Origin: Luteimonas sp. YGD11-2
GTDB taxonomy: Bacteria > Pseudomonadota > Gammaproteobacteria > Xanthomonadales > Xanthomonadaceae
Reading direction: 5' to 3'
DNA: 64,000 bases
Assembly (NCBI RefSeq): GCF_004118975.1
Contig: NZ_CP035376.1
Span: 620,001 to 684,000 of the forward strand
The notes under the pieces were generated by a model. The model searched no databases. It was not told the DNA's origin and saw nothing but the letters and a program-made list of their open reading frames with translations. Positions 1-64,000 of the stretch are shown here, in pieces. Position numbers and translations under genes: made by a program. Position 1 is the first letter of the stretch, and each line of letters begins with the position of its first letter.

Positions 1-1349
1 TCGATGCCGCCCATCACCGCGACCACGTCCTGCGACAGCTTGCCGGCACCGACGATGGCCACCGTCGGCGGCACCACCACCGGGGTCGCGTAGCGGCCGG
101 CGAACATGCCGAAGTTGGACAGGCTGATGGTGTAGCCCGACAGCTCGCTGGCCGGGATGCTGCGGTCCTCGACCTGCGCGCGCAGGCGCTGGATCGCCGA
201 ACGCACGCCGGCGGCATCGAGCACGTCGGCATTGCGCAGCGCCGGCACGAACAGGCCGTCGTCGGTGTCCACGGCGATGCCGATGTCGACATGCGGGTGC
301 ATGGTGCGCACCAGCCTGTCGCCGTCGAACCATGCATTGAGCGCGGGCACCGCCTTGCACGCGGCGCAGATCGCGCGGATCAGGCGCGCGGTGATGTCCT
401 GCTTGCCGATCCAGGCGTGCAGGTCGGCATCGTCGGCCAGCGTGGTCGGCACCACCTTCGCGTGCGCATCGGCCATGACGCGGGCCATGTTGCGGCGCAC
501 GCCCTTGAGCTGTTCGGGCTGGCCGCTGGCCGACACCGTCGGCGGCTGGGTGCGCATCGGCTTGCCGCTGGCGGACATCGCGGTGCGCTGCTCGGCATCC
601 CTTCTCCCGCCCGCGGGAGAAGGTGCCCGCGACGACGCAGCATTGCCATCACCCCCAGCCGCTGTGCCGCCGGCGGGAGAGGGGTGCACAGCCGCGCGGG
701 CACTGCCCATCGCCGCACTGCCATCGGCGGCGGCCTGCTTGACGTCGGCCATGGTCACGACGCCGTCGGTGCCGGTTGCGCGCACGCGGGTGATGTCGAC
801 TTTCAGCTTGCGCGCCATCGCGCGCACCGCCGGCATCGCCTTGACGCCGCCGACCGAGCTCGCCTGTTCGGCAACCACCGCGTCCGAGGACTGCATCGCC
901 CCCACCACGGTGCCGCTGTCGGCACGTGCGCCCGGCTCGGATTTCGCTTCCGGCTGCGGTTCGTCGGTGGCTTCGATCGCGCCGCCCTCGCTGGAGGCGA
1001 CCACGCGGTCGTCCGGCGCCGGATCCTGGGTGCCGACGCCCTTGCCGGGGGTGGGGCCATGGTGGTGGCCGGTGTCCTGGCCTTCCGCGCGTTGCGGCAG
1101 GTCCGGATCGATCTCGAACTCGGCCAGCACCGCGCCGGTCTCGACCACGTCGCCGGCGGCGCCGGCGAGCCTGAGCACCTTGCCCGAGACCGGCGACGGC
1201 ACGTCGACCACGGCCTTGGCGGTTTCCATCGAGACCAGTGGCTCGTCGAGGCGGATGGTGTCGCCGACCTTGACCGCCCACTCGACGATGGTCGCATCGG
1301 GCAGGCCTTCGCCGAGATCGGGAAGCTTGAAGGATTTGGTGTCAGCCAT
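1..1349 (-). CDS. 2-oxoacid dehydrogenase E2, dihydrolipoamide acyltransferase (partial, 3' end outside window)
   Basis: E2 core of a pyruvate or branched-chain 2-oxoacid dehydrogenase complex: it carries acyl groups on a lipoyl arm and transfers them to CoA. The N-terminus MADTKSFKLPDLGEG opens a lipoyl domain (about residues 1-80) with the lipoyl lysine in METAKAVV at Lys45. A peripheral subunit-binding domain follows at about 170-207 (VRAMARKLKVDITRV). The linker at about 219-250 (APSPAGGRR, PSPAGGTAAGG) is encoded by copies of the genomic palindromic repeat. The catalytic domain begins near 265 and runs off the window before the expected HxxxDG motif. The gene lies downstream of E1beta, about 190 bases away across another repeat, on the same strand. 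Substrate class (branched-chain versus pyruvate) cannot be settled from sequence; no E3 is visible here. Confidence 0.9.
   Translation of the reverse strand, partial: MADTKSFKLPDLGEGLPDATIVEWAVKVGDTIRLDEPLVSMETAKAVVDVPSPVSGKVLRLAGAAGDVVETGAVLAEFEIDPDLPQRAEGQDTGHHHGPTPGKGVGTQDPAPDDRVVASSEGGAIEATDEPQPEAKSEPGARADSGTVVGAMQSSDAVVAEQASSVGGVKAMPAVRAMARKLKVDITRVRATGTDGVVTMADVKQAAADGSAAMGSARAAVHPSPAGGTAAGGDGNAASSRAPSPAGGRRDAEQRTAMSASGKPMRTQPPTVSASGQPEQLKGVRRNMARVMADAHAKVVPTTLADDADLHAWIGKQDITARLIRAICAACKAVPALNAWFDGDRLVRTMHPHVDIGIAVDTDDGLFVPALRNADVLDAAGVRSAIQRLRAQVEDRSIPASELSGYTISLSNFGMFAGRYATPVVVPPTVAIVGAGKLSQDVVAVMGGI
599..690. repeat. Palindromic repeat copies inside the E2 coding sequence
   Basis: Positions 599-623 read CCCTTCTCCCGC followed by its near-complement ending GCGGGAGAAGG, the same unit found between genes elsewhere in this window. 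A second half-copy with GGCGGGAGAGGGG lies at about 671-684. Both stay in frame with the acyltransferase and encode Pro/Ala/Gly-rich linker. Confidence 0.75.
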
Positions 1350-1389
1350 GTCGGTCCTCGCAGGAACATTGTGTGACGCGAAAGAACAA

Positions 1390-1494
1390 CCCCTCGCCCG
1401 TGCGCGGGAGAGGGGCAGGGGTGAGGGCAGGAGCGAGCGGCAGTTGCCCTCATCCGCCCCTTCGGGGCACCTTCTCCCGCGCGCGGGAGAAGGG
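1390..1494. repeat. Double palindromic repeat between E2 and E1beta
   Basis: Two units in opposite orientation. 1390-1427 is CCCCTCGCCCG/CGCGGGAGAGGGG followed by CAGGGGTGAGGG. 1447-1494 is the reverse form, GCCCTCATCCGCCCC, then TTCGGGGCACC, then CTTCTCCCGC/GCGGGAGAAGGG. Each would fold as a strong hairpin in RNA and could act as a terminator or mRNA-stabilising element between the two genes. Confidence 0.8.
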
Positions 1495-1541
1495 TACGCA
1501 ACGCAGCAACCGCTCGCGGCCGTCGCGCCGCAAGTGTGGCG

Positions 1542-2555
1542 TCAGCCCGCCGCCATCACCCGCCGGGCCGCCTCGACCACGCGCGCGGTCGTGGGCAGGT
1601 ACTTCATTTCCAGGCGGAACAGCGGGATGTGGGTGTCGTAGCCGGTGACGCGCTCGACCGGTGCCAGCAGGTCGTACATGCAGTCCTCGGCCAGGCGCGC
1701 GGCGATCTCGGCGCCGAAGCCCGCGGTGCGCGGCGCCTCGTGCACGATCACGCAGCGGCCGGTGCGGGTGACCGACTCGGCGATGGTGTCGAAGTCGAGG
1801 GGTTTCAGCGTGGCAACGTCGATCACCTCGGCGCTGATGCCTTCGGCGGCCAGCTGGTCGGCGGCCTCGAGGGCCTCCTTCACCTGCGCGCCCCAGGTCA
1901 CCAGGGTCACGTCGGTGCCGTCACGCAGCACGTAGCACACGTCCAGCGGCAGTGCCTCGCCGTCGTCGGGCACGAGCTCCTTGTACTGGCGGTAGATGCG
2001 CTTTGGCTCGAAGTAGATCACCGGGTCGGGGTCGCGGATCGCCGCCAGCAGCAGCCCATAGGCGCGTGCCGGCGACGACGGCATCACCACGCGCAGGCCG
2101 GGGACGTTGGTGAACATCGCCTCGTTGGCCTCGGAGTGGTGCTCCGGTGCACGGATGCCGCCGCCCCACGGCACACGCAGCACCATCGGGCAGTGCAGGC
2201 GGCCACGGGTGCGGGTGCGGAAGCGCGCGGCGTGGCAGATGATGTGGTCGAGCATCGGGTAGACGAAGCCGTCGAACTGCGCCTCGGCCACCGGCTTCAT
2301 GCCCTGCAGCGACATGCCGACGGTCAGGCCGGCGATGGTGGTCTCGTCGAGCGGGGTGTCGATCACCCGGCTGGAACCGAACTGCGCATGCAGGCCGGCG
2401 GTGGCGCGGAACACGCCGCCGTTGACGCCGACGTCCTCGCCCAGCACCACCACCGAATCGTCGTTGCGCATCTCCCAGGCCAGCGCCTGGGTGACCGCCT
2501 CGATCAGGGTGATCGGGTTCGCCGCATCGGCGGCGTTCGCGTTGGCGGCGCTCAT
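1542..2555 (-). CDS. 2-oxoacid dehydrogenase E1 component, beta subunit
   Basis: 337-residue E1beta that pairs with the upstream alpha subunit to decarboxylate 2-oxoacids with thiamine diphosphate and acylate the E2 lipoyl arm. It begins MSAANANAADAANPITLIEA and carries the family signatures VVLGEDVGVNGGVF and FDGFVYPMLDHI, then a transketolase C-terminal domain (ALEAADQLAAEGISAEVIDV). The ATG shares four bases (ATGA) with the E1alpha stop, so the two are translationally coupled, fixing the start. Annotated in relatives either as BkdA2 or as a PdhB-like protein. Length is normal for the family. Confidence 0.93.
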   Translation of the reverse strand: MSAANANAADAANPITLIEAVTQALAWEMRNDDSVVVLGEDVGVNGGVFRATAGLHAQFGSSRVIDTPLDETTIAGLTVGMSLQGMKPVAEAQFDGFVYPMLDHIICHAARFRTRTRGRLHCPMVLRVPWGGGIRAPEHHSEANEAMFTNVPGLRVVMPSSPARAYGLLLAAIRDPDPVIYFEPKRIYRQYKELVPDDGEALPLDVCYVLRDGTDVTLVTWGAQVKEALEAADQLAAEGISAEVIDVATLKPLDFDTIAESVTRTGRCVIVHEAPRTAGFGAEIAARLAEDCMYDLLAPVERVTGYDTHIPLFRLEMKYLPTTARVVEAARRVMAAG

Positions 2556-3625
2556 CGACGCTGCTCCCGGGCAATGGCGTCCTCGCGCTGGGCGAGCAGC
2601 TCGGCGGGTGGGTCGGCGTAGAGATAATCGAACATTGCTTCGACCGGTTGGACTTTCGATTCGAGGTAGGCGTTGATCTCGGCGTCGACGCGTTTGCCGC
2701 ATTCCTCGGCCCAGGCCTTTTCCTGCGCCTCGTCCCACATGCCCTGCGCGGTGAGCCAGTTGCGCAGGCGGATGAAGGGCTCCTTCTCCCACGCGGCCTT
2801 GACCTCGGCGTCGTCGCGGTAGCGGCGTGCGTCGTCGGCAGTGGTGTGGTCGTGCAGGCGGTAGGTCATGAACTCGATGACGGTGCCGCCTTCGCCGTTG
2901 CGGGCGCGGTCCATCGCCCGGCGCATGCCTTCCAGCACCGCGAACAGGTCGTTGCCGTCCACCTGCAGGCAGTACAGCCCGCCGGCGAGGCCCTTCTGCG
3001 CCAGCGTCTTCGCGCCGGTCTGCGCGGTGCGCGGCACCGAGATCGCCCAGCCGTTGTTGACGATGCACTGCACGAACGGCAGTTCGTAGGCGCCGGCGGA
3101 GTTGATCGCGGCGTAGGTATCGGTCTTGGAACTGCCGCCGTCACCGCAGCAGGTCACCGCCACGCGCTTCTCGCCTCTGAGCTTGAACGCCAGCGCGGCG
3201 CCGGCCGCGTGCAGGCACTGGGTGGAGATCGGCACGCACCAGGGCAGGTCGTGGCGCGGGATCTCGAAATCGTTGCCGCGCTCGTCGCCGCCCCAGTACA
3301 TCAGCACGTCGCGCGGTTTCACCCCACGCATGAACTGCGCGCCGTATTCGCGGTAGCTCGGTGCCAGCAGGTCCTCGGGGCGCATCGAGGCGCCAATGCC
3401 GATATGGGTGGCTTCGTGGCCCAGGCAGGCGGCGTAGGTGCCGAGCTTGCCGGTGCGCTGCAGGGCGATGGCCTTGCTGTCGAAGGTGCGGACGAACAGC
3501 ATCTCCTTGAAGAGATCGAGGATGCGCTGGGGATCGGCGAGATCGGCCGGCGGCTCGGCGACGAAACGTCCGTCCGGGCCCAGGTACTGCAGGTACTCGA
3601 TCTCGAAGGTGGCGGCGACAGTCAT
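2552..3625 (-). CDS. 2-oxoacid dehydrogenase E1 component, alpha subunit
   Basis: 357-residue thiamine-diphosphate-dependent E1alpha. The TPP-binding motif appears as CCGDGGSSKTD at about residue 155 and ends with the conserved NN (IVNNGWAIS). Upstream lie the E1alpha signatures YREYGAQFMRG and GNDFEIPRHDLP. The gene is first in the E1alpha-E1beta-E2 operon. ATG at 3625 (MTVAATFE) is chosen; an in-frame GTG at 3643 would add six residues and no clear Shine-Dalgarno decides between them. It may act on pyruvate or on branched-chain 2-oxoacids; in the second case it would supply acyl-CoA primers for the iso-branched fatty acids typical of this family (inference). Confidence 0.92.
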   Translation of the reverse strand: MTVAATFEIEYLQYLGPDGRFVAEPPADLADPQRILDLFKEMLFVRTFDSKAIALQRTGKLGTYAACLGHEATHIGIGASMRPEDLLAPSYREYGAQFMRGVKPRDVLMYWGGDERGNDFEIPRHDLPWCVPISTQCLHAAGAALAFKLRGEKRVAVTCCGDGGSSKTDTYAAINSAGAYELPFVQCIVNNGWAISVPRTAQTGAKTLAQKGLAGGLYCLQVDGNDLFAVLEGMRRAMDRARNGEGGTVIEFMTYRLHDHTTADDARRYRDDAEVKAAWEKEPFIRLRNWLTAQGMWDEAQEKAWAEECGKRVDAEINAYLESKVQPVEAMFDYLYADPPAELLAQREDAIAREQRR

Positions 3626-3785
3626 GCGAAGGGGTCTCGGCACACTTCAGGGGACCGGGGATGATAGCCAGCGCGCCGTAAACTCGCGTTGCGCAATGCG
3701 TCATGACAGGCGCGGCCCGGCATGGCATCGCCCGGGCGCGGCGCGCCTCCGGTCCGGCCAGCACGCATTCAGCAATCGGAGCGCC

Positions 3786-4736
3786 ATGACCCGCCTGCAA
3801 CTCGAACGCCACCAGGTATGGATCTATCTGGCCGCCATTGCCACCGGCCTGGTGCTGGGCGGCGTGCTCCCGGAAGTGCGTGCATCCGGCGAACTGCTGC
3901 TGTGGCCGGCGCTGGTGCTGTTGCTGTATGCCGCCTTCGCGCAGGTGCCGCTGCTGCAACTGCGGGCGGCCTTCGGCGACCGGCGCTTCCTGGTCGCGGT
4001 GGTGACCGGCAACTTCGTGCTGGTGCCACTGCTGGTGTTCGCGCTGGTGCAGCTGCTGCCGGCCGACCCGGCGCTGCGACTGGGCGTGGCGCTGGTGCTG
4101 CTGGTGCCCTGCACCGACTGGTTCATCGGTTTCGCGCAGATGGGCGGCGGCGACACCTCGCGGGCGATCGCGGTCACGCCGCTCAACCTGCTGCTGCAGT
4201 TGCTGCTGTTGCCGCTCTACCTGTGGGGGCTGCCCGGGGTGCCGTCGCTGCAGGGGGTGCCGGCGGCATCGGCATGGTCGGCCGCAGGCGTGGTGCTGGT
4301 GCCACTGGCCGCCGCATTCGCCACCGAGCGCTGGATCGGCCGGCAACCGGCGCGCGAATCCTTGCGCGAACGGCTGGCCTGGTGGCCGGTACCGCTGCTG
4401 GCGGTGGTGGTGCTGCTGGTGGCCGCCTCGCAGGCGGCGACGGTGCGGGCCGCGGCCGACATCCTGCCTCTGCTGGTGCCGCTGTTCACGGCCTACCTGC
4501 TGGGTGCAGCGCTGATCGCCGGGGCGCTGGCGCGGATGTTGCGCCTGCCCGCCCGCCACGGCCGCACGCTGTGCTTCAGCCTCGGCACCCGCAACTCGTT
4601 CGTGGTGCTGCCGCTGGCGCTGGCACTGCCGCAGGGCTGGTCGATCGCGGCGGTGGTGGTGGTGACGCAGTCGCTGGTGGAACTGCTGGGGATGCTGCTG
4701 TACCTGCGCTGGGTGCCGCGACTGTTCCGGGACTGA
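3786..4736 (+). CDS. ACR3/BASS-type permease (arsenic-resistance-like)
   Basis: 316-residue membrane protein with about ten hydrophobic segments, starting MTRLQLERHQVWIYLAAIA. The motif VPCTDWFIGF near residue 116 recalls the PCTDW signature of ACR3-type arsenite exporters, and GTRNSFVVLPLALALP near 275 recalls the second conserved region of the bile acid:sodium symporter superfamily. GGAG at 3778-3781 sits five bases before the ATG and supports the start. No arsR, arsC or arsH gene adjoins it, so an arsenic role is inference; transport of another anion is possible. Confidence 0.75.
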   Translation: MTRLQLERHQVWIYLAAIATGLVLGGVLPEVRASGELLLWPALVLLLYAAFAQVPLLQLRAAFGDRRFLVAVVTGNFVLVPLLVFALVQLLPADPALRLGVALVLLVPCTDWFIGFAQMGGGDTSRAIAVTPLNLLLQLLLLPLYLWGLPGVPSLQGVPAASAWSAAGVVLVPLAAAFATERWIGRQPARESLRERLAWWPVPLLAVVVLLVAASQAATVRAAADILPLLVPLFTAYLLGAALIAGALARMLRLPARHGRTLCFSLGTRNSFVVLPLALALPQGWSIAAVVVVTQSLVELLGMLLYLRWVPRLFRD

Positions 4737-4746
4737 TGCGTCGAGA

Positions 4747-4784
4747 CCCCTCTCCCGCGTGCGGGAGAGGGGCAGGGGTGAGGG
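4747..4784. repeat. Palindromic repeat between convergent genes
   Basis: Consists of CCCCTCTCCCGC, then GTGCGGGAGAGGGG, then CAGGGGTGAGGG, nearly identical to the copy at 30420-30457. It lies between the stop of the permease and the stop of the convergent nuclease gene, where it could serve as a bidirectional terminator hairpin. Confidence 0.85.
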
Positions 4785-4797
4785 CTGTTCGGGCGGC

Positions 4798-7700
4798 CTA
4801 CGGTTGCTGCCAGCTGGCGCGAAGGGCAAGGCCTGCGAAGTCGCGGATGCCTTCGACGCGGACATACCAGACGCCCGCCGCCGGCGCCGCGACCTGCACG
4901 GCCTCGTTGTTGCCCGGCCGTGCGGAGCGCGCATCCCAGGCTTGGGTGGTCGCGGGCTCGCCATGGCGCAGCAGCAGCGTCACGTCGCCGCTGCCGCCGT
5001 AGCTCATCACCCGCAGGTTGCGTGCGCCGGGCGGCAGTTCGATGCGGTAGAGCAGCGAGGTGCCCGCATCTCCCGCAAGCCCCGTGACCGGCACGCCATT
5101 GGCGAGTCCGGGCGCAGTCTGCGGATCCTCGACGATGCGCGTCGTCGCGCTGGCGCTGTTGTTCTCTTCCTCCGGGTCCGCGGTCTGCGAAGTCGCCGCC
5201 ACCGCCAGGGTCAGCTCGCGGCCGAGTGCGTCGGCGGGTGCGGTGGCGGCGAGGCCGAAGACCGCATCGGCGCCGGCGCCGAGGCTGTCGATGGTGCAGG
5301 CCAGCGTGGTCCCGGTGGCACCTTGTTCCGGGGCGTCACAGCTCCAGCCCGCGGGTGCATCGATCTCCAGATCATCGAGCCCTGCATCGACCGCGAACCC
5401 GATGCCGGCGAACTGCGCCGCATCCGGACCGGCATTGGCGAGCGTTGCGGCGAATGCCATGGTCCGGCCGACCGCGGTTTCGGTCGCGTCCGCCTCGGCG
5501 GTCACCACGAGGTCGGCGTGCTGCACCGGTGCCATCCGCACCAGCAGCAGCGTCGGGTCGTGGTCGGACAGGCGCGTCGGGGTGTCCGCTTCGTTGCGGG
5601 CGATCTCCGGGAAGTCGGCATTGATGCGCGCGTGGCTGACCGCATGGCCGGCGACCGCAGGCGACTCCAGCAGCGCGCGGTTGACCAGGATGTGGTCGAG
5701 TGTCTGCGCCTGGTAGTCGAACACGAACGAGTAGCGCTGGGCCGCATCGGCATCGAGGGTGGTGTTGCGCAGATCGGGGTCGACCAGGTCCACGCCGTCG
5801 CCATCCACCGCGGTCTCGCCATCGGGGCTGGGCTGGCCGGTGACCACGCCCATCGCATGGACATGGCCGTCGTTGAACTCGAATGCGTTGAAGTCGCCCA
5901 GCACCACCAGCCCGCGCGCCGGATCCGCCTGCTGGATGCCCTGCACCAGACCGGCGAGGAATTCCGCCTGCGCCTGGCGCTTGGCGCGCACGCGTGCACC
6001 TGTGCTGATCCAGCCGCTGGCACCGCCGGTGTCGTCCTCGATGCCGCTCAGGGAACGCTGGTGGACGACGATCGCGGTCACCGGCAACGCACGGCCGTCG
6101 GCGAAGCGGATCGCGGCGTCCAGTCGCAGCGGCGGGCGGTCATTGAGCAGGCTGGTGCTGCCATCGGGATTGGCCAGCACGGCATCGGCGCCCTCCTGGA
6201 CCACCGCGTGCACGTCCACCCGGGCAACGCCCGCGCCGTTGTCGCCACCGCGTACGAGCAGACCCACATCGATGCCACCGACGTCGTTGCCCTCTTCAAG
6301 GTAGGCCACATAGCCGGGATCGCCCTGGCCGTTGGCGATCGCATCGGCGTTGATGCGCGTGGCCAGCGCCTGCAGGGTGGACAGGTTTTCGACCTCGGTC
6401 ACGCCGAGGATGTCGGGCAGGTGCAGGTAGCCGCGCACCGCCAGCGAGGCTTTGCGCAGGCGCCGTTCGAAGGCCTCGGCGGTGAGCACCGGCTCGCCGA
6501 TCGCCGGGTCGTTGCCGGTGTCGAAGAAGCGCTCGAGGTTGTAGGTGGCGAAGGTCGCGTGGTCGGGGCCCGGCAGCAGTGCGGGACGCGGCTGGTCGGC
6601 GCCATCGCAGGCGACCGACAGTTCGGCTTCCGGATAGATGGTGTAGCGGCGGAAGCTGTAGTCCAGCGGGCCGGCGAGGCTGCCGTCGACGATGCGGCAG
6701 CCGGCGGCGAGGTTGGCGGTCGGCGCACCGATGGTGCTGCTGTTGACGGCGATCAGTTCCGGGTTGAAGTCCCAGCGCGGGATCGCCGGCGCACTGCTGC
6801 CCAGCGGGGCGGGGTCCATCAGCGGCAGGCCCGGCTCGCGGAACGGCCGCGGCGTGCCGGTCACCACCACCGCGAAGCGGCCGTTGCTGGTGGCCGTGGC
6901 CTGGGCTTCGTTGACGTTGCCGCCGGTGGGCGCGACCACGGTGAAGTCGGCCGCGCTGACCCGCATGCCCTCGTAGGGTTCGAGCTGGTCCAGTGCGCCG
7001 TCCGGACGCGGCAGTGCGGTGGTCAGCAGCACCGGTGCGGGAAGCGGATGCCCGCTGGAAAGCTGCACCACGCGCGCATCGGTGATCTCGGTCAGCGGCA
7101 GCTGGAACGGGTCGGCAGACGGCACATATTCGATCACCGTGCCCTGCACCAGCACGCGGTTGCCGACCGCGGCCGCATCCGGCGGCGCGGTGGACGTGAA
7201 CACGAACACGCCCTCGGAGGTGGCCGGGTCGCCGTCGTCCTCGCCGTCGGCAGTCTGCAGGAAGAAGCCGTTGTTCCTGCGCGCGGTGACGATGCCTTCG
7301 GTCGCGACCGCGACGTTCTCGTATGGCGAACGCGCGCCGGCGCCCTGGATCGCATGGATCGCCAGCCGGGTGACGTCGTCGTTGAGGATGGTGCCGGTGG
7401 CCTCGCCACGCTGCAGCTGCGCGCCGTCCGGGCTGGACAGGGTGACCACGAAGGTCTCGTCGGGCTCGGTGACGGTGTCGCCGCGCACCTGCACCACCAC
7501 GGTCTGCGATGTGTCGCCCTCGGCGAACTCGAGCGTGCCCGATGCGGCCAGGTAGTCGTCGTCGGCCAGGGTGGCGCTGCCGTCTGCGGTGGCGTAATCG
7601 ACGCGCACGCCACCGGCGGGTGCGGGGCGGTCGAGGCGCACGTTGAAGAAGAACGGCGTGGAGCCGCTGTCGCCTTCGGCCGCCGCGGTGTCGGCGATGC

Positions 7701-8367
7701 TCAGCCACGGCGTGCCGCCGCCTGCGCAGGGCAGGGTGGGGGTGGCGCGATTGCGTGGCGCAGGCGCGCGAGCCGAGAAATCCGCGGCGTTGTCGTTGCT
7801 GTCGCTGCAGCCGTCGTCGGCGCGCCAGCCCGCCAGTGCCGCCGACAGCGCCGGCGCCGGGCCGCTGCCCTCGTACCAGTTGGCGCCGCCGAAACCGACC
7901 AGGTCGAGGATGCGCGCGACCTGGTCCGGGCTGCACGGCGTGCTGCCGCCGTTGCAGCCGAGGCCGGTGGTGCCGTCCACCAGCGCGACCTTGCCGGCCG
8001 CCGCGGCCATGTTGATGGTGCCGGTGGCGTTTACTTCCGGCAGCGGTGCGCCGTTGGCGCCGCCCGCCAGGCCGACCAGGAAGTACTGCCCCGGGGCGAG
8101 GTCGACATCCGGCAGGACCACCAGCTGCGTGGCGCTGGCGCCGAAGTTGCCGGTGCCGGTGGCACTGGCGTACTGCAGCGACCTGCCGCCCAGTGCTTCG
8201 GGCGTGTCGCCACGGTTGAACAGTTCGATGTAGTCGGCGTTGTGGACCGCACCGCTGTTGCCGCCGGCGCCGTACACCTGGCTGACCACCACCTGGGCAT
8301 GGGCGGTCGCGCCCGGGCCGCACCCCAAAGCCACGGCCAGCAACAGCCGGCCTGCGAGCATGCGCAT
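4798..8367 (-). CDS. Large secreted ExeM/NucH-type extracellular endonuclease
   Basis: 1189-residue modular secreted nuclease. The start at 8367 gives a signal peptide (MRMLAGRLLLAVALG, cleavage near ATAHA) and sits behind a good Shine-Dalgarno, AGGGAGAGG. Domains in order: a lamin-tail domain (about 25-190, VVVSQVYGAGGNSG, NADYIELFNRG), a Calx-beta repeat (about 219-330, ending TGTILNDD), an OB-fold region typical of ExeM proteins (335-480), an endonuclease/exonuclease/phosphatase catalytic domain (about 600-940: TFATYNLERFF, GVTEVENL, VVLGDFNAFE, LSDHDPTLLL), a DUF11-like beta domain (950-1085) and a C-terminal pre-peptidase domain (1087-1189, GDVTLLLRHGEP). The catalytic Asn, Glu, Asp and His motifs are all present. 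Probable role: degrading external DNA for nutrient or phosphate use or biofilm matrix turnover; a plausible type II secretion substrate. Confidence 0.9.
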   Translation of the reverse strand: MRMLAGRLLLAVALGCGPGATAHAQVVVSQVYGAGGNSGAVHNADYIELFNRGDTPEALGGRSLQYASATGTGNFGASATQLVVLPDVDLAPGQYFLVGLAGGANGAPLPEVNATGTINMAAAAGKVALVDGTTGLGCNGGSTPCSPDQVARILDLVGFGGANWYEGSGPAPALSAALAGWRADDGCSDSNDNAADFSARAPAPRNRATPTLPCAGGGTPWLSIADTAAAEGDSGSTPFFFNVRLDRPAPAGGVRVDYATADGSATLADDDYLAASGTLEFAEGDTSQTVVVQVRGDTVTEPDETFVVTLSSPDGAQLQRGEATGTILNDDVTRLAIHAIQGAGARSPYENVAVATEGIVTARRNNGFFLQTADGEDDGDPATSEGVFVFTSTAPPDAAAVGNRVLVQGTVIEYVPSADPFQLPLTEITDARVVQLSSGHPLPAPVLLTTALPRPDGALDQLEPYEGMRVSAADFTVVAPTGGNVNEAQATATSNGRFAVVVTGTPRPFREPGLPLMDPAPLGSSAPAIPRWDFNPELIAVNSSTIGAPTANLAAGCRIVDGSLAGPLDYSFRRYTIYPEAELSVACDGADQPRPALLPGPDHATFATYNLERFFDTGNDPAIGEPVLTAEAFERRLRKASLAVRGYLHLPDILGVTEVENLSTLQALATRINADAIANGQGDPGYVAYLEEGNDVGGIDVGLLVRGGDNGAGVARVDVHAVVQEGADAVLANPDGSTSLLNDRPPLRLDAAIRFADGRALPVTAIVVHQRSLSGIEDDTGGASGWISTGARVRAKRQAQAEFLAGLVQGIQQADPARGLVVLGDFNAFEFNDGHVHAMGVVTGQPSPDGETAVDGDGVDLVDPDLRNTTLDADAAQRYSFVFDYQAQTLDHILVNRALLESPAVAGHAVSHARINADFPEIARNEADTPTRLSDHDPTLLLVRMAPVQHADLVVTAEADATETAVGRTMAFAATLANAGPDAAQFAGIGFAVDAGLDDLEIDAPAGWSCDAPEQGATGTTLACTIDSLGAGADAVFGLAATAPADALGRELTLAVAATSQTADPEEENNSASATTRIVEDPQTAPGLANGVPVTGLAGDAGTSLLYRIELPPGARNLRVMSYGGSGDVTLLLRHGEPATTQAWDARSARPGNNEAVQVAAPAAGVWYVRVEGIRDFAGLALRASWQQP

Positions 8368-8460
8368 CGCGCCTCTCCCTGTCTGGCCCCCCGGTCCCGT
8401 GGCGATTCTGCACCGATCCCGTGGCCGGCGCATGACAGCGGGGCACGCGGATTGATCGGG

Positions 8461-8466
8461 TACCCT
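8461..8466 (+). promoter_or_regulatory. -10 box close to kynA start (leaderless candidate)
   Basis: TACCCT is followed by seven bases and then the ATG of tryptophan 2,3-dioxygenase, which would place transcription start at or next to the start codon. No Shine-Dalgarno is visible. Inference from spacing only. Confidence 0.35.
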
Positions 8467-8473
8467 TCCGCCA

Positions 8474-9424
8474 ATGAGCACCGACCGCAAACCGCCGGCT
8501 CCCGGCCACGCCGCGAACCTGCCGGCCTCGACCCGGCCGGCGTCGGAGCCGGCGACGGACAACCAGCGCGACCTTGAAGCCGGCATCCACACCGATCTCG
8601 AAGGGCGGATGACCTACGGCGGCTACCTGCGCCTGGACCGCCTGCTGTCGGCACAGGTGCCGCTGTCGGATCCGCCGCACCACGACGAGATGCTGTTCAT
8701 CGTCCAGCACCACGTCTCCGAACTGTGGATCAAGCTGATGATCCACGAGCTGGGCGCCGCGATCGTGCACCTGCGGCGCGACGAGGTCGGGCGCTGCCGC
8801 AAGGTGCTGGCGCGCTGCAAGCAGGTGCTGCGCCAGCTGACCGAGCAGTGGTCGGTGCTGGAAACGCTCACCCCGTCGGAGTACATGGAATTCCGCGGGA
8901 TCCTGGGGCCGTCGTCGGGGTTCCAGTCGCTGCAGTACCGCACGGTGGAATTCCTGCTGGGCAACAAGAACGAGCAGATGCTCGACGTGTTCGCCCACGA
9001 CGCCGACGGCCAGGCCGCGCTCGAGAGCGTGCTGCGTGCGCCCAGCCTCTACGACGAATTCCTGCGCTACCTCGCGCGCTGGGGCCATGCGATCCCGCCC
9101 GCGCACCTCGAGCGCGACTGGAGCCGGCCGCACGTCATGGACCCGGCACTGGTGGAGGTGATGCGGGTGATCTACGCGGATACCGGCACCTGGTGGCGCG
9201 AGTACTCGCTGTGCGAGGACCTCGTCGATCTCGAGTCGCAGTTCCAGCTGTGGCGTTTCCGCCACATGCGCACGGTGATGCGCATCATCGGCTTCAAGCG
9301 CGGCACCGGAGGTTCCAGCGGCGTCGGCTTCCTGCGCCAGGCACTCGACCTCACCTTCTTCCCCGAGCTGTTCGAGGTGCGCACGCATCTCGCGCCACCT
9401 GCCGGCGCAACCGGCCGCTACTGA
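8474..9424 (+). CDS. kynA: Tryptophan 2,3-dioxygenase
   Basis: 316-residue heme dioxygenase that opens the indole ring of L-tryptophan to N-formylkynurenine, the first step of the kynurenine pathway. The fold signature [20 protein letters not shown], the active-site helix [15 protein letters not shown] (catalytic His of the HH pair), the substrate-binding [16 protein letters not shown] and the heme-ligand region [12 protein letters not shown] are all intact, as is the C-terminal loop [11 protein letters not shown]. About 18 residues longer than the enzyme I recall from Xanthomonas, all at the variable N-terminus, so an internal start is possible. The next genes are transporters; no kynurenine formamidase or kynureninase lies nearby. 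Confidence 0.96.
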
Positions 9425-9491
9425 CAGGCAGCCGCGGCAAAGCGGCTGCTAGGATGCCGGCACTCGAGTCACCGCACAGGGGAACCCCAGC

Positions 9492-11066
9492 ATGAGTCAT
9501 CCCGCTCCGGACGCCACGCCGACGCCGCGTGGCGCCGTCGCCCGATTCCTCGACGCCGTCGAGCGCGTAGGCAACAAGCTGCCTGATCCGGCAGTCCTGT
9601 TCCTGGGGCTGATGCTGGTGGTATGGGTGGTCTCCGCCGCGCTGGCGCAGGTCAACTTCGCCGAGATCGACCCGCGCAGCGGCGATCCGATCCAGATCAA
9701 CAATCTCCTCGCTGGAACCAGCTTCACCGCCTTCATGGCGACGATGGTCTCCACCTTCGTCAACTTCGCGCCGCTCGGTGTGGTGCTGGTGGCGATGCTC
9801 GGCCTCGGCGTCGCCGAGCACACCGGCTTCATCAACGCGGCGCTGCGCGCGATCCTGTCGGTGACGCCGCGGATGCTGCTCACGCCGGTGCTGATCGCGG
9901 TCGGCATCTTCAGCCACGTCGCGGTGGATGCCGGTTACGTGTTGGTGATCCCGCTGGGCGCGGTGATCTTCTACGCCGCCGGGCGCCACCCGCTGGCGGG
10001 CATCGCCGCGGCCTTCGCGGGCGTATCCGGCGGGTTCTCCGCGACCTTCATTCCGTCGAGCCTCGATCCGCTGCTGGCGGGCCTGAGCCAGGAAGCCGCG
10101 CGCCTGATCGATCCGACCATCGTCCTGAGCCCGCTCAACAACTACTACTTCACCACCGCATCGACGGCGCTGGTGGTGGCGGTCGGCTGGTTCCTGACCG
10201 ACCGCGTCATCGAACCGCGCCTTCGCAACACCGCGGTCGACGGCGACATGGCCGACATGCCCGCGATGGAAACGCTGACCGCGCGCGAGCGCACCGGGCT
10301 GTGGGCCGCGGTGGCATCGATGCTCGTGCTGGTCGCGGCGCTGGTGCTGACCAGCGTGCCCGTGGGCTCGGCGTGGCGTGCCGGCCCCGACTCGCCCAAC
10401 GCCGGCGAACTGCTGGTGGCGACCGCACCGCTGATGCAGTCGATCGTGCCCCTGATCTTCATCCTGTTCCTGGTGCCGGGCATCGTCTACGGCTACATGG
10501 CGGGCACGGTGAAGAACCACCGCGACGTCGTCCAGGGCATGAGCCGGGCGATGAGCGGCATGGGCTACTACATCGTCATGGCGTTCTTCGCCGCGCAGTT
10601 CATCTACGCCTTCGGGCAGAGCAACCTCGGCGCGCTGCTGGCGATCAAGGGGGCCAACGCGCTGCAGGCGATGGGGCTGCCGATGGGCGTGACCCTGATC
10701 GGCATCGTGGCGCTGTCGGGCTTCGTCAACCTGATGGTCGGCTCGGCATCGGCGAAGTGGGCGCTGATTGGCGCGATCATGGTGCCGATGCTGATGCAGC
10801 TGGGCATCTCGCCCGACCTCACCCAGGCCGCGTACCGGGTGGGCGATTCCAGCACCAACATCATCACCCCGTTGCTGCCGTACTTCCCGCTGATCGTGGT
10901 GTTCTGCCAGCGCTACGTGAAGTCGAGCGGCATCGGCACGCTGCTGGCGCTGATGCTGCCGTATTCGCTGGCCCTGCTGGTGGTGTGGACGCTGTTCCTG
11001 CTGGCGTTCTGGGGCGTTGGCATCCCACTGGGCGTGGGCGCCAGCTACGAATACGTGCCGGGCTGA
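9492..11066 (+). CDS. AbgT-family transporter
   Basis: 524-residue inner-membrane protein of the AbgT family (p-aminobenzoyl-glutamate uptake in E. coli; sulfonamide or other antimetabolite efflux in some members). Family features are visible: ARFLDAVERVGNKLPDPAVL at the N-terminus, the re-entrant hairpin region SGGFSATFIPSSLDPLLAG, and NLMVGSASAKWALIGAIMVP plus GDSSTNIITPLLPYFPLI in the second half. About ten hydrophobic segments. The ATG follows AGGGGAAC at suitable spacing. It stands between kynA and a peptide transporter, all on the plus strand with separate intergenic gaps. No abgA/abgB hydrolase is adjacent, so the substrate is undecided. Confidence 0.9.
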   Translation: MSHPAPDATPTPRGAVARFLDAVERVGNKLPDPAVLFLGLMLVVWVVSAALAQVNFAEIDPRSGDPIQINNLLAGTSFTAFMATMVSTFVNFAPLGVVLVAMLGLGVAEHTGFINAALRAILSVTPRMLLTPVLIAVGIFSHVAVDAGYVLVIPLGAVIFYAAGRHPLAGIAAAFAGVSGGFSATFIPSSLDPLLAGLSQEAARLIDPTIVLSPLNNYYFTTASTALVVAVGWFLTDRVIEPRLRNTAVDGDMADMPAMETLTARERTGLWAAVASMLVLVAALVLTSVPVGSAWRAGPDSPNAGELLVATAPLMQSIVPLIFILFLVPGIVYGYMAGTVKNHRDVVQGMSRAMSGMGYYIVMAFFAAQFIYAFGQSNLGALLAIKGANALQAMGLPMGVTLIGIVALSGFVNLMVGSASAKWALIGAIMVPMLMQLGISPDLTQAAYRVGDSSTNIITPLLPYFPLIVVFCQRYVKSSGIGTLLALMLPYSLALLVVWTLFLLAFWGVGIPLGVGASYEYVPG

Positions 11067-11190
11067 TCCCGCACGTCGACGGACGTGCCCGCGGGTTTGA
11101 CGCGGGCCGTCCCGGCGATCCATCCTCGCGCGTCCGCCGCGGCGGACAGCACCAGCCTCGTACCGAACATCCCTGGGGGAGTCCCGTCGC

Positions 11191-12726
11191 ATGAGTTCCA
11201 CGCCCACTGTCGAGCCGGCCGGCCCCGGCATGCACATGCCGGTTTCCGGCTCTCCACCCGACTTCCCGCAGGTCATGGGTCATCCGCGTCCGCTGTGGAT
11301 GCTGTTCATGACCGAGTTCTGGGAACGCTTCGCGTTCTACGGCATGCGCTGGGCGCTGGTGCTCTACATCGTGGCGCAGTTCTATCGCGGCGATTCCTCG
11401 GGCGAAGCCCCGGCCAGCGAGCTCTACGGTGCCTACCTGGCGCTGGTCTATGCGGCGGCGATCTTCGGCGGCTATGTCGCCGACAAGCTGATCGGCTACC
11501 AGCGCTCGATCCTGCTCGGCGCGGTGTTCATGGCCATCGGCCTGTTCCTGATCGCGCTGCCCAGCGAGCAGTGGCTCAAGCTCGGCCTGGCCACGGTGAT
11601 CGTCGGCAACGGCCTGTTCAAGCCGATCATCTCGACGATGGTGGGCAAGCTCTACGCCACCGGCGACCACCGCCGCGATTCCGGTTTCACCATCTTCTAC
11701 ATGGGCATCAACATGGGCGCGTTCATCGCGCCGATCCTGACCGGCCTGCTGGCCGAGAAGGTGTTCGGCAGCGACGGCATGCCGGCCTATACCGCGGTGT
11801 TCATCGCATCCGGCATCGGCATGCTGCTGAGCCTGGTGTGGTTCTGGTTCGGCCGCAGCCAGCTGCAGGGCGTCGGCGCGGCGCCGGTCGCAGCGTCCGG
11901 TAACGGCATGGGCCGCCTGTTGATGGTGGCGATCGGCACCGTCGTGGCGATCCCGGTGTTCTATTTCCTGCTCACCATCGAGGCCGGGCTGCTCAACTGG
12001 ATCCTGCTGGCGCTGTTCGTGGTGCCGGCGATCATGCTGCTGGTCGAGGGCATCCGTGAAGGTTCCAGGCAGCGCGACATGGTGATCGCGATGCTGATCA
12101 TCTTCGGCTTCAACGTGCTGTTCTGGATGTTCTTCGAACAGGCCGGCAGCTCGTTCAACTTCCTTGCCCAGAACATCGTCAACCGCGACCTCGGCGGCTG
12201 GATCTTCCCGGTGGGCTGGTTCCAGTCGGTGAATTCCATCGCGATCATCACCCTGGCACCGATCATCGCCTGGCTGTGGGTGAAGATGGGCAGTGCCAAT
12301 CCGTCGATCCCGCGCAAGTTCGGCCTGGGGCTCATCTTCAACGGCCTGGCCTTCCTGCTGCTGATGCTCGCGCTGTCGAGCATGGTCGACCCGGAGACGC
12401 TGAAGATCCCGTTCTGGACGCTGTTCATGGTCTACGTGATCCAGTCCATCGGTGAGCTGTGCCTGTCGCCGATCGGGCTGTCGATGACCACCAAGCTGGC
12501 GCCGTCCAGGCTCACCGGTCTGGCGATGGGCGGCTGGTTCCTGTCGATCGCGATCGGCAACAACCTCTCGGGCATGTTCGCCTCCAGCGTGAGTGGCGAG
12601 GGCGGCATGACGGTGGCCTCCGCGCATGCCGGCTACACCTTCGGCTTCTGGGCGCTGCTGGGTGCCGGCGTGCTGCTGTTCCTGATCGCGCCGCTGATCC
12701 AGAAACTGATGCACGGCGTGAAGTAA
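11191..12726 (+). CDS. Proton-dependent oligopeptide transporter (POT/PTR)
   Basis: 511-residue proton-coupled di/tripeptide symporter. Its first helix has the POT signature TEFWERFAFYGMRW with the ExxER proton-coupling motif, followed by the PTR2 signature around DKLIGYQRSILLGA and FTIFYMGINMGAFIAPILTG. The C-terminal half contains the conserved IGELCLSPIGLSM segment. About 12-14 membrane helices. A strong Shine-Dalgarno, GGGGGAG, precedes the ATG. It could import peptides released by the secreted hydrolases common in this bacterial family (inference). Confidence 0.94.
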   Translation: MSSTPTVEPAGPGMHMPVSGSPPDFPQVMGHPRPLWMLFMTEFWERFAFYGMRWALVLYIVAQFYRGDSSGEAPASELYGAYLALVYAAAIFGGYVADKLIGYQRSILLGAVFMAIGLFLIALPSEQWLKLGLATVIVGNGLFKPIISTMVGKLYATGDHRRDSGFTIFYMGINMGAFIAPILTGLLAEKVFGSDGMPAYTAVFIASGIGMLLSLVWFWFGRSQLQGVGAAPVAASGNGMGRLLMVAIGTVVAIPVFYFLLTIEAGLLNWILLALFVVPAIMLLVEGIREGSRQRDMVIAMLIIFGFNVLFWMFFEQAGSSFNFLAQNIVNRDLGGWIFPVGWFQSVNSIAIITLAPIIAWLWVKMGSANPSIPRKFGLGLIFNGLAFLLLMLALSSMVDPETLKIPFWTLFMVYVIQSIGELCLSPIGLSMTTKLAPSRLTGLAMGGWFLSIAIGNNLSGMFASSVSGEGGMTVASAHAGYTFGFWALLGAGVLLFLIAPLIQKLMHGVK

Positions 12727-12735
12727 CCGCCGTCG

Positions 12736-12756
12736 CCTGCCCGCCTCGCGGGCAGG
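12736..12756 (+). terminator. Hairpin after the POT gene
   Basis: A 9-bp stem (CCTGCCCGC, loop CTC, GCGGGCAGG) begins 10 bases after the stop codon. There is no T-tract, so intrinsic termination is only probable. Confidence 0.5.
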
Positions 12757-12823
12757 TGCTGCATGTCGCCGGTCCCGCGCGGGCCGGCGACGACATCCAC
12801 GCCCTGTCCCGAGCCCTCGTCCG

Positions 12824-14167
12824 ATGACCGACCACGCTGCCAACGTCCTGCCCCGCCCGTCGCCGCTGCAGCGCTGGGTCGCGCTGGTCCTGGTCAGCGT
12901 CGCGATGTTCGGCAACTACTACATCTACGACGCGTTCGGCCCGGTGGTGGACCTGCTGCGCGAGCAGGAAGGCTTCACCTACGACCAGATCAGCATGATC
13001 TTCAGTGCCTACAGCATCGCCGCGGTGGTGGTGCTGCTGATCGGCGGCTACGTGATCGACCGCTGGGGCACCAAGCGCTCGATCACCCTGTTCGCGCTGA
13101 TCTGCCTGGCCGCCGCGGCGCTGATGGCGTCCACCGCGCGCTTCGAGACCATGCTGGCCGGCCGTTTCCTGCTCGGCATCGGCGCCGAGCCGTTGATCGT
13201 CGCCGCCACCGCGGCGCTGGCGAAATGGTTCAAGGGCAAGGAGCTGTCGTTCGCCTTCGGCATCAACCTGTCGATCGCCCGGCTCGGCTCGGCCTCCGCC
13301 GACTGGTCGACGTCGTTCGCAAGTCCGCTGTATTCGAACTGGCAGGACCCGCTGTGGCTGGCGACCGGCGTGGCCACGGTGGGCGTGACCGCGGCGATGC
13401 TGTACTGGATGGCCGAGTCGCGCGCCGAGGGCCGCGTGGACCTGGGCCAGGTCGACCGCACCGACAAGCTGCAGCTCAAGGGCATGTACGCCTTCAGCGC
13501 GTCGTACTGGTACATCGTCGGCCTGTGCGTGGTGTTCTACGCCACCGTGTTCCCGTTCCGTGCCTTCGCGATCGACTACTTCCAGCAGGCGCATGGTCTG
13601 GACCGCGAGACCGCCGGCATGCTCAGCAGCCTGCTGCCGATGGCCGCGATCGTGGTCACCCCGCTGTTCGGTCTGTGGGTGGACCGGGTCGGGCGGCGCT
13701 CGCTGTTCATGGCGGTCGGTTCGCTGGTGATGCTGCCGCTGTTCCTGCTGGTCACGTATGCGCCACCTGGCCCCGCCATCGGGATCTGGATTCCGTTTGC
13801 CGGCAGTGCCGAAGTGCCGCTCACCCTGCTGCTGGTGATGCTGATGCTGGGCGGCGTGTTCTCGCTGATCCCGGCGGTGATGTGGCCGTCGGTGGCCTAT
13901 ATCGTGCGTGAGAGCCGGCTGGGCGCGGCGTACTCGATGATGACGTTGTGCCAGCAGGTCGGCGTGGCACTGGTGCCGCTGGCGGTGGGACGCTTCAACA
14001 CCGCGTTCGCGGCGGGGCCGCAGAACCCCGCGGGCTACGCGCCCGGCATGTGGTTCTACACCGCGCTCGCCGCGCTCGGCCTGCTGTTCTCGTGGCTGCT
14101 GTGGCGCGCGGAATCCGGCCCGGGTGCACACGGGCTCGAATACGCCTCCGGCCGCAAGCCCGGCTAG
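12824..14167 (+). CDS. MFS transporter
   Basis: 447-residue major facilitator permease with twelve predicted helices. The loop 2-3 motif appears as GGYVIDRWGTKRSI and is mirrored in the second half as GLWVDRVGRRSLFM. Substrate cannot be told from sequence. The gene is convergent with the MarR gene and their stop codons share the palindrome CTAG (14164-14167), leaving no room for a terminator between them. It follows the POT gene by about 100 bases on the same strand and may have its own promoter. Confidence 0.85.
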   Translation: MTDHAANVLPRPSPLQRWVALVLVSVAMFGNYYIYDAFGPVVDLLREQEGFTYDQISMIFSAYSIAAVVVLLIGGYVIDRWGTKRSITLFALICLAAAALMASTARFETMLAGRFLLGIGAEPLIVAATAALAKWFKGKELSFAFGINLSIARLGSASADWSTSFASPLYSNWQDPLWLATGVATVGVTAAMLYWMAESRAEGRVDLGQVDRTDKLQLKGMYAFSASYWYIVGLCVVFYATVFPFRAFAIDYFQQAHGLDRETAGMLSSLLPMAAIVVTPLFGLWVDRVGRRSLFMAVGSLVMLPLFLLVTYAPPGPAIGIWIPFAGSAEVPLTLLLVMLMLGGVFSLIPAVMWPSVAYIVRESRLGAAYSMMTLCQQVGVALVPLAVGRFNTAFAAGPQNPAGYAPGMWFYTALAALGLLFSWLLWRAESGPGAHGLEYASGRKPG

Positions 14168-14673
14168 GCGCGCACCGCCGGTTCGCCGGCGGCTTCCAGT
14201 TCGGCCTCCATCTCCAGCGCATCCAGCCGGTCGAGCAGGCCGAACAGCAGGTCGCGTTCGTTCGTGGACATGCCGCGCAGCAGGCGCTGCTCGAATGCCA
14301 GCGCCAGCGGCGCGACCTCGCGATGGATGCGCCGGCCTTCCGCCGACAGCCGCAGCACCGAGCGGCGGCGGTCGCCGTCGTGGATCTCGCGCTCCAGCCG
14401 CCCACCTTCGAGCAGGCGCGACACCGCACGACTGACCGCCACCTTGTCCATCGCGGTGCGTTGCGCGACCTCGTTGGCCGACAGCCCGGGAAAGCGTTCG
14501 AGCACCGCGATCACGCGCCATTCGGTGATCGCGAGGCCGAAACGCTGCGAATAGACCTGGGCGATGGCGCTGCTCAGTCGGTTGGACAGCACGCTCAGCC
14601 GGTACGGCAGGAAGCGCTCCAGCTGCAGTGCATCGGCCGGTGACGGCGGGTGGGGCGGGGGTCGGATGGCCAT
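14164..14673 (-). CDS. MarR-family transcriptional regulator, probable regulator of tyrosine catabolism
   Basis: 169-residue winged-helix repressor-like protein. The DNA-binding core spans about residues 50-115: VYSQRFGLAITEWRVIAVL, LSANEVAQRTAMDKVAVSRA as the recognition helix region, and the wing DGDRRRSVLRLS. N- and C-terminal helices give the usual MarR dimer interface. It is divergent from hppD with a 102-bp gap holding a good palindrome, so control of hppD-hmgA by homogentisate or a related aromatic is likely; this is inference from position and from HmgR-type regulators. Confidence 0.88.
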   Translation of the reverse strand: MAIRPPPHPPSPADALQLERFLPYRLSVLSNRLSSAIAQVYSQRFGLAITEWRVIAVLERFPGLSANEVAQRTAMDKVAVSRAVSRLLEGGRLEREIHDGDRRRSVLRLSAEGRRIHREVAPLALAFEQRLLRGMSTNERDLLFGLLDRLDALEMEAELEAAGEPAVRA

Positions 14674-14695
14674 GCTGCGACGCACCTTGCAAATG

Positions 14696-14709
14696 GTTAC
14701 ACGTGAAAC
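14696..14709. promoter_or_regulatory. Candidate MarR operator between marR and hppD
   Basis: GTTACACGTGAAAC is a 14-bp inverted repeat with one mismatched pair around CACGTG. It lies 23 bases upstream of the regulator start and 66 bases upstream of hppD, the usual position for an autorepressing MarR operator that also covers a divergent promoter. Confidence 0.5.
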
Positions 14710-14775
14710 TATAACGGCGGATACGTCCACCACAAGGCCGCGCACGCGGCCGGCCACCGAATCAAGGAGCCGCAC

Positions 14776-15882
14776 ATGAGCGCGCAACCGCAGACCTCGC
14801 CCCGGGCACCGAATCTCGGCATGCAGGTCACCACCTTCGAGAACCCGATGGGCATCAACGGGTTCGAGTTCGTCGAGTTCGCCGCGCCGGAAGGCCAGGG
14901 CGCGCGCATGCGCGACTACCTCGAGAAGCTCGGCTTCACCGCGATCGCAAAACACCGCAAGCGCGCGATCACCCTCTTCCGGCAGGGCACGATCAACTTC
15001 CTGTTGAACGAGGAACCCGATTCCTTCGCGTCCGACTTCGCCGCCCAGCACGGCCCGTCGGCCTGCGGGTTCGCGATCCGCTTCAAAAAGAAGCCTGCCG
15101 AAGTGCTCGAACACGTGCTCGCCCAGGGCGGCGAGAAGGCCGACCACAAGGCCGAGACCGGCGCGGTCGGCTTCCCGGCGATCAAGGGCATCGGCGACTG
15201 CATGCTGTACCTGGTCGACGATTCCGCGCCGGATGTCTATGCCGACTACGAGCCGCTGCCGGGCGTGGACCAGCATCCGCGCGGCTTCGGCCTGACCTTC
15301 ATCGACCACCTCACCCACAACCTGTTCCTCGGAAACATGCAGAAGTGGTCGGACTACTACGAAAAGCTGTTCAACTTCCGCGAGATCCGCTATTTCGACA
15401 TCAAGGGCGCCAAGACCGGCCTGCTGTCGAAGGCGATGACCGCACCCGACGGCGTGGTGCGCATCCCGCTCAACGAGTCCTCGGACGAGAAGAGCCAGAT
15501 CAACGAATACCTGCGCGACTACAAGGGCGAGGGCATCCAGCACATCGCGCTGTTCACCGACGACATCTACGAGACGGTGGAGAAGATGCGCGAGGCCGGC
15601 ATCGCCTTCCTCGACACGCCCGATGCGTATTTCGACGTCATCGACCAGCGCGTGCCCGACCATGGCGAGGATGTCGAGCGCCTGCGTCGCAATGCGATCC
15701 TGATCGACGCCGATCCCGAGACCAAGCAGCGCAAGCTGCTGCAGATCTTCGGCCAGAACGCGTTCGGCCCGATCTTCTTCGAGATCATCCAGCGCAAGGG
15801 CAACGAGGGCTTCGGCGAGGGCAACTTCCAGGCCCTGTTCGAGTCGATCGAGCGCGACCAGATGAAGCGCGGCGTGCTGTAA
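14776..15882 (+). CDS. hppD: 4-hydroxyphenylpyruvate dioxygenase
   Basis: 368-residue non-heme iron dioxygenase converting 4-hydroxyphenylpyruvate to homogentisate. Two vicinal-oxygen-chelate domains are visible; the iron ligands are His178 (FIDHLTHN), His256 ([12 protein letters not shown]) and Glu336 ([11 protein letters not shown]). The C-terminal lid [16 protein letters not shown] is complete. It is followed by hmgA across a repeat, so one operon is probable, and it is divergent from the MarR gene. The downstream fahA and maiA are 26 kb away in this window. Confidence 0.97.
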
Positions 15883-15890
15883 CGCCGCAT

Positions 15891-15987
15891 CCCTTCTCCC
15901 GCATGCGGGAGAAGCCGCCCCGAAGGGGCGGATGAGGGCACCACGCGTCGCCCTCACCCCACCCCCCTCCCACGTGCGGGAGAGGGG
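15891..15987. repeat. Double palindromic repeat between hppD and hmgA
   Basis: Unit one (15891-15938) is CCCTTCTCCCGC/GCGGGAGAAG, then CCGCCCCGAAGGGGCGG and ATGAGGG. Unit two (15950-15987) is the reverse type GCCCTCACCCCACC, then CCCTCCCACGTGCGGGAGAGGGG. It ends 19 bases before the hmgA start codon, so any RNA structure could affect hmgA translation. Confidence 0.85.
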
Positions 15988-16006
15988 CTTCACCACAGGC
16001 AACGCC

Positions 16007-17362
16007 ATGAACGCATCCACCGACGACAGCGTGATCCCGATGCCACAGGCCGATGCGCGGGCCATGCAGCCGCGCGGCTACATGAGCGGCTTCGGCAACC
16101 ATTTCGCGACCGAGGCCGAGGCCGGCACCCTGCCGGAAGGGCAGAACTCGCCGCAACGTGTTGCCCATGGCCTGTATGCCGAGCAGCTGTCGGGGTCGGC
16201 GTTCACCGCGCCGCGTGCGGAGAACCGCCGCAGCTGGCTCTACCGCATCCGCCCGGCGGCGATGCACGGGCCGTTCGAGCGCTGCATGCAGCCGCGGCTG
16301 CACGACGACTTCGGCGACGGCCCGGTTTCGCCCGACCAGATGCGCTGGAGCCCGATGCCGCTGCCGGAAACGCCGGTGGATTTCATCGACGGCCTCTACA
16401 CCGTGGCCGGCAACGGCTCGGCCGCGGCACAGACCGGCATCGCGGTGCGCGTATATGCCGCCAGCACGTCGATGCAGGGCCGTTACTACTACAGCGCCGA
16501 CGGCGAGCAGCTGATCGTCCCGCAGCAGGGCCGGCTGCGCATCGCCACCGAAATGGGCGTGCTGGACGTGGAGCCGCAGGAGATCGCGGTAATCCCGCGC
16601 GGCGTGCGCTTCCGCGTCGAACTCCCGGATGGCCCGTCACGTGGCTATCTTTGCGAGAACTTCGGTGCCCACCTGCGCCTGCCCGACCTCGGGCCGATCG
16701 GTTCGAACGGCCTGGCCAACCCGCGCGACTTCCTCAGCCCGCAGGCCGCCTACGAGGACCTCGAGGGCAGCTTCGAACTCGTCGCCAAGTTCCAGGGTCA
16801 CCTGTGGCGTGCCGATATCGGCCATTCGCCGCTCGACGTGGTCGGCTGGCACGGCAACTACGCGCCGTACAAGTACGATCTGCGCCGTTTCAACACCATC
16901 GGCTCGATCAGCTTCGACCACCCCGATCCGAGCATCTTCCTGGTGCTGACCTCGCCCAGCGACACGGCCGGCGTGGGCAACCTCGATTTCGCGATCTTCC
17001 CGCCGCGCTGGCTGGTGCAGCAGCACACGTTCCGGCCGCCGTGGTTCCACCGCAACGTGGCCAGCGAATTCATGGGCCTGGTGCACGGCGAGTACGACGC
17101 CAAGGCCGAAGGCTTCGCGCCCGGTGGCTGCTCGCTGCACAACTGCATGACCGGGCACGGCCCGGATGCGGCGACCTTCGAGAAGGCATCGAATGCGGAT
17201 CTCTCCAGGCCCGACGTGATCCGCGACACCATGGCCTTCATGTTCGAGTCGCGGGCGGTGATCCGCCCGACGCAGCAGGCGGTCGATGCCGCCCACCGCC
17301 AGCGCGACTACCAGGCCTGCTGGGCCGGCCTGAAGCGCAACTTCAGCCCGCCACGCGGCTGA
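16007..17362 (+). CDS. hmgA: Homogentisate 1,2-dioxygenase
   Basis: 451-residue ring-cleaving iron dioxygenase turning homogentisate into maleylacetoacetate. The signature [13 protein letters not shown] opens the protein; [15 protein letters not shown] and RSWLYRIRP follow, and the metal-binding C-terminal region [23 protein letters not shown] and [13 protein letters not shown] holds the conserved His and Glu ligands. The ATG at 16007 (MNASTDDSV) is preferred: the frame is open further upstream but only through repeat sequence. Probably co-transcribed with hppD. Confidence 0.97.
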
Positions 17363-17466
17363 GCCGGGTCGGTACGACGCGCGACCCGCGCGCTGTCGCC
17401 GGCCACTCGCCGGCGCCGCAGGCATCCTGCCGATGCGACCCGGCGTGACTGACTGACACGCCGACT

Positions 17467-17488
17467 GGCTGCGCGCACATGCGCAGCC
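17467..17488. terminator. Hairpin between convergent hmgA and mrpG
   Basis: Perfect 8-bp stem GGCTGCGC/GCGCAGCC with a six-base loop, just before the mrpG stop. It could act in both directions; no T-tract. Confidence 0.45.
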
Positions 17489-17492
17489 GTGC

Positions 17493-17897
17493 TCATTCCA
17501 CGTGCGGGCGCTCGGCCTGCCGGGCGCGTTCATCCGCGCGCTCGTCGGCGTCATCGCGGATATGTCCGCCCGGGTCCGGCGTTGCCGAAGGGTCGCCGGG
17601 GCGGCCTTCCATCAGCGACAGCGCTGCGCGTGACATCAGGTGCGCCGAGACCGGCGCGGTCATGAAGAGGAACAGCGTGATCAGCAGCTCGCGCGGATGC
17701 AGGCCGGCCCCGTGCACGGTGTGGTAGAGGATCGAGGCGGCCAGGATGCAGCCGACGCCGAGCGTGCTCGCCTTGGTCGGGCCGTGGATGCGGGTGAAGA
17801 AGCTCGACAGCTTGACCAGCGCGAACGCGCCGAGGAACACGAAGAAGCAACCCACGACCAGCAGGAAGATGGCGAGGGTGTCGATGACGGCGTTCAT
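17493..17897 (-). CDS. mnhG: Mrp/Mnh Na+/H+ antiporter subunit G
   Basis: 134-residue small membrane subunit with three helices (LAIFLLVVGCFFVFLGAFAL; GVGCILAASILYHTV; LLITLFLFMTAPVSAHL) and the MnhG signature RIHGPTKASTLGV. The hydrophilic C-terminal tail, rich in Asp/Arg, is longer than usual. The start overlaps the mnhF stop by four bases (ATGA). Last gene of the six-gene Mrp operon, whose multi-subunit antiporter exports Na+ in exchange for protons. Confidence 0.92.
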   Translation of the reverse strand: MNAVIDTLAIFLLVVGCFFVFLGAFALVKLSSFFTRIHGPTKASTLGVGCILAASILYHTVHGAGLHPRELLITLFLFMTAPVSAHLMSRAALSLMEGRPGDPSATPDPGGHIRDDADERADERARQAERPHVE

Positions 17898-18163
17898 TCC
17901 ACGATGTCCCGGCGGATGACGTACTTCGACAGCACCACGGTGCCGAAGAACCCGAGCATGGCGATGATCAGTGCGGCCTCGAAATAGATTTCCGAGTCGA
18001 GGTGCATGCCGAACAGGATCAGCTGGGCGATGGTGCTGACGTACAGCGTGTCGAGCGCGAGGATGCGGTCGGGCGCGGAGGGGCCGCGGATCAACCGTAT
18101 CAGCGAAAGCAGCATCGCCGAACCGACGACGACCATGCCAGCGACCACAGCGATATCGATCAT
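17894..18163 (-). CDS. mnhF: Mrp/Mnh Na+/H+ antiporter subunit F
   Basis: 89-residue three-helix membrane subunit. The family motif RLIRGPSAPDRILALDTLYV and the C-terminal GFFGTVVLSKYVIRRDIVE identify it. Four-base overlaps on both sides (with mnhE and mnhG) indicate tight translational coupling in the operon. Confidence 0.93.
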   Translation of the reverse strand: MIDIAVVAGMVVVGSAMLLSLIRLIRGPSAPDRILALDTLYVSTIAQLILFGMHLDSEIYFEAALIIAMLGFFGTVVLSKYVIRRDIVE

Positions 18164-18648
18164 GGGAACACCTTGCGCAGGGGCGCTTCGTAGCGTTGCT
18201 TGATGCCGGCCACCACCGCTTCCGGATCGTCGACATCGAGGAAGTGCACCAGCAGGTGCCTGCGGTCCTCCGACAGTTCCGCCGACACCGTGCCCGGGGT
18301 CAGGGTGATGACGCTGGTCAGGGCCGAGATTCCATGGATGTTGGTGAGTTCGAGTGGCACCCAGATGAACGCGGAGCGCAGTTTGCGTTCGGGCCCCAGG
18401 ACCTGGCGGGCGACGGTGATGTTGGCGACCACCACGTCCCAGGCCAGCTTGAAGGCCAGCGGGATCAGCGCGGACGCATTCCCGATCTGCGCGAATTCGC
18501 GCTCCAGCCGCGCGGAGATCTGCGGCATCAACAGCGCCAGCAACAGCGCCATCAGCAGCGTGCCGAGGCTGTAGTCCTCCGCCATCAACACCCAGAAGAT
18601 GAAGACGGTGATGCTCTGCGGTACCGAGGGAAACAGCTGTAGTTTCAT
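18160..18648 (-). CDS. mnhE: Mrp/Mnh Na+/H+ antiporter subunit E
   Basis: 162-residue subunit with N-terminal helices (SITVFIFWVLMAEDYSLGTL) and a cytoplasmic C-terminal domain. The MnhE hallmark LTSVITLTPGTVSAELSEDR is present, followed by LLVHFLDVDDPE. One base separates it from the mnhD stop and it overlaps mnhF by four bases. Confidence 0.93.
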   Translation of the reverse strand: MKLQLFPSVPQSITVFIFWVLMAEDYSLGTLLMALLLALLMPQISARLEREFAQIGNASALIPLAFKLAWDVVVANITVARQVLGPERKLRSAFIWVPLELTNIHGISALTSVITLTPGTVSAELSEDRRHLLVHFLDVDDPEAVVAGIKQRYEAPLRKVFP

Positions 18649-18649
18649 G

Positions 18650-20176
18650 TCACGGCGTCCTCAGCAGGGGACGGGTCCCGCGGACCGACTCGATGTAATC
18701 GTCAGGCGACAGCAGCTGGGCCGCGGTCGCGCCGGTGTAGCGCAGCACCGGTTCGGCGGCGACGGTCATGGCGATGCCATAGGCCAGCAGCAGGCCGGTG
18801 GCGGCTAGTTCGAGCCGGGGAATCGTCGGTGGGGGCGAGCGGGGCAGGTCGCTTTCCTCGACACGCCAGAACAACCGGGTGCCGGTGCGGGTCAGCCCGA
18901 TGATCGCCAGCAGGCTGCTGCCCAGCACGGCGGCAAACACCCAGCCGGTGTCCCCGTCCGGGGCCGCGCCCAGCAGCGCGAACTTGCCGATGAACCCCGA
19001 CAGCGGCGGCAGGCCGGCGATGGAGATGGCGGCCACCATGTACAGCGACCCGGTCAGCCTCGGCAGCGGCGGTGCGGTGGGCAACACGCGGTCACCGAGA
19101 AGCCCGCGTTCGCGCTGCACGATGTGGGCAATCATGAACATCGCGGCGCCGGCAAAGCAGCTGTGCGGCAGGTAATACAGGCCGGCGGAGATGGTGCCGG
19201 GCTGCGCCAGCGCGAACGCCACGAACAGCGTACCGGCCGACAGCAGCACCAGGTACGCCGCGCTGATGCGCAGGCGCAGCGAACCCACCACGCCCACGCC
19301 GGCAAGCACCAGGGTGACGAGTCCGAACGCCAGCAGCGTGTCGCTGGCGAATCCGGCAAGCAGGCCGGCCTCTTCGCCGAACATCAGCGTCGACAGCCTG
19401 AGCAGTGCGTACAGCCCGACCTTGGTCATGATCGTGAACAACGCGGCGACGGTGGCCGGCGCCCGCGAGTAGGTTTCCGGCAGCCACAGGTACAGCGGCA
19501 GCAGCGCGGCCTTGGCGCAGAACACCACCAGCAGCAGCCCGCACGTCGCGCGCACGATGGCGAGATCCTCCGGTGCCACCTCGCGCAGGCGCACCGCGAT
19601 CTCGGCCATGTTGAGCGTGCCGAGCAGGCCATAGAGCAGGCCGAGCGCCACCAGGAACAGGGTCGAAGCGACGATGTTGAAGACCACGTAGTGCATGCCG
19701 GCCTTCATGCGGTCGCCGCGGCCACCCGACAGCAGCAGGCCGTAGGAGGCGATCAGCAGCACCTCGAAGAACACGAACAGGTTGAATACGTCGCCGGTCA
19801 GGAAGGCACCGTTGAGGCCCGCGAGCTGGATCTGGAACAGGGCGTGGAAGTGCAGTGCGCGCTTGTCCCAGCCCGCGCAGGCGTACAGCAGGCAGGGGAT
19901 CGCCAGCAACGTGCTGGTCAGTACCATCAATGCGCTGAGCCGGTCGAGCATCAGCACGATGCCCAGCCGCGCCGGCCAGTCGCCCAGCAGGTAGACGTCG
20001 ATGCCGCCCTGCGACGCGCGTGCCATCAGCGCGACTGACGAGGCCAGCAGCAGGGCCATGCCGATCCACGCGCCGGTGCGCAGGACCTGGCTGTCGTGCC
20101 GGCGTTCGAGCAGCAGCAGAAACGCGCCGGTGATCAGCGGAATCAGGATCGGCGCGAGGACCAGGTGCTGCGTCAT
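18650..20176 (-). CDS. mnhD: Mrp/Mnh Na+/H+ antiporter subunit D
   Basis: 508-residue proton-translocating subunit homologous to NuoN/NuoM of complex I, with about 14 helices. Conserved charged residues in helices include the Glu in FVFFEVLLIASYGLLL and the Lys in VFCAKAALLPLYLWLPETYS; PATVAALFTIMTKVGLYALLR follows. The C-terminal hydrophilic tail is typical. The ATG overlaps the mnhC stop by four bases. Confidence 0.95.
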   Translation of the reverse strand: MTQHLVLAPILIPLITGAFLLLLERRHDSQVLRTGAWIGMALLLASSVALMARASQGGIDVYLLGDWPARLGIVLMLDRLSALMVLTSTLLAIPCLLYACAGWDKRALHFHALFQIQLAGLNGAFLTGDVFNLFVFFEVLLIASYGLLLSGGRGDRMKAGMHYVVFNIVASTLFLVALGLLYGLLGTLNMAEIAVRLREVAPEDLAIVRATCGLLLVVFCAKAALLPLYLWLPETYSRAPATVAALFTIMTKVGLYALLRLSTLMFGEEAGLLAGFASDTLLAFGLVTLVLAGVGVVGSLRLRISAAYLVLLSAGTLFVAFALAQPGTISAGLYYLPHSCFAGAAMFMIAHIVQRERGLLGDRVLPTAPPLPRLTGSLYMVAAISIAGLPPLSGFIGKFALLGAAPDGDTGWVFAAVLGSSLLAIIGLTRTGTRLFWRVEESDLPRSPPPTIPRLELAATGLLLAYGIAMTVAAEPVLRYTGATAAQLLSPDDYIESVRGTRPLLRTP

Positions 20177-20529
20177 CGGTCACCCTTGTAGCCGGGCTCG
20201 CGGCCATCCACGTGGTCGCTCTGCAGGTCGGCGTGGTTGCGCATCGCCACCACCACCGCCACCGCGGTCATCGCGAAGGCGATGACGATCGCGGTCAGCA
20301 CCAGCGCCTGGGGCAACGGGTCGGCATGGTTGGCCAGCGTCGCCTCGACGCCGTCGCGCAGCACCGGCGCCTTGCCGACCACCAGCCGGCCGGACGAGAA
20401 GATCAGCAGGTTGGTGGCGTACGACAACAGTGTCAGGCCCAGGATCACGTCGAACGTGCGGGCGCGCAGCAGCAGGTAGACGCCCGAGGCGGTGAGTACG
20501 CCGATCGCGCTGGCGAATGCGAATTCCAT
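20173..20529 (-). CDS. mnhC: Mrp/Mnh Na+/H+ antiporter subunit C
   Basis: 118-residue NuoK-like subunit with three helices. It contains GVYLLLRARTFDVILGLTLL and the conserved DPLPQALVLTAIVIAFAMTA. The ATG overlaps the last base of the mnhA stop (TGATG), so it is coupled to the large subunit. Confidence 0.95.
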   Translation of the reverse strand: MEFAFASAIGVLTASGVYLLLRARTFDVILGLTLLSYATNLLIFSSGRLVVGKAPVLRDGVEATLANHADPLPQALVLTAIVIAFAMTAVAVVVAMRNHADLQSDHVDGREPGYKGDR

Positions 20530-23330
20530 CAGTAGTTCTCCTCTGCGGCCCGCTGGCGGTGCTTGACGGTGCCCATCGTCGACAGGATCAGCAGCGCACC
20601 CGCGAAGACCACGATGTACACGCCGGTGTCGAACACCAGCGCGCTGGCAAGCGGCAGGCTGCCCACGATCGGCAGCTCGAGGTCGTAATGTCCGCTGGTC
20701 AGGAACGGCAGCCCGAACAGCAGCGAGCCGAGCCCGCCGATGCAGGCGATGAGCAGGCCCAGGCCCACGCCGCGCAGGTAATCGAAGCCGAACGTCGCCT
20801 CCACCGCGCGCGCACCCTGCAGCACGTACTTGATCAGCACCGGCACCGCGATCGCCAGGCCGGCGATGAAACCACCGCCGGGTGCGTTGTGGCCACGCAG
20901 GAACAGGTAGATCGACACCGTCAGCGTCAGCGGGAACAGCAGCTGGGTGAGGTCGGCGGGGATCGGCAGCTGCACCGGTGGCCCGGGCATGATCTCGTCG
21001 GGCTTGAGCCGCGCCCAGCGCAGCAGTGCGTGCACCACCAGCGCCGCCACCGCGAACACGGTGATCTCGCCGAAGGTATCGAAGCCGCGGAAGTCGACCA
21101 GGATGACGTTGACCACGTTGGCGCCATAGGCCTCGGGCAGCGAGCGTGCCAGCAACTCGCCGGAGATCGTCTGCGACGGCCTGAGCAGCATCCCGTATGC
21201 CAGCGCGAAGATGCCGATGCCGGCGGCCGCCGAGATGCCGGCATCGCGCCAGCGCCGGAACGGGGTGCGGGCCTGTTTCGACTGCTTGGGCAGGTAGTTG
21301 AGCGCCATCATCATCAGCGCGATGGTCACCATCTCCACCAGCAGCTGGGTCAGCGCGAGATCCGGTGCCGACAGCAGCGCGAACACCGCGCAGAGCATCA
21401 ACCCGACCGCGCCGATCACGATGAGCGCCGTCAACCTGCGCCCGTGTGCGGCCACGGTCGCCAGGGTGCTGCCGACAAGCACGGTCCAGACAATCCACCC
21501 GATCAACGGCATCGGCTGCGGCGATGGCAGGGCGCCGTAGCCCGCGGCCTCCGCCGCCGCATCGCCGAGGAACGGCGCCGCGCCCACCACCAGCACCACC
21601 ACGATCATCCAGAACAGGCTGCGGCGGATGCCCCCTGCGGCGACCCGTTCGGTGAAGCGGCCGGCGGCGGCGAACAGCTTCTCGATGTTGACCTGGAACA
21701 GGTGCCGGCCCCACGAGCGCAGCATGGCGTCGTGCAGGGCGAACAGCCGGCGCAGGGTGAAATACAGGAACACGCCGCCGACCAGGCCGATGATGCTCAT
21801 CGCCAGCGGCAGGTTCCAGCCATGCCACACGGCGAGGCTGAACTCCGGTGCTGCAGGCCCCAGCGTGCCGGCGACCGCGGTCTCGAGGATGCCACTGACG
21901 GTCAGCGCGGGCAGCACGCCCACCGCCAGGCACATCACCACCAGCACCGCCACCGGCACGCGCATCCAGCGCACCGGCTCGTGCGGATCGGTATCGAGGT
22001 CGCGCGGGCCATCGCCGAAGAAGGTGTCGTGCACGAAACGCAGGCTGTAGGCCACGCCCAGCACGCCCGCCAGCCCCGCGGCAACGGTCACGAACAGCTG
22101 CATCGCACCCTGCGCTTCCACCTGCAGCGCCTCGGCGAAGAACATTTCCTTGGACAGGAAGCCGTTGAGCAGCGGCACGCCTGCCATCGCCAGCGAGGCG
22201 ATGATCGCCAGCGCCGCGGTGTAGGGCATGAAGCGCCGCAGGTTGCCGAGCCGGCGCATGTCGCGGGTGCCGGTCTCGTGGTCGATGATGCCGGCGGCCA
22301 TGAACAGCGAGGCCTTGAAGGTCGCGTGGTTGAGGATGTGGAACACGCCGGCGACCACCGCCATCGGCGTCGACAGCCCGAACAGCATGGTGATCAGGCC
22401 GAGGTGCGAGATGGTGGAATACGCCAGCAGGCCCTTGAGGTCATGCTGGAAGATCGCGTACCACGCACCCACCAGCAGGGTGATCGCACCGACGGTGGTG
22501 ACCACGTAGAAGAACAGGTCGGTGCCGGCCAGCGCCGGATGCAGCCGCGCCAGCAGGAACACGCCCGCTTTCACCATCGTCGCCGAGTGCAGGTAGGCCG
22601 ACACCGGGGTCGGCGCGGCCATCGCCTGCGGCAGCCAGAAGTGGAACGGGAACTGCGCGCTCTTGGTGAAGATGCCGAGCAGCACCAGGCCCAGGATCGC
22701 CGGATACCAGGTGTCGTCGCGGATCGCGTCGCCGGCCGCGAACACCGCATCGAGTTCGAAACTGCCCACCACGCGCCCGATCAGCAGGACGCCGCCAAGC
22801 AGGGCCAGTCCACCGAGTGCGGTGATCGTCAGCGCCATGCGCGCGCCCTGGCGTGCGTCCTCGCGGTGGGTCCAGAAGCCGATCAGCAGGAAGGAGCTGA
22901 TCGAGGTGAGCTCCCAGAAGACCACCAGCAGCAACAGGTTGCCGGACAGCACCATGCCGAGCATGGCGCCCATGAAAAGCAGCAGGAACGAGTAGAAGCG
23001 CGGTGCGTTGTCGCGGCTGTCGAGGTAGTAGTGGGCGTACATCACGATCAGCGCGCCGATGCCCAGCACCAGGCCCGCGAACATCCACGCCAGGCCATCC
23101 AGCCGCAGCGACAGGTCGAGCCCGGCCGACGGTATCCACGGCAGGCTGGCGCGCAGGATGTCGCCGTCGATCACCGCCGGCGACATCAGCCCCAGCAACA
23201 CGAGCCCAACCAGTGGCGCTGCCGCGGCCGTCCACGACACCGCGCCACGCGAGAGCGTGCGCGGCAGAGCGGCCACGACTGCCGCTGCCAGGAATGGGAG
23301 CGACAGCAGGAGATGCAGGGTCAAGGGCAT
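20529..23330 (-). CDS. mnhA: Mrp/Mnh Na+/H+ antiporter subunit A fused to subunit B domain
   Basis: 933-residue fused MrpA/MrpB (PhaAB type), first gene of the operon. Residues 1-about 500 are a NuoL-like proton channel: the helix Glu in LLLVVFWELTSISSFLLIGF, the Lys in FTKSAQFPFHFWLPQAM, PTPVSAYLHSATMVKAGVFL, and HILNHATFKASLFM. A MrpA-specific extension follows, and the last 170 residues (from LTQLLFPLTLTVSIYLFL through HNAPGGGFIAG) form the MnhB domain that is a separate gene in Bacillus. The start MPLTLHLLLSLPFLAAA at 23330 begins directly with the first helix. The complex would provide Na+ tolerance and pH homeostasis. Confidence 0.94.
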   Translation of the reverse strand: MPLTLHLLLSLPFLAAAVVAALPRTLSRGAVSWTAAAAPLVGLVLLGLMSPAVIDGDILRASLPWIPSAGLDLSLRLDGLAWMFAGLVLGIGALIVMYAHYYLDSRDNAPRFYSFLLLFMGAMLGMVLSGNLLLLVVFWELTSISSFLLIGFWTHREDARQGARMALTITALGGLALLGGVLLIGRVVGSFELDAVFAAGDAIRDDTWYPAILGLVLLGIFTKSAQFPFHFWLPQAMAAPTPVSAYLHSATMVKAGVFLLARLHPALAGTDLFFYVVTTVGAITLLVGAWYAIFQHDLKGLLAYSTISHLGLITMLFGLSTPMAVVAGVFHILNHATFKASLFMAAGIIDHETGTRDMRRLGNLRRFMPYTAALAIIASLAMAGVPLLNGFLSKEMFFAEALQVEAQGAMQLFVTVAAGLAGVLGVAYSLRFVHDTFFGDGPRDLDTDPHEPVRWMRVPVAVLVVMCLAVGVLPALTVSGILETAVAGTLGPAAPEFSLAVWHGWNLPLAMSIIGLVGGVFLYFTLRRLFALHDAMLRSWGRHLFQVNIEKLFAAAGRFTERVAAGGIRRSLFWMIVVVLVVGAAPFLGDAAAEAAGYGALPSPQPMPLIGWIVWTVLVGSTLATVAAHGRRLTALIVIGAVGLMLCAVFALLSAPDLALTQLLVEMVTIALMMMALNYLPKQSKQARTPFRRWRDAGISAAAGIGIFALAYGMLLRPSQTISGELLARSLPEAYGANVVNVILVDFRGFDTFGEITVFAVAALVVHALLRWARLKPDEIMPGPPVQLPIPADLTQLLFPLTLTVSIYLFLRGHNAPGGGFIAGLAIAVPVLIKYVLQGARAVEATFGFDYLRGVGLGLLIACIGGLGSLLFGLPFLTSGHYDLELPIVGSLPLASALVFDTGVYIVVFAGALLILSTMGTVKHRQRAAEENY

Positions 23331-23564
23331 GCAGGGAATACGTGATTCACGAGCGGCGCCCGATTCTAGCAGTGCCCTGCGACGGTCCTGTCCATACTCG
23401 CGCGCACGCGTAACCGCAAACGCCGCGTCCTGGAAACAGGCCGCCGTGGCGTTGTGTTGGCACCTGGGGCGCAAGCGCCGACACTAGCGGGCCCCTGTGT
23501 GCAAGGCCGCCCCGGTGTACGTGATCTTCGCTGATGCACTCGCGGAATCTTCCGTCCGGCACGC

Positions 23565-24482
23565 ATGCGGGGCGGTCGCCGTGCTGGCTGGCGATATCTT
23601 CCGGTGACGCGGACGGACGCACGCCGTGCGCTGGTGTTCGGGGCCAGCGGACAGATCGGTGCGGCGCTGCTGGCGCGGCTGGCCGCGGCCGGCTGGGATG
23701 TCGACGCGGTCTCGCGTGCGCCGCCCTCCGCCAACGGGCCCGGCCTGCGCTGGCATGCGGGTGGCTTTCCCGACGTGGTGGCACCCGATGCCCACTTCGA
23801 TGCGGTGTTCAGTTGCGGCCCGCTGGATGCATTCTCGTTGTGGTACGCGGATGCCACGCTGCGGGCCGCGCGGGTGATCGCATTCGGCTCCACCAGCCTC
23901 GAGACCAAACGTGCGGCGGGCGATCCCGGCGAGCGGGCGCTGGCGGCCACGCTGGCTGCCTCCGAAGCGCGGGTCTTCGCCGCGGCGCACGCCAGTGGCG
24001 CCACCGCCACGCTGTTGCGCCCGACGCTGGTCTACGGCGCCGCGCGCGATGCCAGCCTGAGCCGGATCGCCGCGCTCGCGCGGCGGACCGGTGTGTTCGT
24101 GCTGCCGCGCGATGCACGCGGCCTGCGCCAGCCGGTGCATGTCGACGATCTCGCGGAGGCGGCGCTGGCCGCAGTGTCGGCGCCTGCCGCCGCCGGCCAG
24201 GCCTATGCGCTGCCGGGTGGTGAAACGCTGCCCTACGACGCGATGGTACGGCGGGTGCTGGCGGCGCTGCCGGAGAGGCCGCGGCTGCTGCGGGTGCCGT
24301 CGCCGCTGTTCCGCATCGCTCTCGCGGCTGCGCACGCGGGCGGTCGACTGCACGGCCTGCCCGCCGGTGCGGTGGCGCGGATGCGCGAGGACCTGGTGTT
24401 CGATGCCACCCCGGCCGCGCGCGACCTCGGCTACGCGCCGCGGGAGTTCAGGCCGACGCGGGAGATGCTGGTCGCGGGCTGA
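23565..24482 (+). CDS. NAD(P)-dependent epimerase/reductase-like protein (extended SDR)
   Basis: Up to 305 residues. A Rossmann dinucleotide-binding start ALVFGASGQIGAALL is followed by the extended-SDR features LRPTLVYGAARD and RQPVHVDDLAEAALAAV, and a C-terminal substrate domain. The classic YxxxK catalytic pair is not obvious: FGSTSLETKRAA stands where it would be expected, so it may be a non-catalytic or reductase-type member. Start uncertain: ATG at 23565 or in-frame GTG at 23604 (VTRTDARRALVFG), the latter placing the Rossmann motif nearer the N-terminus; neither has a clear Shine-Dalgarno. Isolated and divergent from the Mrp operon; substrate unknown. Confidence 0.75.
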   Translation: MRGGRRAGWRYLPVTRTDARRALVFGASGQIGAALLARLAAAGWDVDAVSRAPPSANGPGLRWHAGGFPDVVAPDAHFDAVFSCGPLDAFSLWYADATLRAARVIAFGSTSLETKRAAGDPGERALAATLAASEARVFAAAHASGATATLLRPTLVYGAARDASLSRIAALARRTGVFVLPRDARGLRQPVHVDDLAEAALAAVSAPAAAGQAYALPGGETLPYDAMVRRVLAALPERPRLLRVPSPLFRIALAAAHAGGRLHGLPAGAVARMREDLVFDATPAARDLGYAPREFRPTREMLVAG

Positions 24483-24588
24483 AGGAAACGCTGTGCGCGG
24501 CGGCGCTCCGCTGCCCGGGCGCGGCTGTCAGCCCCCATCACCTCGAAACCGGGTGTCCTTTGCCTGGGGCCGAGTTTTCTTTTCCGGC

Positions 24589-25086
24589 TTACCAGCGCAG
24601 GCCGAGCTTCCGGTAGAGCTTCGACAGCACCCAGGCCGGGCCGATCAGCAGGTAGCGCAGGTCGGTGAAGAAGCTTGGCTTCTTCCCCTCGTAGAGCCTG
24701 CTGTGGCCGACGAACTGCGCGATCCACGCGACCACGAACACGATGATCGCGGTGACCAGCAGCCCGCGGGTGCCCAGCGACTGGTGCAGCAGCTGGGTGA
24801 CCGCGGCCATCACCAGGAACACCGCGGCCATGCCGATGCCCAGCGGCCGCGAGGCGCGGAAGTAGAACAGCCATGCCGCGAACATCGCCATCGCCGCCCA
24901 GATACCGGGGCGGAACAGCCCGCCTTCAGCGACCGGGATGCACCACAGCAGCGCGATCACGCTCCACAGGATCAGCGGCACCGCGGCCACGTGGATGGCC
25001 TGGTTGGCCGGGTTGCGGTGGTCGTCGGAGTAGCTGGCGAACCAGCGGTCGATCGCGCGCGGGCCGTCGTCGTGTGTCGCGGTCAT
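24589..25086 (-). CDS. Mpo1-like (DUF962) membrane protein
   Basis: 165-residue protein of the DUF962 family, related to yeast Mpo1, an Fe(II)-dependent 2-hydroxy fatty acid dioxygenase. Conserved histidine motifs are present: HRNPANQAIHVAAVPLILWS (His23, His32) near the N-terminus and QFVGHSRLYEGKKPSFF toward the end. Four hydrophobic segments lie between. Bacterial function is little known; an alpha-oxidation role on hydroxy fatty acids is inference from Mpo1. It is 16 bases downstream of the SMR gene on the same strand, probably one transcript. Confidence 0.85.
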   Translation of the reverse strand: MTATHDDGPRAIDRWFASYSDDHRNPANQAIHVAAVPLILWSVIALLWCIPVAEGGLFRPGIWAAMAMFAAWLFYFRASRPLGIGMAAVFLVMAAVTQLLHQSLGTRGLLVTAIIVFVVAWIAQFVGHSRLYEGKKPSFFTDLRYLLIGPAWVLSKLYRKLGLRW

Positions 25087-25102
25087 CCTCCCCTCCCGTG
25101 GG

Positions 25103-25438
25103 TCAATGCGCGGCGGCTTTCGAGAATAGCTGCAAAACCGCGACCCCGCTGACGATCAGGCCGATGCCGATCACCGCCGGAAGGTCCAGCGGCTGGCCCA
25201 GCACCAGCCAGCCGATCAGCGCGATCAGTGCGACGCCGACCCCCGACCAGATCGCGTAGGCCACCCCCACCGGCACCGTGCGCAGCACCAGCGACAGGCA
25301 GTAGAACGCGATCGCGTAGCCGACCACCACGACCAGCGAAGGCCACAGGCGGGTGAAGCCTTGGGATGCCTTCAGCGCGCTGGTGGCGATCACCTCGGCG
25401 ATGATCGCCACCGCAAGAAACAGATAGCCGGTGTGCAT
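25103..25438 (-). CDS. Small multidrug resistance (SMR) efflux protein, EmrE-like
   Basis: 111 residues with four helices, the exact SMR size. The proton- and drug-binding glutamate is Glu15 ([17 protein letters not shown]); [39 protein letters not shown] and [15 protein letters not shown] closely follow the E. coli EmrE pattern. Acts as an inner-membrane dimer that exports quaternary-ammonium-type cations in exchange for protons. An in-frame ATG 30 bases upstream is rejected because the first helix begins at MHTGYLF. Confidence 0.93.
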
Positions 25439-25507
25439 GCCTGCGCTCCGATCGAAGCCGGCGGCCATGCTCGCACGCGGCCAGCGGGCCGGGCGCGAAC
25501 GGCCGGC

Positions 25508-26443
25508 TCAGTCGATGCGGATGCCGGCCAGTTTCTGCAGGGCGTCGGCGTAGCGGGCGCGGGTGCGCTCGATCACCCCGGCCGGCAGCCGCGGGCCGGG
25601 CGGTGTCTTGTCCCAGTCCTGCGTTTCCAGCCAGTCGCGCACGATCTGCTTGTCGTAGCTCGGCGGGCTGGTGCCGACCCGGTATTCGTCGGCGGGCCAG
25701 TAGCGCGACGAGTCCGGGGTCAGCATCTCGTCCATCACGTACAGGCGGCCGTCGGCGTCGGTGCCGAACTCGAACTTGGTGTCGGCCAGCAGGATGCCGC
25801 GCGCCGCCGCGTATTCCGCGGCGTAGCGGTACAGCCGCAGGGTGGCATCGCGGATCTGCTCGGCGAGTTCCGCGCCGACCGTGCGCACCATGGTGTCGAA
25901 GTCGATGTTCTCGTCGTGCTCGCCCACCGCCGCCTTGGTCGACGGGGTGAAGATCGGCTCGGCCAGCTGCTCGGCCTGGCGCAGGCCGTCCGGCAGGCGG
26001 ATGCCGCTGATGCGGCCGGTGCGCTGGTAGTCCTTCCAGCCGCTGCCGATGACATAACCGCGCGCGATCGCTTCCACCGGCACCGGCTTCAGCCGCCGGG
26101 TCACCACCGAGCGCTGCACGTAGGCGGCCGGATCCACGCCCTCGGGCAGCACCGCCTCGACCGGGATGCCGGTGAGATGGTTGGGCATCAGGTGCGCGGT
26201 CTTCTCGAACCAGAAGTTGCTGATCTGGCAGAGCATCTCGCCCTTGCCGGGAATCGGGTCGGGCAGCACCACATCGAACGCGGAGAGGCGGTCGGTGGCC
26301 ACGATCAGCAGGTGGTCGCCGTTGCCGCGCTCGTCGGCAGGCAGCAGGGCGTCCGGCACGTCGAACACGTCGCGCACCTTGCCGCGGTGGCGCAGGGGCA
26401 GGGCGGGCAGCTCGGCTTCGGTCAGCGTCGTGGTCAAGGGCAT
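25508..26443 (-). CDS. purC: Phosphoribosylaminoimidazole-succinocarboxamide synthase (SAICAR synthetase)
   Basis: 311-residue ATP-dependent ligase that joins aspartate to CAIR in de novo purine synthesis. Signatures: [12 protein letters not shown] (ATP-binding start), [16 protein letters not shown], the SAICAR synthetase motifs [18 protein letters not shown] and LADTKFEFG, and [14 protein letters not shown]. About 70 residues longer than the E. coli enzyme, the longer form resembling the yeast/Xanthomonas type. The start [12 protein letters not shown] fits the known N-terminus; an open frame 30 codons upstream has no family support. Confidence 0.96.
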
Positions 26444-26565
26444 AGCCCCGTGCGTGAGGGGTCGGCCAGTGTAGTGCGGTTTATGGCGGCGGTGCATGGT
26501 CATCGGACACCGCGGTTGCGGTCGCCTGTTCACCCCGATGCCGCGGCGGCGACGCCCCCTGCGTT

Positions 26566-26571
26566 TACACT
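26566..26571 (+). promoter_or_regulatory. -10 box directly upstream of the J-domain gene (leaderless candidate)
   Basis: TACACT lies six bases before the ATG at 26578, which places the expected transcription start on the A of the start codon. No Shine-Dalgarno fits between. Confidence 0.4.
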
Positions 26572-26577
26572 GCCGGG

Positions 26578-26907
26578 ATGAAACCCTGGTACGGAAAACT
26601 GCTCGGCTTCATCGCCGGCTGGCTGCTGCTCAGGCACCCGGTGGGCGGGCTGATCGGCCTGGTCATCGGGCACGCCTTCGATGCCGACTGGCTGCTTCCG
26701 CAGCGCGCCGCGCCGTACCGGGTGTTGGGCCTCGAGCGCGGTGCCAGCGACGAGGACATCGATCGCACCTACCGCAAGCTGATGGCGCAGTACCACCCGG
26801 ACCGCGTTGCCAATGCGGCGCCGGAGCTGCAGGAGCAGGCCGCGCGACGTGCCGCCGAGATCAACGCCGCCTATTCGAAGATCCGCGGCAAGCGCCGCGG
26901 TCGCTGA
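26578..26907 (+). CDS. Membrane-anchored J-domain co-chaperone (DjlA-like short form)
   Basis: 109 residues: a single N-terminal membrane segment ([11 protein letters not shown] and [13 protein letters not shown], resembling the DjlA anchor) joined directly to a J domain at about 46-105 ([20 protein letters not shown]) with the essential HPD motif at His73-Asp75 (YHPDRVAN). The TerB-like middle domain of full DjlA is missing. Expected to recruit and stimulate a DnaK at the inner membrane. It precedes rpe by 27 bases and is probably co-transcribed with it. Confidence 0.88.
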
Positions 26908-26934
26908 TCCCCTTTCCCGCTACCGCGAGCCGCA

Positions 26935-27621
26935 ATGCAACCGACCGTCATCGCTCCGTCCATCCTGTCCGCCAACTTCGCCCGCCTCGGCGAGGAGGTC
27001 GATGCGGTACTCGCCGCGGGCGCGGACTGGGTCCATTTCGACGTGATGGACAACCATTACGTGCCCAACCTCACCATCGGCCCGCTGGTGTGCGAGGCGC
27101 TGCGCAGGCACGGCGTGACCGCGCCGATCGACGTGCACCTGATGGTCGAGCCGGTGGACCGCATCGTGCCGGACTTCGCGAAGGCCGGTGCCAGCCTGAT
27201 CAGCTTCCATCCCGAGGCCTCGAAGCATGTGCACCGCACGATCCAGCTGATCCGCGCGGAAGGCTGCCAGGCCGGGCTGGTGCTCAACCCTGCAACGCCG
27301 GTCGAGGTGCTTGACTACGTGCTCGACGAGCTCGACCTGGTGCTGCTGATGTCGGTCAATCCCGGCTTCGGCGGCCAGGCCTTCATTCCGTCCACGCTGG
27401 AGAAGCTGCGCCGGGTGCGCGAACGAATCGATGCCAGCGGGCGCGCCATCCGCCTGGAGATCGACGGCGGGGTGAAGCCGGACAACATCGGCGGGATCGC
27501 AGCCGCCGGTGCCGATACCTTCGTGGCCGGCTCGGCGATCTTCGGCCAGCCGGACTATGCCGACGTGGTCCGCCGGATGCGTGCCGGGGTGGATGCCGTG
27601 CGCGGGCAGCGCCCCGCCTGA
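26935..27621 (+). CDS. rpe: Ribulose-phosphate 3-epimerase
   Basis: 228-residue TIM-barrel enzyme interconverting ribulose 5-phosphate and xylulose 5-phosphate in the pentose phosphate pathway. Family motifs: [16 protein letters not shown], the metal and catalytic [52 protein letters not shown] and the phosphate-binding [10 protein letters not shown] and [13 protein letters not shown]. In relatives rpe usually precedes trpE, as it does here with a lipid kinase in between. Confidence 0.97.
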
Positions 27622-27629
27622 CCGCCGCC

Positions 27630-27659
27630 GCGGCCGGGAGCGTCCGTGCTCCCGGCCGC
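27630..27659 (+). terminator. Strong hairpin after rpe
   Basis: A perfect 12-bp GC-rich stem (GCGGCCGGGAGC/GCTCCCGGCCGC, loop GTCCGT) starts eight bases after the rpe stop. It lacks a T-tract but is the only strong structure in the 224-bp gap before the next gene. Confidence 0.55.
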
Positions 27660-27845
27660 ATGACATGGAGGCAATCCCGCCTCCGCCCGTCGTCCCTGCA
27701 ATGGCCTCCCATGCTGGACAGGTGCGATGACGTGCCGGTGACACAGCGCTGACGCGGTGATGTCGCGCGCCGCCTTCATGCGCGGCCGGCATGTCCGCGC
27801 CCTACACTCCGCCGCGGCACCTCCGCCGCGTCCTGCCTGTCCACC

Positions 27846-28793
27846 ATGACCCCACCGTGCTGGTACCTGATCCTCAATGCCAAGGCTGCCGGCAACGACG
27901 CGGTGCGCGAGGCGGTCACCGCCGCGCGTGCATCCGGTCATGCGATCGAGGTGCGGCTGACCTGGGAAGACGGTGACGCCCTGCGCTACGTGCGCGAAGC
28001 ACTCGCCGCCGGCGCGCAGCGGGTGATCGCGGGCGGCGGCGATGGCACCCTGCGCGATGTCGCCGCCGCGCTGGCCGATGCCGCGGGCGATGCCGATGCA
28101 CTGCCGGTGTTCGGCGTGCTGCCACTGGGCACCGCCAACGACTTCGCCACCGCTGCCGGCGTGCCGGAGGCGCTGGACGAGGCCTTCGCTCTGGCGACCC
28201 GCGGCAGGGCCATGGCAATCGACCTGCTGCGCATCACCCACGACGATGGGGCCACCTGGTCGCTCAACCTCGTCAGCGGCGGCTTCGGTACCGAGATCAC
28301 CGTGGAGACCCGCGAAGGGCTGAAGAAGATGCTCGGCGGCCTGGCCTACCTGGTCACCGGGATCGCGCGGATGGGCCGCATCGACCCGGTGCCGGTGTCG
28401 CTGCGCGGCCCCGGCTTCGAATGGGAGGGCGACTTCATCGCGCTGGGGGTCGGCAATGGCCGCCAGGCCGGCGGCGGCCAGGCACTGTGTCCGGATGCAC
28501 AGGTGGACGACGGCCTGCTCGACGTCACCGTGGTGCCGCAGCTCGAAGGCGAGGTCGCCGCGACGGTGGGCACCCTGGTGGGTTCCGGCAAGGACGCCGC
28601 ACTCGACCGCGTTGCCACCCGCGCACGCCTGCCGTGGATCGGGATCACCATGCCGCAGCCGCTGATGCTCAACATCGACGGCGAGCCGGTGACCGGCACG
28701 CGCTTCCGCATCGACTGCGTGCCGCGACGGCTGCGGGTGGTGCTGCCGGAGGATTCGCCGCTGCTGTCGGCGGGCGTCGCGCTGGCGTCGTGA
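27846..28793 (+). CDS. Diacylglycerol/lipid kinase, YegS-like
   Basis: 315-residue member of the DAGK catalytic-domain family, phosphorylating a lipid such as diacylglycerol or phosphatidylglycerol. The nucleotide-binding loop is [16 protein letters not shown] (residues 61-76); [16 protein letters not shown] is the second conserved block; [15 protein letters not shown] and [20 protein letters not shown] mark the C-terminal domain, with the metal-binding DDGLLDV. Length matches YegS (about 300). No clear Shine-Dalgarno at 27846; a TACACT -10-like box lies upstream near 27802. Confidence 0.92.
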
Positions 28794-28820
28794 ACCGTCG
28801 CCGGCCGCAGGGCGAGCCGG

Positions 28821-28826
28821 TACAGT
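28821..28826 (+). promoter_or_regulatory. -10 box of the trp leader
   Basis: TACAGT is followed by seven bases and the ATG of the leader peptide, so the message would start at or beside this ATG. No good -35 is seen. Confidence 0.4.
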
Positions 28827-28833
28827 AGCGCCC

Positions 28834-28881
28834 ATGCAACGTTCCGACTTCCCGGCCCGCGCCCACGCGTGGCGATGGTGA
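28834..28881 (+). CDS. trpL: Candidate trp operon leader peptide
   Basis: A 15-codon frame, MQRSDFPARAHAWRW, ends Trp-Arg-Trp immediately before TGA, 43 bases upstream of trpE. Two Trp codons in the last three positions directly before an anthranilate synthase gene is the hallmark of a ribosome-mediated attenuator. The Trp codons lie within a hairpin formed by 28865-28874 with 28882-28892 (ACGC and GTGGCG pairing with CGCCAC, one bulge, GCGT); an alternative hairpin pairs GGCGA (28871-28875) with TCGCC (28892-28896). No T-rich terminator follows, so control might act on trpE translation instead. No Shine-Dalgarno; the -10 spacing suggests a leaderless start. Confidence 0.65.
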   Translation: MQRSDFPARAHAWRW

Positions 28882-28924
28882 CGCCACCGCGTCGCCGTCC
28901 GTCCGTCCACCGTGGAGCCAGCGC

Positions 28925-30412
28925 TTGATCACCCAGCAGCAGTTCGACCGTTTCGCCGCCGAAGGCCATACCCGCATCCCCGTCGCCCGTGAGGTCCTGT
29001 CCGACCTCGATACGCCGCTGTCGGTGTATCTGAAGCTCGCCGACGGGCCGTACACCTACCTGTTCGAATCGGTCGAGGGCGGCGAGCGCTTCGGCCGCTA
29101 CTCGATCATCGGCCTGCCGGCCTCCCGCGTGGTCGAGTTCCACGGCCACGCGATGTCGGTGCGCGAGCACGGCGAGGTGGTGGAGCACCGCGAGGTCGAG
29201 GACCCGTTCGTCGAGGTCGAGCGACTGCGCACCGCGGAGTCGGTGCCGCGCATCGAGGGCCTGCCGGCGTTCACCGGCGGCCTGGTCGGCTGGTTCGGCT
29301 TCGAATGCATCGGCTATATCGAGCCGCGCCTGGCCGATGCGGCCGATGCCCCCGCGCGCCGAGACGAACTCGGCACCGCCGACATCCTGCTGATGCAGTC
29401 CGAAGAAGTGGCGGTGTTCGACAACCTGCGCGGGCGGCTGTACCTGGTCGTCCACGCCGATCCGCGCCTGCCCCAGGCCTGGGCACGCGCCAACCGCCGC
29501 CTCGATGCGCTGGCCCACCGGCTGCGCCACGGTGGCGCCGGCTATCCGGAGACCCTGCAGCCGGCCGCGCTCGACGAGGCCGACTTCGTATCCGGCTTCA
29601 CCCGCGAAGGCTTCATCGACGCGGTCGAGCGGTCGAAGGAATACATCCGCGCCGGCGACGTGTTCCAGGTGGTGCTGTCGCAGCGGATGTCGGTGCCGTT
29701 CAACGCGCGCCCGGTGGACGTCTACCGCGCGCTGCGTGCGTTGAATCCATCGCCGTACATGTACTTCCTGGATGTTGGCGGTACCCAGGTGGTGGGTTCG
29801 TCACCGGAGATCCTGGTGCGCCAGCAGGGCGGCACGGTCACCGTGCGGCCGATCGCCGGCACCCGCCCGCGCGGCGCCACGCCGGACGAGGACGCCGCGC
29901 TGGAAGCCGAGCTGCTGGCCGACCCCAAGGAACGCGCCGAGCACCTGATGCTGATCGACCTCGGTCGCAACGACGTCGGCCGCGTGGCCGAGGCGGGCAG
30001 CGTGGAGGTCGGCGAACGGTTCGTCATCGAACGCTACAGCCACGTCATGCATATCGTCAGCGAGGTCACCGGCCGCCTGCGCGAGGGCCTCGACTATGTC
30101 GACGTGCTGCGCGCGACCTTCCCGGCGGGCACCGTCAGCGGCGCGCCGAAGATCCGCGCGCTGGAAGTGATCCGCGAGCTCGAACCGGTGCGGCGCAATG
30201 TCTATTCGGGCGCGGTGGGATACATCGGCTGGCATGGCGATGCCGATACCGCCATCGCCATCCGCACCGCGGTGATCCAGGACGGCCGCCTGCACGTGCA
30301 GGCCGGCGCCGGCATCGTCTACGACTCCGACCCGCAGAAGGAGTGGGACGAGACGATGAACAAGGGCCGCGCGCTGTTCCGCGCGGTGGCGCAGGCGGCG
30401 AAGGGCCTGTAG
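28925..30412 (+). CDS. trpE: Anthranilate synthase component I
   Basis: 495-residue subunit that converts chorismate to anthranilate with ammonia from TrpG. The N-terminal region has [20 protein letters not shown], matching the tryptophan feedback site of TrpE; the chorismate-binding core includes ISGxx-type [53 protein letters not shown] and [15 protein letters not shown]. The start is TTG at 28925 (ITQQQFDRF follows), supported by GGAG at 28914-28917, seven bases upstream. The candidate leader peptide precedes it. trpG is 1.5 kb downstream, separated by an opposite-strand MFS gene. Confidence 0.97.
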
Positions 30413-30416
30413 CGCA

Positions 30417-31781
30417 CTACCCCTCTCCCGCGCGCGGGAGAGGGGCAGGGGTGAGGGTGTCTCCGGCATCGCCCGTCACCGCCCGCCGCGCCTGCGCACG
30501 CCCCAGCCACAGCGCCAGCACCGCCCACACCAGTGCCAGCGGGATCACCACGCTCACCAGCCCACCCATGGCCAGGCCCAGCCGGCCGAGCATGCCTTCG
30601 GTCTGCGCGCCGACCACGTCGCCGGCGCGGTACACGAAGGTGTCGATAAAGGCCTTGGCCTTGTACTTGTCCTCGCGCGCGACCACGGTGAACAGCGCCT
30701 CGCGCGCGGGCCGGGTGATGCCGCGCTGCACCGCGCGGTTGGTGGCCTCCAGCAGCACCAGCACCACGAACGAGCCGTAGATCGCCAGCCCGATGAAGCC
30801 GATGGCGGTGGCGATCGGCAGGATCGCCAGCGCGACGCCGAGGCCGAAGCGGCGGATGATCCGGCCGGTCAGCGTGACCTGCAGTACCAGCACCGCCACC
30901 TGCGTCCACATGTCGATGTTGCCGAGGATCGCGGCGCGCGTGTCCATGTCGTCGGCGACCGCCGCGACCATCTGCAGGCGGGTGAAGTAGATGAAGGTCG
31001 CGACCACCGTCATCAGCAGCACATAGCCGGCGATGCCGGCCAGGTACGGCGAGGCGAACACCGCGCGCAATCCCGCCCATGCGCTGCCGCCGATGCGCTC
31101 GGGATCGTGGGTACGCGCAGGCGCATTGCCCGCCGCCGATGTCGGACGCAGGCGCACCAGCAGCCATGCGCAGGCCAGAGCCAGCAGCAGGAAGCCGCCG
31201 GCCACCAGCAGCAGCGCCGGCGTGCCCAGCGGTTCGGCCAGCCGAGAGGTCAGCCAGGGGCCGAAGATCGCGCCCAGCGTGCCGCCCACCGAGACCAGCG
31301 CGAACACCCGCTTGCCCTGGTCGCTGGTGAAGCGATCGGCCATCAGCGCCCAGAACACCATGGTCACGAACAGGTTGAAGACGCTGAACCAGACGTAGAA
31401 CACCTGCCCGCTGCGCGCGCCGATGGCGCCGGGCGCGAACACCAGCAGCGCCCAGAAGCCGACCAGGCTGGCAACGAAGAACCCGTACGTTGCACCGATC
31501 GCCTGCAGTCGCCTGAAGCGGCTGACCAGCCAGCCGAACACCGGGTTGACCGCAAGCGTCACCACCGCGGTACCGATAAACAGCCAGCGCACGCTGTCGA
31601 TGCCGCGCTCCATGCCGAGCGCATCGCGCGCCGGCCGCAGCAGCATCAGCGCGGTCAGCACGAAGAAGAAGAACAGGGCCGCGACCAGCACCGGTGTGCC
31701 CTCGCCCTGGCGCAGGTTGACGAACCGCAGCAGGCGGGACGTGCTGGACGCGCTGGATGGGGGCTCGGCGACAGGTGGCAT
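30417..31781 (-). CDS. MFS transporter resembling ATP/ADP (NTP/NDP) exchange carriers
   Basis: 454-residue membrane protein with about twelve helices. [19 protein letters not shown] in the first loop resembles the LRPxRD signature of the TLC nucleotide-carrier family, and [20 protein letters not shown] is also conserved there. Free-living bacteria carry many such homologues without known substrate, so nucleotide transport is not implied. The last 13 codons, encoding [13 protein letters not shown], and almost the stop codon itself come from the palindromic repeat at 30420-30457. The gene sits reversed between trpE and trpG and may have been inserted into an ancestral trpEG arrangement. Confidence 0.82.
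30420..30457. repeat. Palindromic repeat forming the 3' end of the MFS gene
   Basis: CCCCTCTCCCGC, then GCGCGGGAGAGGGG, then CAGGGGTGAGGG, nearly identical to 4747-4784. It lies between the convergent trpE and MFS stops and is read as the C-terminus of the MFS protein. Confidence 0.88.
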
Positions 31782-31949
31782 CGGGGCTCCTCGGGAATGG
31801 CGGCCGCATGCGGATGCGGACTTCCGCAGTATGCCGCGCAGGGCCTGCCACGCATGTGTCCCGCGGCATGGGTGGCGCCGCCATCAGGGGTCGGTGCGGC
31901 TGCTAAGCTTGCCCGCCTTTTACACCCACCCCTGCGCGCGGACCGACCG

Positions 31950-32528
31950 ATGCTGTTGATGATCGACAATTACGACAGCTTCACCTGGAACCTCGTGCAG
32001 TACCTGCAGGCACTGGGCGCCGAGGTACGGGTGGTGCGCAACGACGAGCTGACGGTCGCGGAGATCGACCGGCTGGCACCGGAGCGCATCGTGATCTCGC
32101 CGGGGCCGTGCACGCCGAACGAGGCCGGTGTCTCGGTGGCGGTGGTGGAAACGCTCGGTCCGCGGATTCCGATCCTCGGCGTGTGCCTCGGGCACCAGGG
32201 CATCGGCCAGGCCTATGGCGGCCGGGTGGTGCGCGCAGGCCGGATCATGCACGGCAAGACCTCGCCGATCCGCCACCACGGGCTGGGCGTGTTCGCCGGG
32301 CTCCCGGACGGCTACGAGGCCACCCGCTACCACTCGCTGGTGGTCGAGCGCGAGTCGCTGCCGGATTGCCTCGAGGTCACCGCGTGGACCGAGCACGACG
32401 GCGGCGGCATCGAGGAGATCATGGGCCTGCGCCACCGCGAGCATCCGGTGGAGGGCGTGCAGTTCCATCCGGAATCCATCCTCACCGAGCATGGCCACGC
32501 GCTGCTGAAGAACTTCCTGGTGCGCTGA
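31950..32528 (+). CDS. trpG: Anthranilate synthase component II (glutamine amidotransferase)
   Basis: 192-residue class I glutamine amidotransferase delivering ammonia to Trp[20 protein letters not shown] is the typical TrpG N-terminus; the oxyanion motif [13 protein letters not shown] and catalytic triad Cys79 ([13 protein letters not shown]), His173 and Glu175 ([13 protein letters not shown]) are complete. It starts the trpG-trpD-trpC-phosphatase group, 98 bases before trpD. May also serve PabA function, as in many bacteria. Confidence 0.96.
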
Positions 32529-32626
32529 GCGGCACCCGGCACGCTGCGATCCACGCCCGCGGGTTTCGCGCGGCCGGCGGTTGCGGGTAAGGTCATCCGC
32601 CGCATTCGCGACCCCACGGATCCAGC

Positions 32627-33718
32627 ATGCCCATCACCCCGCAGGACGCGCTGCAGCGCACGATCGAACACCGCGAGATCTTCCACGACGAGATGGTCGA
32701 TCTGATGCGCCAGATCATGCGCGGCGAGGTGTCGCCGATGATGACCGCGGCGATCCTGACCGGGTTGCGGGTCAAGAAGGAAACGGTCGGCGAGATCGCC
32801 GGCGCCGCCGCTGTGATGCGCGAGTTCGCGCGTCCGGTGGAGATCGCCGACCGACGTCACCTGGTCGACGTGGTCGGCACCGGCGGCGATGGCGCGCACA
32901 CCTTCAACATCTCGACCTGCTCGGCATTCGTCGCGGCGGCGGCCGGAGCACGCGTTGCCAAGCACGGCAACCGCAGCGTGTCGTCGAAGTCCGGCGCCGC
33001 CGACGTGCTGGAAGCGCTGGGCGCGGCAATCGAACTGCAGCCGCCGCAGGTGGCCGAATCGGTGGCGCGCACCGGCGTCGGCTTCATGTTCGCGCCGGTG
33101 CACCACCCGGCGATGAAGGTGGTGGCGCCGGTACGCCGCGAGATGGGTGTGCGCACGATCTTCAACATCCTGGGCCCGCTGACCAACCCCGCCCATGCGC
33201 CGGCGATCCTGATGGGCGTGTTCCATCCCGACCTCGTCGGCATCCAGACCCGCGTGCTGCAGCGGCTGGGTGCCGAACGCGCGCTCGTTGTGTGGGGCCG
33301 CGACGGCATGGACGAACTCTCGCTCGGTGCCGGCACCCTGGTGGGCGAACTGCGCGACGGCGAGGTCCGCGAATACGAGGTGCATCCCGAGGACTTCGGC
33401 ATCGCGATGTCGGCCAGCCGCAACCTCAAGGTGGCCGATGCGGCCGAATCGAAGGCGATGCTGCTGTCGGTACTGGATGGGGCGCCGGGCCCCGCGCGCG
33501 ACATCGTCCTGCTCAACGCCGGCGCGACGCTGTACGTGGCGGGCGTGACCGGCTCGATCGCCGAAGGCATCGAGCGGGCACGCGCGGTGCTCGCCGATGG
33601 CAGCGCACGCCGGAAGCTGGACGGGTTTGTCGCCACCACCGTGGAGCTGGCGCAGGCGGAAGACGGCGCGAACGGGGACAATGGCGGCGGTTCCTCCGTC
33701 GCGGCAGCAGGCCCATGA
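32627..33718 (+). CDS. trpD: Anthranilate phosphoribosyltransferase
   Basis: 363-residue enzyme joining anthranilate to PRPP. The PRPP-binding loop [17 protein letters not shown] (about residues 82-98), [20 protein letters not shown] and the Arg-containing [14 protein letters not shown] are conserved. The C-terminus carries about 20 extra Gly/Ser/Ala-rich residues. Its stop overlaps the trpC start by four bases (ATGA). Confidence 0.97.
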
Positions 33719-34533
33719 CCGACATCCTCGAACGCATCCTCCAACGCAAGCGCGAGGAGGTCGCCGAACGCCGGCGTGTCCGCCCGCTGGACGAACTGCG
33801 CGAGCGGGTGCCGCACGCACCGGCACCGCGCGGCTTCGCCCGTGCCATCGAGCGGGCCATCTCCGCCGGGCGGCCGGCGGTGATTGCCGAGGTCAAGAAG
33901 GCGAGCCCGTCGAAGGGCGTCATCCGCGAGGACTTCCGCCCCGACGACATCGCGCGCAGCTACGCCGCCGCCGGTGCTGCCTGCCTGTCGGTGCTCACCG
34001 ACCGCGACTTCTTCCAGGGCGCCGATGAATACCTGGTCGCCGCACGTGCCAGCTGCGAGCTGCCGGTGCTGCGCAAGGACTTCGTCGTCGACCCGTACCA
34101 GATCCACGAGGCGCGCGTGCTGGGCGCCGACTGCGTGCTGCTGATCGTCGCCGCGCTCGACGATGCGGCGCTGCAGTCACTGTCGGCGCTGGCGCAGTCG
34201 CTGGGCATGGACGTGCTGGTCGAGGCCCACGATGGCGACGAGCTCACGCGTGCATTGCAACTGCCGGCGCATGCCGGCCGGCCGCCGCTGATCGGCATCA
34301 ACAACCGCAGCCTGCGCAGCTTCGAGGTCTCGCTGGAGACCACGCTGTCGCTGCGCGACCGCGTCACCGGTGGGCGGCGGCTGGTGACCGAGAGCGGCGT
34401 CCACACGCGCGCCGATGTCGAACGCCTGCGTGCGGCCGACATCCACGCGTTCCTGGTCGGCGAGGCGTTCATGCGCGAAGCCGATCCGGGCGAGGCGCTG
34501 CGGCGGCTGTTCTTCGCGGAGGCCGCGGCATGA
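33715..34533 (+). CDS. trpC: Indole-3-glycerol phosphate synthase
   Basis: 272-residue TIM-barrel enzyme forming indole-3-glycerol phosphate from Cd[21 protein letters not shown] is the usual start; catalytic lysines sit in [15 protein letters not shown] and [15 protein letters not shown], with [13 protein letters not shown] and [13 protein letters not shown] for phosphate binding. Monofunctional, not fused to TrpF. Overlaps trpD upstream and the phosphatase downstream by four bases each. Confidence 0.97.
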
Positions 34534-35258
34534 ACGCGCCGTTGCCGTTTCCGATCGAGCGCGAGGGCGCGCCGACCATCGTGTTCGACTTCGACCACAC
34601 GCTCTACGACGGCGACTCCGGCAGCCACCTGTTCGCCTGGCTGATCAGGCGCAGCGCGTGGCGGATGGCGCTGGCGCTGCTGGCCACGCCGGTGCTGGGC
34701 CCGATGATCGCGTTCCTGCCCACGCGCCGGCGTGGCATCTCAGGGTTCGTCTGGATCGGCACCGTCGGCCTGCACCGGCCGCGCACGCTCGAGCTGCTGA
34801 TCGACCGCTACGTGGCGCAGCACACCGAGGAACTGCGCAGCCGCCTGTTGCCGGTCGCCCTGGACGTGCTGCACGGCCACCGCATGGCCGGCGACCGCGT
34901 GGTGGTCGCCACCGGCGCGCCGCCGGAACTGGCCCGCGCGATCCTCGGCTTCGTCGCCCATGAAACGGTGCCGGTGATCGGCAGCCTGACCGGGCCGCGT
35001 GCCGGGGCCATCCTCGTTACCCGCCACTGCCATGCCGAGGAGAAGATGCGGATGCTGCGCGAGGCCGGCTACGACGGCGTCGACATCGCCTATTCCGACA
35101 GCACCGCCGACATGCCACTGCTGCGCGCCGCGCGTGCGCCGGTGGTGGTCAACCCCAAGCACGGCGCGATCGAGCTGTTCCGGCGCGTGCTGCCGCCAGG
35201 CACGCCGATCCTCAACTGGGGTTGCGCGGGCCGCGGCGGGGAGCCGGTGGCGTCCTGA
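34530..35258 (+). CDS. HAD-superfamily hydrolase (SerB-like, subfamily IB)
   Basis: 242 residues. The HAD nucleophile motif is [15 protein letters not shown] with Asp20 and Asp22; motif II lies in [17 protein letters not shown], and motif III/IV in [16 protein letters not shown] hydrophobic cap insert ([20 protein letters not shown]) suggests membrane association. Translationally coupled to trpC by ATGA, the same position as in other Xanthomonadaceae trp clusters I recall; a role in tryptophan synthesis is not established and its phosphate substrate is unknown. Confidence 0.86.
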
Positions 35259-35408
35259 GCGCCGGCACGAGGCGCGCTGTCACCGGCGCGTTCTGTCCAC
35301 AGCGCGTGTGGATGGGGCATGGCGAACGCTGTGCACAAGTGGGGCAAGTCGTTGGCCGGCAAGGCGGGGCTGTTGCACTGGCGAGGAATTGGCCAGTGCC
35401 CGGACGCT

Positions 35409-36164
35409 TCAGAACATCGTCAGTCCCGCGCGCACGATGTTGTAGCCGCTGATCGCGGCGACCAGCACGCCCACCGCGCCCAGCACCCAGCGCTCGCGCA
35501 CGTGCCTGACCAGCACCGCCGACAGCGGCGCCGCGACCATGCCGCCGACCAGCAGGCCGAGCACGGTCTCCAGATGCTCCAGGCCCATCGACAGGAAGAA
35601 CGTCAGCGAGATGGCCAGGGTGACCAGGAATTCCGATGCGTTGACGGTGCCGATGGTGGTGCGCGCAAGCCCGCCGCGGGCGAGCAGGGTGGAGGTCGCC
35701 ATCGGCCCCCAGCCGCCACCGCCGCTGGCATCCAGCAGGCCGGCCACGAAGCCCAGCAGCGGGACCCGCTTCACCTCGCGCGGCGGCCGCGCACGGCCCG
35801 CCGCACGCACTAGGATCAGCACCGCCAGCACCAGCAGGTAGGCGTAGACGAACGGCCGCATCGCATCCCCGGGCAGGCGCGTCAGCAGCCATGCGCCGAT
35901 CACGCCACCGACCATGCCGGGCAGCGCAAGCCGCAGGAACAGCCGCCGGTCGACATTGCCGAAGGCCATGTGCGACACGCCGGACGCGCCGGTGGTGAAG
36001 ATCTCGGCGGTATGCACGCTCGCGCTCACTGCCGCGGGCGGCAGGCCCATGCCCAGCAGGATCGACGACGCCACCAGCCCGAACGCCATGCCCAGCGCAC
36101 CATCGATGAGCTGGGCGCCGAGCCCGATCAGCACGAACCACCAGAACGCGTCGGTCAGTTCCAT
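35409..36164 (-). CDS. TSUP-family (TauE/SafE) membrane permease
   Basis: 251 residues with seven to eight helices. The internal repeat typical of TauE/SafE proteins is visible: WFVLIGLGAQLIDGALGMAFG in the first half and GFVAGLLDASGGGGWGPMAT in the second, with VSASVHTAEIFTTGASGVSH between. Members export or import sulfur-containing anions such as sulfite or sulfoacetate; the substrate here is not evident. It is convergent with the HAD gene and the next gene upstream, GNAT, is on the same strand but about 130 bases away. Confidence 0.88.
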   Translation of the reverse strand: MELTDAFWWFVLIGLGAQLIDGALGMAFGLVASSILLGMGLPPAAVSASVHTAEIFTTGASGVSHMAFGNVDRRLFLRLALPGMVGGVIGAWLLTRLPGDAMRPFVYAYLLVLAVLILVRAAGRARPPREVKRVPLLGFVAGLLDASGGGGWGPMATSTLLARGGLARTTIGTVNASEFLVTLAISLTFFLSMGLEHLETVLGLLVGGMVAAPLSAVLVRHVRERWVLGAVGVLVAAISGYNIVRAGLTMF

Positions 36165-36295
36165 GGGGATTGCTACCGCGGCGGTGGCCGGTCGCGCAGG
36201 GTAATGACGGGCAGCGTGAAGCCCGCGGTGATGTCAGTGGCTGTGCAGGCGGGCGTGCGGGGCCGGGGCGCCCACGCACTCCCGGGCCATGACGC

Positions 36296-36760
36296 TCAGG
36301 CGTCGCCGAGGTGCTTGATGAAGCGCAGGGTGCCGTCGCTGTAGCCGCAGGCCTTGTAGAAGGCGTGGGCATCGCTGCGCTGCGAGCCGCTGGTGATCTC
36401 CAGCCGTGCCGCGCCGCCGAAGCGCGCGCGGCGTTCGGCTTCCTTCAGCAGCCTGCGGCCGAGACCGCGCCCCTGGGCGTCGTTGCGCACCACCAGCGCG
36501 GTGATGCGGCAGGTGGTGGTGCCCAGCGGCAGGTAGTACATGAAGTCCAGCGCCAGCAGGCCGCAGACCACGCCATCGCAGCGCGCCACCACCAGTGCCT
36601 GACGGTCGTTGTCGACGATGGCGCTGATCCGGCGTGCGGCGTCGTCGACATCGCAGGGATAGCCCATCTCCGACAGCAGCGCGGCGACATCGTCGGCGTC
36701 GACCAGCGACGCGCTGCGCAGGTCGGCATCCGTCAGCACGCCGTGGCCGGCCGTGATCAT
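36296..36760 (-). CDS. GNAT-family N-acetyltransferase
   Basis: 154 residues with one acetyltransferase domain. The acetyl-CoA pyrophosphate loop is VVRNDAQGRGLGRRLLKEAE, and the C-terminal AHAFYKACGYSDG is a common GNAT ending. Its ATG lies five bases after the clp stop, so it is co-transcribed with clp. Substrate unknown. Confidence 0.88.
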   Translation of the reverse strand: MITAGHGVLTDADLRSASLVDADDVAALLSEMGYPCDVDDAARRISAIVDNDRQALVVARCDGVVCGLLALDFMYYLPLGTTTCRITALVVRNDAQGRGLGRRLLKEAERRARFGGAARLEITSGSQRSDAHAFYKACGYSDGTLRFIKHLGDA

Positions 36761-36765
36761 CCGGG

Positions 36766-37455
36766 TCAGCGGGTTCCGTACAGCACGATGGTCTTGCCGC
36801 GGGCGTGTAGCTTGCCGTCCACCTGCAGCTTCTTCAGCACGCGGCCGGCCATCTCGCGCGAGCAGCCCACCAGCCGCGCCAGTTCCTGTCGCGAGACGCG
36901 CAACTGCGTGCCCTGCGGGTGGCTCATCGCCTCCGGCTCACGGGTGAGGTCGTGCAGGGTGCGGGTGATGCGGTCGGTCACGTCGAGGAAGGCGAGGCGC
37001 CCGGCCTTGCGGCTGGTGTCGACCAGGCGCCGCGACAGCTGCGCACCGATCGCATACAGGATGCGGGTGGCGTCGTTGGCCAGGGGACCTTCCAGCAGCG
37101 CCTGCAGGCGCTCGTAGCTGATCTCGGCCAGTTCGCAGGGCATGCGCGTGCGCAGGATCACCTCGCGACGGTTGGTGTCGATGAACAGGCCCATTTCACC
37201 GACGAATTCACCGTTGCCGAAGTAGCCGAGCACCAGCTCGCGGCCGTCGTCCTCCTCGGCGATGATGCTGACCGAGCCGCTGACCACGTAATAGAGCGTG
37301 CCGGCAGGGTCGCCGGGACGGAACACATCGGTGCGCGCCGGATAACGGCGGCGATGACAATGGGCGAGGAATCGTTCGATGGTCGCCGGCGTAGGCATAA
37401 GGGGGTGCACCGGTCGTTGGAGGGGTGGGATGACGGCCACAGCGCGTGCGCTCAT
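36766..37455 (-). CDS. clp: CRP-like global regulator Clp (c-di-GMP-responsive type)
   Basis: 229-residue regulator, the size and sequence type of Xanthomonas Clp. The nucleotide-binding beta-roll spans about 20-130 (RTDVFRPGDPAGTLYYVVSG, GEFVGEMGLFIDTNRREVIL, CELAEISYERLQ); the helix-turn-helix is QLRVSRQELARLVGCSREMAGRVLKKLQ in two parts near 185-212. In Xanthomonas Clp binds c-di-GMP, which releases it from DNA, and it controls extracellular enzymes, polysaccharide and motility downstream of DSF signalling. It is divergent from speD and followed by a GNAT gene. The start MSARAVAVIPPLQ at 37455 gives the family length. Confidence 0.94.
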   Translation of the reverse strand: MSARAVAVIPPLQRPVHPLMPTPATIERFLAHCHRRRYPARTDVFRPGDPAGTLYYVVSGSVSIIAEEDDGRELVLGYFGNGEFVGEMGLFIDTNRREVILRTRMPCELAEISYERLQALLEGPLANDATRILYAIGAQLSRRLVDTSRKAGRLAFLDVTDRITRTLHDLTREPEAMSHPQGTQLRVSRQELARLVGCSREMAGRVLKKLQVDGKLHARGKTIVLYGTR

Positions 37456-37583
37456 TGCCTGAACAGTCGGGGAAGCACTGGAGAGTAGGCGGTCCAGACG
37501 CCCCGGGCAAACTCCCGTACAGCGAAGTCTGCCGGATTGCCCCATAATTCGCCTTTCGCCGTTTCCAGCCAGAGGTCGACCGA

Positions 37584-38375
37584 GTGGTCAAGCCGCTGCC
37601 CCGCCTGAAGCTCCAGGGGTTCAACAATCTGACGAAGGCCCTGTCCTTCAACATCTACGACGTGTGCTACGCGTCTTCCGAGGACGAGCGCCGTCGTTAC
37701 ATCGAGTACATCGATGAGGCGTACAACGCGGACCGCCTGACGCAGATCCTCACGGACGTGGCCGAGATCATCGGCGCCAACATCCTCAACATCGCGCGCC
37801 AGGATTACGACCCGCAGGGCGCGTCGGTGACCATCCTCATCTCCGAGGAACCGGTGATCGACAAGTCGGCGGCCAAGGGCGTGATTTCCGACGCCGTGGT
37901 CGCGCATCTCGACAAGTCGCACATCACCGTGCACACCTATCCGGAAACCCACCCGGACAACGGCATCGCCACCTTCCGTGCCGACATCGATGTCGCCACC
38001 TGCGGGGTGATCTCGCCGCTGAAGGCGCTGAACTACCTGATCGAGAGCCTCGAGTCCGACATCGTGGTGATGGACTACCGCGTGCGCGGCTTCACCCGCG
38101 ACATCAAGGGCAAGAAGCACTACATCGACCACAAGATCAATTCGATCCAGGACTACCTCGCCAAGAACATCAAGTCGCGCTACGACGCACTCGATGTGAA
38201 CGTCTACCAGGAAAACATCTTCCACACCAAGATGCACCTGAAGGACTTCGATCTCGACCAGTACCTGTTCGAGGAAAAGGCGCGCAACCTGTCGTTCAAG
38301 GACCGGATGAAGATCGAGGCGCGCCTGAAGCGCGAGATCGAGGAGCTCTACCACGGCCGCAACCTGGCCGACTGA
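37584..38375 (+). CDS. speD: S-adenosylmethionine decarboxylase proenzyme
   Basis: 263-residue pyruvoyl enzyme making decarboxylated AdoMet for spermidine synthesis. Self-cleavage is expected between Lys111 and Ser112 ([16 protein letters not shown]), the same numbering as in E. coli SpeD, and Cys140 ([14 protein letters not shown]) is conserved. The start is GTG at 37584, supported by AGAGG at 37571-37575. A CATAAT -10-like box is near 37543. Divergent from clp; no spermidine synthase in the window. Confidence 0.96.
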
Positions 38376-38421
38376 GCGCCGCTGGCGCGATGCCGGCGCC
38401 CGCTGTCCGATCCGATGATGA

Positions 38422-38443
38422 AAGCCCCGCGCAAGCGGGGCTT
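38422..38443. terminator. Intrinsic terminator between speD and coq7
   Basis: A 9-bp stem AAGCCCCGC, loop GCAA, GCGGGGCTT, followed by TCTCGTTT. It lies between convergent genes and fits both directions. Confidence 0.85.
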
Positions 38444-38461
38444 CTCGTTTCTGCAGGGGCG

Positions 38462-39103
38462 TCAGAGCCGGTAGGCCACCGTCTTCATCGCCTTCGATGC
38501 CAGCCGCATCACCGCCGGGATCGGCTGCGGCAGCACGCGGGCGCCGGCGCGCTCGGCCTCGTCGGCATGACGGGCCTCGTCGGCCTTCATGGTCTCGAGG
38601 ATCGCGCGGCTGCGCAGGTCGGCCGGCGGCAGCGTCTGCAGGTGTTCGTCCAGGTGCGCCTCGACCTGGCGTTCCGTCTCGACCACGAAGCCGAGGTTCC
38701 AGCCGTCCCCGCGCAGCCCCGCCGCCAGGCCGATGGCATAGCTGCCGGCGTACCACAGCGGATTGAACAGGCTGGGGCGGGCGTCGAGCTCGCGCAGGCG
38801 TTCGGCGCACCAGGCGAGATGGTCGGTCTCCTCCTGCGCCGCCGCCATCAGGTGCTCGCGGGTGTGCGCATCGCGCGCGACCGCGGCCTGGCCGACGTAC
38901 AGCGCCTGCGCGCATATCTCGCCGACATGGTTGATGCGCATCAGGCCGGCGGCGTGGCGACGCTCGTCGGCATCCAGTGCGACATCCGGGGTGTCCGTCG
39001 CGGGATTGGCGCGGGTGGCGGCCGGGTCGCCAAGCACGGTGTCCATGGCGTGCTGGGCCTGGGCGAGGATGCGGTCGAGCGGGGAGAGCTGTCGGGCGTG
39101 CAT
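38462..39103 (-). CDS. coq7: 3-demethoxyubiquinol 3-hydroxylase (2-polyprenyl-3-methyl-6-methoxy-1,4-benzoquinone monooxygenase)
   Basis: 213-residue diiron hydroxylase of ubiquinone synthesis. Two four-helix-bundle half-sites are visible: Glu62 ([14 protein letters not shown]), Glu92 and His95 ([11 protein letters not shown]), and in the second half Glu in [11 protein letters not shown], and Glu176/His179 ([12 protein letters not shown]). [15 protein letters not shown] is the membrane-associated helix. Full length for the family; monocistronic by position. Confidence 0.95.
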
Positions 39104-39189
39104 GGTGTCGTGGCGGGCGGGGGTCGTGCATCATGTTCGCCCCGGCGTGGCGATGGCGCCAGGGGTCCAGGTGCGGAAAGTCCGGCTGC

Positions 39190-39218
39190 TTGCGGCACGC
39201 GGCCGCGCCGGCTATCAT
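39190..39218 (+). promoter_or_regulatory. Promoter of rplM-rpsI
   Basis: TTGCGG (39190-39195) and TATCAT (39213-39218) are separated by exactly 17 bases. The transcript would carry a leader of about 100 bases before rplM, long enough for ribosomal-protein feedback control, which is not shown. Confidence 0.6.
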
Positions 39219-39323
39219 TCCGCTTCTTTGTTGCACCGAAAACGCGAGGCGACGTTCCGCCGGCCGCAAGGGCCTTCCCGGAACCAGCCCGACCATCGAC
39301 CTTTCGAGTACCAGTATTCCGTC

Positions 39324-39752
39324 ATGAAGACTTTCACCGCCAAGTCCGAGACCGTCCAGCGCGACTGGTACCTCGTCGATGCCTCCGGCAAGACGCTCGG
39401 CCGCCTCAGCAGCGAAATCGCCCGCCGCCTCCGTGGCAAGCACAAGCCCGTCTACACCCCGCACGTCGATACCGGTGACTACATCATCGTGATCAACGCC
39501 GAGAAGGTGGCCGTGACCGGCAAGAAGCTGACCGACAAGCTCTACCACCGCTTCACCGGCTACATCGGCAACCTCAAGACCGAGACGCTGGCGCAGGCGC
39601 TGGAGCGTCATCCGGAGCGCGTGATCGAGACCGCGGTGAAGGGCATGCTGCCGAAGAACACGCTGGGCCGCGCGATGTACCGCAAGCTCAAGGTCTACAA
39701 GGGTGCGGAGCATCCGCACACCGCCCAGCAGCCGCAGCCCCTGGAACTCTAA
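39324..39752 (+). CDS. rplM: 50S ribosomal protein L13
   Basis: 142 residues, the standard L13 length. [40 protein letters not shown] and [20 protein letters not shown] are family signatures. Paired with rpsI three bases downstream, the conserved L13-S9 operon. Confidence 0.99.
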
Positions 39753-39755
39753 GTC

Positions 39756-40148
39756 ATGGCTATCACCCAGAATTACGGCACCGGCCGTCGCAAGTCCTCC
39801 GTCGCCCGCGTGTTCCTGCGCAAGGGCAGCGGCAACATCAACGTCAACGGCCGTCCGCTCGACGAGTTCTTCGGCCGCGAGACCGCGCGCATGATCGTGC
39901 GCCAGCCGCTCGAGCTGACCCAGTCGACCGACAAGTTCGACGTGCTGGTCACCGCGTCCGGCGGCGGAACCACCGGCCAGGCCGGTGCGATCCGCCTCGG
40001 CATCGCCCGCGCGCTGGTGGAGTACGACGAGTCGCTGAAGACCGAGCTGCGCAAGGCCGGCTTCATGACCCGTGACGCCCGCGAGGTCGAGCGCAAGAAG
40101 GTCGGTCTGCACAAGGCCCGCCGCGCCACCCAGTTCTCCAAGCGTTAA
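39756..40148 (+). CDS. rpsI: 30S ribosomal protein S9
   Basis: 130 residues. It begins [20 protein letters not shown] and contains the S9 signature [19 protein letters not shown], ending in the basic tail [16 protein letters not shown] that reaches the ribosomal P site. Second gene of the rplM-rpsI operon. Confidence 0.99.
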
Positions 40149-40200
40149 TTCAATCGCGCCGGGCCTGCGTACCCTCTGTACGCATCCGGCCGGTCGACGC

Positions 40201-40206
40201 TACAAT
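40201..40206 (+). promoter_or_regulatory. -10 box of the tRNA-Gln gene
   Basis: TACAAT lies 11 bases before the mature tRNA 5' end, so the tRNA has its own start site within a few bases of the acceptor stem. No clear -35. Confidence 0.5.
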
Positions 40207-40217
40207 CCGCTTCCCAC

Positions 40218-40292
40218 AGCCCCGTCGCCAAGCGGTAAGGCACCTGACTCTGACTCAGGCATTCGGAGGTTCGAATCCTTCCGGGGCTGCCA
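40218..40292 (+). tRNA. tRNA-Gln (anticodon CTG)
   Basis: 75 bases with the acceptor stem AGCCCCG/CGGGGCT, D-arm CGCCAAGCGGTAAGGCACC, anticodon stem CCTGA/TCAGG enclosing CTCTGAC (anticodon CTG at 40250-40252), T-arm GAGGTTCGAATCCTT and encoded CCA. The D-arm and T-arm follow the glutamine tRNA pattern of gammaproteobacteria. It reads CAG. Confidence 0.97.
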
Positions 40293-40297
40293 GATCC

Positions 40298-40320
40298 ACC
40301 TCCCGCCACGTGCGGGAGGT
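40298..40320. repeat. Solo hairpin related to the palindromic repeat
   Basis: ACCTCCCGC, loop CACGT, GCGGGAGGT, a perfect 9-bp stem just after the tRNA. The core CTCCCGC-CACGT-GCGGGAG is almost the same as in the second unit at 15950-15987. Confidence 0.6.
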
Positions 40321-40326
40321 CCGAAG

Positions 40327-40349
40327 AACCCGCCGCAAGGCGGGTTTTT
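40327..40349 (+). terminator. Intrinsic terminator of the tRNA-Gln transcript
   Basis: An 8-bp stem AACCCGCC, loop GCAA, GGCGGGTT, running into TTT. Confidence 0.88.
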
Positions 40350-40604
40350 CCGTTGTGGAGGGAGGGCAGCCGGCCGCTGCGATGTGGACGGCCGCAATCG
40401 TGGACGCTTGGCGCCAGCGGTGTTCCCAGCCCAGACAGCCGCGGGCACCCGCAGCACGACGTGGGGTGCGCGGATCGGCTCCGTGTTCCCGGGCGTCCGC
40501 CTGCTGCCGGGGATGGCCGCGCCCCAGACAATCGCGCTGGTTCCGCCAGCGGCGTGGCAGGACAATATGCGGGCGGCGGTTCGCCGCGCACCCCCGGACC
40601 CCAC

Positions 40605-41348
40605 ATGACGCCCGACCTCGCTCCCCCCTGCACCCCGCTTGCCGATGTCGCCGGGGCGATGCGTACGCATGGCTATGCCGTGCTTGCGGCGGACGACGTG
40701 GCCGCACTTGCCGGCGTGCCGGTGGCGGCGTTCGATGACATCCGCGAAAGCTGGGAACGGTTGCCGCCCGACACCTACCTGCTGGATGGCGGCCGCTATC
40801 GCCGTCGCCGGCATTCGTGCTTTGTGGTCGACCACGAAACAGGCGGGCTGCAGCTTGCGCCGCACCGCGCGCACTGGCAGCCGCGCGACTACAACGCACT
40901 GCATGGCGGCATGCGCCGCTGGTTCGAGCCGGTCGAGGAACCGGTGGTGGCGGCACCGGCGTGGACCGGTCTGCTGCAGGGACTTGCCGGTCTCGGCGAC
41001 GCATTGCGCGGCGCGCAACCCTGGTACGTGGAAGCGCACCAGTTCCGCATCGACACCAGCGACGGCATCGGCCGGCCGACGCCCGAAGGCGCGCATCGTG
41101 ATGGCGTCGACCTGGTCGCCGTGTGCATGGTGGGCCGCCATGCGATCAAGGGCGGCGAGACCCGGGTGTTCGACGCCGATGGCCCGGACGGGCAACGCTT
41201 CACCCTGTCGGAGCCGTGGTCGCTGCTGCTGCTCGACGATGCGCGGGTGATCCATGAGTCCACGCCGATCCAGCCGGTGGATGGGCACGGCCATCGCGAC
41301 ACGCTGGTCATCACCCTGCGTGCGGGGAACTTCCAGGGCGACGAGTAA
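40605..41348 (+). CDS. Fe(II)/2-oxoglutarate-dependent dioxygenase family protein (amino-acid-hydroxylase-like)
   Basis: 247 residues resembling the 2OG-Fe dioxygenase family that includes Bacillus L-isoleucine 4-hydroxylase. The HxD...H iron-binding set appears as His164 and Asp166 (EGAHRDGVDLVAVCM) and His217 (DDARVIHESTPI), with an Arg for 2-oxoglutarate in GHRDTLVITLRA. ATG at 40605 follows an open upstream region that overlaps the tRNA terminator and is not coding. The substrate, perhaps a free amino acid, is inference. Stands alone between tRNA-Gln and fahA. Confidence 0.82.
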   Translation: MTPDLAPPCTPLADVAGAMRTHGYAVLAADDVAALAGVPVAAFDDIRESWERLPPDTYLLDGGRYRRRRHSCFVVDHETGGLQLAPHRAHWQPRDYNALHGGMRRWFEPVEEPVVAAPAWTGLLQGLAGLGDALRGAQPWYVEAHQFRIDTSDGIGRPTPEGAHRDGVDLVAVCMVGRHAIKGGETRVFDADGPDGQRFTLSEPWSLLLLDDARVIHESTPIQPVDGHGHRDTLVITLRAGNFQGDE

Positions 41349-41527
41349 GGCGCGCCGTTGCCGCGGACCAACGTGGATCAACGCGGATCGAGATGCCCTG
41401 GGGCGCGCACGCTTCCGCGAACTATTCAGCCCAGCCTGCCTTCGTCACCTGTGCGGTGTGGCAACGCTCCTTCCCGGCGCTGATCCGCGCTCACCCGCGG
41501 CGGAAGCCACGGCCCGGACACGGCCGT

Positions 41528-41533
41528 TACAAT
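41528..41533 (+). promoter_or_regulatory. -10 box upstream of fahA
   Basis: TACAAT lies 31 bases before the fahA ATG; CGGAG (41555-41559) provides the ribosome-binding site. No convincing -35. Confidence 0.45.
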
Positions 41534-41564
41534 TGCCGGCCTCTAATGTTCTTGCGGAGCGGCA

Positions 41565-42551
41565 ATGAAGCTTGGTTCCCTGAAGGAGGGCGGCCGTGAC
41601 GGCACCCTCGTCGTCGTCTCGCGTGACCTGGCCCGCGCCGTGCGCGCCGATGGCATCGCGCCGACCCTGCAGCGCGCACTCGAGGACTGGTCGAACACGG
41701 CCCCGCGCCTCAACATGCTCGCGCAGCAGCTGGAAGCCGGTGATGCCGCCGGCGCATTCGACCTCGACGTCAGCGCGCTCGCATCGCCACTGCCGCGCGC
41801 GTACGAATTCGTCGACGGTAGCGCCTACCTGCCGCATGTCGAACGGGTGCGCCGCGCGCGTGGTGCCGAGGTGCCGGAGAGCTTCTACACCGACCCGCTG
41901 ATGTACCAGGCCACCAGTGCCGGCTTCCTTGGCCCGCGTGATCCGGTGCGCGTGGTCAGCGAGGACTACGGCATCGACCTCGAGGCCGAGATCGTGGTGA
42001 TCACCGACGACGTGCCGATGGCCGCGACGCCGGAAGAGGCCGCGGGGCATATCCAGCTGGTCGGGCTGGTCAACGACGTGTCGCTGCGCAACCTGATCCC
42101 CGGCGAGCTCGCCAAGGGCTTCGGCTTCCTGCAGTCCAAGCCGCGCTCGGCGCTGAGCCCGGTGTTCGTCACCCCCGACGAACTCGGCGATGCCTGGCAG
42201 GGCAACAAGCTGCACCTGCCGCTGGTGACCCACGTCAACGGCGAATGGTTCGGCGCGCCGGAGGCCGGCGTGGACATGCAGTTCGACTTCGCACAGCTGG
42301 TCGCGCATGCAGCGAAGACGCGGCCGCTGTCGGCCGGCACCATCGTGGGCTCGGGCACCATCGCCAACCAGGACACCAGCAAGGGTGCCTCGTGCTTCGC
42401 CGAGAAGCGCACGGTGGAAGCGCTCGAGCACGGCAAGCCGCTGACCCCGTTCCTCTCCTTCGGCGACACGGTGCGCATCGAGATGCTGGATGCGCACGGC
42501 GAGTCGATCTTCGGCGCGATCGAACAGCGCATCGAACGACAGGCGGTCTGA
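41565..42551 (+). CDS. fahA: Fumarylacetoacetate hydrolase family protein (fumarylacetoacetase)
   Basis: 328-residue bacterial-type FAH that splits fumarylacetoacetate into fumarate and acetoacetate, the last step of tyrosine breakdown. Metal-binding acidic residues fall in GIDLEAEIVVITDDV, and the family motifs LVGLVNDVSLRNLIPGELAKG and GSGTIANQDTSKGASCF are conserved. It starts MKLGSLKEGGRDGTLVVVS, as in other proteobacterial FAHs. maiA follows 87 bases later. hppD and hmgA, the earlier steps, lie at 14.8-17.4 kb. Confidence 0.94.
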   Translation: MKLGSLKEGGRDGTLVVVSRDLARAVRADGIAPTLQRALEDWSNTAPRLNMLAQQLEAGDAAGAFDLDVSALASPLPRAYEFVDGSAYLPHVERVRRARGAEVPESFYTDPLMYQATSAGFLGPRDPVRVVSEDYGIDLEAEIVVITDDVPMAATPEEAAGHIQLVGLVNDVSLRNLIPGELAKGFGFLQSKPRSALSPVFVTPDELGDAWQGNKLHLPLVTHVNGEWFGAPEAGVDMQFDFAQLVAHAAKTRPLSAGTIVGSGTIANQDTSKGASCFAEKRTVEALEHGKPLTPFLSFGDTVRIEMLDAHGESIFGAIEQRIERQAV

Positions 42552-42638
42552 GCACCGGCGCGCGCGGCATTCCCCGCGCGCGCTGAACGCGTTAAGGTGC
42601 ACGGCTGGCACGGGGGTGCCCAAGGGGAACGGGGACAC

Positions 42639-43295
42639 ATGAGCGAGCGCCTGGCGCTGTATTCCTACTGGCGATCGAGCGCCGCCTATCGCGTGCGCAT
42701 CGGCCTGAACCTCAAGCGCCTGCCGTACGACATCGTGCCCGTGCATCTGGTACGCAACGGCGGCGAACAGCTTGCGCCGGAGTACGCCGAGCACGCGCCG
42801 CAGAAGCTGGTGCCGATGCTGGTGCACGGCCAGCGCCGCATGCGGCAGTCGCTGTCGATCCTGGAATACCTCGACGAGGTCTGGCCGGAGCCGCCGCTGC
42901 TGCCGTCGACCGCGCGTGGGCGCCAGCGTGTGCGCGAACTGGCGCAGCTCGTCGCCTGCGAGATCCATCCGCTCAACAACCTGCGGGTGATGCGCTTCCT
43001 CGAGCACGAATGGAACGTGCCGCAGCCCGAGCGCGAGGTGTGGCTCAAACACTGGATGGTGGAAGGGCTGGGTGCGTTCGAGGCGCTGCTTGACGGCCAT
43101 CCGTCCACCGATGCCTTCTGCGAAGGGACGACCCCGGGGTTGGCGGACTGCTGTCTGGTGCCGCAGCTCTACAACGCCCGCCGGTTCGGCGTCGACCTGT
43201 CGCCATTCCCGACGCTGCTGCGCATCGAGCAGGCCTGCCTGGCGCTACCGGCGTTCGATGCTGCGCGCCCGGAGAAGCAGCCCGACGCGCCCTGA
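42639..43295 (+). CDS. maiA: Maleylacetoacetate isomerase (zeta-class GST)
   Basis: 218-residue glutathione transferase converting maleylacetoacetate to fumarylacetoacetate. The zeta-class active-site motif SSAAYRVRIGL (residues 13-23) and the C-terminal CEIHPLNNLRVMRFL and PGLADCCLVPQLYNARRF are intact. Follows fahA in the same direction. Confidence 0.95.
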   Translation: MSERLALYSYWRSSAAYRVRIGLNLKRLPYDIVPVHLVRNGGEQLAPEYAEHAPQKLVPMLVHGQRRMRQSLSILEYLDEVWPEPPLLPSTARGRQRVRELAQLVACEIHPLNNLRVMRFLEHEWNVPQPEREVWLKHWMVEGLGAFEALLDGHPSTDAFCEGTTPGLADCCLVPQLYNARRFGVDLSPFPTLLRIEQACLALPAFDAARPEKQPDAP

Positions 43296-43356
43296 GGCGC
43301 GTCGGCAATCGTAGTTACGGCCCTGCCGCGACGCAGGGCGGGTGAAGCGGGGCAGG

Positions 43357-43377
43357 GCGCCGGATGCTGTCCGGCGC
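43357..43377. terminator. Bidirectional hairpin between maiA and pilU
   Basis: An 8-bp stem GCGCCGGA/TCCGGCGC with a five-base loop between the convergent stops. No T-tract. Confidence 0.55.
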
Positions 43378-43385
43378 GCCTGCAA

Positions 43386-44504
43386 TCAGCGCAGCATTTC
43401 CTCGCCGTGCGAGTACACGTCGGCGTAGGGATCGTGCACGTCGCCGCCTTGGGAGAGCCGGAACTTCAGCGCCAGGCCATCGCGCGAGTCGGCCGCCTTC
43501 AGCGCCTCCTCCATCTCGATGCGGCCTTCCTTGTACAGGCGGAACAGGCACTGGTCGAAGCTCTCCATGCCTTCCTCCAGCGACTCCTCCATCGCCTGCT
43601 TGATCTCGTGCACCTGACCGCGGCGCAAGAGGTCGCGGATCATCGGCGTGTTGATCAGCACTTCCGCCGCCGGCATGCGCCGACCGTCCCGGCCGACCAC
43701 CAGGCGCTGGCTGACCACCGCCTTGAGGTTGAGCGCGAGGTTCATCAGCACGTTCTTGTGCGCGGCCTCGTTGAAGAAGTTGAGGATCCGCTCGATCGTC
43801 TGGTCGGCGTTGTTGGAGTGCAGCGTCGCCAGGCACAGGTGACCGGTCTCGGCGAACGCGATCGCGGCCTCCATCGTGGTGGCGTCGAGGATCTCGCCGA
43901 TCAGGATGACGTCGGGCGCTTCGCGCATCGCATTCTTGAGCGCGTTGTGGAACGTGTGGGTGTCGAGCCCCACCTCGCGCTGGTTGACGATCGACTTCTT
44001 GTGCCGGTGCAGGTATTCGATCGGATCCTCGATGGTGAGGATGTGCCCGGAGGTGGTGCTGTTGCGGTGGTCGATCATCGACGCCAGCGTGGTCGACTTG
44101 CCGGAACCGGTGGAGCCGACGATCAGCACCAGCCCGCGCGGGGCCATGACGATCTCCTTGAGCACCTGCGGCAGCTGCAGTTCCTCGATGGACGGTATGG
44201 TGCTGCGGATCGAGCGGATCACCATGCCCATCTCGCCACGCTGCTTGAACACGTTGACGCGGAAGCGCCCGGCGTCCTGCAGCGACAGCGCCATGTTGAG
44301 CTCGAGCTCGCGCTCGAACACCGGCACCTGCCCCTCATCCATCAACGAATAGGCGATCTTCTTGACCATCCCGGCGGGCAGCCCGGTGTTGCCGAGCGGG
44401 TACAGCTTGCCCTCGACCTTGATGTACACCGGCGCGCCGGTGGTCAGGAACATGTCCGACGCGTTCTTTTCCGTCATCAGCTTCAGGAAATAGCCGATGT
44501 CCAT
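43386..44504 (-). CDS. pilU: Type IV pilus retraction ATPase PilU
   Basis: 372-residue hexameric ATPase that assists PilT in pilus retraction and twitching. MDIGYFLKLMTEKNASDMFL is the PilU start; Walker A is GSTGSGKST (130-138), the Asp box is TIEDPIEYLHRHKKSIV, and the His box region is ETGHLCLATLHSNNADQTIERI. The Walker B region reads LIGEILDATTMEAAIAF where PilT and most PilU have GEIRDxET, so two usual charged residues are replaced. The PilU-type C-terminus continues to about 372 residues. pilT, normally adjacent, is not within the window. Confidence 0.94.
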   Translation of the reverse strand: MDIGYFLKLMTEKNASDMFLTTGAPVYIKVEGKLYPLGNTGLPAGMVKKIAYSLMDEGQVPVFERELELNMALSLQDAGRFRVNVFKQRGEMGMVIRSIRSTIPSIEELQLPQVLKEIVMAPRGLVLIVGSTGSGKSTTLASMIDHRNSTTSGHILTIEDPIEYLHRHKKSIVNQREVGLDTHTFHNALKNAMREAPDVILIGEILDATTMEAAIAFAETGHLCLATLHSNNADQTIERILNFFNEAAHKNVLMNLALNLKAVVSQRLVVGRDGRRMPAAEVLINTPMIRDLLRRGQVHEIKQAMEESLEEGMESFDQCLFRLYKEGRIEMEEALKAADSRDGLALKFRLSQGGDVHDPYADVYSHGEEMLR

Positions 44505-44595
44505 GCACGATCCCCTTGGTGTGGCCCGCCGGTCATTGCGCGGCGGGCACATGCTGCAGACAATTGGCCGCAGGTTCCCCTTCCGGCGCGGCCCG

Positions 44596-44976
44596 ATGTC
44601 CACTTTCGCACACTTCCCACGGTTCCTGCAGGCCTGCGCACTGGCAAGCGTGCTGGCGCTCACAGCTTGCGCCACCGTTCCGCCGCCCACGTCGGAGGTC
44701 TCGACCGCGCAGCAGGCGGTGAGCCGTGCCGCCGGTGCCGATGCCGACCAGTACGCCTTCCAGGACATCGAGCAGGCGCGCGCACTGCTGGCGCAGGCGC
44801 AGTCCGCGCTCGCCGCCGGCCGCGACGCCGAGGCGCGTTCCGCCGCGCTGTCCGCGGCCGCGCTCGCCGACCTGGCCGCGGCCCGAAGCCGCGAGGCGGT
44901 CGCGCAGTCCGAACTCGCCCGCCACCGCGCACAGATCACCGACCTGCGCCGTCAGCTGCAGATCGACGAGGAATGA
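44596..44976 (+). CDS. DUF4398-type lipoprotein
   Basis: 126 residues. The lipobox LTAC gives lipidation at Cys25 (ASVLALTACATVPPP). The mature part is a single long Ala-rich helical region with regular heptads (DIEQARALLAQAQSALAAGR), typical of DUF4398 proteins found beside envelope proteins. Its stop overlaps the next start by four bases. The start at 44596 is chosen because it gives a compact signal peptide; open frame continues upstream to 44497, overlapping the pilU start. Likely outer-membrane-anchored; function unknown. Confidence 0.75.
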   Translation: MSTFAHFPRFLQACALASVLALTACATVPPPTSEVSTAQQAVSRAAGADADQYAFQDIEQARALLAQAQSALAAGRDAEARSAALSAAALADLAAARSREAVAQSELARHRAQITDLRRQLQIDEE

Positions 44977-45569
44977 ACATGAAAGCCACCGTTGCCGCGT
45001 TGCCGCTCTTCCTGCTGGCGGTCGCCTTCGCTGGGCCGGCCTGCGCCCAGGCGATCGACGAGACCGGCATCCTCGGCCGGCGCCTGCAGGCGCTCGAGGC
45101 GGACCCCGCCACCAGCGGCTTCGCGCAGCTGGAGCGCCTGCAGGCGCGCCAGGCGATCGATGCCTACGCCAACGCCCGCGCGCGCGATCGCGATGCACTG
45201 CGCCAGGTGGCCGGCTGGCGCGTGGACACCGCGGAAACCGCGGTGCGTACCGAGGCGCTGCGTCGGGAGATCGACCGCCTCGACCGCACCCGCGCCGATC
45301 TGCTGGTCGAAGCCAGCCGTCAGGAAGCCGCCCGCGCGCGCGCCGAAGCCGAGCGGCTGCGCATCCAGGCACAGATCCAGGCCGAGGAGGCCGCGCGCCT
45401 GCGTGCGGCCGCGGATTCCGAATTCACCGCGCGCCAGCAGGCGGAAACGGTGCTCGAAGGGGTGGCCAGCGACCAGGCCGCGAAGCTGCGGGCCGCGCGT
45501 GCGCGCGACGCCGAACTGGCCCGCCGCGAAGCCGAGCTGATGCGGCAGGCCGAACAGGACATCGACTGA
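44973..45569 (+). CDS. Periplasmic coiled-coil protein, DUF4398 partner
   Basis: 198 residues with a signal peptide (MNMKATVAALPLFLLAVAFA, cleavage near PACAQA). The mature protein is almost wholly predicted coiled coil, rich in Ala, Arg, Glu and Gln (EAERLRIQAQIQAEEAARLR), without the OmpA domain that ends larger members of this kind. Translationally coupled to the lipoprotein (ATGA at 44973). Together they may form an envelope spacer or peptidoglycan-associated assembly; this is inference. Confidence 0.72.
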   Translation: MNMKATVAALPLFLLAVAFAGPACAQAIDETGILGRRLQALEADPATSGFAQLERLQARQAIDAYANARARDRDALRQVAGWRVDTAETAVRTEALRREIDRLDRTRADLLVEASRQEAARARAEAERLRIQAQIQAEEAARLRAAADSEFTARQQAETVLEGVASDQAAKLRAARARDAELARREAELMRQAEQDID

Positions 45570-45963
45570 GTTCGCCTTCGGCCTGGGCCGCGTGCTCAGA
45601 CGGGGTTCAATAAAATCAAGGGCTTGGGTGAATGGGGCGTGGTCGCGCAGTGATGCGATAATCGCCCCGCGGGTGTCACGTCACCCCATCTGACCGGTCC
45701 CGCAACACGGTCGCCTGGGCGCTTGCCGGCCCTGTGGCCGAGGAGTAGGGTCGGATCGAAGCGGTGCCATCGCGGCACCGCCATCCAGGCCACTGCATAT
45801 GTCGTACGTGCCCATTGCCGAAGCCGCGTCAGCCCGCCCGACCGCGGTGCTGCGCGGCCGGATGGCAGGGCGCACCCCGCATGGCCTGACCCCCTGGAAC
45901 GCCCCGGTATCCGCCGGGGCGTTCCTGTCTGTGCAACAGAGCTGCTGACAGGAGGCTTCCATC
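45570..45963. other. 394-bp gap with hairpin and extended -10 box
   Basis: No convincing gene. It holds an extended -10 box TGCGATAAT at 45654-45662. A strong inverted repeat lies at 45898-45923 (AACGCCCCGG, loop TATCCG, CCGGGGCGTT), 38 bases before the YdcH-like start. A transcript from the -10 would have a leader of about 290 bases ending in that hairpin, so a structured leader or small RNA is possible. A 49-codon frame (45799-45948) runs through it but lacks support. Confidence 0.5.
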
Positions 45964-46185
45964 ATGTTCGAAGGGCAACCCCAGGCCGAAATCGAAGCGG
46001 TGTTCCAGGCCAATCCAGAATTCCGGCGCCTGTACCACCACCACAAGGAACTGGACAAGAAAGTCATGGATGCCGAACTCGGCGTGCTGCCGATCGATGA
46101 GACGACCCTGGCGCAGATGAAGCGCGAAAAACTCCAGGCCAAGGACCGACTGGTCCAGATGTACGACAGCCTGCAGAACCACTGA
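45964..46185 (+). CDS. YdcH-like protein (DUF465)
   Basis: 73-residue small helical-hairpin protein of the YdcH/SlyX-like DUF465 family: FQANPEFRRLYHHHKELDKK, then LAQMKREKLQAKDRLVQMY. GGAGG at 45951-45955 gives a good ribosome-binding site. Function in bacteria is unknown. It precedes the cystathionine beta-synthase gene by about 110 bases, which has its own -10 box. Confidence 0.9.
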   Translation: MFEGQPQAEIEAVFQANPEFRRLYHHHKELDKKVMDAELGVLPIDETTLAQMKREKLQAKDRLVQMYDSLQNH

Positions 46186-46263
46186 TCGTGTCCCAACCCG
46201 CGGGCGCCCCCGGTTCCCTCGTCGGCCGGGGCCGCCCGCGGGGTATCGGGGAGACGGGGATGC

Positions 46264-46269
46264 GATAAT
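46264..46269 (+). promoter_or_regulatory. Extended -10 box upstream of cystathionine beta-synthase
   Basis: GATAAT preceded by TGC. The 13 bases GATGCGATAATCG (46259-46271) are identical to 45652-45664, the presumed promoter of the YdcH-like gene. Confidence 0.5.
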
Positions 46270-46297
46270 CGGCGGTCCGCTCAAGCCTGCGATCCCG

Positions 46298-47674
46298 ATG
46301 CCCATCCACGCCTCCGTCCTCGAACTCATCGCCGACACGCCGATCGTCCGCGCCCAGCGCCTCGACACCGGCGTGTGCGAGCTCTACTTCAAGCTCGAGA
46401 ACCAGAACCCGGGCGGGTCCATCAAGGACCGTATCGGCATGAGCATGATCGAGGCCGCGGAGGCCCGCGGCGACATCAGGCCCGGCGACACCCTGGTCGA
46501 GGGCACTGCCGGCAACACCGGCATTGGCCTGGCGCTGGTAGCGCAGCAGAAGGGCTACCGCCTGGTCCTCGTCGTCCCGGACAAGATGAGCCGCGAGAAG
46601 ATCTTCAACCTCAAGGCGATGGGCGCCGAAGTGGTGCTGACCCGCTCGGACGTCGGCAAGGGGCATCCGGAGTACTACCAGGACCTCGCCGCGCGCGTCG
46701 CCGCCGAGACCCCGGGCGCGTACTTCATCAACCAGTTCGGCAACCCCGACAACCCGGCCGCGCACGAGCACGGCACCGGGCCCGAGATCCTGCGGCAGAT
46801 GGCCGAGGTCGGCGGGCTGGATGCGATCGTGTTCGGCTGTGGCAGCTCCGGCACCATGACCGGCCTGTCGCGCTGCTTTGCCGAGCACGCGCCCGATGTG
46901 GAGATGATCCTCGCCGACCCGGTCGGCTCGATCCTCACCGAATACATCAACGAGGGCACGCTCAGCGACAAGTCCGCCAGCTGGATGGTCGAGGGCATCG
47001 GCGAGGACTTCCTGCCGTCGATCTCCGACTTCTCGCGGGTGAAGAAGGCCTATGCGATTGGCGACAAGGAAAGCTTCCTGACCGCGCGCGAGCTGCTGGA
47101 GAAGGAAGGCATCCTCGGCGGGTCGTCCACCGGCACCCTGCTGGCCGCGGCGCTGAAGTACTGCCGCGAGCAGGCCACGCCGAAGAAGGTGCTGGTGTTC
47201 GTCTGCGACACCGGCAACAAGTACCTGTCGAAGATGTACAACGACTACTGGATGCTCGACAACGGCTTCCTCGAGCGTGAGCAGCACGGCGACCTGCGCG
47301 ACCTGATCCTGCGCCCGTACGCACAGCGCGACACCGTGGTGGTGGCGCCGACCGACCTGCTGGTCACCGCCTACCAGCGGATGAAGCTCTACGACGTCTC
47401 CCAGTTGCCGGTGATGGAGGGCGACCGGCTGGTCGGCATCGTCGACGAGTCCGACGTGCTGCTGCACGTGTATGGCGAAGAGGCCCGCTTCCGCGACCCG
47501 GTCTCGACCGCGATGGTCAGCAAGCTCGACCGGCTGGACGTGAAGTCGCCGATCGAGGCGCTGCTGCCGGTGTTCGACCGGGGGCAGGTGGCGATCGTGG
47601 TCGACGGGGAGCGGTTCCTCGGCCTGATCACCCGCATCGATCTGCTGAACTATCTGCGGCGGCGGGTGCAGTAA
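46298..47674 (+). CDS. cbs: Cystathionine beta-synthase
   Basis: 458-residue PLP enzyme condensing serine and homocysteine to cystathionine. PLP lysine is Lys43 (NPGGSIKDRIG), the phosphate loop is VEGTAGNTGIGLAL and the C-terminal PLP contact is GILGGSSTGTLL. Two CBS domains occupy about 335-390 and 400-455 (VSQLPVMEGDRLVGIVDESD; GQVAIVVDGERFLGLITRID), the arrangement of eukaryotic CBS, but without the N-terminal heme domain. The gamma-lyase/synthase gene follows 247 bases later, making a transsulfuration pair. Confidence 0.95.
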   Translation: MPIHASVLELIADTPIVRAQRLDTGVCELYFKLENQNPGGSIKDRIGMSMIEAAEARGDIRPGDTLVEGTAGNTGIGLALVAQQKGYRLVLVVPDKMSREKIFNLKAMGAEVVLTRSDVGKGHPEYYQDLAARVAAETPGAYFINQFGNPDNPAAHEHGTGPEILRQMAEVGGLDAIVFGCGSSGTMTGLSRCFAEHAPDVEMILADPVGSILTEYINEGTLSDKSASWMVEGIGEDFLPSISDFSRVKKAYAIGDKESFLTARELLEKEGILGGSSTGTLLAAALKYCREQATPKKVLVFVCDTGNKYLSKMYNDYWMLDNGFLEREQHGDLRDLILRPYAQRDTVVVAPTDLLVTAYQRMKLYDVSQLPVMEGDRLVGIVDESDVLLHVYGEEARFRDPVSTAMVSKLDRLDVKSPIEALLPVFDRGQVAIVVDGERFLGLITRIDLLNYLRRRVQ

Positions 47675-47729
47675 GACGGATCCACCGCCTCGATCCTCAC
47701 TCTGCCGTCCGCGGGAGAACCTGCTCAAA

Positions 47730-47849
47730 CCCTTCTCCCGCGCGCGGGAGACAGATCGGCAGGAGTGCCGATCTGGACGGCGAAGCCGCCTGCAAGGCGA
47801 GCGACATGGATGTCGCGAGTCCAGGTGGCCCAACGGGCCGGATGAGGGC
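47730..47849. repeat. Expanded palindromic repeat with internal hairpin cargo
   Basis: Starts as the usual CCCTTCTCCCGC/GCGCGGGAG unit and ends with the usual GGCCGGATGAGGG, but about 90 bases lie between. The inserted part contains a perfect 10-bp hairpin (CAGATCGGCA, loop GGAG, TGCCGATCTG, 47752-47775) and smaller ones such as GACATGGATGTC. Confidence 0.75.
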
Positions 47850-47890
47850 GCTTTGCGTCACCACTGAACCGAAGATTCAGCCCTCGCTGC

Positions 47891-47896
47891 TAGAAT
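47891..47896 (+). promoter_or_regulatory. -10 box of the cystathionine gamma-lyase/synthase gene
   Basis: TAGAAT lies 25 bases before the ATG, with GGAG (47911-47914) at good ribosome-binding distance. The -35 is not clear. Confidence 0.5.
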
Positions 47897-47921
47897 CGGG
47901 CCACTTTTACGGAGTCCCCCG

Positions 47922-49100
47922 ATGTCCGACAAATCCCCCGCGCATGACGAGCGCGCGCTTTCGCTCGCGACCCTGGCGATCCACGGCGGTCAGCATCCGG
48001 ATCCGTCCACCGGCGCGGTGATGACGCCGATCTACGCGACGTCCACCTACGCCCAGTCGAGCCCCGGCGAGCACCAGGGCTTCGAGTACTCGCGCACGCA
48101 CAACCCCACGCGCTTCGCCTATGAGCGCGGCGTCGCCGCACTCGAAGGCGGCAGCCGCGGCTTCGCGTTCGCTTCGGGCCTGGCCGCGTCGTCAACTGTG
48201 CTGGAACTGCTGGATGCCGGCAGCCACATCATCGCCATGGACGACGTCTACGGCGGCACCTACCGCCTGTTCGAGCGTGTCCGCCGCCGCACCGCCGGGC
48301 TGGAAGTGAGCTGGGTCGACCTCAGCGACACCGACGCATTCGAGGCGGCGATCCGCCCCGAAACCCGGATGGTCTGGATCGAGACGCCGACCAACCCGAT
48401 GCTGAAGCTGGTCGACATCGAGAAGATCGCCGCGATCGCCCGAAAGCGCGGCCTGCTGGTGGTGGTCGACAACACCTTCGCCTCGCCGATCCTGCAGCGT
48501 CCACTCACGCTGGGTGCCGACCTGGTGCTGCACTCGGCAACCAAGTACCTCAACGGCCACTCCGACATGGTCGGCGGCATGGTCGTGGTTGGTGACAACG
48601 CCGAGCTCGCCGAGCAGCTGGCGTTCCTGCAGAACTCGATTGGCGGCGTGCAGGGTCCGTTCGACAGCTTCCTCGCCCTGCGTGGCCTGAAGACGCTGCA
48701 CCTGCGCATGAAGGCGCACTGCGAGAATGCGCAGGCGATCGCCGAGTTCCTGCAGGGGCATTCCGCCGTGGAGCAGGTGATCTATCCGGGGCTCGCGTCG
48801 CATCCGCAGCACGAGCTGGCAAAGAAGCAGATGGACGGTTTCGGCGGCATCGTCTCGGTGCGCGTCAAGGGCGGCTACGAGGCGGCCAAGCGCTTCTGCG
48901 AGCGCACGCAACTGTTCACCCTGGCCGAATCGCTGGGCGGCGTGGAGAGCCTGGTCAACCACCCGGCGGTGATGACGCATGCGTCGGTGCCGGTGGAGCG
49001 GCGGGCGACGCTGGGGATTGCGGATGATCTGGTGCGGTTGAGTGTGGGGGTGGAGGCCGCGACCGATCTGACTTCCGATCTCGACGCAGCCCTGCGATAA
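47922..49100 (+). CDS. Cystathionine gamma-lyase/gamma-synthase family PLP enzyme
   Basis: 392-residue Cys/Met metabolism PLP enzyme. The PLP lysine is Lys208 (LVLHSATKYLNGHSDMVGG). The substrate-binding region EYSRTHNPTRFAYERGVAAL and GSHIIAMDDVYGGTYRLF are conserved. Sequence alone does not separate gamma-lyase (cysteine formation) from gamma-synthase (methionine synthesis); pairing with cystathionine beta-synthase favours gamma-lyase activity, giving homocysteine to cysteine conversion. Starts MSDKSPAHDERALSLATLA. Confidence 0.93.
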   Translation: MSDKSPAHDERALSLATLAIHGGQHPDPSTGAVMTPIYATSTYAQSSPGEHQGFEYSRTHNPTRFAYERGVAALEGGSRGFAFASGLAASSTVLELLDAGSHIIAMDDVYGGTYRLFERVRRRTAGLEVSWVDLSDTDAFEAAIRPETRMVWIETPTNPMLKLVDIEKIAAIARKRGLLVVVDNTFASPILQRPLTLGADLVLHSATKYLNGHSDMVGGMVVVGDNAELAEQLAFLQNSIGGVQGPFDSFLALRGLKTLHLRMKAHCENAQAIAEFLQGHSAVEQVIYPGLASHPQHELAKKQMDGFGGIVSVRVKGGYEAAKRFCERTQLFTLAESLGGVESLVNHPAVMTHASVPVERRATLGIADDLVRLSVGVEAATDLTSDLDAALR

Positions 49101-49104
49101 CAGA

Positions 49105-49128
49105 AAAGCCCCGGGTAACCGGGGCTTT
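49105..49128. terminator. Intrinsic terminator between the lyase gene and the convergent secretion operon
   Basis: A perfect 10-bp stem AAAGCCCCGG, loop GTAA, CCGGGGCTTT. Its A-rich 5' and T-rich 3' ends allow use from both strands. Confidence 0.88.
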
Positions 49129-49160
49129 CGACCTTTACGAACGGTCCAACGCGCCGTTTT

Positions 49161-49721
49161 CTACTTCGTCAGAGGACATTCGATCCGCACGCCTTCCCGG
49201 CCTGCCTTGCTCAATGTGTCCCAATAGAAAGCGCAGGCGAGCATGTTCGTGCTCGAGCTCTTCATCGCCGACATGGCGTTCACCATGAGCTGGGGTTGCC
49301 CGACGATCTCATCCAGCCTGCTCTGGTCCACATCCTCTTCGGCGAACTGCAACGTGCCCGAGCCATCGAGCTCGTGCACGTCCTTCAACAGTTCGACGAG
49401 TCCGAATTCATTGGTCGGAGCCGAGGAGCCCGGAGCAGGATCACCGCCAAGAATCACCTCGACGCGCACCTTTTCCCCTGCGCTGGCCAGTGCCTGCTCC
49501 GCGTCGGGGGGCAGCGTCACCTCGATCTTGACTCCAGTCACCTCGGGCGGCGGGCCCGCAGGGGAGTTCGCCACCTGGGCCGGCACCGTCTGATCCGCGC
49601 TCGACGCAGTGGCGGTCTGGTCGCCATCCGCGTCGGTATCGGCTTCCCGGCGCGCACAGCTGGCGAGCAGCACGGCGAGCGCGAGGAAGGCTGTCATTTT
49701 CGTTAGAGCGTTGAGCTTCAT
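49161..49721 (-). CDS. Unknown lipoprotein at the end of the type II secretion operon
   Basis: 186 residues. The signal peptide ends in the lipobox LLASC with lipidation at Cys22, followed by an acidic, Thr/Ser/Ala-rich linker and a compact C-terminal domain (VRVEVILGG, LQFAEEDVDQSRLDEIVGQP, STNMLACAFYWDTLSKAG) with two further cysteines. I do not recognise a family. It starts 13 bases after the secretin stop, so it is last in the same transcript. Position suggests a secretin-associated factor (pilotin-like) or substrate-specific component, but nothing in the sequence proves it. Confidence 0.75.
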   Translation of the reverse strand: MKLNALTKMTAFLALAVLLASCARREADTDADGDQTATASSADQTVPAQVANSPAGPPPEVTGVKIEVTLPPDAEQALASAGEKVRVEVILGGDPAPGSSAPTNEFGLVELLKDVHELDGSGTLQFAEEDVDQSRLDEIVGQPQLMVNAMSAMKSSSTNMLACAFYWDTLSKAGREGVRIECPLTK

Positions 49722-49734
49722 CGGGTAGTCCGCG

Positions 49735-51897
49735 TCAATCAGAAATGGGAGGGGAAAGCAGCAACGGCGCAGGGGGACGCTGAGGGGGCAGTACCGGGCC
49801 TGGCGGTTGTACCGGCAACGCCTCTTCCAGATCCAGCAGATCGAAGCGGTCGGCGACCACTCGGCTGAGCTCGGTTGCCTGATCCTGTGATTCCACGATG
49901 TACGGAATGATCAGGAGCACGAGCTCGGTCTTTGCCTGCTTCAAGGTCTGACTCTTGAAAAGATTGCCGAGGATGGGAACATCCTTGATGAACGGTATTC
50001 CGCTCTCGGTATTGGTGTTGCTCGTCGATATCAGACCGGCCATCACCACGGACCCGCCATCCCGAAGGCTGAGGGAAGTGTTGAGGCTGCGATTGAAAAT
50101 CGACGGCGATCCGGCCGTTGAGTCGGAGCTCAGCGGAAGCGCCTCGCTGACTTCCTGGCTGATCTCCAGGTCGATCCGGTCATCCGAATAGACCGTCGGC
50201 TTGATGTTGAGAATTACGCCCGTCTTCCGATACTGGATCGACTGCAGCAGGTTGGTGTTGCCATCCGTCTGCTGGTTCGAGGTCGTGGTCATGGTGACTG
50301 TCGGAACCTCCGTGCCGACGTCGATGCTCGCCTCGCTGCCGCTTTTCACCAGCAGCCTCGGCGTGGAAAGGATGCTGACACGGTTGTCGGATGCGAGCGC
50401 CGTCAATGCAAGCCGGTTCTGACCTGCAACATCAACCAGGTAGGTCAGCCCACCTGATGGTCCCGGGTTGTTTCCGCCGGAGCCGCTACCGCTGTAGATG
50501 CTGCCGTCGAAGCGCCCCCAGCCATTCTTGGCGAACCAGCTCAGGCCGTACTCGAGATCGTCATTGAGCGTTACCTCCGCGATCGTGACTTCGATCATGA
50601 CCTGGCGAGGCGCGCGGTCCATCTGGCGGATCAAGCCGAGCATCCGTTCCCATTGCGCGGGATCACCCTGGAAGATGAGCGCATTGCGTGGCTCGTCGAC
50701 GAGGATCGACGAGCCCGGTGCCGTGCGAACTGCGGCTGCACCCTGGCTGGGCGCTCCGCCAGCAGTCCCTGCCCCCGCCGTAGCGGCCGGAGTGTTGGCG
50801 GTGGTCCCCTGAAGGCTGTTGGTAAGCACACTGGCAATGTCGATCGCCTTCGTGTTTCGCACCTGGTAATAGAACATTGATTCGGAACCGGCGTGCTGGC
50901 TCGGCCGATCGAGTTCGCGTGCCCACGAGACCGCGTAATTCAACGTGTCCTGGCTGGTCGCGAACACGATGACGGAATTCGCTGCAGCGATCGGCAGCAC
51001 GATCACGCTTGCGGGCGAACCGGCGCTACGGTTTGCGCTGTACCCCTGGAGATTGAGGACTTCAGTGAGCCGGTTTGAAAGTTCGTCAGCCGTCATGAAG
51101 ACAGGCTCGAGCCGTGTGCTGACCCGACCCCGCATCAGCGGCCTGTCAAAGACACGAAGTGCTTCGATTGCCTGACGCACCTGGCTCGGGCGCCCCTGCA
51201 GCAGGATTGCATTGCGCGCGGTCTCCTCGGTGATGCGCAACTCCTGGCCGAACAACGTCGTCAACCAGCGAACAGCGTCACCGCTACGGACCACCTCAAG
51301 CTCGATCAGCTGGAACACGGGCCGATGGGAAGTGGGAACACTTGGTAATGCGCGACCGCTGACAACCAAAGGGGGGGTCGCGGACGTGCCCTGCGCCGCC
51401 ATCCGCAACTGCACCAGGCCACCCTCGAACTCCACGGACACCCCATATTCCGCCAGCACCTGTCGTGTGAGGCGGAACAGTTCGATCGGGCGCAGGTTCT
51501 CCTGGGTGTTGAGCGTCACCAGCTCCTGAAGTTGCGCTACCTGTGGGTCGATGTTGAGGTTCAGGCCGAGGATATTGTTGAACACCTCGTTTGCCAGAAC
51601 GGTGATCGGCAAGTCCTGTACGTTGATTCGTACGGGCGTGTCGGGCATCGGCGGCAACATTTCGCCGGAGCCCAGTGAAACGCTTGCACTGCTGGGCATG
51701 TCCACGCGCGGCGTGGCGCTCTGGACCAGATCCGTGGGCTGTGCGCTGTTGTCCACGATGGGGTCGGCCTGCACATACTGCGGCTTCGCTGGAACAGCGA
51801 GCGGAGCTGGTGCGCGGGTCCGTTCGTGTGGGCTTGCGCAGGCCGCCAGGAGCGTAACGGCAAACGCGATGCCGATGGTTGGGCGATAAAAGGTCAT
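49735..51897 (-). CDS. gspD: Type II secretion secretin GspD (lipoprotein type, XpsD-like)
   Basis: 720-residue outer-membrane secretin forming the exit channel. It is a lipoprotein (lipobox LLAAC, Cys20), as XpsD is. After a Pro/Ala-rich linker come the N0 domain (about 88-150, VRINVQDLPITVLANEVFN), the N1-N3 modules (170-440, with TARNAILLQGRPSQVRQAIE and GSSILVDEPRNALIFQGDP) and the secretin core (450-670: ASDNRVSILSTPRLLVKSGS, VDVGTEVPTV-type loop, GGSVVMAGLISTSNT, IPFIKDVPILGNLFKS). The Pro-rich C-terminal tail may be an S-domain substitute. Ten bases downstream of the gspN-like gene. Confidence 0.93.
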   Translation of the reverse strand: MTFYRPTIGIAFAVTLLAACASPHERTRAPAPLAVPAKPQYVQADPIVDNSAQPTDLVQSATPRVDMPSSASVSLGSGEMLPPMPDTPVRINVQDLPITVLANEVFNNILGLNLNIDPQVAQLQELVTLNTQENLRPIELFRLTRQVLAEYGVSVEFEGGLVQLRMAAQGTSATPPLVVSGRALPSVPTSHRPVFQLIELEVVRSGDAVRWLTTLFGQELRITEETARNAILLQGRPSQVRQAIEALRVFDRPLMRGRVSTRLEPVFMTADELSNRLTEVLNLQGYSANRSAGSPASVIVLPIAAANSVIVFATSQDTLNYAVSWARELDRPSQHAGSESMFYYQVRNTKAIDIASVLTNSLQGTTANTPAATAGAGTAGGAPSQGAAAVRTAPGSSILVDEPRNALIFQGDPAQWERMLGLIRQMDRAPRQVMIEVTIAEVTLNDDLEYGLSWFAKNGWGRFDGSIYSGSGSGGNNPGPSGGLTYLVDVAGQNRLALTALASDNRVSILSTPRLLVKSGSEASIDVGTEVPTVTMTTTSNQQTDGNTNLLQSIQYRKTGVILNIKPTVYSDDRIDLEISQEVSEALPLSSDSTAGSPSIFNRSLNTSLSLRDGGSVVMAGLISTSNTNTESGIPFIKDVPILGNLFKSQTLKQAKTELVLLIIPYIVESQDQATELSRVVADRFDLLDLEEALPVQPPGPVLPPQRPPAPLLLSPPISD

Positions 51898-51906
51898 GAA
51901 GCTCTC

Positions 51907-52380
51907 TTATTCCGAAGCAGCTGGCGTGACATCACACGAGCCCGACGAGCGGATGGGTTGCTTGCGGTGCATCTGGTAAACGCGTGTGCAGCCTTCGAGG
52001 TCAACTGTGATTGTGTCGCGGTCGATGCTGACCAGCCTGCTTCCATCCGGCAGCAATTCCCCGGCGACGAGGCGGCGCGCCTGCCTGGTCCCCGCTTCAA
52101 TCACCAGTGCCTGCGTAAGTCCGGCTTCGGTCAGCCCGGCAAGCTGCCATGCCACGGCTGCAGACGGTGCGTCCCCACCCTCCGATGCGTCCGCCTGCCA
52201 TCGCAACTTCCCTGCCTCGGTGAAGGCGTCGGAGGAGAAGCGGGCGATCTGCTCGCGCGGGGGGAGCGACCATTGGCCCACATCGTCACGTTGACGCGGG
52301 ATGGGCGGCGGTGGCCACGAGGCACCAATGATAAGGCCTCCTATGATGCAAGCTGCCACGACAAGGTACACACGCCTCAT
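51907..52380 (-). CDS. gspN: Type II secretion protein N/C (XpsN-like, HR domain)
   Basis: 157 residues with one N-terminal membrane helix (RRVYLVVAACIIGGLIIGAS), a Pro-rich linker and a periplasmic domain resembling the GspC homology region (WQLAGLTEAGLTQALVIE, RRLVAGELLPDGSRLVSIDR). In Xanthomonas the gene at this place, xpsN, links the inner-membrane L/M proteins to the secretin D and replaces GspC. It overlaps gspM by four bases. Shorter than XpsN as I recall it, so only the core is kept. Confidence 0.78.
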   Translation of the reverse strand: MRRVYLVVAACIIGGLIIGASWPPPPIPRQRDDVGQWSLPPREQIARFSSDAFTEAGKLRWQADASEGGDAPSAAVAWQLAGLTEAGLTQALVIEAGTRQARRLVAGELLPDGSRLVSIDRDTITVDLEGCTRVYQMHRKQPIRSSGSCDVTPAASE

Positions 52381-52970
52381 GGCGTTGCCTGCTGGTCAGC
52401 CGGCGCAATCCGGTAGAACGCATTGACGCCAAAGCTCGCCAGCTGATTGACGTCACTGCGAATCTCCGCGCTCTCGATCACGACGAGATTGGCACTGCTC
52501 TCGATCTGTCGTGCCACATTGAGGGCCTCGCGTGCCGTCATCCCGGCGCGCAGGGTGGCGCGAATCCGGAACAGGCCTGGCATCGATTCCACCGGGGCCG
52601 CGCCCTCCACGGAAATGCGAACGCTTTCGGTGTCGGCGATGCTGTTGCCCAGCCCGGCAAGCCAGCCCTGCACGGCGGCCTGCGCAACGCCGCTGGTGGG
52701 GGCAGATGGAATCTCCGCCAGAAGGCTTTCGTGCAGCTCAGCCGACTCGCGCTGGCGCGCGATCCAGACGTCCTGGCCCTGCAACGAACGGATCTGGCGC
52801 AGACGCGCCTCCTGCTCGATGGACATGTCCTGCGCGTGCGATCGCAGACTCTCGAGTCCCTGCAAGCCAAGGACGGCAGCGAGAACGCCGATCACCAACA
52901 ATGCCCATCGCAACCAGGGGGTCGCGTTGAGCTGCTCGCGAAGCTTGGCAGTCAGCTGGGCTCGATTCAC
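52377..52970 (-). CDS. gspM: Type II secretion protein M (GspM/XpsM)
   Basis: 197-residue inner-membrane protein: a short cytoplasmic start, one helix (WLRWALLVIGVLAAVLGLQG), a coiled-coil segment (QEARLRQIRSLQGQDVWIAR) and a C-terminal ferredoxin-like periplasmic domain (GLFRIRATLRAGMTAREALN). Stabilises GspL and contacts pseudopilins. Four-base overlaps on both sides. Confidence 0.87.
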   Translation of the reverse strand: MNRAQLTAKLREQLNATPWLRWALLVIGVLAAVLGLQGLESLRSHAQDMSIEQEARLRQIRSLQGQDVWIARQRESAELHESLLAEIPSAPTSGVAQAAVQGWLAGLGNSIADTESVRISVEGAAPVESMPGLFRIRATLRAGMTAREALNVARQIESSANLVVIESAEIRSDVNQLASFGVNAFYRIAPADQQATP

Positions 52971-54061
52971 GTCTCACCAGTCGGCGGCAGCACGGGCGTG
53001 ATAAGCGCGCGGATAACGATCTCGCCACCACGCCCGACATCAGTGGTAACTCCTTCGAAATAGGGCGAGGCTTCCCAGGTTTCGACCAGGGACTGCGGAT
53101 CCGCGTTTGCTCCTGACAATGTGATCTCCACGCGTTCCGGCACCGGCTGGCTCCACTGAGAGATGTGCGCATCGCCGGGAACAAGCCGGGCGGCTTCGGC
53201 CAGCAGCTCGATGAGCGAGCGGGGAGCGCGCAGGGCGATCAGCTGGTCGATGGCAACCCGATGGCCGTCAGCGGCTTCGCGCGCCGCAAGAATCCGCTTG
53301 AGCGGATCGTCGAGCTGCTCCGCTGCGCGCTCGGCCTGCAAGGTGTCCAGGTGACTCCTCAACAGACTGCCCGTCTGTACTGCCGCAATGGTAACCACCA
53401 GCAAGGCTGCCGCGAGAGCGGCAGTGGGTAGATGCCGCTCCAGTCCGGAGAGCTGCAAGGACGCGCGCCCCGTGCCCGTCCGAGCGCCCCAAGGCCTGGC
53501 CTGCGTACTCGACTCCACTGCCGCGGGCGCGCCCACCCCCGGGGATACCTGCCCTGCGGCGCGGACATAGCTGTGCCATTGCTCGGCGGTGGGTAACGTG
53601 GGCCACCATCGACTGGCGGTCAGCGATCCTTCGTGCCAGACGCGCCCCTCGAAACCTTCGTGAAGCGCGAGAAGCTCGGCCCCGGTGGTATGGGGACTTC
53701 TGACATACAGGGGTTCGGGCTCGAAGCGGACCTTGCCCACGCGCACCTGCCTTGACGACAGCAGTTCCTCGACCCTCGATCGCGACCAGTACCACACTGC
53801 GGCCCGGCCATCGGGCCCCCAGGCAACGCCAAACTCCGGGTCCGGGAACGGCGCGGCACGCCGTACGGCCAGGCCGACGAAATCGCGCTGCTGCTTCTCC
53901 GGAACCCGGCTGGCATCCACGTGCACGAACAGGCAAAGTGCCCGCCCGACGAGGCAGACGAGGGCATCACTGCCTTCACTCTCCAGCGTCAGGTTCGAGT
54001 CTTTTCCCAGCAGGATCCGGCGGGGTGAAAAGCGGCGTTGAAGGCGCTTCACCCAGGGCAT
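52967..54061 (-). CDS. gspL: Type II secretion protein L (GspL/XpsL)
   Basis: 364 residues from the ATG at 54061. The cytoplasmic actin-like domain (about 1-200) binds GspE; one membrane helix lies near 215-235 (LPTAALAAALLVVTIAAVQ), followed by a periplasmic coiled coil and a ferredoxin-like domain (VEITLSGANADPQSLVETWE). The start overlaps the gspK end by 86 bases; no nearer in-frame start codon is seen, and the first 15 residues (MPWVKRLQRRFSPRR) are very basic. Confidence 0.86.
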   Translation of the reverse strand: MPWVKRLQRRFSPRRILLGKDSNLTLESEGSDALVCLVGRALCLFVHVDASRVPEKQQRDFVGLAVRRAAPFPDPEFGVAWGPDGRAAVWYWSRSRVEELLSSRQVRVGKVRFEPEPLYVRSPHTTGAELLALHEGFEGRVWHEGSLTASRWWPTLPTAEQWHSYVRAAGQVSPGVGAPAAVESSTQARPWGARTGTGRASLQLSGLERHLPTAALAAALLVVTIAAVQTGSLLRSHLDTLQAERAAEQLDDPLKRILAAREAADGHRVAIDQLIALRAPRSLIELLAEAARLVPGDAHISQWSQPVPERVEITLSGANADPQSLVETWEASPYFEGVTTDVGRGGEIVIRALITPVLPPTGET

Positions 54062-55082
54062 CGTCCGATTGATTCTCACGCGCGAGGATGACCTCGTAGT
54101 CGATTTGCCAAGGCGGACCACCGATGGCGTAAGGCGTCAGGCTCCAGTGAACGAGTCTCTTAACGCCTCGACGACGATCCCACAGGATAAGGTTGCCGGC
54201 CCGGTTTGGAAAGAGGGTGACGTTGTCCTCCATGAAAGGCGGGATGGGGAACAATTCCCGCACCTGCCAAACGGAGACGATCGGGGAGTGCACCCGGTAT
54301 GAAACCAGTCGCTGTGCGCTGGCCTCGTCCATGCCCGGGATCAGCGCCAGCACGCTTGCGGGAGCACTGTTGAGGTTGATGGTGCCACCGCGGTGCGCGG
54401 AAAGAATGCCCAGAAGCCGGTCATCGTCCAGGGACGCAAGCGCGTCATCCCATTGCAGGATGCGCCGGAACTCCAGGGGCGTGGCAACGGCCCGGTTGGG
54501 CGGCGGCGGGCGGCCAGCCTTCTCGTAATGCTCCGCTTCGGCCCCGTCCAGGCGGTGGAGTGAGTCGGGATCCTGATAGTCGAGCCGTTTGGCTTCCAGG
54601 CCGGACCACTGTTCGGGTGGCACCCCCAGCTTGGAGTAGAAGGCCTCGAGCAGTGCAGGCGAAGCCCAGTTCGGGCTCAGCAGCCCTGCATCGTCCTGCA
54701 GTGCGAACGCCGCGTTTCCGAGGCCCCGGTAGCTGGTCCCATCGAGCCGGATGTCGTTGCCCGTGGGTAGCGCACTTGCGCCATCCGCATCGTCATCGAG
54801 CATTGCAGCCGTTGCAGCAGGCGATGGGAGCGCCGCAAGGCCGGCAATGTTTCGCCGATGGGTGGAGAGCATGAACAGCAGCGTCTCCTGCGTGGAGCGC
54901 ATATCGAGATCGCCCTCGAAGCGCTCGATCTCGACCTGGGCTTCTTCCACTGCGCGCCGCCCGGACGTGGCAACCGCCGACGCGAGTACGGTCAGCACCA
55001 CGACCAGCGCCAGCACGATCACGAGTACGAAGCCGCCTTCTGACTGGCGGCGCCGCTTCGGACTAATCCGTCTCGGGTTCAT
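53976..55082 (-). CDS. gspK: Type II secretion minor pseudopilin K (GspK/XpsK)
   Basis: 368-residue tip pseudopilin. The basic leader ends at Gly-Phe (SEGGFVLVIVLALVVVLTVL), and Glu at +5 is absent as is usual for GspK. The GspK core includes DDAGLLSPNWASP and the helix-hairpin motif GGTINLNSAPASVLALIPGM, then VSVWQVRELFPIPPF. Caps the pseudopilus with I and J. Its 3' end overlaps gspL by 86 bases and its start overlaps gspJ by 20. Confidence 0.92.
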   Translation of the reverse strand: MNPRRISPKRRRQSEGGFVLVIVLALVVVLTVLASAVATSGRRAVEEAQVEIERFEGDLDMRSTQETLLFMLSTHRRNIAGLAALPSPAATAAMLDDDADGASALPTGNDIRLDGTSYRGLGNAAFALQDDAGLLSPNWASPALLEAFYSKLGVPPEQWSGLEAKRLDYQDPDSLHRLDGAEAEHYEKAGRPPPPNRAVATPLEFRRILQWDDALASLDDDRLLGILSAHRGGTINLNSAPASVLALIPGMDEASAQRLVSYRVHSPIVSVWQVRELFPIPPFMEDNVTLFPNRAGNLILWDRRRGVKRLVHWSLTPYAIGGPPWQIDYEVILARENQSDDALGEAPSTPLFTPPDPAGKRLEPDAGE

Positions 55083-55650
55083 ACATCACCGGAACCGGAT
55101 TGCGCATGCCGATCACCGGGGCCAGCCAGACCCGCTGATCCCCAAGTGCGCCTTCAAGAACCAGACCCACGGCGGCCGGCAGGTGGTCGTTGAGGCCCAG
55201 CGCGGGTGGCCATTGCGGGTGCAGGCCACCTTCCGGGTCGAGATACTCGAATCGGGCGTCGGCGACTTCACCCAGAGGCAGCTCCAGCGCCTGGCTCCCT
55301 TCCTCCAACGACAGGACCACCACGCCACCCGCCCCGCGTTCGATCCGCCAGCTCACCGCGGTGGCGCCACCCTGTGTTGCGAGCACCGGTTGCAGTGTCA
55401 CGCCTGTCCACTGGTCCCCTTGGCCCGCGAAGGGCGTATCTTCCACCGGGTGCAGCCCCCGGACTGACGATTCCAGCCAGCTGCGCGACAGCATCATCTG
55501 CCGGCCCTGCAGGGTCAGGGTTTCGATGGCGGCATTTGCGCGTCGCCATTGCCCCAGTGACTGGAACCCGAGCGCCAGGGCCATGCTGGCGATGACCAGT
55601 ACCACCAGCATTTCCAGCAGGGTCATGCCGGACTCACTGGACCTGCTCAT
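55063..55650 (-). CDS. gspJ: Type II secretion minor pseudopilin J (GspJ/XpsJ)
   Basis: 195 residues with a type III signal: SESGMTLLEMLVVLVIASMA, where cleavage precedes Met and Glu+5 is kept. The mature part contains a beta-rich GspJ domain (QMMLSRSWLESSVRGLHPVE). The ATG at 55650 overlaps the gspI stop by four bases. Confidence 0.9.
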   Translation of the reverse strand: MSRSSESGMTLLEMLVVLVIASMALALGFQSLGQWRRANAAIETLTLQGRQMMLSRSWLESSVRGLHPVEDTPFAGQGDQWTGVTLQPVLATQGGATAVSWRIERGAGGVVVLSLEEGSQALELPLGEVADARFEYLDPEGGLHPQWPPALGLNDHLPAAVGLVLEGALGDQRVWLAPVIGMRNPVPVMYEPETD

Positions 55651-56096
55651 TCTTCTTCCAGGTTGATGGGGCGGGTGATCTCCCATCCGGCCTTTCGGAA
55701 GTTGAAGGTCCGTACCACGCGCTCGTCGCGCAGGGCCTCCACCTCGACGTCGTAGAGGATGAAGTCGAACTGGGTGGGAAACCCGACGCTGCTCAGCCCT
55801 GGCCGACGCTCCGTCAGTTCCGTGGCCTGCCAGCGCACCTGCAACGGCCCGATGTCGCGCTCACCCCTGGGGTGTTCGAAAGGATTGATGTCCTCGACCA
55901 GTGCCAGTGCGGTGCGGGCGTCCTCGAGCGACCGCGCCTGTGCCTGCGCCCGGGTCAGTGCGAAGGTGGATGTGGACAGCCAGCTGTAGAGCGCCAGCAG
56001 CGACGTGGCCATGACCACCATCGCCACGATGGCCTCCAGCAGGGTGAACCCGGTCGCGCGCGCACGTACGGGCGGTCGGCAGGCGCGCACCGTCAC
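55647..56096 (-). CDS. gspI: Type II secretion minor pseudopilin I (GspI/XpsI)
   Basis: 149 residues. The prepilin motif is ATGFTLLEAIVAMVVMATSL with Gly-Phe cleavage and Glu+5. Start is GTG at 56096, overlapping the gspH TGA as GTGA; the open frame reaches further upstream but only into gspH. The remaining domain (ALTRAQAQARSLEDARTALA, WQATELTERRP) fits GspI. Confidence 0.9.
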   Translation of the reverse strand: MTVRACRPPVRARATGFTLLEAIVAMVVMATSLLALYSWLSTSTFALTRAQAQARSLEDARTALALVEDINPFEHPRGERDIGPLQVRWQATELTERRPGLSSVGFPTQFDFILYDVEVEALRDERVVRTFNFRKAGWEITRPINLEEE

Positions 56097-56506
56097 TGGC
56101 CGTCCGCAGCAACGCGGCGCACCGCGCAGAACGGTGCTGCCACACGGAAATCGATGAGCTGGCGCGTGGTATGCAGGATGCCCGCGGCATCCGAACACGC
56201 ACCGTTTGCGCGCACCGTCAGTGGTGAGTGCATTTCGAGGCGCCAGCCGTCGGGCAGCTCGACGTGCGTCGCATCCGGTATCGCCAGGTCCTGGGTCGTA
56301 GGGTCCGGCAGGACAAGTTCGCGTCCGGCCGCGCGCGCGCGCAGCGGCAGCGCGCTGATGGACTGCAGCACCTCGTCCACCTCACCGGCTTCGCGCCAGC
56401 TGGTGATCATCCGGTAGCCCGCCGGGGCCACCAGCGACGTCGCCAGCGCGAGCAGGGCAACCACCACGAGGATTTCCAGCAGGGTATAGCCCCGCACGCG
56501 ACTCAC
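56093..56506 (-). CDS. gspH: Type II secretion minor pseudopilin H (GspH/XpsH)
   Basis: 137 residues. Prepilin motif VRGYTLLEILVVVALLALA, with Tyr instead of Phe at +1 and Glu+5. A GTG start at 56506 overlaps the gspG stop (GTGA); no ATG fits. The C-terminal domain includes LPDGWRLEMHSPLTV and two cysteines. Confidence 0.88.
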   Translation of the reverse strand: MSRVRGYTLLEILVVVALLALATSLVAPAGYRMITSWREAGEVDEVLQSISALPLRARAAGRELVLPDPTTQDLAIPDATHVELPDGWRLEMHSPLTVRANGACSDAAGILHTTRQLIDFRVAAPFCAVRRVAADGQ

Positions 56507-56958
56507 GAATCCGGCAGTTGACCGACATCGGCGTCGTGGCCCTCGCCACCGCGCTGGCCGTCGGCACCGAACGAGTACAGGGTGAAGGAATGGTGCCCGG
56601 ACGGCCTGGGCGAGTACTGGTACGCATTGCCCCATGGATCCTGCGGCACGCCGTCTTCCAGGTAAGGACCCTGCCAGCGCTGCGCCATCGCAGGGTCTGT
56701 CGGGCGTTCCGTCAGCAGCCGGAGGCCTTCCTCCTGCGTCGGCACCCGGCCGATGTCCAGGCGCATCGTTTCCAGAGCCCCGCGCAGCATCCGCACCTGG
56801 GTCTCCGCGGTCTGCACCTTGGCGCGGTCCGCCTGGCTGAAGAGCCGCGGCCCGACCAGGCCCATGATGAGGCCGATGATCACGAGGACCACGATCATCT
56901 CGAGCAGGGTGAACCCGCGCGCCAGGCGGGGCTTGGAGGGATGGCGGCGCATACGCAT
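56503..56958 (-). CDS. gspG: Type II secretion major pseudopilin G (GspG/XpsG)
   Basis: 151-residue major pseudopilin that forms the periplasmic piston. Prepilin motif LARGFTLLEMIVVLVIIGLI; the conserved LDIGRVPTQEEGLRLL, WQGPYLEDGVPQDPWGNAYQ and calcium-site loop SFGADGQRGGEGHDADVG are complete. First gene of the G-to-D operon and divergent from gspE. ATG at 56958 or the one two codons later; the difference is trivial. Confidence 0.96.
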   Translation of the reverse strand: MRMRRHPSKPRLARGFTLLEMIVVLVIIGLIMGLVGPRLFSQADRAKVQTAETQVRMLRGALETMRLDIGRVPTQEEGLRLLTERPTDPAMAQRWQGPYLEDGVPQDPWGNAYQYSPRPSGHHSFTLYSFGADGQRGGEGHDADVGQLPDS

Positions 56959-56985
56959 GTCGGAGATCCAGGACGGGACCCGCCC

Positions 56986-56991
56986 ATTCTA
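56986..56991 (-). promoter_or_regulatory. -10 box of the gspG operon
   Basis: On the minus strand TAGAAT lies 28 bases before the gspG ATG. No good -35 in the GC-rich upstream stretch. Confidence 0.45.
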
Positions 56992-57030
56992 TCCGCGCGC
57001 AGGCGTGCGGGGAGGGGTTGTAGTCGGGCC

Positions 57031-57068
57031 ATGACACAATACGCGCCCGAAATGCCGCCGGATCCGTA

Positions 57069-57069
<1 letters not shown>
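57031..57069 (+). CDS. Possible 12-codon upstream frame coupled to gspE
   Basis: MTQYAPEMPPDP ends in TAA that overlaps the gspE ATG as TAATG. gspE itself has only a weak Shine-Dalgarno (GGATC), so reinitiation after this frame could drive gspE translation. GGGGAGGGG lies 13 bases before its ATG, rather far. Confidence 0.3.
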
Positions 57070-58777
<1,708 letters not shown>

Positions 58778-58778
<1 letters not shown>

Positions 58779-59986
58779 TGGCGAGGTTCCGGTTCAAGTC
58801 GATCAACGCCGAAGGGGCGGTGCTCGAGGGCGACATCGCTGCCGCGACCGAGCGTGAAGCGGCGCGGCTGCTCGAGCGCCGGGGGTTGTCGGTGGTATCG
58901 CTGCGCCCGGACAAGGTCCAGGCCCTCCCGGGCAGGCGGGGCCTGCGCGAGCGCCGCATGCGCGGTCGCGACGTCATCCTGGCGCTGCATGAACTCTCCA
59001 CCCTGCTGGAGTCCGGGGTGGGCCTGGCCGAGGCGGTCGGCGCGCAGTCCCGGTCGGCACACCATCCGCGCCTGCTCGCGGCCTTCGAGACCATTTCGGC
59101 CGCTCTGCGTCGAGGTCAGTCGTTCTCGCAGGCGTTGCTCGACACCGGCCTCCCGTTGCCGCCATACGTCGGGACCCTGGTGCTCAGCGGTGAGAAATCC
59201 GGCCAGCTGGGCAAGGCGCTGCGGGATGCGGTGAGCCAGATGGAATACGACCAGCAGGTGCAGTCGGAGATCCGCCAGGCGCTGACCTACCCAGCGGTGC
59301 TGGTGACCGCGGGCATCGGGGCGGTCATCCTGATGTTCACCTTCGTCGTCCCCAAGTTCGCCACGCTGCTGACGCGCGCGGACGAGCTTCCATGGCTCGG
59401 GTGGGCCGTGCTCAGTACCGGCATGTTCGCCCGTGAATACTGGTGGGTGCTATTGGTGCTGCTGGCAGGGGCAGGCGCTGCAGCCTGGCGCTCGCTGCAG
59501 GATCCGCAGGCACGGGCCAGGGGTTACGAGCGCCTGGAATCGCTGCCGGTCATCGGCGCCTGGCGGGTGGAGGCCGAGACCGCGGCGTGGGCGCGCATCC
59601 TCGCCACGCTGCTGGGCAACCGGGTGCCGCTGCTGGATGCCTTGTCACTCGCCCAGGCCGGCGTGCGCGCGCCCGGCCGGCGCGCACGCCTGGATGACGT
59701 GGTGCGCAACGTCCGCGCCGGCGCGACGCTTGCGGACTCCCTGGAGGAGCAGGCCACCCTCACCGCCACCGGCTACAACCTGATCCGAGTGGGCGAACGC
59801 TCGGGCGAGTTGCCCGCCATGCTGCAGTCACTCGCACGGCTGTGCGAAAACACCGGTCGCGCCCGCATGAAACAGTTCCTTGCGCTATTGGAGCCGCTGG
59901 CGATTTTGCTCATAGGTTCGGTGATTGGCGTGATCATGATCGGGATCATCCTGGCCATCACCAGCGCGAACGATATCGCCGTCTAG
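58778..59986 (+). CDS. gspF: Type II secretion inner-membrane platform protein F (GspF/XpsF)
   Basis: 402-residue platform protein with two cytoplasmic GspF repeats (ILALHELSTLLESGVGLAEA; WARILATLLGNRVPLLDALS) and three membrane helices (about 173-195, 220-242, 375-398, the last EPLAILLIGSVIGVIMIGII). The conserved SGEKSGQLGKALRD and VGERSGELPAML motifs are intact. Ends the E-F unit; the exported-protein gene follows 387 bases later in the same direction. Confidence 0.95.
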
Positions 59987-60265
59987 CACGACATCAGCTA
60001 ACGCGCTGAGCGCGGTGCTCCGCACGTCGGCAAAATTGGCCAAAACCCTTGCTTTTTCTGTGAAGGGCGCGTCAATTTTCCGTCGCATGTGACGATGTAA
60101 GCAGTCCCATGATGATGAATAGGCCCGTCTCCTAGTCAGGTAGTCGTCCTGATCCTGAAGAGGCGGGATCGTGCTTGACGCTGCACTAAGGGTTGGTTAA
60201 CGTTCGGCGGTAGCTTGCGGTTCGGGGGGTCCGGGGGACATGTCGTCTGTCCAGGCTTCAAGGAT

Positions 60266-60277
60266 GCAACCGGTTGC
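60266..60277. promoter_or_regulatory. 12-bp perfect palindrome in the leader
   Basis: GCAACCGGTTGC. ACCGG occurs again at 60316-60320 within GGTAACCGGTAAG. Possible regulator site or short RNA stem. Confidence 0.35.
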
Positions 60278-60334
60278 CAGAGGGTTCGCCCGACGGTACC
60301 GGGGAGAACGGGTAACCGGTAAGAGCTACTTGCA

Positions 60335-60350
60335 AACTAAACGTTTAGTT
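60335..60350. promoter_or_regulatory. 16-bp perfect palindrome just before the ribosome-binding site
   Basis: AACTAAACGTTTAGTT is perfectly self-complementary over 16 bases, AT-rich in a GC-rich genome, and ends 13 bases before GGAG (60364-60367). With no loop it forms only a poor RNA hairpin, so a dimeric DNA-binding protein is the likelier reader. Confidence 0.5.
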
Positions 60351-60373
60351 GCCTACACCTAATGGAGTTACAG

Positions 60374-61987
60374 ATGACGAAGTTCAACAAGACCCTGCTC
60401 GCCGCTGCTGTGGCCGCCGCGGTCGCGCTGCCGGGCCTCGCCTCGGCGGCCTCGCTCTCCTATGAGGCGAACCAGCAGATCACGTTCGCCAAGGACCTGA
60501 TCGTCAATAACGGCACCACCATCAACACACCCAGCGAGCTCACCTTGCGCGCCACCGGCGATGACGCCACGCGCATCGCGACTGTTACGCCGGCCAACAA
60601 TGCTGTTACGGTCAAGGTAACGCTGACCAACGGTGCGAAGTTTGACGCCACCGCTGACGCCCGTACCTTCGTGGAGGGCTTCCTTGTTGGTGCCCAGCTG
60701 GGCGGCACCGGCCAGAACCTCGTTGGCCTCCTGGTTGGCGCGCCGTACTACTCGGCTGACGGCCAAGAACTGAATTTCACCTTCAATGCTCCGGGGCAGG
60801 GCGCGGTGGGCGCAGCTGGCGACTACGCGCTGCGTCTTAACAGCATGCAGGTGACGAATCTGGTTCAGGGTCTTTTTACCCAGAATTTTATCGGTGCGGA
60901 AATCACTGCCCAGAACTCGGTCGGTCAGCAGATTCTTGCTGCGGGTGAAACGATTGCCCGTTCCGTTTGGGGTTTGAACATTACGTCCAGCCCGGCTGCT
61001 AACACCGACACGCGCATTGACGTTGCTGGCGGCGGTACCGGTGCCAACGCATACGGCCGCAAGACCCGCTTCTCGCCGACGGGCTCCGTGGGTGGCGCAA
61101 ACGTTCCTGCTGCCGTCAACACGCTGTGGTCGCCTGGCTCGATCGTCATCGACATCGCCAAGGCCATGGAGACCGGTGCGGGTGCGACCGAGAGCTATGT
61201 CAACAACTTCAGTGCTGTGGCTACTAATCCGCAGTACAACGTTGTTGCCACCGCGCAGATCAAGATCGACGTGAAGGGCTCGAACCTGAGGGCGTTCGGC
61301 GGCGGCGATGCTTTCCTTAATTCCGCTGCAAGCTGTGATGCGACGGGCAGCCTCGCCGGCGTCGTGAACGCCGCGGGCGATACGATCGCATTCGAGGCAG
61401 CAGCCAGCAATGATCTGTTCGCCAACGTCACCAATGCTTCACCGACTCCCAGCACCGTGTACGTCTGCCTGCGTGCCGATGATAGCGATGAGATGATTGC
61501 GCAGGCGCTGTCGGCCAGCGTCAATGTCGATTACCAGCTGTCGACCCAGCGTCGCAACCCGCCGGCCGTTAACGTTAACCTGTCGCCGCTGCAGATCAAC
61601 GGCAGCACGATGGTGTTCCAGAACGTCAACCCGGGCGCCAACAGCCGTGCGCAGTCGTTCCTCCGCATCACCAACAACACTGCGGACGTCTGCCCGGTCA
61701 CGCTTGACGCCAAGGACGACGCAGGTCGCCTGAGCGGTGAGGTCACCTTCAACCTGCCGGCGCACGCCTCGCAGCACTTCAACTCGGACGAGCTGGAGAA
61801 CGGTTCCTCGAAGGGCAACGGCTCCTTCGGCGACGGCACCGGCCGCTGGTACGTGCGCGTCACCGCCGAGTGCGATTCGTTCAAGGCTTCGGCGCTGAAC
61901 CGCAACCTCGACACCGGCGTGGTCACCAACCTGACTCCTGAGAAGGAACAGGGCATCGAGTGGCTGACCCCGAGCACCCGTCTGTAA
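60374..61987 (+). CDS. Exported 537-residue protein, possible surface-layer-like T2SS substrate
   Basis: A classical signal peptide (MTKFNKTLLAAAVAAAVALP, cleavage at LASA-ASL) precedes a Gly/Ala/Asn/Thr-rich, predicted all-beta mature protein with four cysteines. The C-terminal domain (about 430-515) has SFLRITNNTADVCPV, KDDAGRLSGEVTFNLPA, HFNSDELENGSSKGNG and GDGTGRWYVRVTAECD, resembling a beta-sandwich seen at the end of many extracellular proteins (recalled, not searched). Start at 60374 is set by GGAG six bases upstream; ATG at 60362 has none. The middle third (60840-61300) uses more A/T-ending codons than neighbours. Long leader, strong terminator and composition suggest abundant expression. 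Placement after gspE-gspF suggests a dedicated substrate; this is inference. Confidence 0.8.
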   Translation: MTKFNKTLLAAAVAAAVALPGLASAASLSYEANQQITFAKDLIVNNGTTINTPSELTLRATGDDATRIATVTPANNAVTVKVTLTNGAKFDATADARTFVEGFLVGAQLGGTGQNLVGLLVGAPYYSADGQELNFTFNAPGQGAVGAAGDYALRLNSMQVTNLVQGLFTQNFIGAEITAQNSVGQQILAAGETIARSVWGLNITSSPAANTDTRIDVAGGGTGANAYGRKTRFSPTGSVGGANVPAAVNTLWSPGSIVIDIAKAMETGAGATESYVNNFSAVATNPQYNVVATAQIKIDVKGSNLRAFGGGDAFLNSAASCDATGSLAGVVNAAGDTIAFEAAASNDLFANVTNASPTPSTVYVCLRADDSDEMIAQALSASVNVDYQLSTQRRNPPAVNVNLSPLQINGSTMVFQNVNPGANSRAQSFLRITNNTADVCPVTLDAKDDAGRLSGEVTFNLPAHASQHFNSDELENGSSKGNGSFGDGTGRWYVRVTAECDSFKASALNRNLDTGVVTNLTPEKEQGIEWLTPSTRL

Positions 61988-62032
61988 GAAGGGCGCTCAC
62001 CGGTCGTCTTCTGACAACCGGCGCTAGATAAG

Positions 62033-62063
62033 GCGGGGGGCGCAAGCCCCCCGCTTCTTTTGT
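62033..62063 (+). terminator. Strong intrinsic terminator of the exported-protein gene
   Basis: A 9-bp stem GCGGGGGGC, loop GCAA, GCCCCCCGC, followed by TTCTTTTGT. Ideal for a highly transcribed single gene. Confidence 0.93.
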
Positions 62064-62523
62064 TTTCAGCGCGGCCTCAGGCGTGGGCCCAACCGCGCGG
62101 ATCCGCGATGACCAGGTGCTCGGCCCTGCTCAAAGGGTCACCGCCGGGTCGATCAGGGTGTTTGTCACTGAGGTGTTACACGCGGGCATGGCTGCCCCCG
62201 CTGCGACCGGCTGCAGCGAATGCAAAGGTTCATGCTTGGCCGGTAGCCCGTTCACATGGATCGGGCGTAGGTTCGGGTCGTCGGCTCTGGTGGTTTGGAG
62301 CCAGTCGGGTGCACGCATCCGGCCTGCGGCGCCACGGGGATGTGGCGCTCCCACCAATGCCATCCCGCCTCAACGTGCTCAATGGCGCGCGAACGGCCAT
62401 TGCGCGGTGGTTGCCCTTCGACTATCGCGTGTGCGGTGTTGCGGAACCAGACGAGTCGACCCGCTCACCCGTGGGCGGCGGCAGTCTGCCTCGGGCGGCC
62501 GCCGGCACCGGGTCCTGCGTTAC
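62064..62523. other. 460-bp stretch without a clear gene
   Basis: Both strands have short open frames but none with a recognisable family or ribosome-binding site. A plus-strand frame contains RLNVLNGARTAIARWLPFDY near 62366-62425, which looks protein-like in composition and might be a gene remnant. No repeat or RNA gene was recognised. Confidence 0.4.
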
Positions 62524-63261
62524 TTACGGCGCGCTGTCCGCGTCTTCGTCCACCGGCGGGGCGCCGAGCTTGTCGTCCATACCCGCAAGAACGACAGCAT
62601 AGGCCTCGGCCTGTTTCACCCACACGTCGGCATACGCTGCAAACGCCGGGTCGTCCGGGAGGGTGGGGCAGGCGGTTGCGCGGCAACGCGTCGCCAGCAT
62701 CTGCTGCGCCTCACGCTCGATCCCCGGGCGCACCTGCTGGATGGACGCGGCATAACGCGCTTCCAGCCCGTCTGATGCTTCCTGCAGTGCGGCACGCTGC
62801 GCTTCCACACTGCTCAACCCGGACTGCCAGCTCGTCGCTCCGCTACGGTCGAGCAGGGCGTGCGCGCGCAGCGCCCAGGTCACCCGCATCTGCCAGCTAC
62901 CGTATTCCACGGCGGTGCGAACTTCCTTGTTCGAGCAAGACGTATCGGCGGGCTGCGGAGCGGCCGGTTCGCCGTTCTGCCAGGCAAGCCACGCGCGACG
63001 CTCCTCCGCTGTCGCCGCAAGCGCAGCGCGCGCGGCAGGGTCGAGCCAATTGCAACGCGTGTCGAGCGCAAGCATGCGATCGAGTTCTTCGACCTGCCGC
63101 CCTGCCAGCTCACGCTGCTGCGCGGTGGCCGGAGCCGGAACCTCGAACGTCGGCAGGGCTTCCACGGGCACGTCCTCGACAACGGGGGTCGTCGGGGCGC
63201 AGGCGGCGACGCCCAGCGTGAGTGCGATGGCGGCGGCGAGACGGTGGGTCAGTCGGTTCAT
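62524..63261 (-). CDS. Unknown lipoprotein
   Basis: 245 residues. Signal peptide with lipobox GVAAC, lipidation at Cys21. The mature part is mainly helical (ATAQQRELAGRQVEELDRML, EYGSWQMRVTWALRAHALLD) with four further cysteines (TRCNW, TSCSN, TRCRATACP), suggesting disulfides in the periplasm. No family recognised. Single gene, minus strand, preceding nothing obvious on the same strand for 148 bases. Confidence 0.75.
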   Translation of the reverse strand: MNRLTHRLAAAIALTLGVAACAPTTPVVEDVPVEALPTFEVPAPATAQQRELAGRQVEELDRMLALDTRCNWLDPAARAALAATAEERRAWLAWQNGEPAAPQPADTSCSNKEVRTAVEYGSWQMRVTWALRAHALLDRSGATSWQSGLSSVEAQRAALQEASDGLEARYAASIQQVRPGIEREAQQMLATRCRATACPTLPDDPAFAAYADVWVKQAEAYAVVLAGMDDKLGAPPVDEDADSAP

Positions 63262-63409
63262 GCTGTCGATATCCGGATGGTCGGTCGGTTGCGCCGCGGC
63301 GGTCGACGGCGGTAACGCCTTGCCGCAATGGCGATCGGGCGGCGGGCGTGAAGTATCGCAGCCTGCACCGTGGGCGGCAAAGCGACGTAATGTGGCTACG
63401 CGAGAGGCT

Positions 63410-64000
63410 CTAGGGGGCGAGCGTTATGCCATAACGCGCGCGGAGGGCCTCCAGCTCGCCCCGGTAAAGCAGCCCCAGCCAAGGTCGTAACGCGTTGGGC
63501 AGCCACCGCCCCTGCCACTCCCCCGCGAAGACGGTTCCGTGGGTCTGCGAGGTCCTCAACGGCGGCAGCTGCAGGAAGTCGACGACCTGCTCCACTGTCT
63601 GCTGCGGGAACTCGCGCAGATCGCGGCTACGCAGCAGCAGCACCTGGGATGGAGGGAATGCCGCGGTCAACACGTCCAACTGGGTGATATAGCGCCCCCG
63701 GGCCAGGTAACTATGGTGGCGCAGTGGCGAACCATGGCCGAAATCGTGTTCGTGTCCCTTGAGCCGCCAGCGCTCGGCCAGCAGCGCCAATGGCAACGGC
63801 AGCCATTCGTCGCCTCGACCCCGCTCCATGTAGTACTGCGAGATGGCCCGCTCCACCGGGTCGCGCAGCAGCACGATCCACCGCATGCCGGGGTTGTAGC
63901 GTGCGATCCTGCGCACGAATGCGGGGTGGAAGATGGAGATGGGGGTGGCATCGCCGTGCAGGATGCCCGAGTCGATGTCGAACCCGCCTGGAAACAATGG
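63410..64000 (-). CDS. Sulfotransferase-family protein (partial, 5' end outside window)
   Basis: At least 196 C-terminal residues. The 3'-phosphate PAPS motif is RWIVLLRDPVERAISQYYME, with the following conserved region GRYITQLDVLTAAFPPSQVL and LRSRDLREFPQQTVEQVVDF. The N-terminal 5'-phosphosulfate loop lies beyond position 64000; an apparent TTG start at 63997 is only an effect of the window edge. Such proteins transfer sulfate from PAPS to glycans, lipids or peptides; the acceptor is unknown. Confidence 0.85.
   Translation of the reverse strand, partial: PLFPGGFDIDSGILHGDATPISIFHPAFVRRIARYNPGMRWIVLLRDPVERAISQYYMERGRGDEWLPLPLALLAERWRLKGHEHDFGHGSPLRHHSYLARGRYITQLDVLTAAFPPSQVLLLRSRDLREFPQQTVEQVVDFLQLPPLRTSQTHGTVFAGEWQGRWLPNALRPWLGLLYRGELEALRARYGITLAP

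Follow-up and report, generated by a model that had tools for sequence, protein, structure and literature searches.

A probable S-layer cassette with a dedicated type II secretion system and a conserved leader RNA in the lipopolysaccharide locus of a Lysobacteraceae genome

Introduction

Why does a set of type II secretion system (T2SS) genes, with its gspE-gspF pair turned round, lie directly beside the gene of an exported protein within a lipopolysaccharide (LPS) locus? Gram-negative S-layers have been characterised in few lineages, and a sequence-only reading of this DNA had proposed a secretion machine linked to its own major substrate, perhaps an S-layer-like coat; the co-occurrence and GspE phylogeny described here support that proposal, while falling short of proving it. 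We examined the window, the whole 64,000-nucleotide stretch analysed (positions 620001-684000 of a 3.2-Mb one-contig genome, G000:C1), together with related loci. Our reading is that the locus is probably an S-layer cassette that fills the metB-etfA LPS locus, made up of a coat protein, a dedicated T2SS, a glycan anchor and a leader RNA. "Coat gene" below denotes the gene of the 537-residue protein and its relatives, whose coat nature is proposed.

Results

Layout of the secretion genes

On the minus strand the T2SS genes run G-H-I-J-K-L-M-N-D and are followed by the gene of a 186-residue lipoprotein (56958 down to 49161); gspE and gspF occupy the opposite strand to gspG (57069-59986), and the coat gene then follows on the same strand as gspF (Table 1). 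Coordinates and strands thus agree with the sequence-only reading on three counts: E-F divergent from G, an extra lipoprotein past the secretin, and a 537-residue signal-peptide protein directly behind F. To the left of the 186-residue lipoprotein gene lie a CBS-type gene and metB.

Table 1. Features of the locus, in window coordinates.
Feature	Position	Strand	Basis or remark
metB homologue, left border of xanthomonad LPS locus	47922..49100	+	flank conserved in relatives and congeners; border role described in part of PMC524487 available
186-residue lipoprotein behind secretin	49161..49721	-	homologue directly behind gspD in 5/5 window-type loci
gspD, secretin	49735..51897	-	Pfam Secretin, E 1.4e-45
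gspN position	51907..52380	-	weak GspC-type match, PF11356, E 0.013
gspM	52377..52970	-	NF040576, 22.6 bits, below 60-bit cut-off
gspL	52967..54121	-	start uncertain, overlaps gspK; position and conservation in relatives; no Pfam match
gspK	53976..55082	-	PF21687, 28.3 bits, cut-off 26.2
gspJ	55063..55686	-	prepilin motif above cut-off; conserved position
gspI	55647..56069	-	NF047828, 21.3 bits, below cut-off; conserved position
gspH	56093..56503	-	prepilin motif above cut-off
gspG, major pseudopilin	56503..56958	-	TIGR01710, 179 bits, cut-off 89
gspE, ATPase with MshE-type N-terminal domain	57069..58778	+	TIGR02533, 549 bits, below its 630 cut-off
gspF	58778..59986	+	PF00482
Likely promoter TTGACG, 17 nt, TAACGT	60175..60203	+	TTGAC in 18/18 aligned leaders; TA-rich second block
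Conserved leader RNA, ~63 nt	60264..60326	+	covariance model R1, 66.7 bits
Palindrome GCAACCGGTTGC	60266..60277	+	perfect; overlaps 5' strand of leader RNA
Leader pairing I	60269-60277 with 60312-60320	+	
Leader pairing II	60270-60283 with 60290-60302	+	
Palindrome AACTAAACGTTTAGTT	60335..60350	+	perfect; upstream of ribosome site
537-residue exported protein, proposed S-layer protein	60374..61987	+	behind gspF
C-terminal module, ~120 residues	61586..61966	+	also present, often as tandem copies, in larger ORFs from other genera
Intrinsic terminator	62031..62056	+	11 pairs, T-rich tail
lipo2, 245-residue lipoprotein	62524..63261	-	homologue near coat gene in G060, G705, G581; no Pfam match
Sulfotransferase ST2	63410..64000	-	PF13469 and PF00685 above cut-off; 249 more bases past window end

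Pfam and NCBIfam models pick out the secretin, GspE, GspF, GspG and GspK; GspH, GspI, GspJ and GspM match their models weakly and were assigned from gene order, and neither collection revealed a separate gspC gene in the locus. GspE carries a c-di-GMP motif predicted from sequence (NF053729, 53.4 bits, cut-off 38), and an MshE-type motif of this kind also exceeds the NCBIfam cut-off in three of five other GspE proteins checked. The lipoprotein behind gspD occurs in all five window-type loci, at 35-57% identity, and in none of five loci of the other arrangement; we infer a pilotin-like helper.

The exported protein and its expression signals

Without the 25 residues of its signal peptide, which was assigned by eye, the 537-residue protein is acidic (53 kDa, pI 4.6) and has four cysteines. 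Such size, acidity and scarcity of cysteine, along with signs of high expression, are traits of S-layer proteins. It matched no Pfam or NCBIfam family and no relative in the PDB, where the best sequence match had E 0.52; tandem copies of its C-terminal module are found in larger ORFs (694 to 1848 codons).

Codon use of the coat gene is shifted, as had been claimed: its effective codon number is 35.5 at a GC3 of 0.78, against 40.2-42.6 for the neighbours of equal GC3 (lipo, gspM and lipo2), with GGT, GCT, GTT and CGT enriched and GGA, GGG and CGG nearly absent. The genes gspE, gspF, gspG and gspH have values of 34.9-36.9, but at a GC3 of 0.81-0.87.

The long leader, two perfect palindromes and ideal terminator of the earlier reading were all recovered. 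The leader spans 387 nt from the end of gspF to the coat ATG. A promoter-like pair, assessed in 18 aligned leaders among the 27 described below, is common to those 18, so transcription likely starts near 60210 and the transcribed leader would measure about 160 nt; a consensus promoter scanner does not list the pair. An arm of at least 8, as in the palindrome AACTAAACGTTTAGTT, was reached in 5 of 200 leader shuffles, and relatives have at this position a palindrome with other letters, or none. The second palindrome, GCAACCGGTTGC, is part of a conserved helix.

Coat and secretion genes occur together

A protein database search scored 7993 candidates and yielded 127 relatives of the 537-residue protein; the 120 listed share 37-100% identity, and those named among them belong to Luteimonas, Pseudoxanthomonas, Stenotrophomonas, Arenimonas or plain Lysobacteraceae. 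Among 198 family genomes the protein was matched in 18, of which 17 have a coat-type gene or fragment; the match in G110 is to the C-terminal module alone, in larger ORFs, and thus only a module match. A close secretin (>600 bits) was found in 19 of the 198, namely the same 18 and G007, whose genome is 72% complete and gave no protein match; all these counts are drawn from related, non-independent genomes. Ten more genomes have weaker secretins (241-428 bits), all without a protein match.

Homologues lying mostly away from T2SS genes would have told against the earlier proposal, and this is not what we found: for the 27 leader-marked coat copies in 395 family genomes, gspE, gspF or Wzm lies within 1.5 kb upstream in 24. 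The three exceptions all belong to genus g5, where no gsp gene was seen on the coat contigs of G004, G084 and G056 (17.3, 17.6 and 7.6 kb). Outside g5, all 13 loci with at least 17 kb of context have gsp genes beside the coat gene, the set in G018 being decayed (gspE broken, F to L missing, coat ORF still open). In five loci, the window and L031-L034, E-F points away from G and the coat gene comes after F; seven others (L036-L041 and L043) have E-F-G...D all in one direction, and there it is the coat gene that is divergent. The coat gene of G109 is broken up between two reading frames.

No coat relative was found on plasmids at E 0.01. Across the class (369 genomes), the window family returned its own copy and two N-terminal matches of 36-37 residues, and the C-terminal module added one genome.

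GspE sets the coat-linked systems apart

Four secretins are encoded in the window genome. Besides the coat-linked gspE, two GspE genes exceed the family cut-off, and each has a secretin other than the coat-linked one within about 10 kb, so the coat-linked T2SS is an additional system. In a maximum-likelihood GspE tree, a 100/100 clade unites 12 of the 13 Lysobacteraceae coat loci (L035, with its decayed gspE, was excluded) with seven other rows labelled coat-linked. The 100/100 branch separates these from the Xps-like GspE, the remaining GspE genes of the window genome and the GspE of the NpdA-adjoining T2SS in Comamonas. The clade is partly one by construction, since its outside loci were picked by GspE similarity, and it includes five rows without a demonstrated coat gene (one cut contig and four stand-alone GspE). 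L041 is represented by the longer of two frames, which runs past a frameshift; L056 and L059 form long branches; and at L068, labelled coat-linked, a protein that matches the one of L067 at 43% is encoded 4 kb past gspD. Inverted E-F is found in five of the 12 loci compared, and these five form one 100/100 group, so the inversion is most likely the derived state of one sub-clade.

The Xps T2SS of Xanthomonas shares the gene set and much of the gene order with the window T2SS, and to this extent the likeness to xps drawn by the sequence-only reading stands. It does not extend to GspE: the window protein lies outside the Xps clade, with a 100/100 branch between, and groups away from the GspE of an Xps-like system that the genome has elsewhere. 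This other GspE of the genome is L055, and its designation as Xps-like is ours.

A class-wide GspE search led to 12 loci in 12 genomes, in which the nearest GspE genes within gsp clusters belong to loci that also contain coat-like genes: G264 and its sister G394, G530 and G542 each have a gsp cluster and a coat-like signal-peptide protein of about 450-590 residues. G372, G478 and G228 (GspE 55-57%) have no gsp cluster in the stretch examined; G270, G550, G499, G280 and G332 (GspE 44-47%) have gsp genes, with no coat-like gene among the listed ORFs of at least 350 residues. A scan of named genomes returned mostly ordinary T2SS genes among its best 80 matches; two of these loci (L092 and L101) have an Slr4-like gene by similarity, and L091 (Rhodocyclaceae) is added by composition, for which 14 of the 80 were screened. 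Alteromonas IB21 and Glaciecola KUL10 likewise have a signal-peptide protein of about 450-590 residues at the GspE locus.

The proposed cassette lies at the metB-etfA site

To the right of the coat gene follow lipo2, ST2, ST1, a glycosyltransferase, Wzm, Wzt, more glycosyltransferases and etfA-etfB; this island fills the metB-etfA interval and extends beyond the window. The available part of a study of the xanthomonad lps locus gives metB and etfA as its borders (PMC524487). ST1 of the window genome is sulfotransferase-like at 22.2 bits, below the cut-off of 27. Among the 13 wide-context loci, Wzm and Wzt are each present in 12, an ST1 or ST2 homologue in 12 and ST2 in 11.

The metB-etfA interval was examined in four of the six congeners with a located metB; of these four, G123 has no coat protein match or close secretin, and G605, G639 and G677 have no leader match. 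All four intervals contain a Wzt-like gene and gave no gsp, coat or sulfotransferase match; the proposed S-layer cassette is thus one of several alternatives at this site.

Relation to known coat proteins and loci

A link between the window protein and the T2SS-linked Slr4-like proteins of Alteromonadaceae is supported, in steps only, by profile comparison. The window family matched a divergent family at 100% over 480 columns, the divergent family matched the L067 family at 98.2% (97.2% without the signal peptide), and the L067 family matched Slr4-like proteins, so called by taxon, size and T2SS neighbourhood rather than by Slr4's own sequence, at 99.8-99.9% (99.6% without the signal peptide); reversed or column-shuffled controls of five pairs reached at most 0.5%. 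Compared directly with Slr4-like proteins without the signal peptide, the divergent family gave 3.7% and the window family 0.9%. L067 and L073 also have a sulfotransferase gene, above the Pfam cut-off, after their coat gene.

Aeromonas has a comparable layout. In the parts of the sources available, the Aeromonas A-layer locus has the order Wzm - T2SS - vapA - Wzt - sulfotransferase-domain gene (PMC4483657); a T2SS of order E-F-G-H-I-J-K-L-M-orf2-D and a coat gene are embedded in an O-antigen locus of the ABC-exported type, which includes Wzm and Wzt, A. salmonicida has the sulfotransferase-domain gene, and the A. hydrophila table is without gspC (PMC4483657, PMC4413209). As in this Aeromonas Sps kind, the window T2SS genes adjoin the proposed coat gene and are part of an LPS/O-antigen locus that encodes Wzm and Wzt; the window differs in its inverted E-F, extra lipoproteins and conserved leader RNA, and the likeness drawn here is one of layout. 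The metB-etfA site, Wzm/Wzt and variable content are shared with the Xanthomonas lps locus as far as the available text describes it (PMC524487), to which the window adds the T2SS and coat gene.

Slr4 of Pseudoalteromonas tunicata is likewise described as a coat protein that is exported, comparable in size and encoded next to a T2SS (PMC7821379), but its direct similarity is weak and its bearers are marine Alteromonadales; in the available text of the Slr4 paper we found no mention of sulfotransferase, glycosyl or LPS (PMC7821379). NpdA of Comamonadaceae also adjoins gsp genes as a coat protein, according to the available parts of two papers (PMC10765051, PMC3110197), and the Comamonas odontotermitis copy has Wzm- and Wzt-type genes downstream; it differs in having no detectable sequence relation past the signal peptide and a GspE in the ordinary clade. 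Orthology with NpdA, considered because the NpdA paper, in the part available, lists Lysobacter species (PMC10765051), was rejected: comparison with a single protein of C. odontotermitis, a species listed there (PMC10765051), identified by its place behind gspD, gave 3.5% probability over 24 signal-peptide columns only.

A conserved leader RNA

A block of about 63 nt is common to all 27 leaders. A covariance model built from 13 loci was run over 395 family genomes with stricter filters; it gave 27 matches at E <1e-6, one per genome, and none between 9e-7 and 4e-4, the E-values being rough owing to a short calibration. Fourteen of the 27 lie outside the model, 13 of them directly upstream of a coat gene and the fourteenth (G707) at a contig end; G109 and G187, among these 14, had coat genes already found by protein search. 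Fourteen weaker matches (E 4e-4 to 0.01) are the sole leader matches in 12 genomes, and the three inspected have no coat or gsp gene nearby. The coat genes of G182 and G018 gave no match to the element.

The 5' strand of the block can enter two pairings. Pairing I joins ACCGGUUGC with GCAACCGGU, plus three loop-closing pairs, and is formed in 92.3% of cells, with replacements of C-G by U-A and of G-C by A-U. Pairing II engages that 5' strand with the middle block instead: CCGG pairs with CCGG and GCC with GGU, and a variable stem is added. It is formed in 85.5% of cells, with 16 both-side changes against 6.6 in shuffles. Covariation by pair-type counts is modest: of 500 shuffles, 121 (I) and 103 (II) reached as many both-side changes, and 179 (I) and 486 (II) as many further pair types. 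In five sequences the 5' strand CCGG has become CUGG (one CUGA) and both partners CCAG, so that I and II are both kept there. Duplex energies and composition-kept shuffles provide stronger support for the predicted pairings: own against permuted duplex energies of the variable stems, in eight non-redundant sequences, gave 17/20000 for inner I and 21/20000 for II, and composition-kept shuffles gave 0/2000 for both stems, with no excess for two unpredicted control pairings (707/2000 and 1063/2000).

The predicted energy with I (loop block open) is lower than with II (3' strand open) in 27 of 27 sequences, and when folding is left unconstrained the 5' strand adopts I in 21 and II in six; II may therefore form early and then be displaced. 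Between the end of pairing I and the GGAG ribosome site lie 43 nt, a gap that makes a role in message stability or as a co-transcriptional signal seem more likely than direct masking of the start. Rfam gave no match up to E 0.5 in the window stretch and, across seven loci, a single below-cut-off miRNA match outside the element; searches of a mostly open-access literature listed no report of the leader RNA and none of an S-layer in Luteimonas.

We put forward, tentatively, that the element is a new class of cis-regulatory RNA of Lysobacteraceae with two mutually exclusive folds, in effect a switch coupled to an S-layer that has an exporter of its own. A hairpin (CCGG..GCC with GGU..CCGG) would form first; the 3' strand GCAACCGGU, once made, would displace it, exposing the invariant GGUACC in a loop, and the switch could so tune coat synthesis to secretion or to the state of the envelope.

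Discussion

How might the parts work together? The 537-residue protein would be made in bulk from its own promoter, cross the inner membrane via its signal peptide and the outer membrane via the dedicated T2SS encoded next to it, and assemble as a coat, presumably a lattice. An ABC-exported, probably sulfated surface glycan encoded alongside may hold the coat, and the structured leader RNA may tune its message. This S-layer cassette reading has its observed basis in gene content, co-occurrence, the GspE clade, the position in the LPS locus, the conserved promoter-like pair and the RNA; its coat component is supported by composition, expression signs, step-wise Slr4-like homology and the LPS-locus setting. 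A coat of S-layer or S-layer-like type served by its own T2SS would belong to a kind known from Aeromonas and Pseudoalteromonas; for the leader RNA we found no described counterpart.

Several observations count against the cassette reading: the coat genes of G004 and G084 in genus g5, away from gsp genes; the open coat ORF beside the decayed T2SS of G018, and the split coat gene of G109; the loss of the direct Slr4-like link without the signal peptide, which leaves only the stepwise chain; the sub-threshold ST1 (22.2 of 27 bits); and the NpdA loci, where unrelated coat proteins use other T2SSs. The dedicated T2SS might instead secrete the 537-residue protein as a major component of a matrix or as an adhesive, and not as a crystalline coat. 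The protein's C-terminal module stands in tandem in the 694-1848-codon ORFs, possible adhesins, and a lattice is conjectural for a protein that has no solved relative; yet size, acidity, few cysteines, expression signs and LPS-locus setting fit S-layer proteins, and we judge this alternative unlikely. Slr4, the nearest characterised kind by neighbourhood, is described, in the available text, as S-layer and matrix both (PMC7821379). It is very unlikely, in our view, that other substrates are the main cargo of the T2SS, with the coat gene a mere passenger in a hypervariable LPS island: G004, G084 and the secretin of G007 (in an incomplete genome) would fit this, but co-occurrence (18/18 and 18/19) speaks against it, and the genome's other secretins and GspE genes could serve enzymes.

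The leader poses a parallel choice, as its conserved blocks could be DNA sites for a regulator rather than RNA. Three blocks with CCGG/CCAG cores vary in concert, all in one set of five sequences, GGTACC forms a palindrome by itself, and fold energies alone are unremarkable (z -0.5 to -3.8 against simple shuffles). Against this, G-U pairs are frequent where a DNA dyad would break, the two variable stems are complementary far beyond shuffles and the two unpredicted pairings are not, and the element lies downstream of the conserved promoter-like pair, so that DNA sites seem to us quite unlikely. Read as RNA, the leader could offer a handle on the bulk synthesis of one exported protein without choking its exporter.

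On the cassette reading, candidate coat, exporter and probable sugar anchor would form one exchangeable unit at an LPS locus known from Xanthomonas. The pairing of coat-linked T2SS with surface-glycan genes recurs, which suggests a possible rule that T2SS-exported coats travel with a glycan anchor, the coat proteins themselves not needing to be related. Wzm/Wzt accompany the coat-linked T2SS of Aeromonas in the part of the source available (PMC4483657). They do so too at the NpdA locus of Comamonas, in G264, in G530 and at L090; the Alteromonadaceae-type loci, which gave no Wzm or Wzt match in the stretches examined, have sulfotransferases.

Decayed, split and stand-alone genes

Natural decay has dismantled the T2SS beside one coat gene (locus L035, genome G018): gspE is represented by residues 24-120, gspM picks up at residue 92 after a gap of 44 bases, and genes F to L are absent from the gsp set. 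The coat ORF there is still open, at 497 aa, and no leader element was found at this gene. Two other loci carry split frames, the coat gene of L036 (G109) being spread over two overlapping frames and gspE of L041 (G081) being broken into two; these reflect either decay or sequencing error.

At four loci (L069, L070, L071 and L089, the last from a Thiotrichaceae genome), GspE belongs to the coat-linked clade, and the stretch read around it contains no gsp cluster. The window itself holds an additional T2SSE-family ATPase gene left of a CBS gene, and a similar ATPase lies near the same CBS gene at L036 and L041.

At the Comamonas odontotermitis locus L172, the genes behind the NpdA-position gene encode a prolyl isomerase of the PpiC type, an ABC-2 permease and an ATPase of the Wzt type; they connect this locus with glycan export, a connection that we did not find in the consulted passages of the NpdA paper (PMC10765051).

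Coat module and leader loop

The C-terminal module of the coat protein, which has no Pfam match, recurs in other genera within ORFs of 694 to 1848 codons, often as tandem copies.

All 27 leader sequences carry GGUACC in the loop. Because this motif is self-complementary, two leader transcripts could kiss through it; the letters flanking it vary as U-A, U-G and C-G.

Coordinates of the features described
Feature	Location	Strand	Remark
PpiC-type isomerase, ABC-2 permease, Wzt-type ATPase	L172:10705-13849		Comamonas odontotermitis
C-terminal module, ~120 aa	window 61586-61966		within coat protein gene
Larger ORFs with module	loci L018-L030		G004, G056, G084, G110, G049
Leader element	window 60264-60326	plus	GGUACC loop
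Additional T2SSE-family ATPase	window 43500-44300	minus	PF00437, E 2.6e-40
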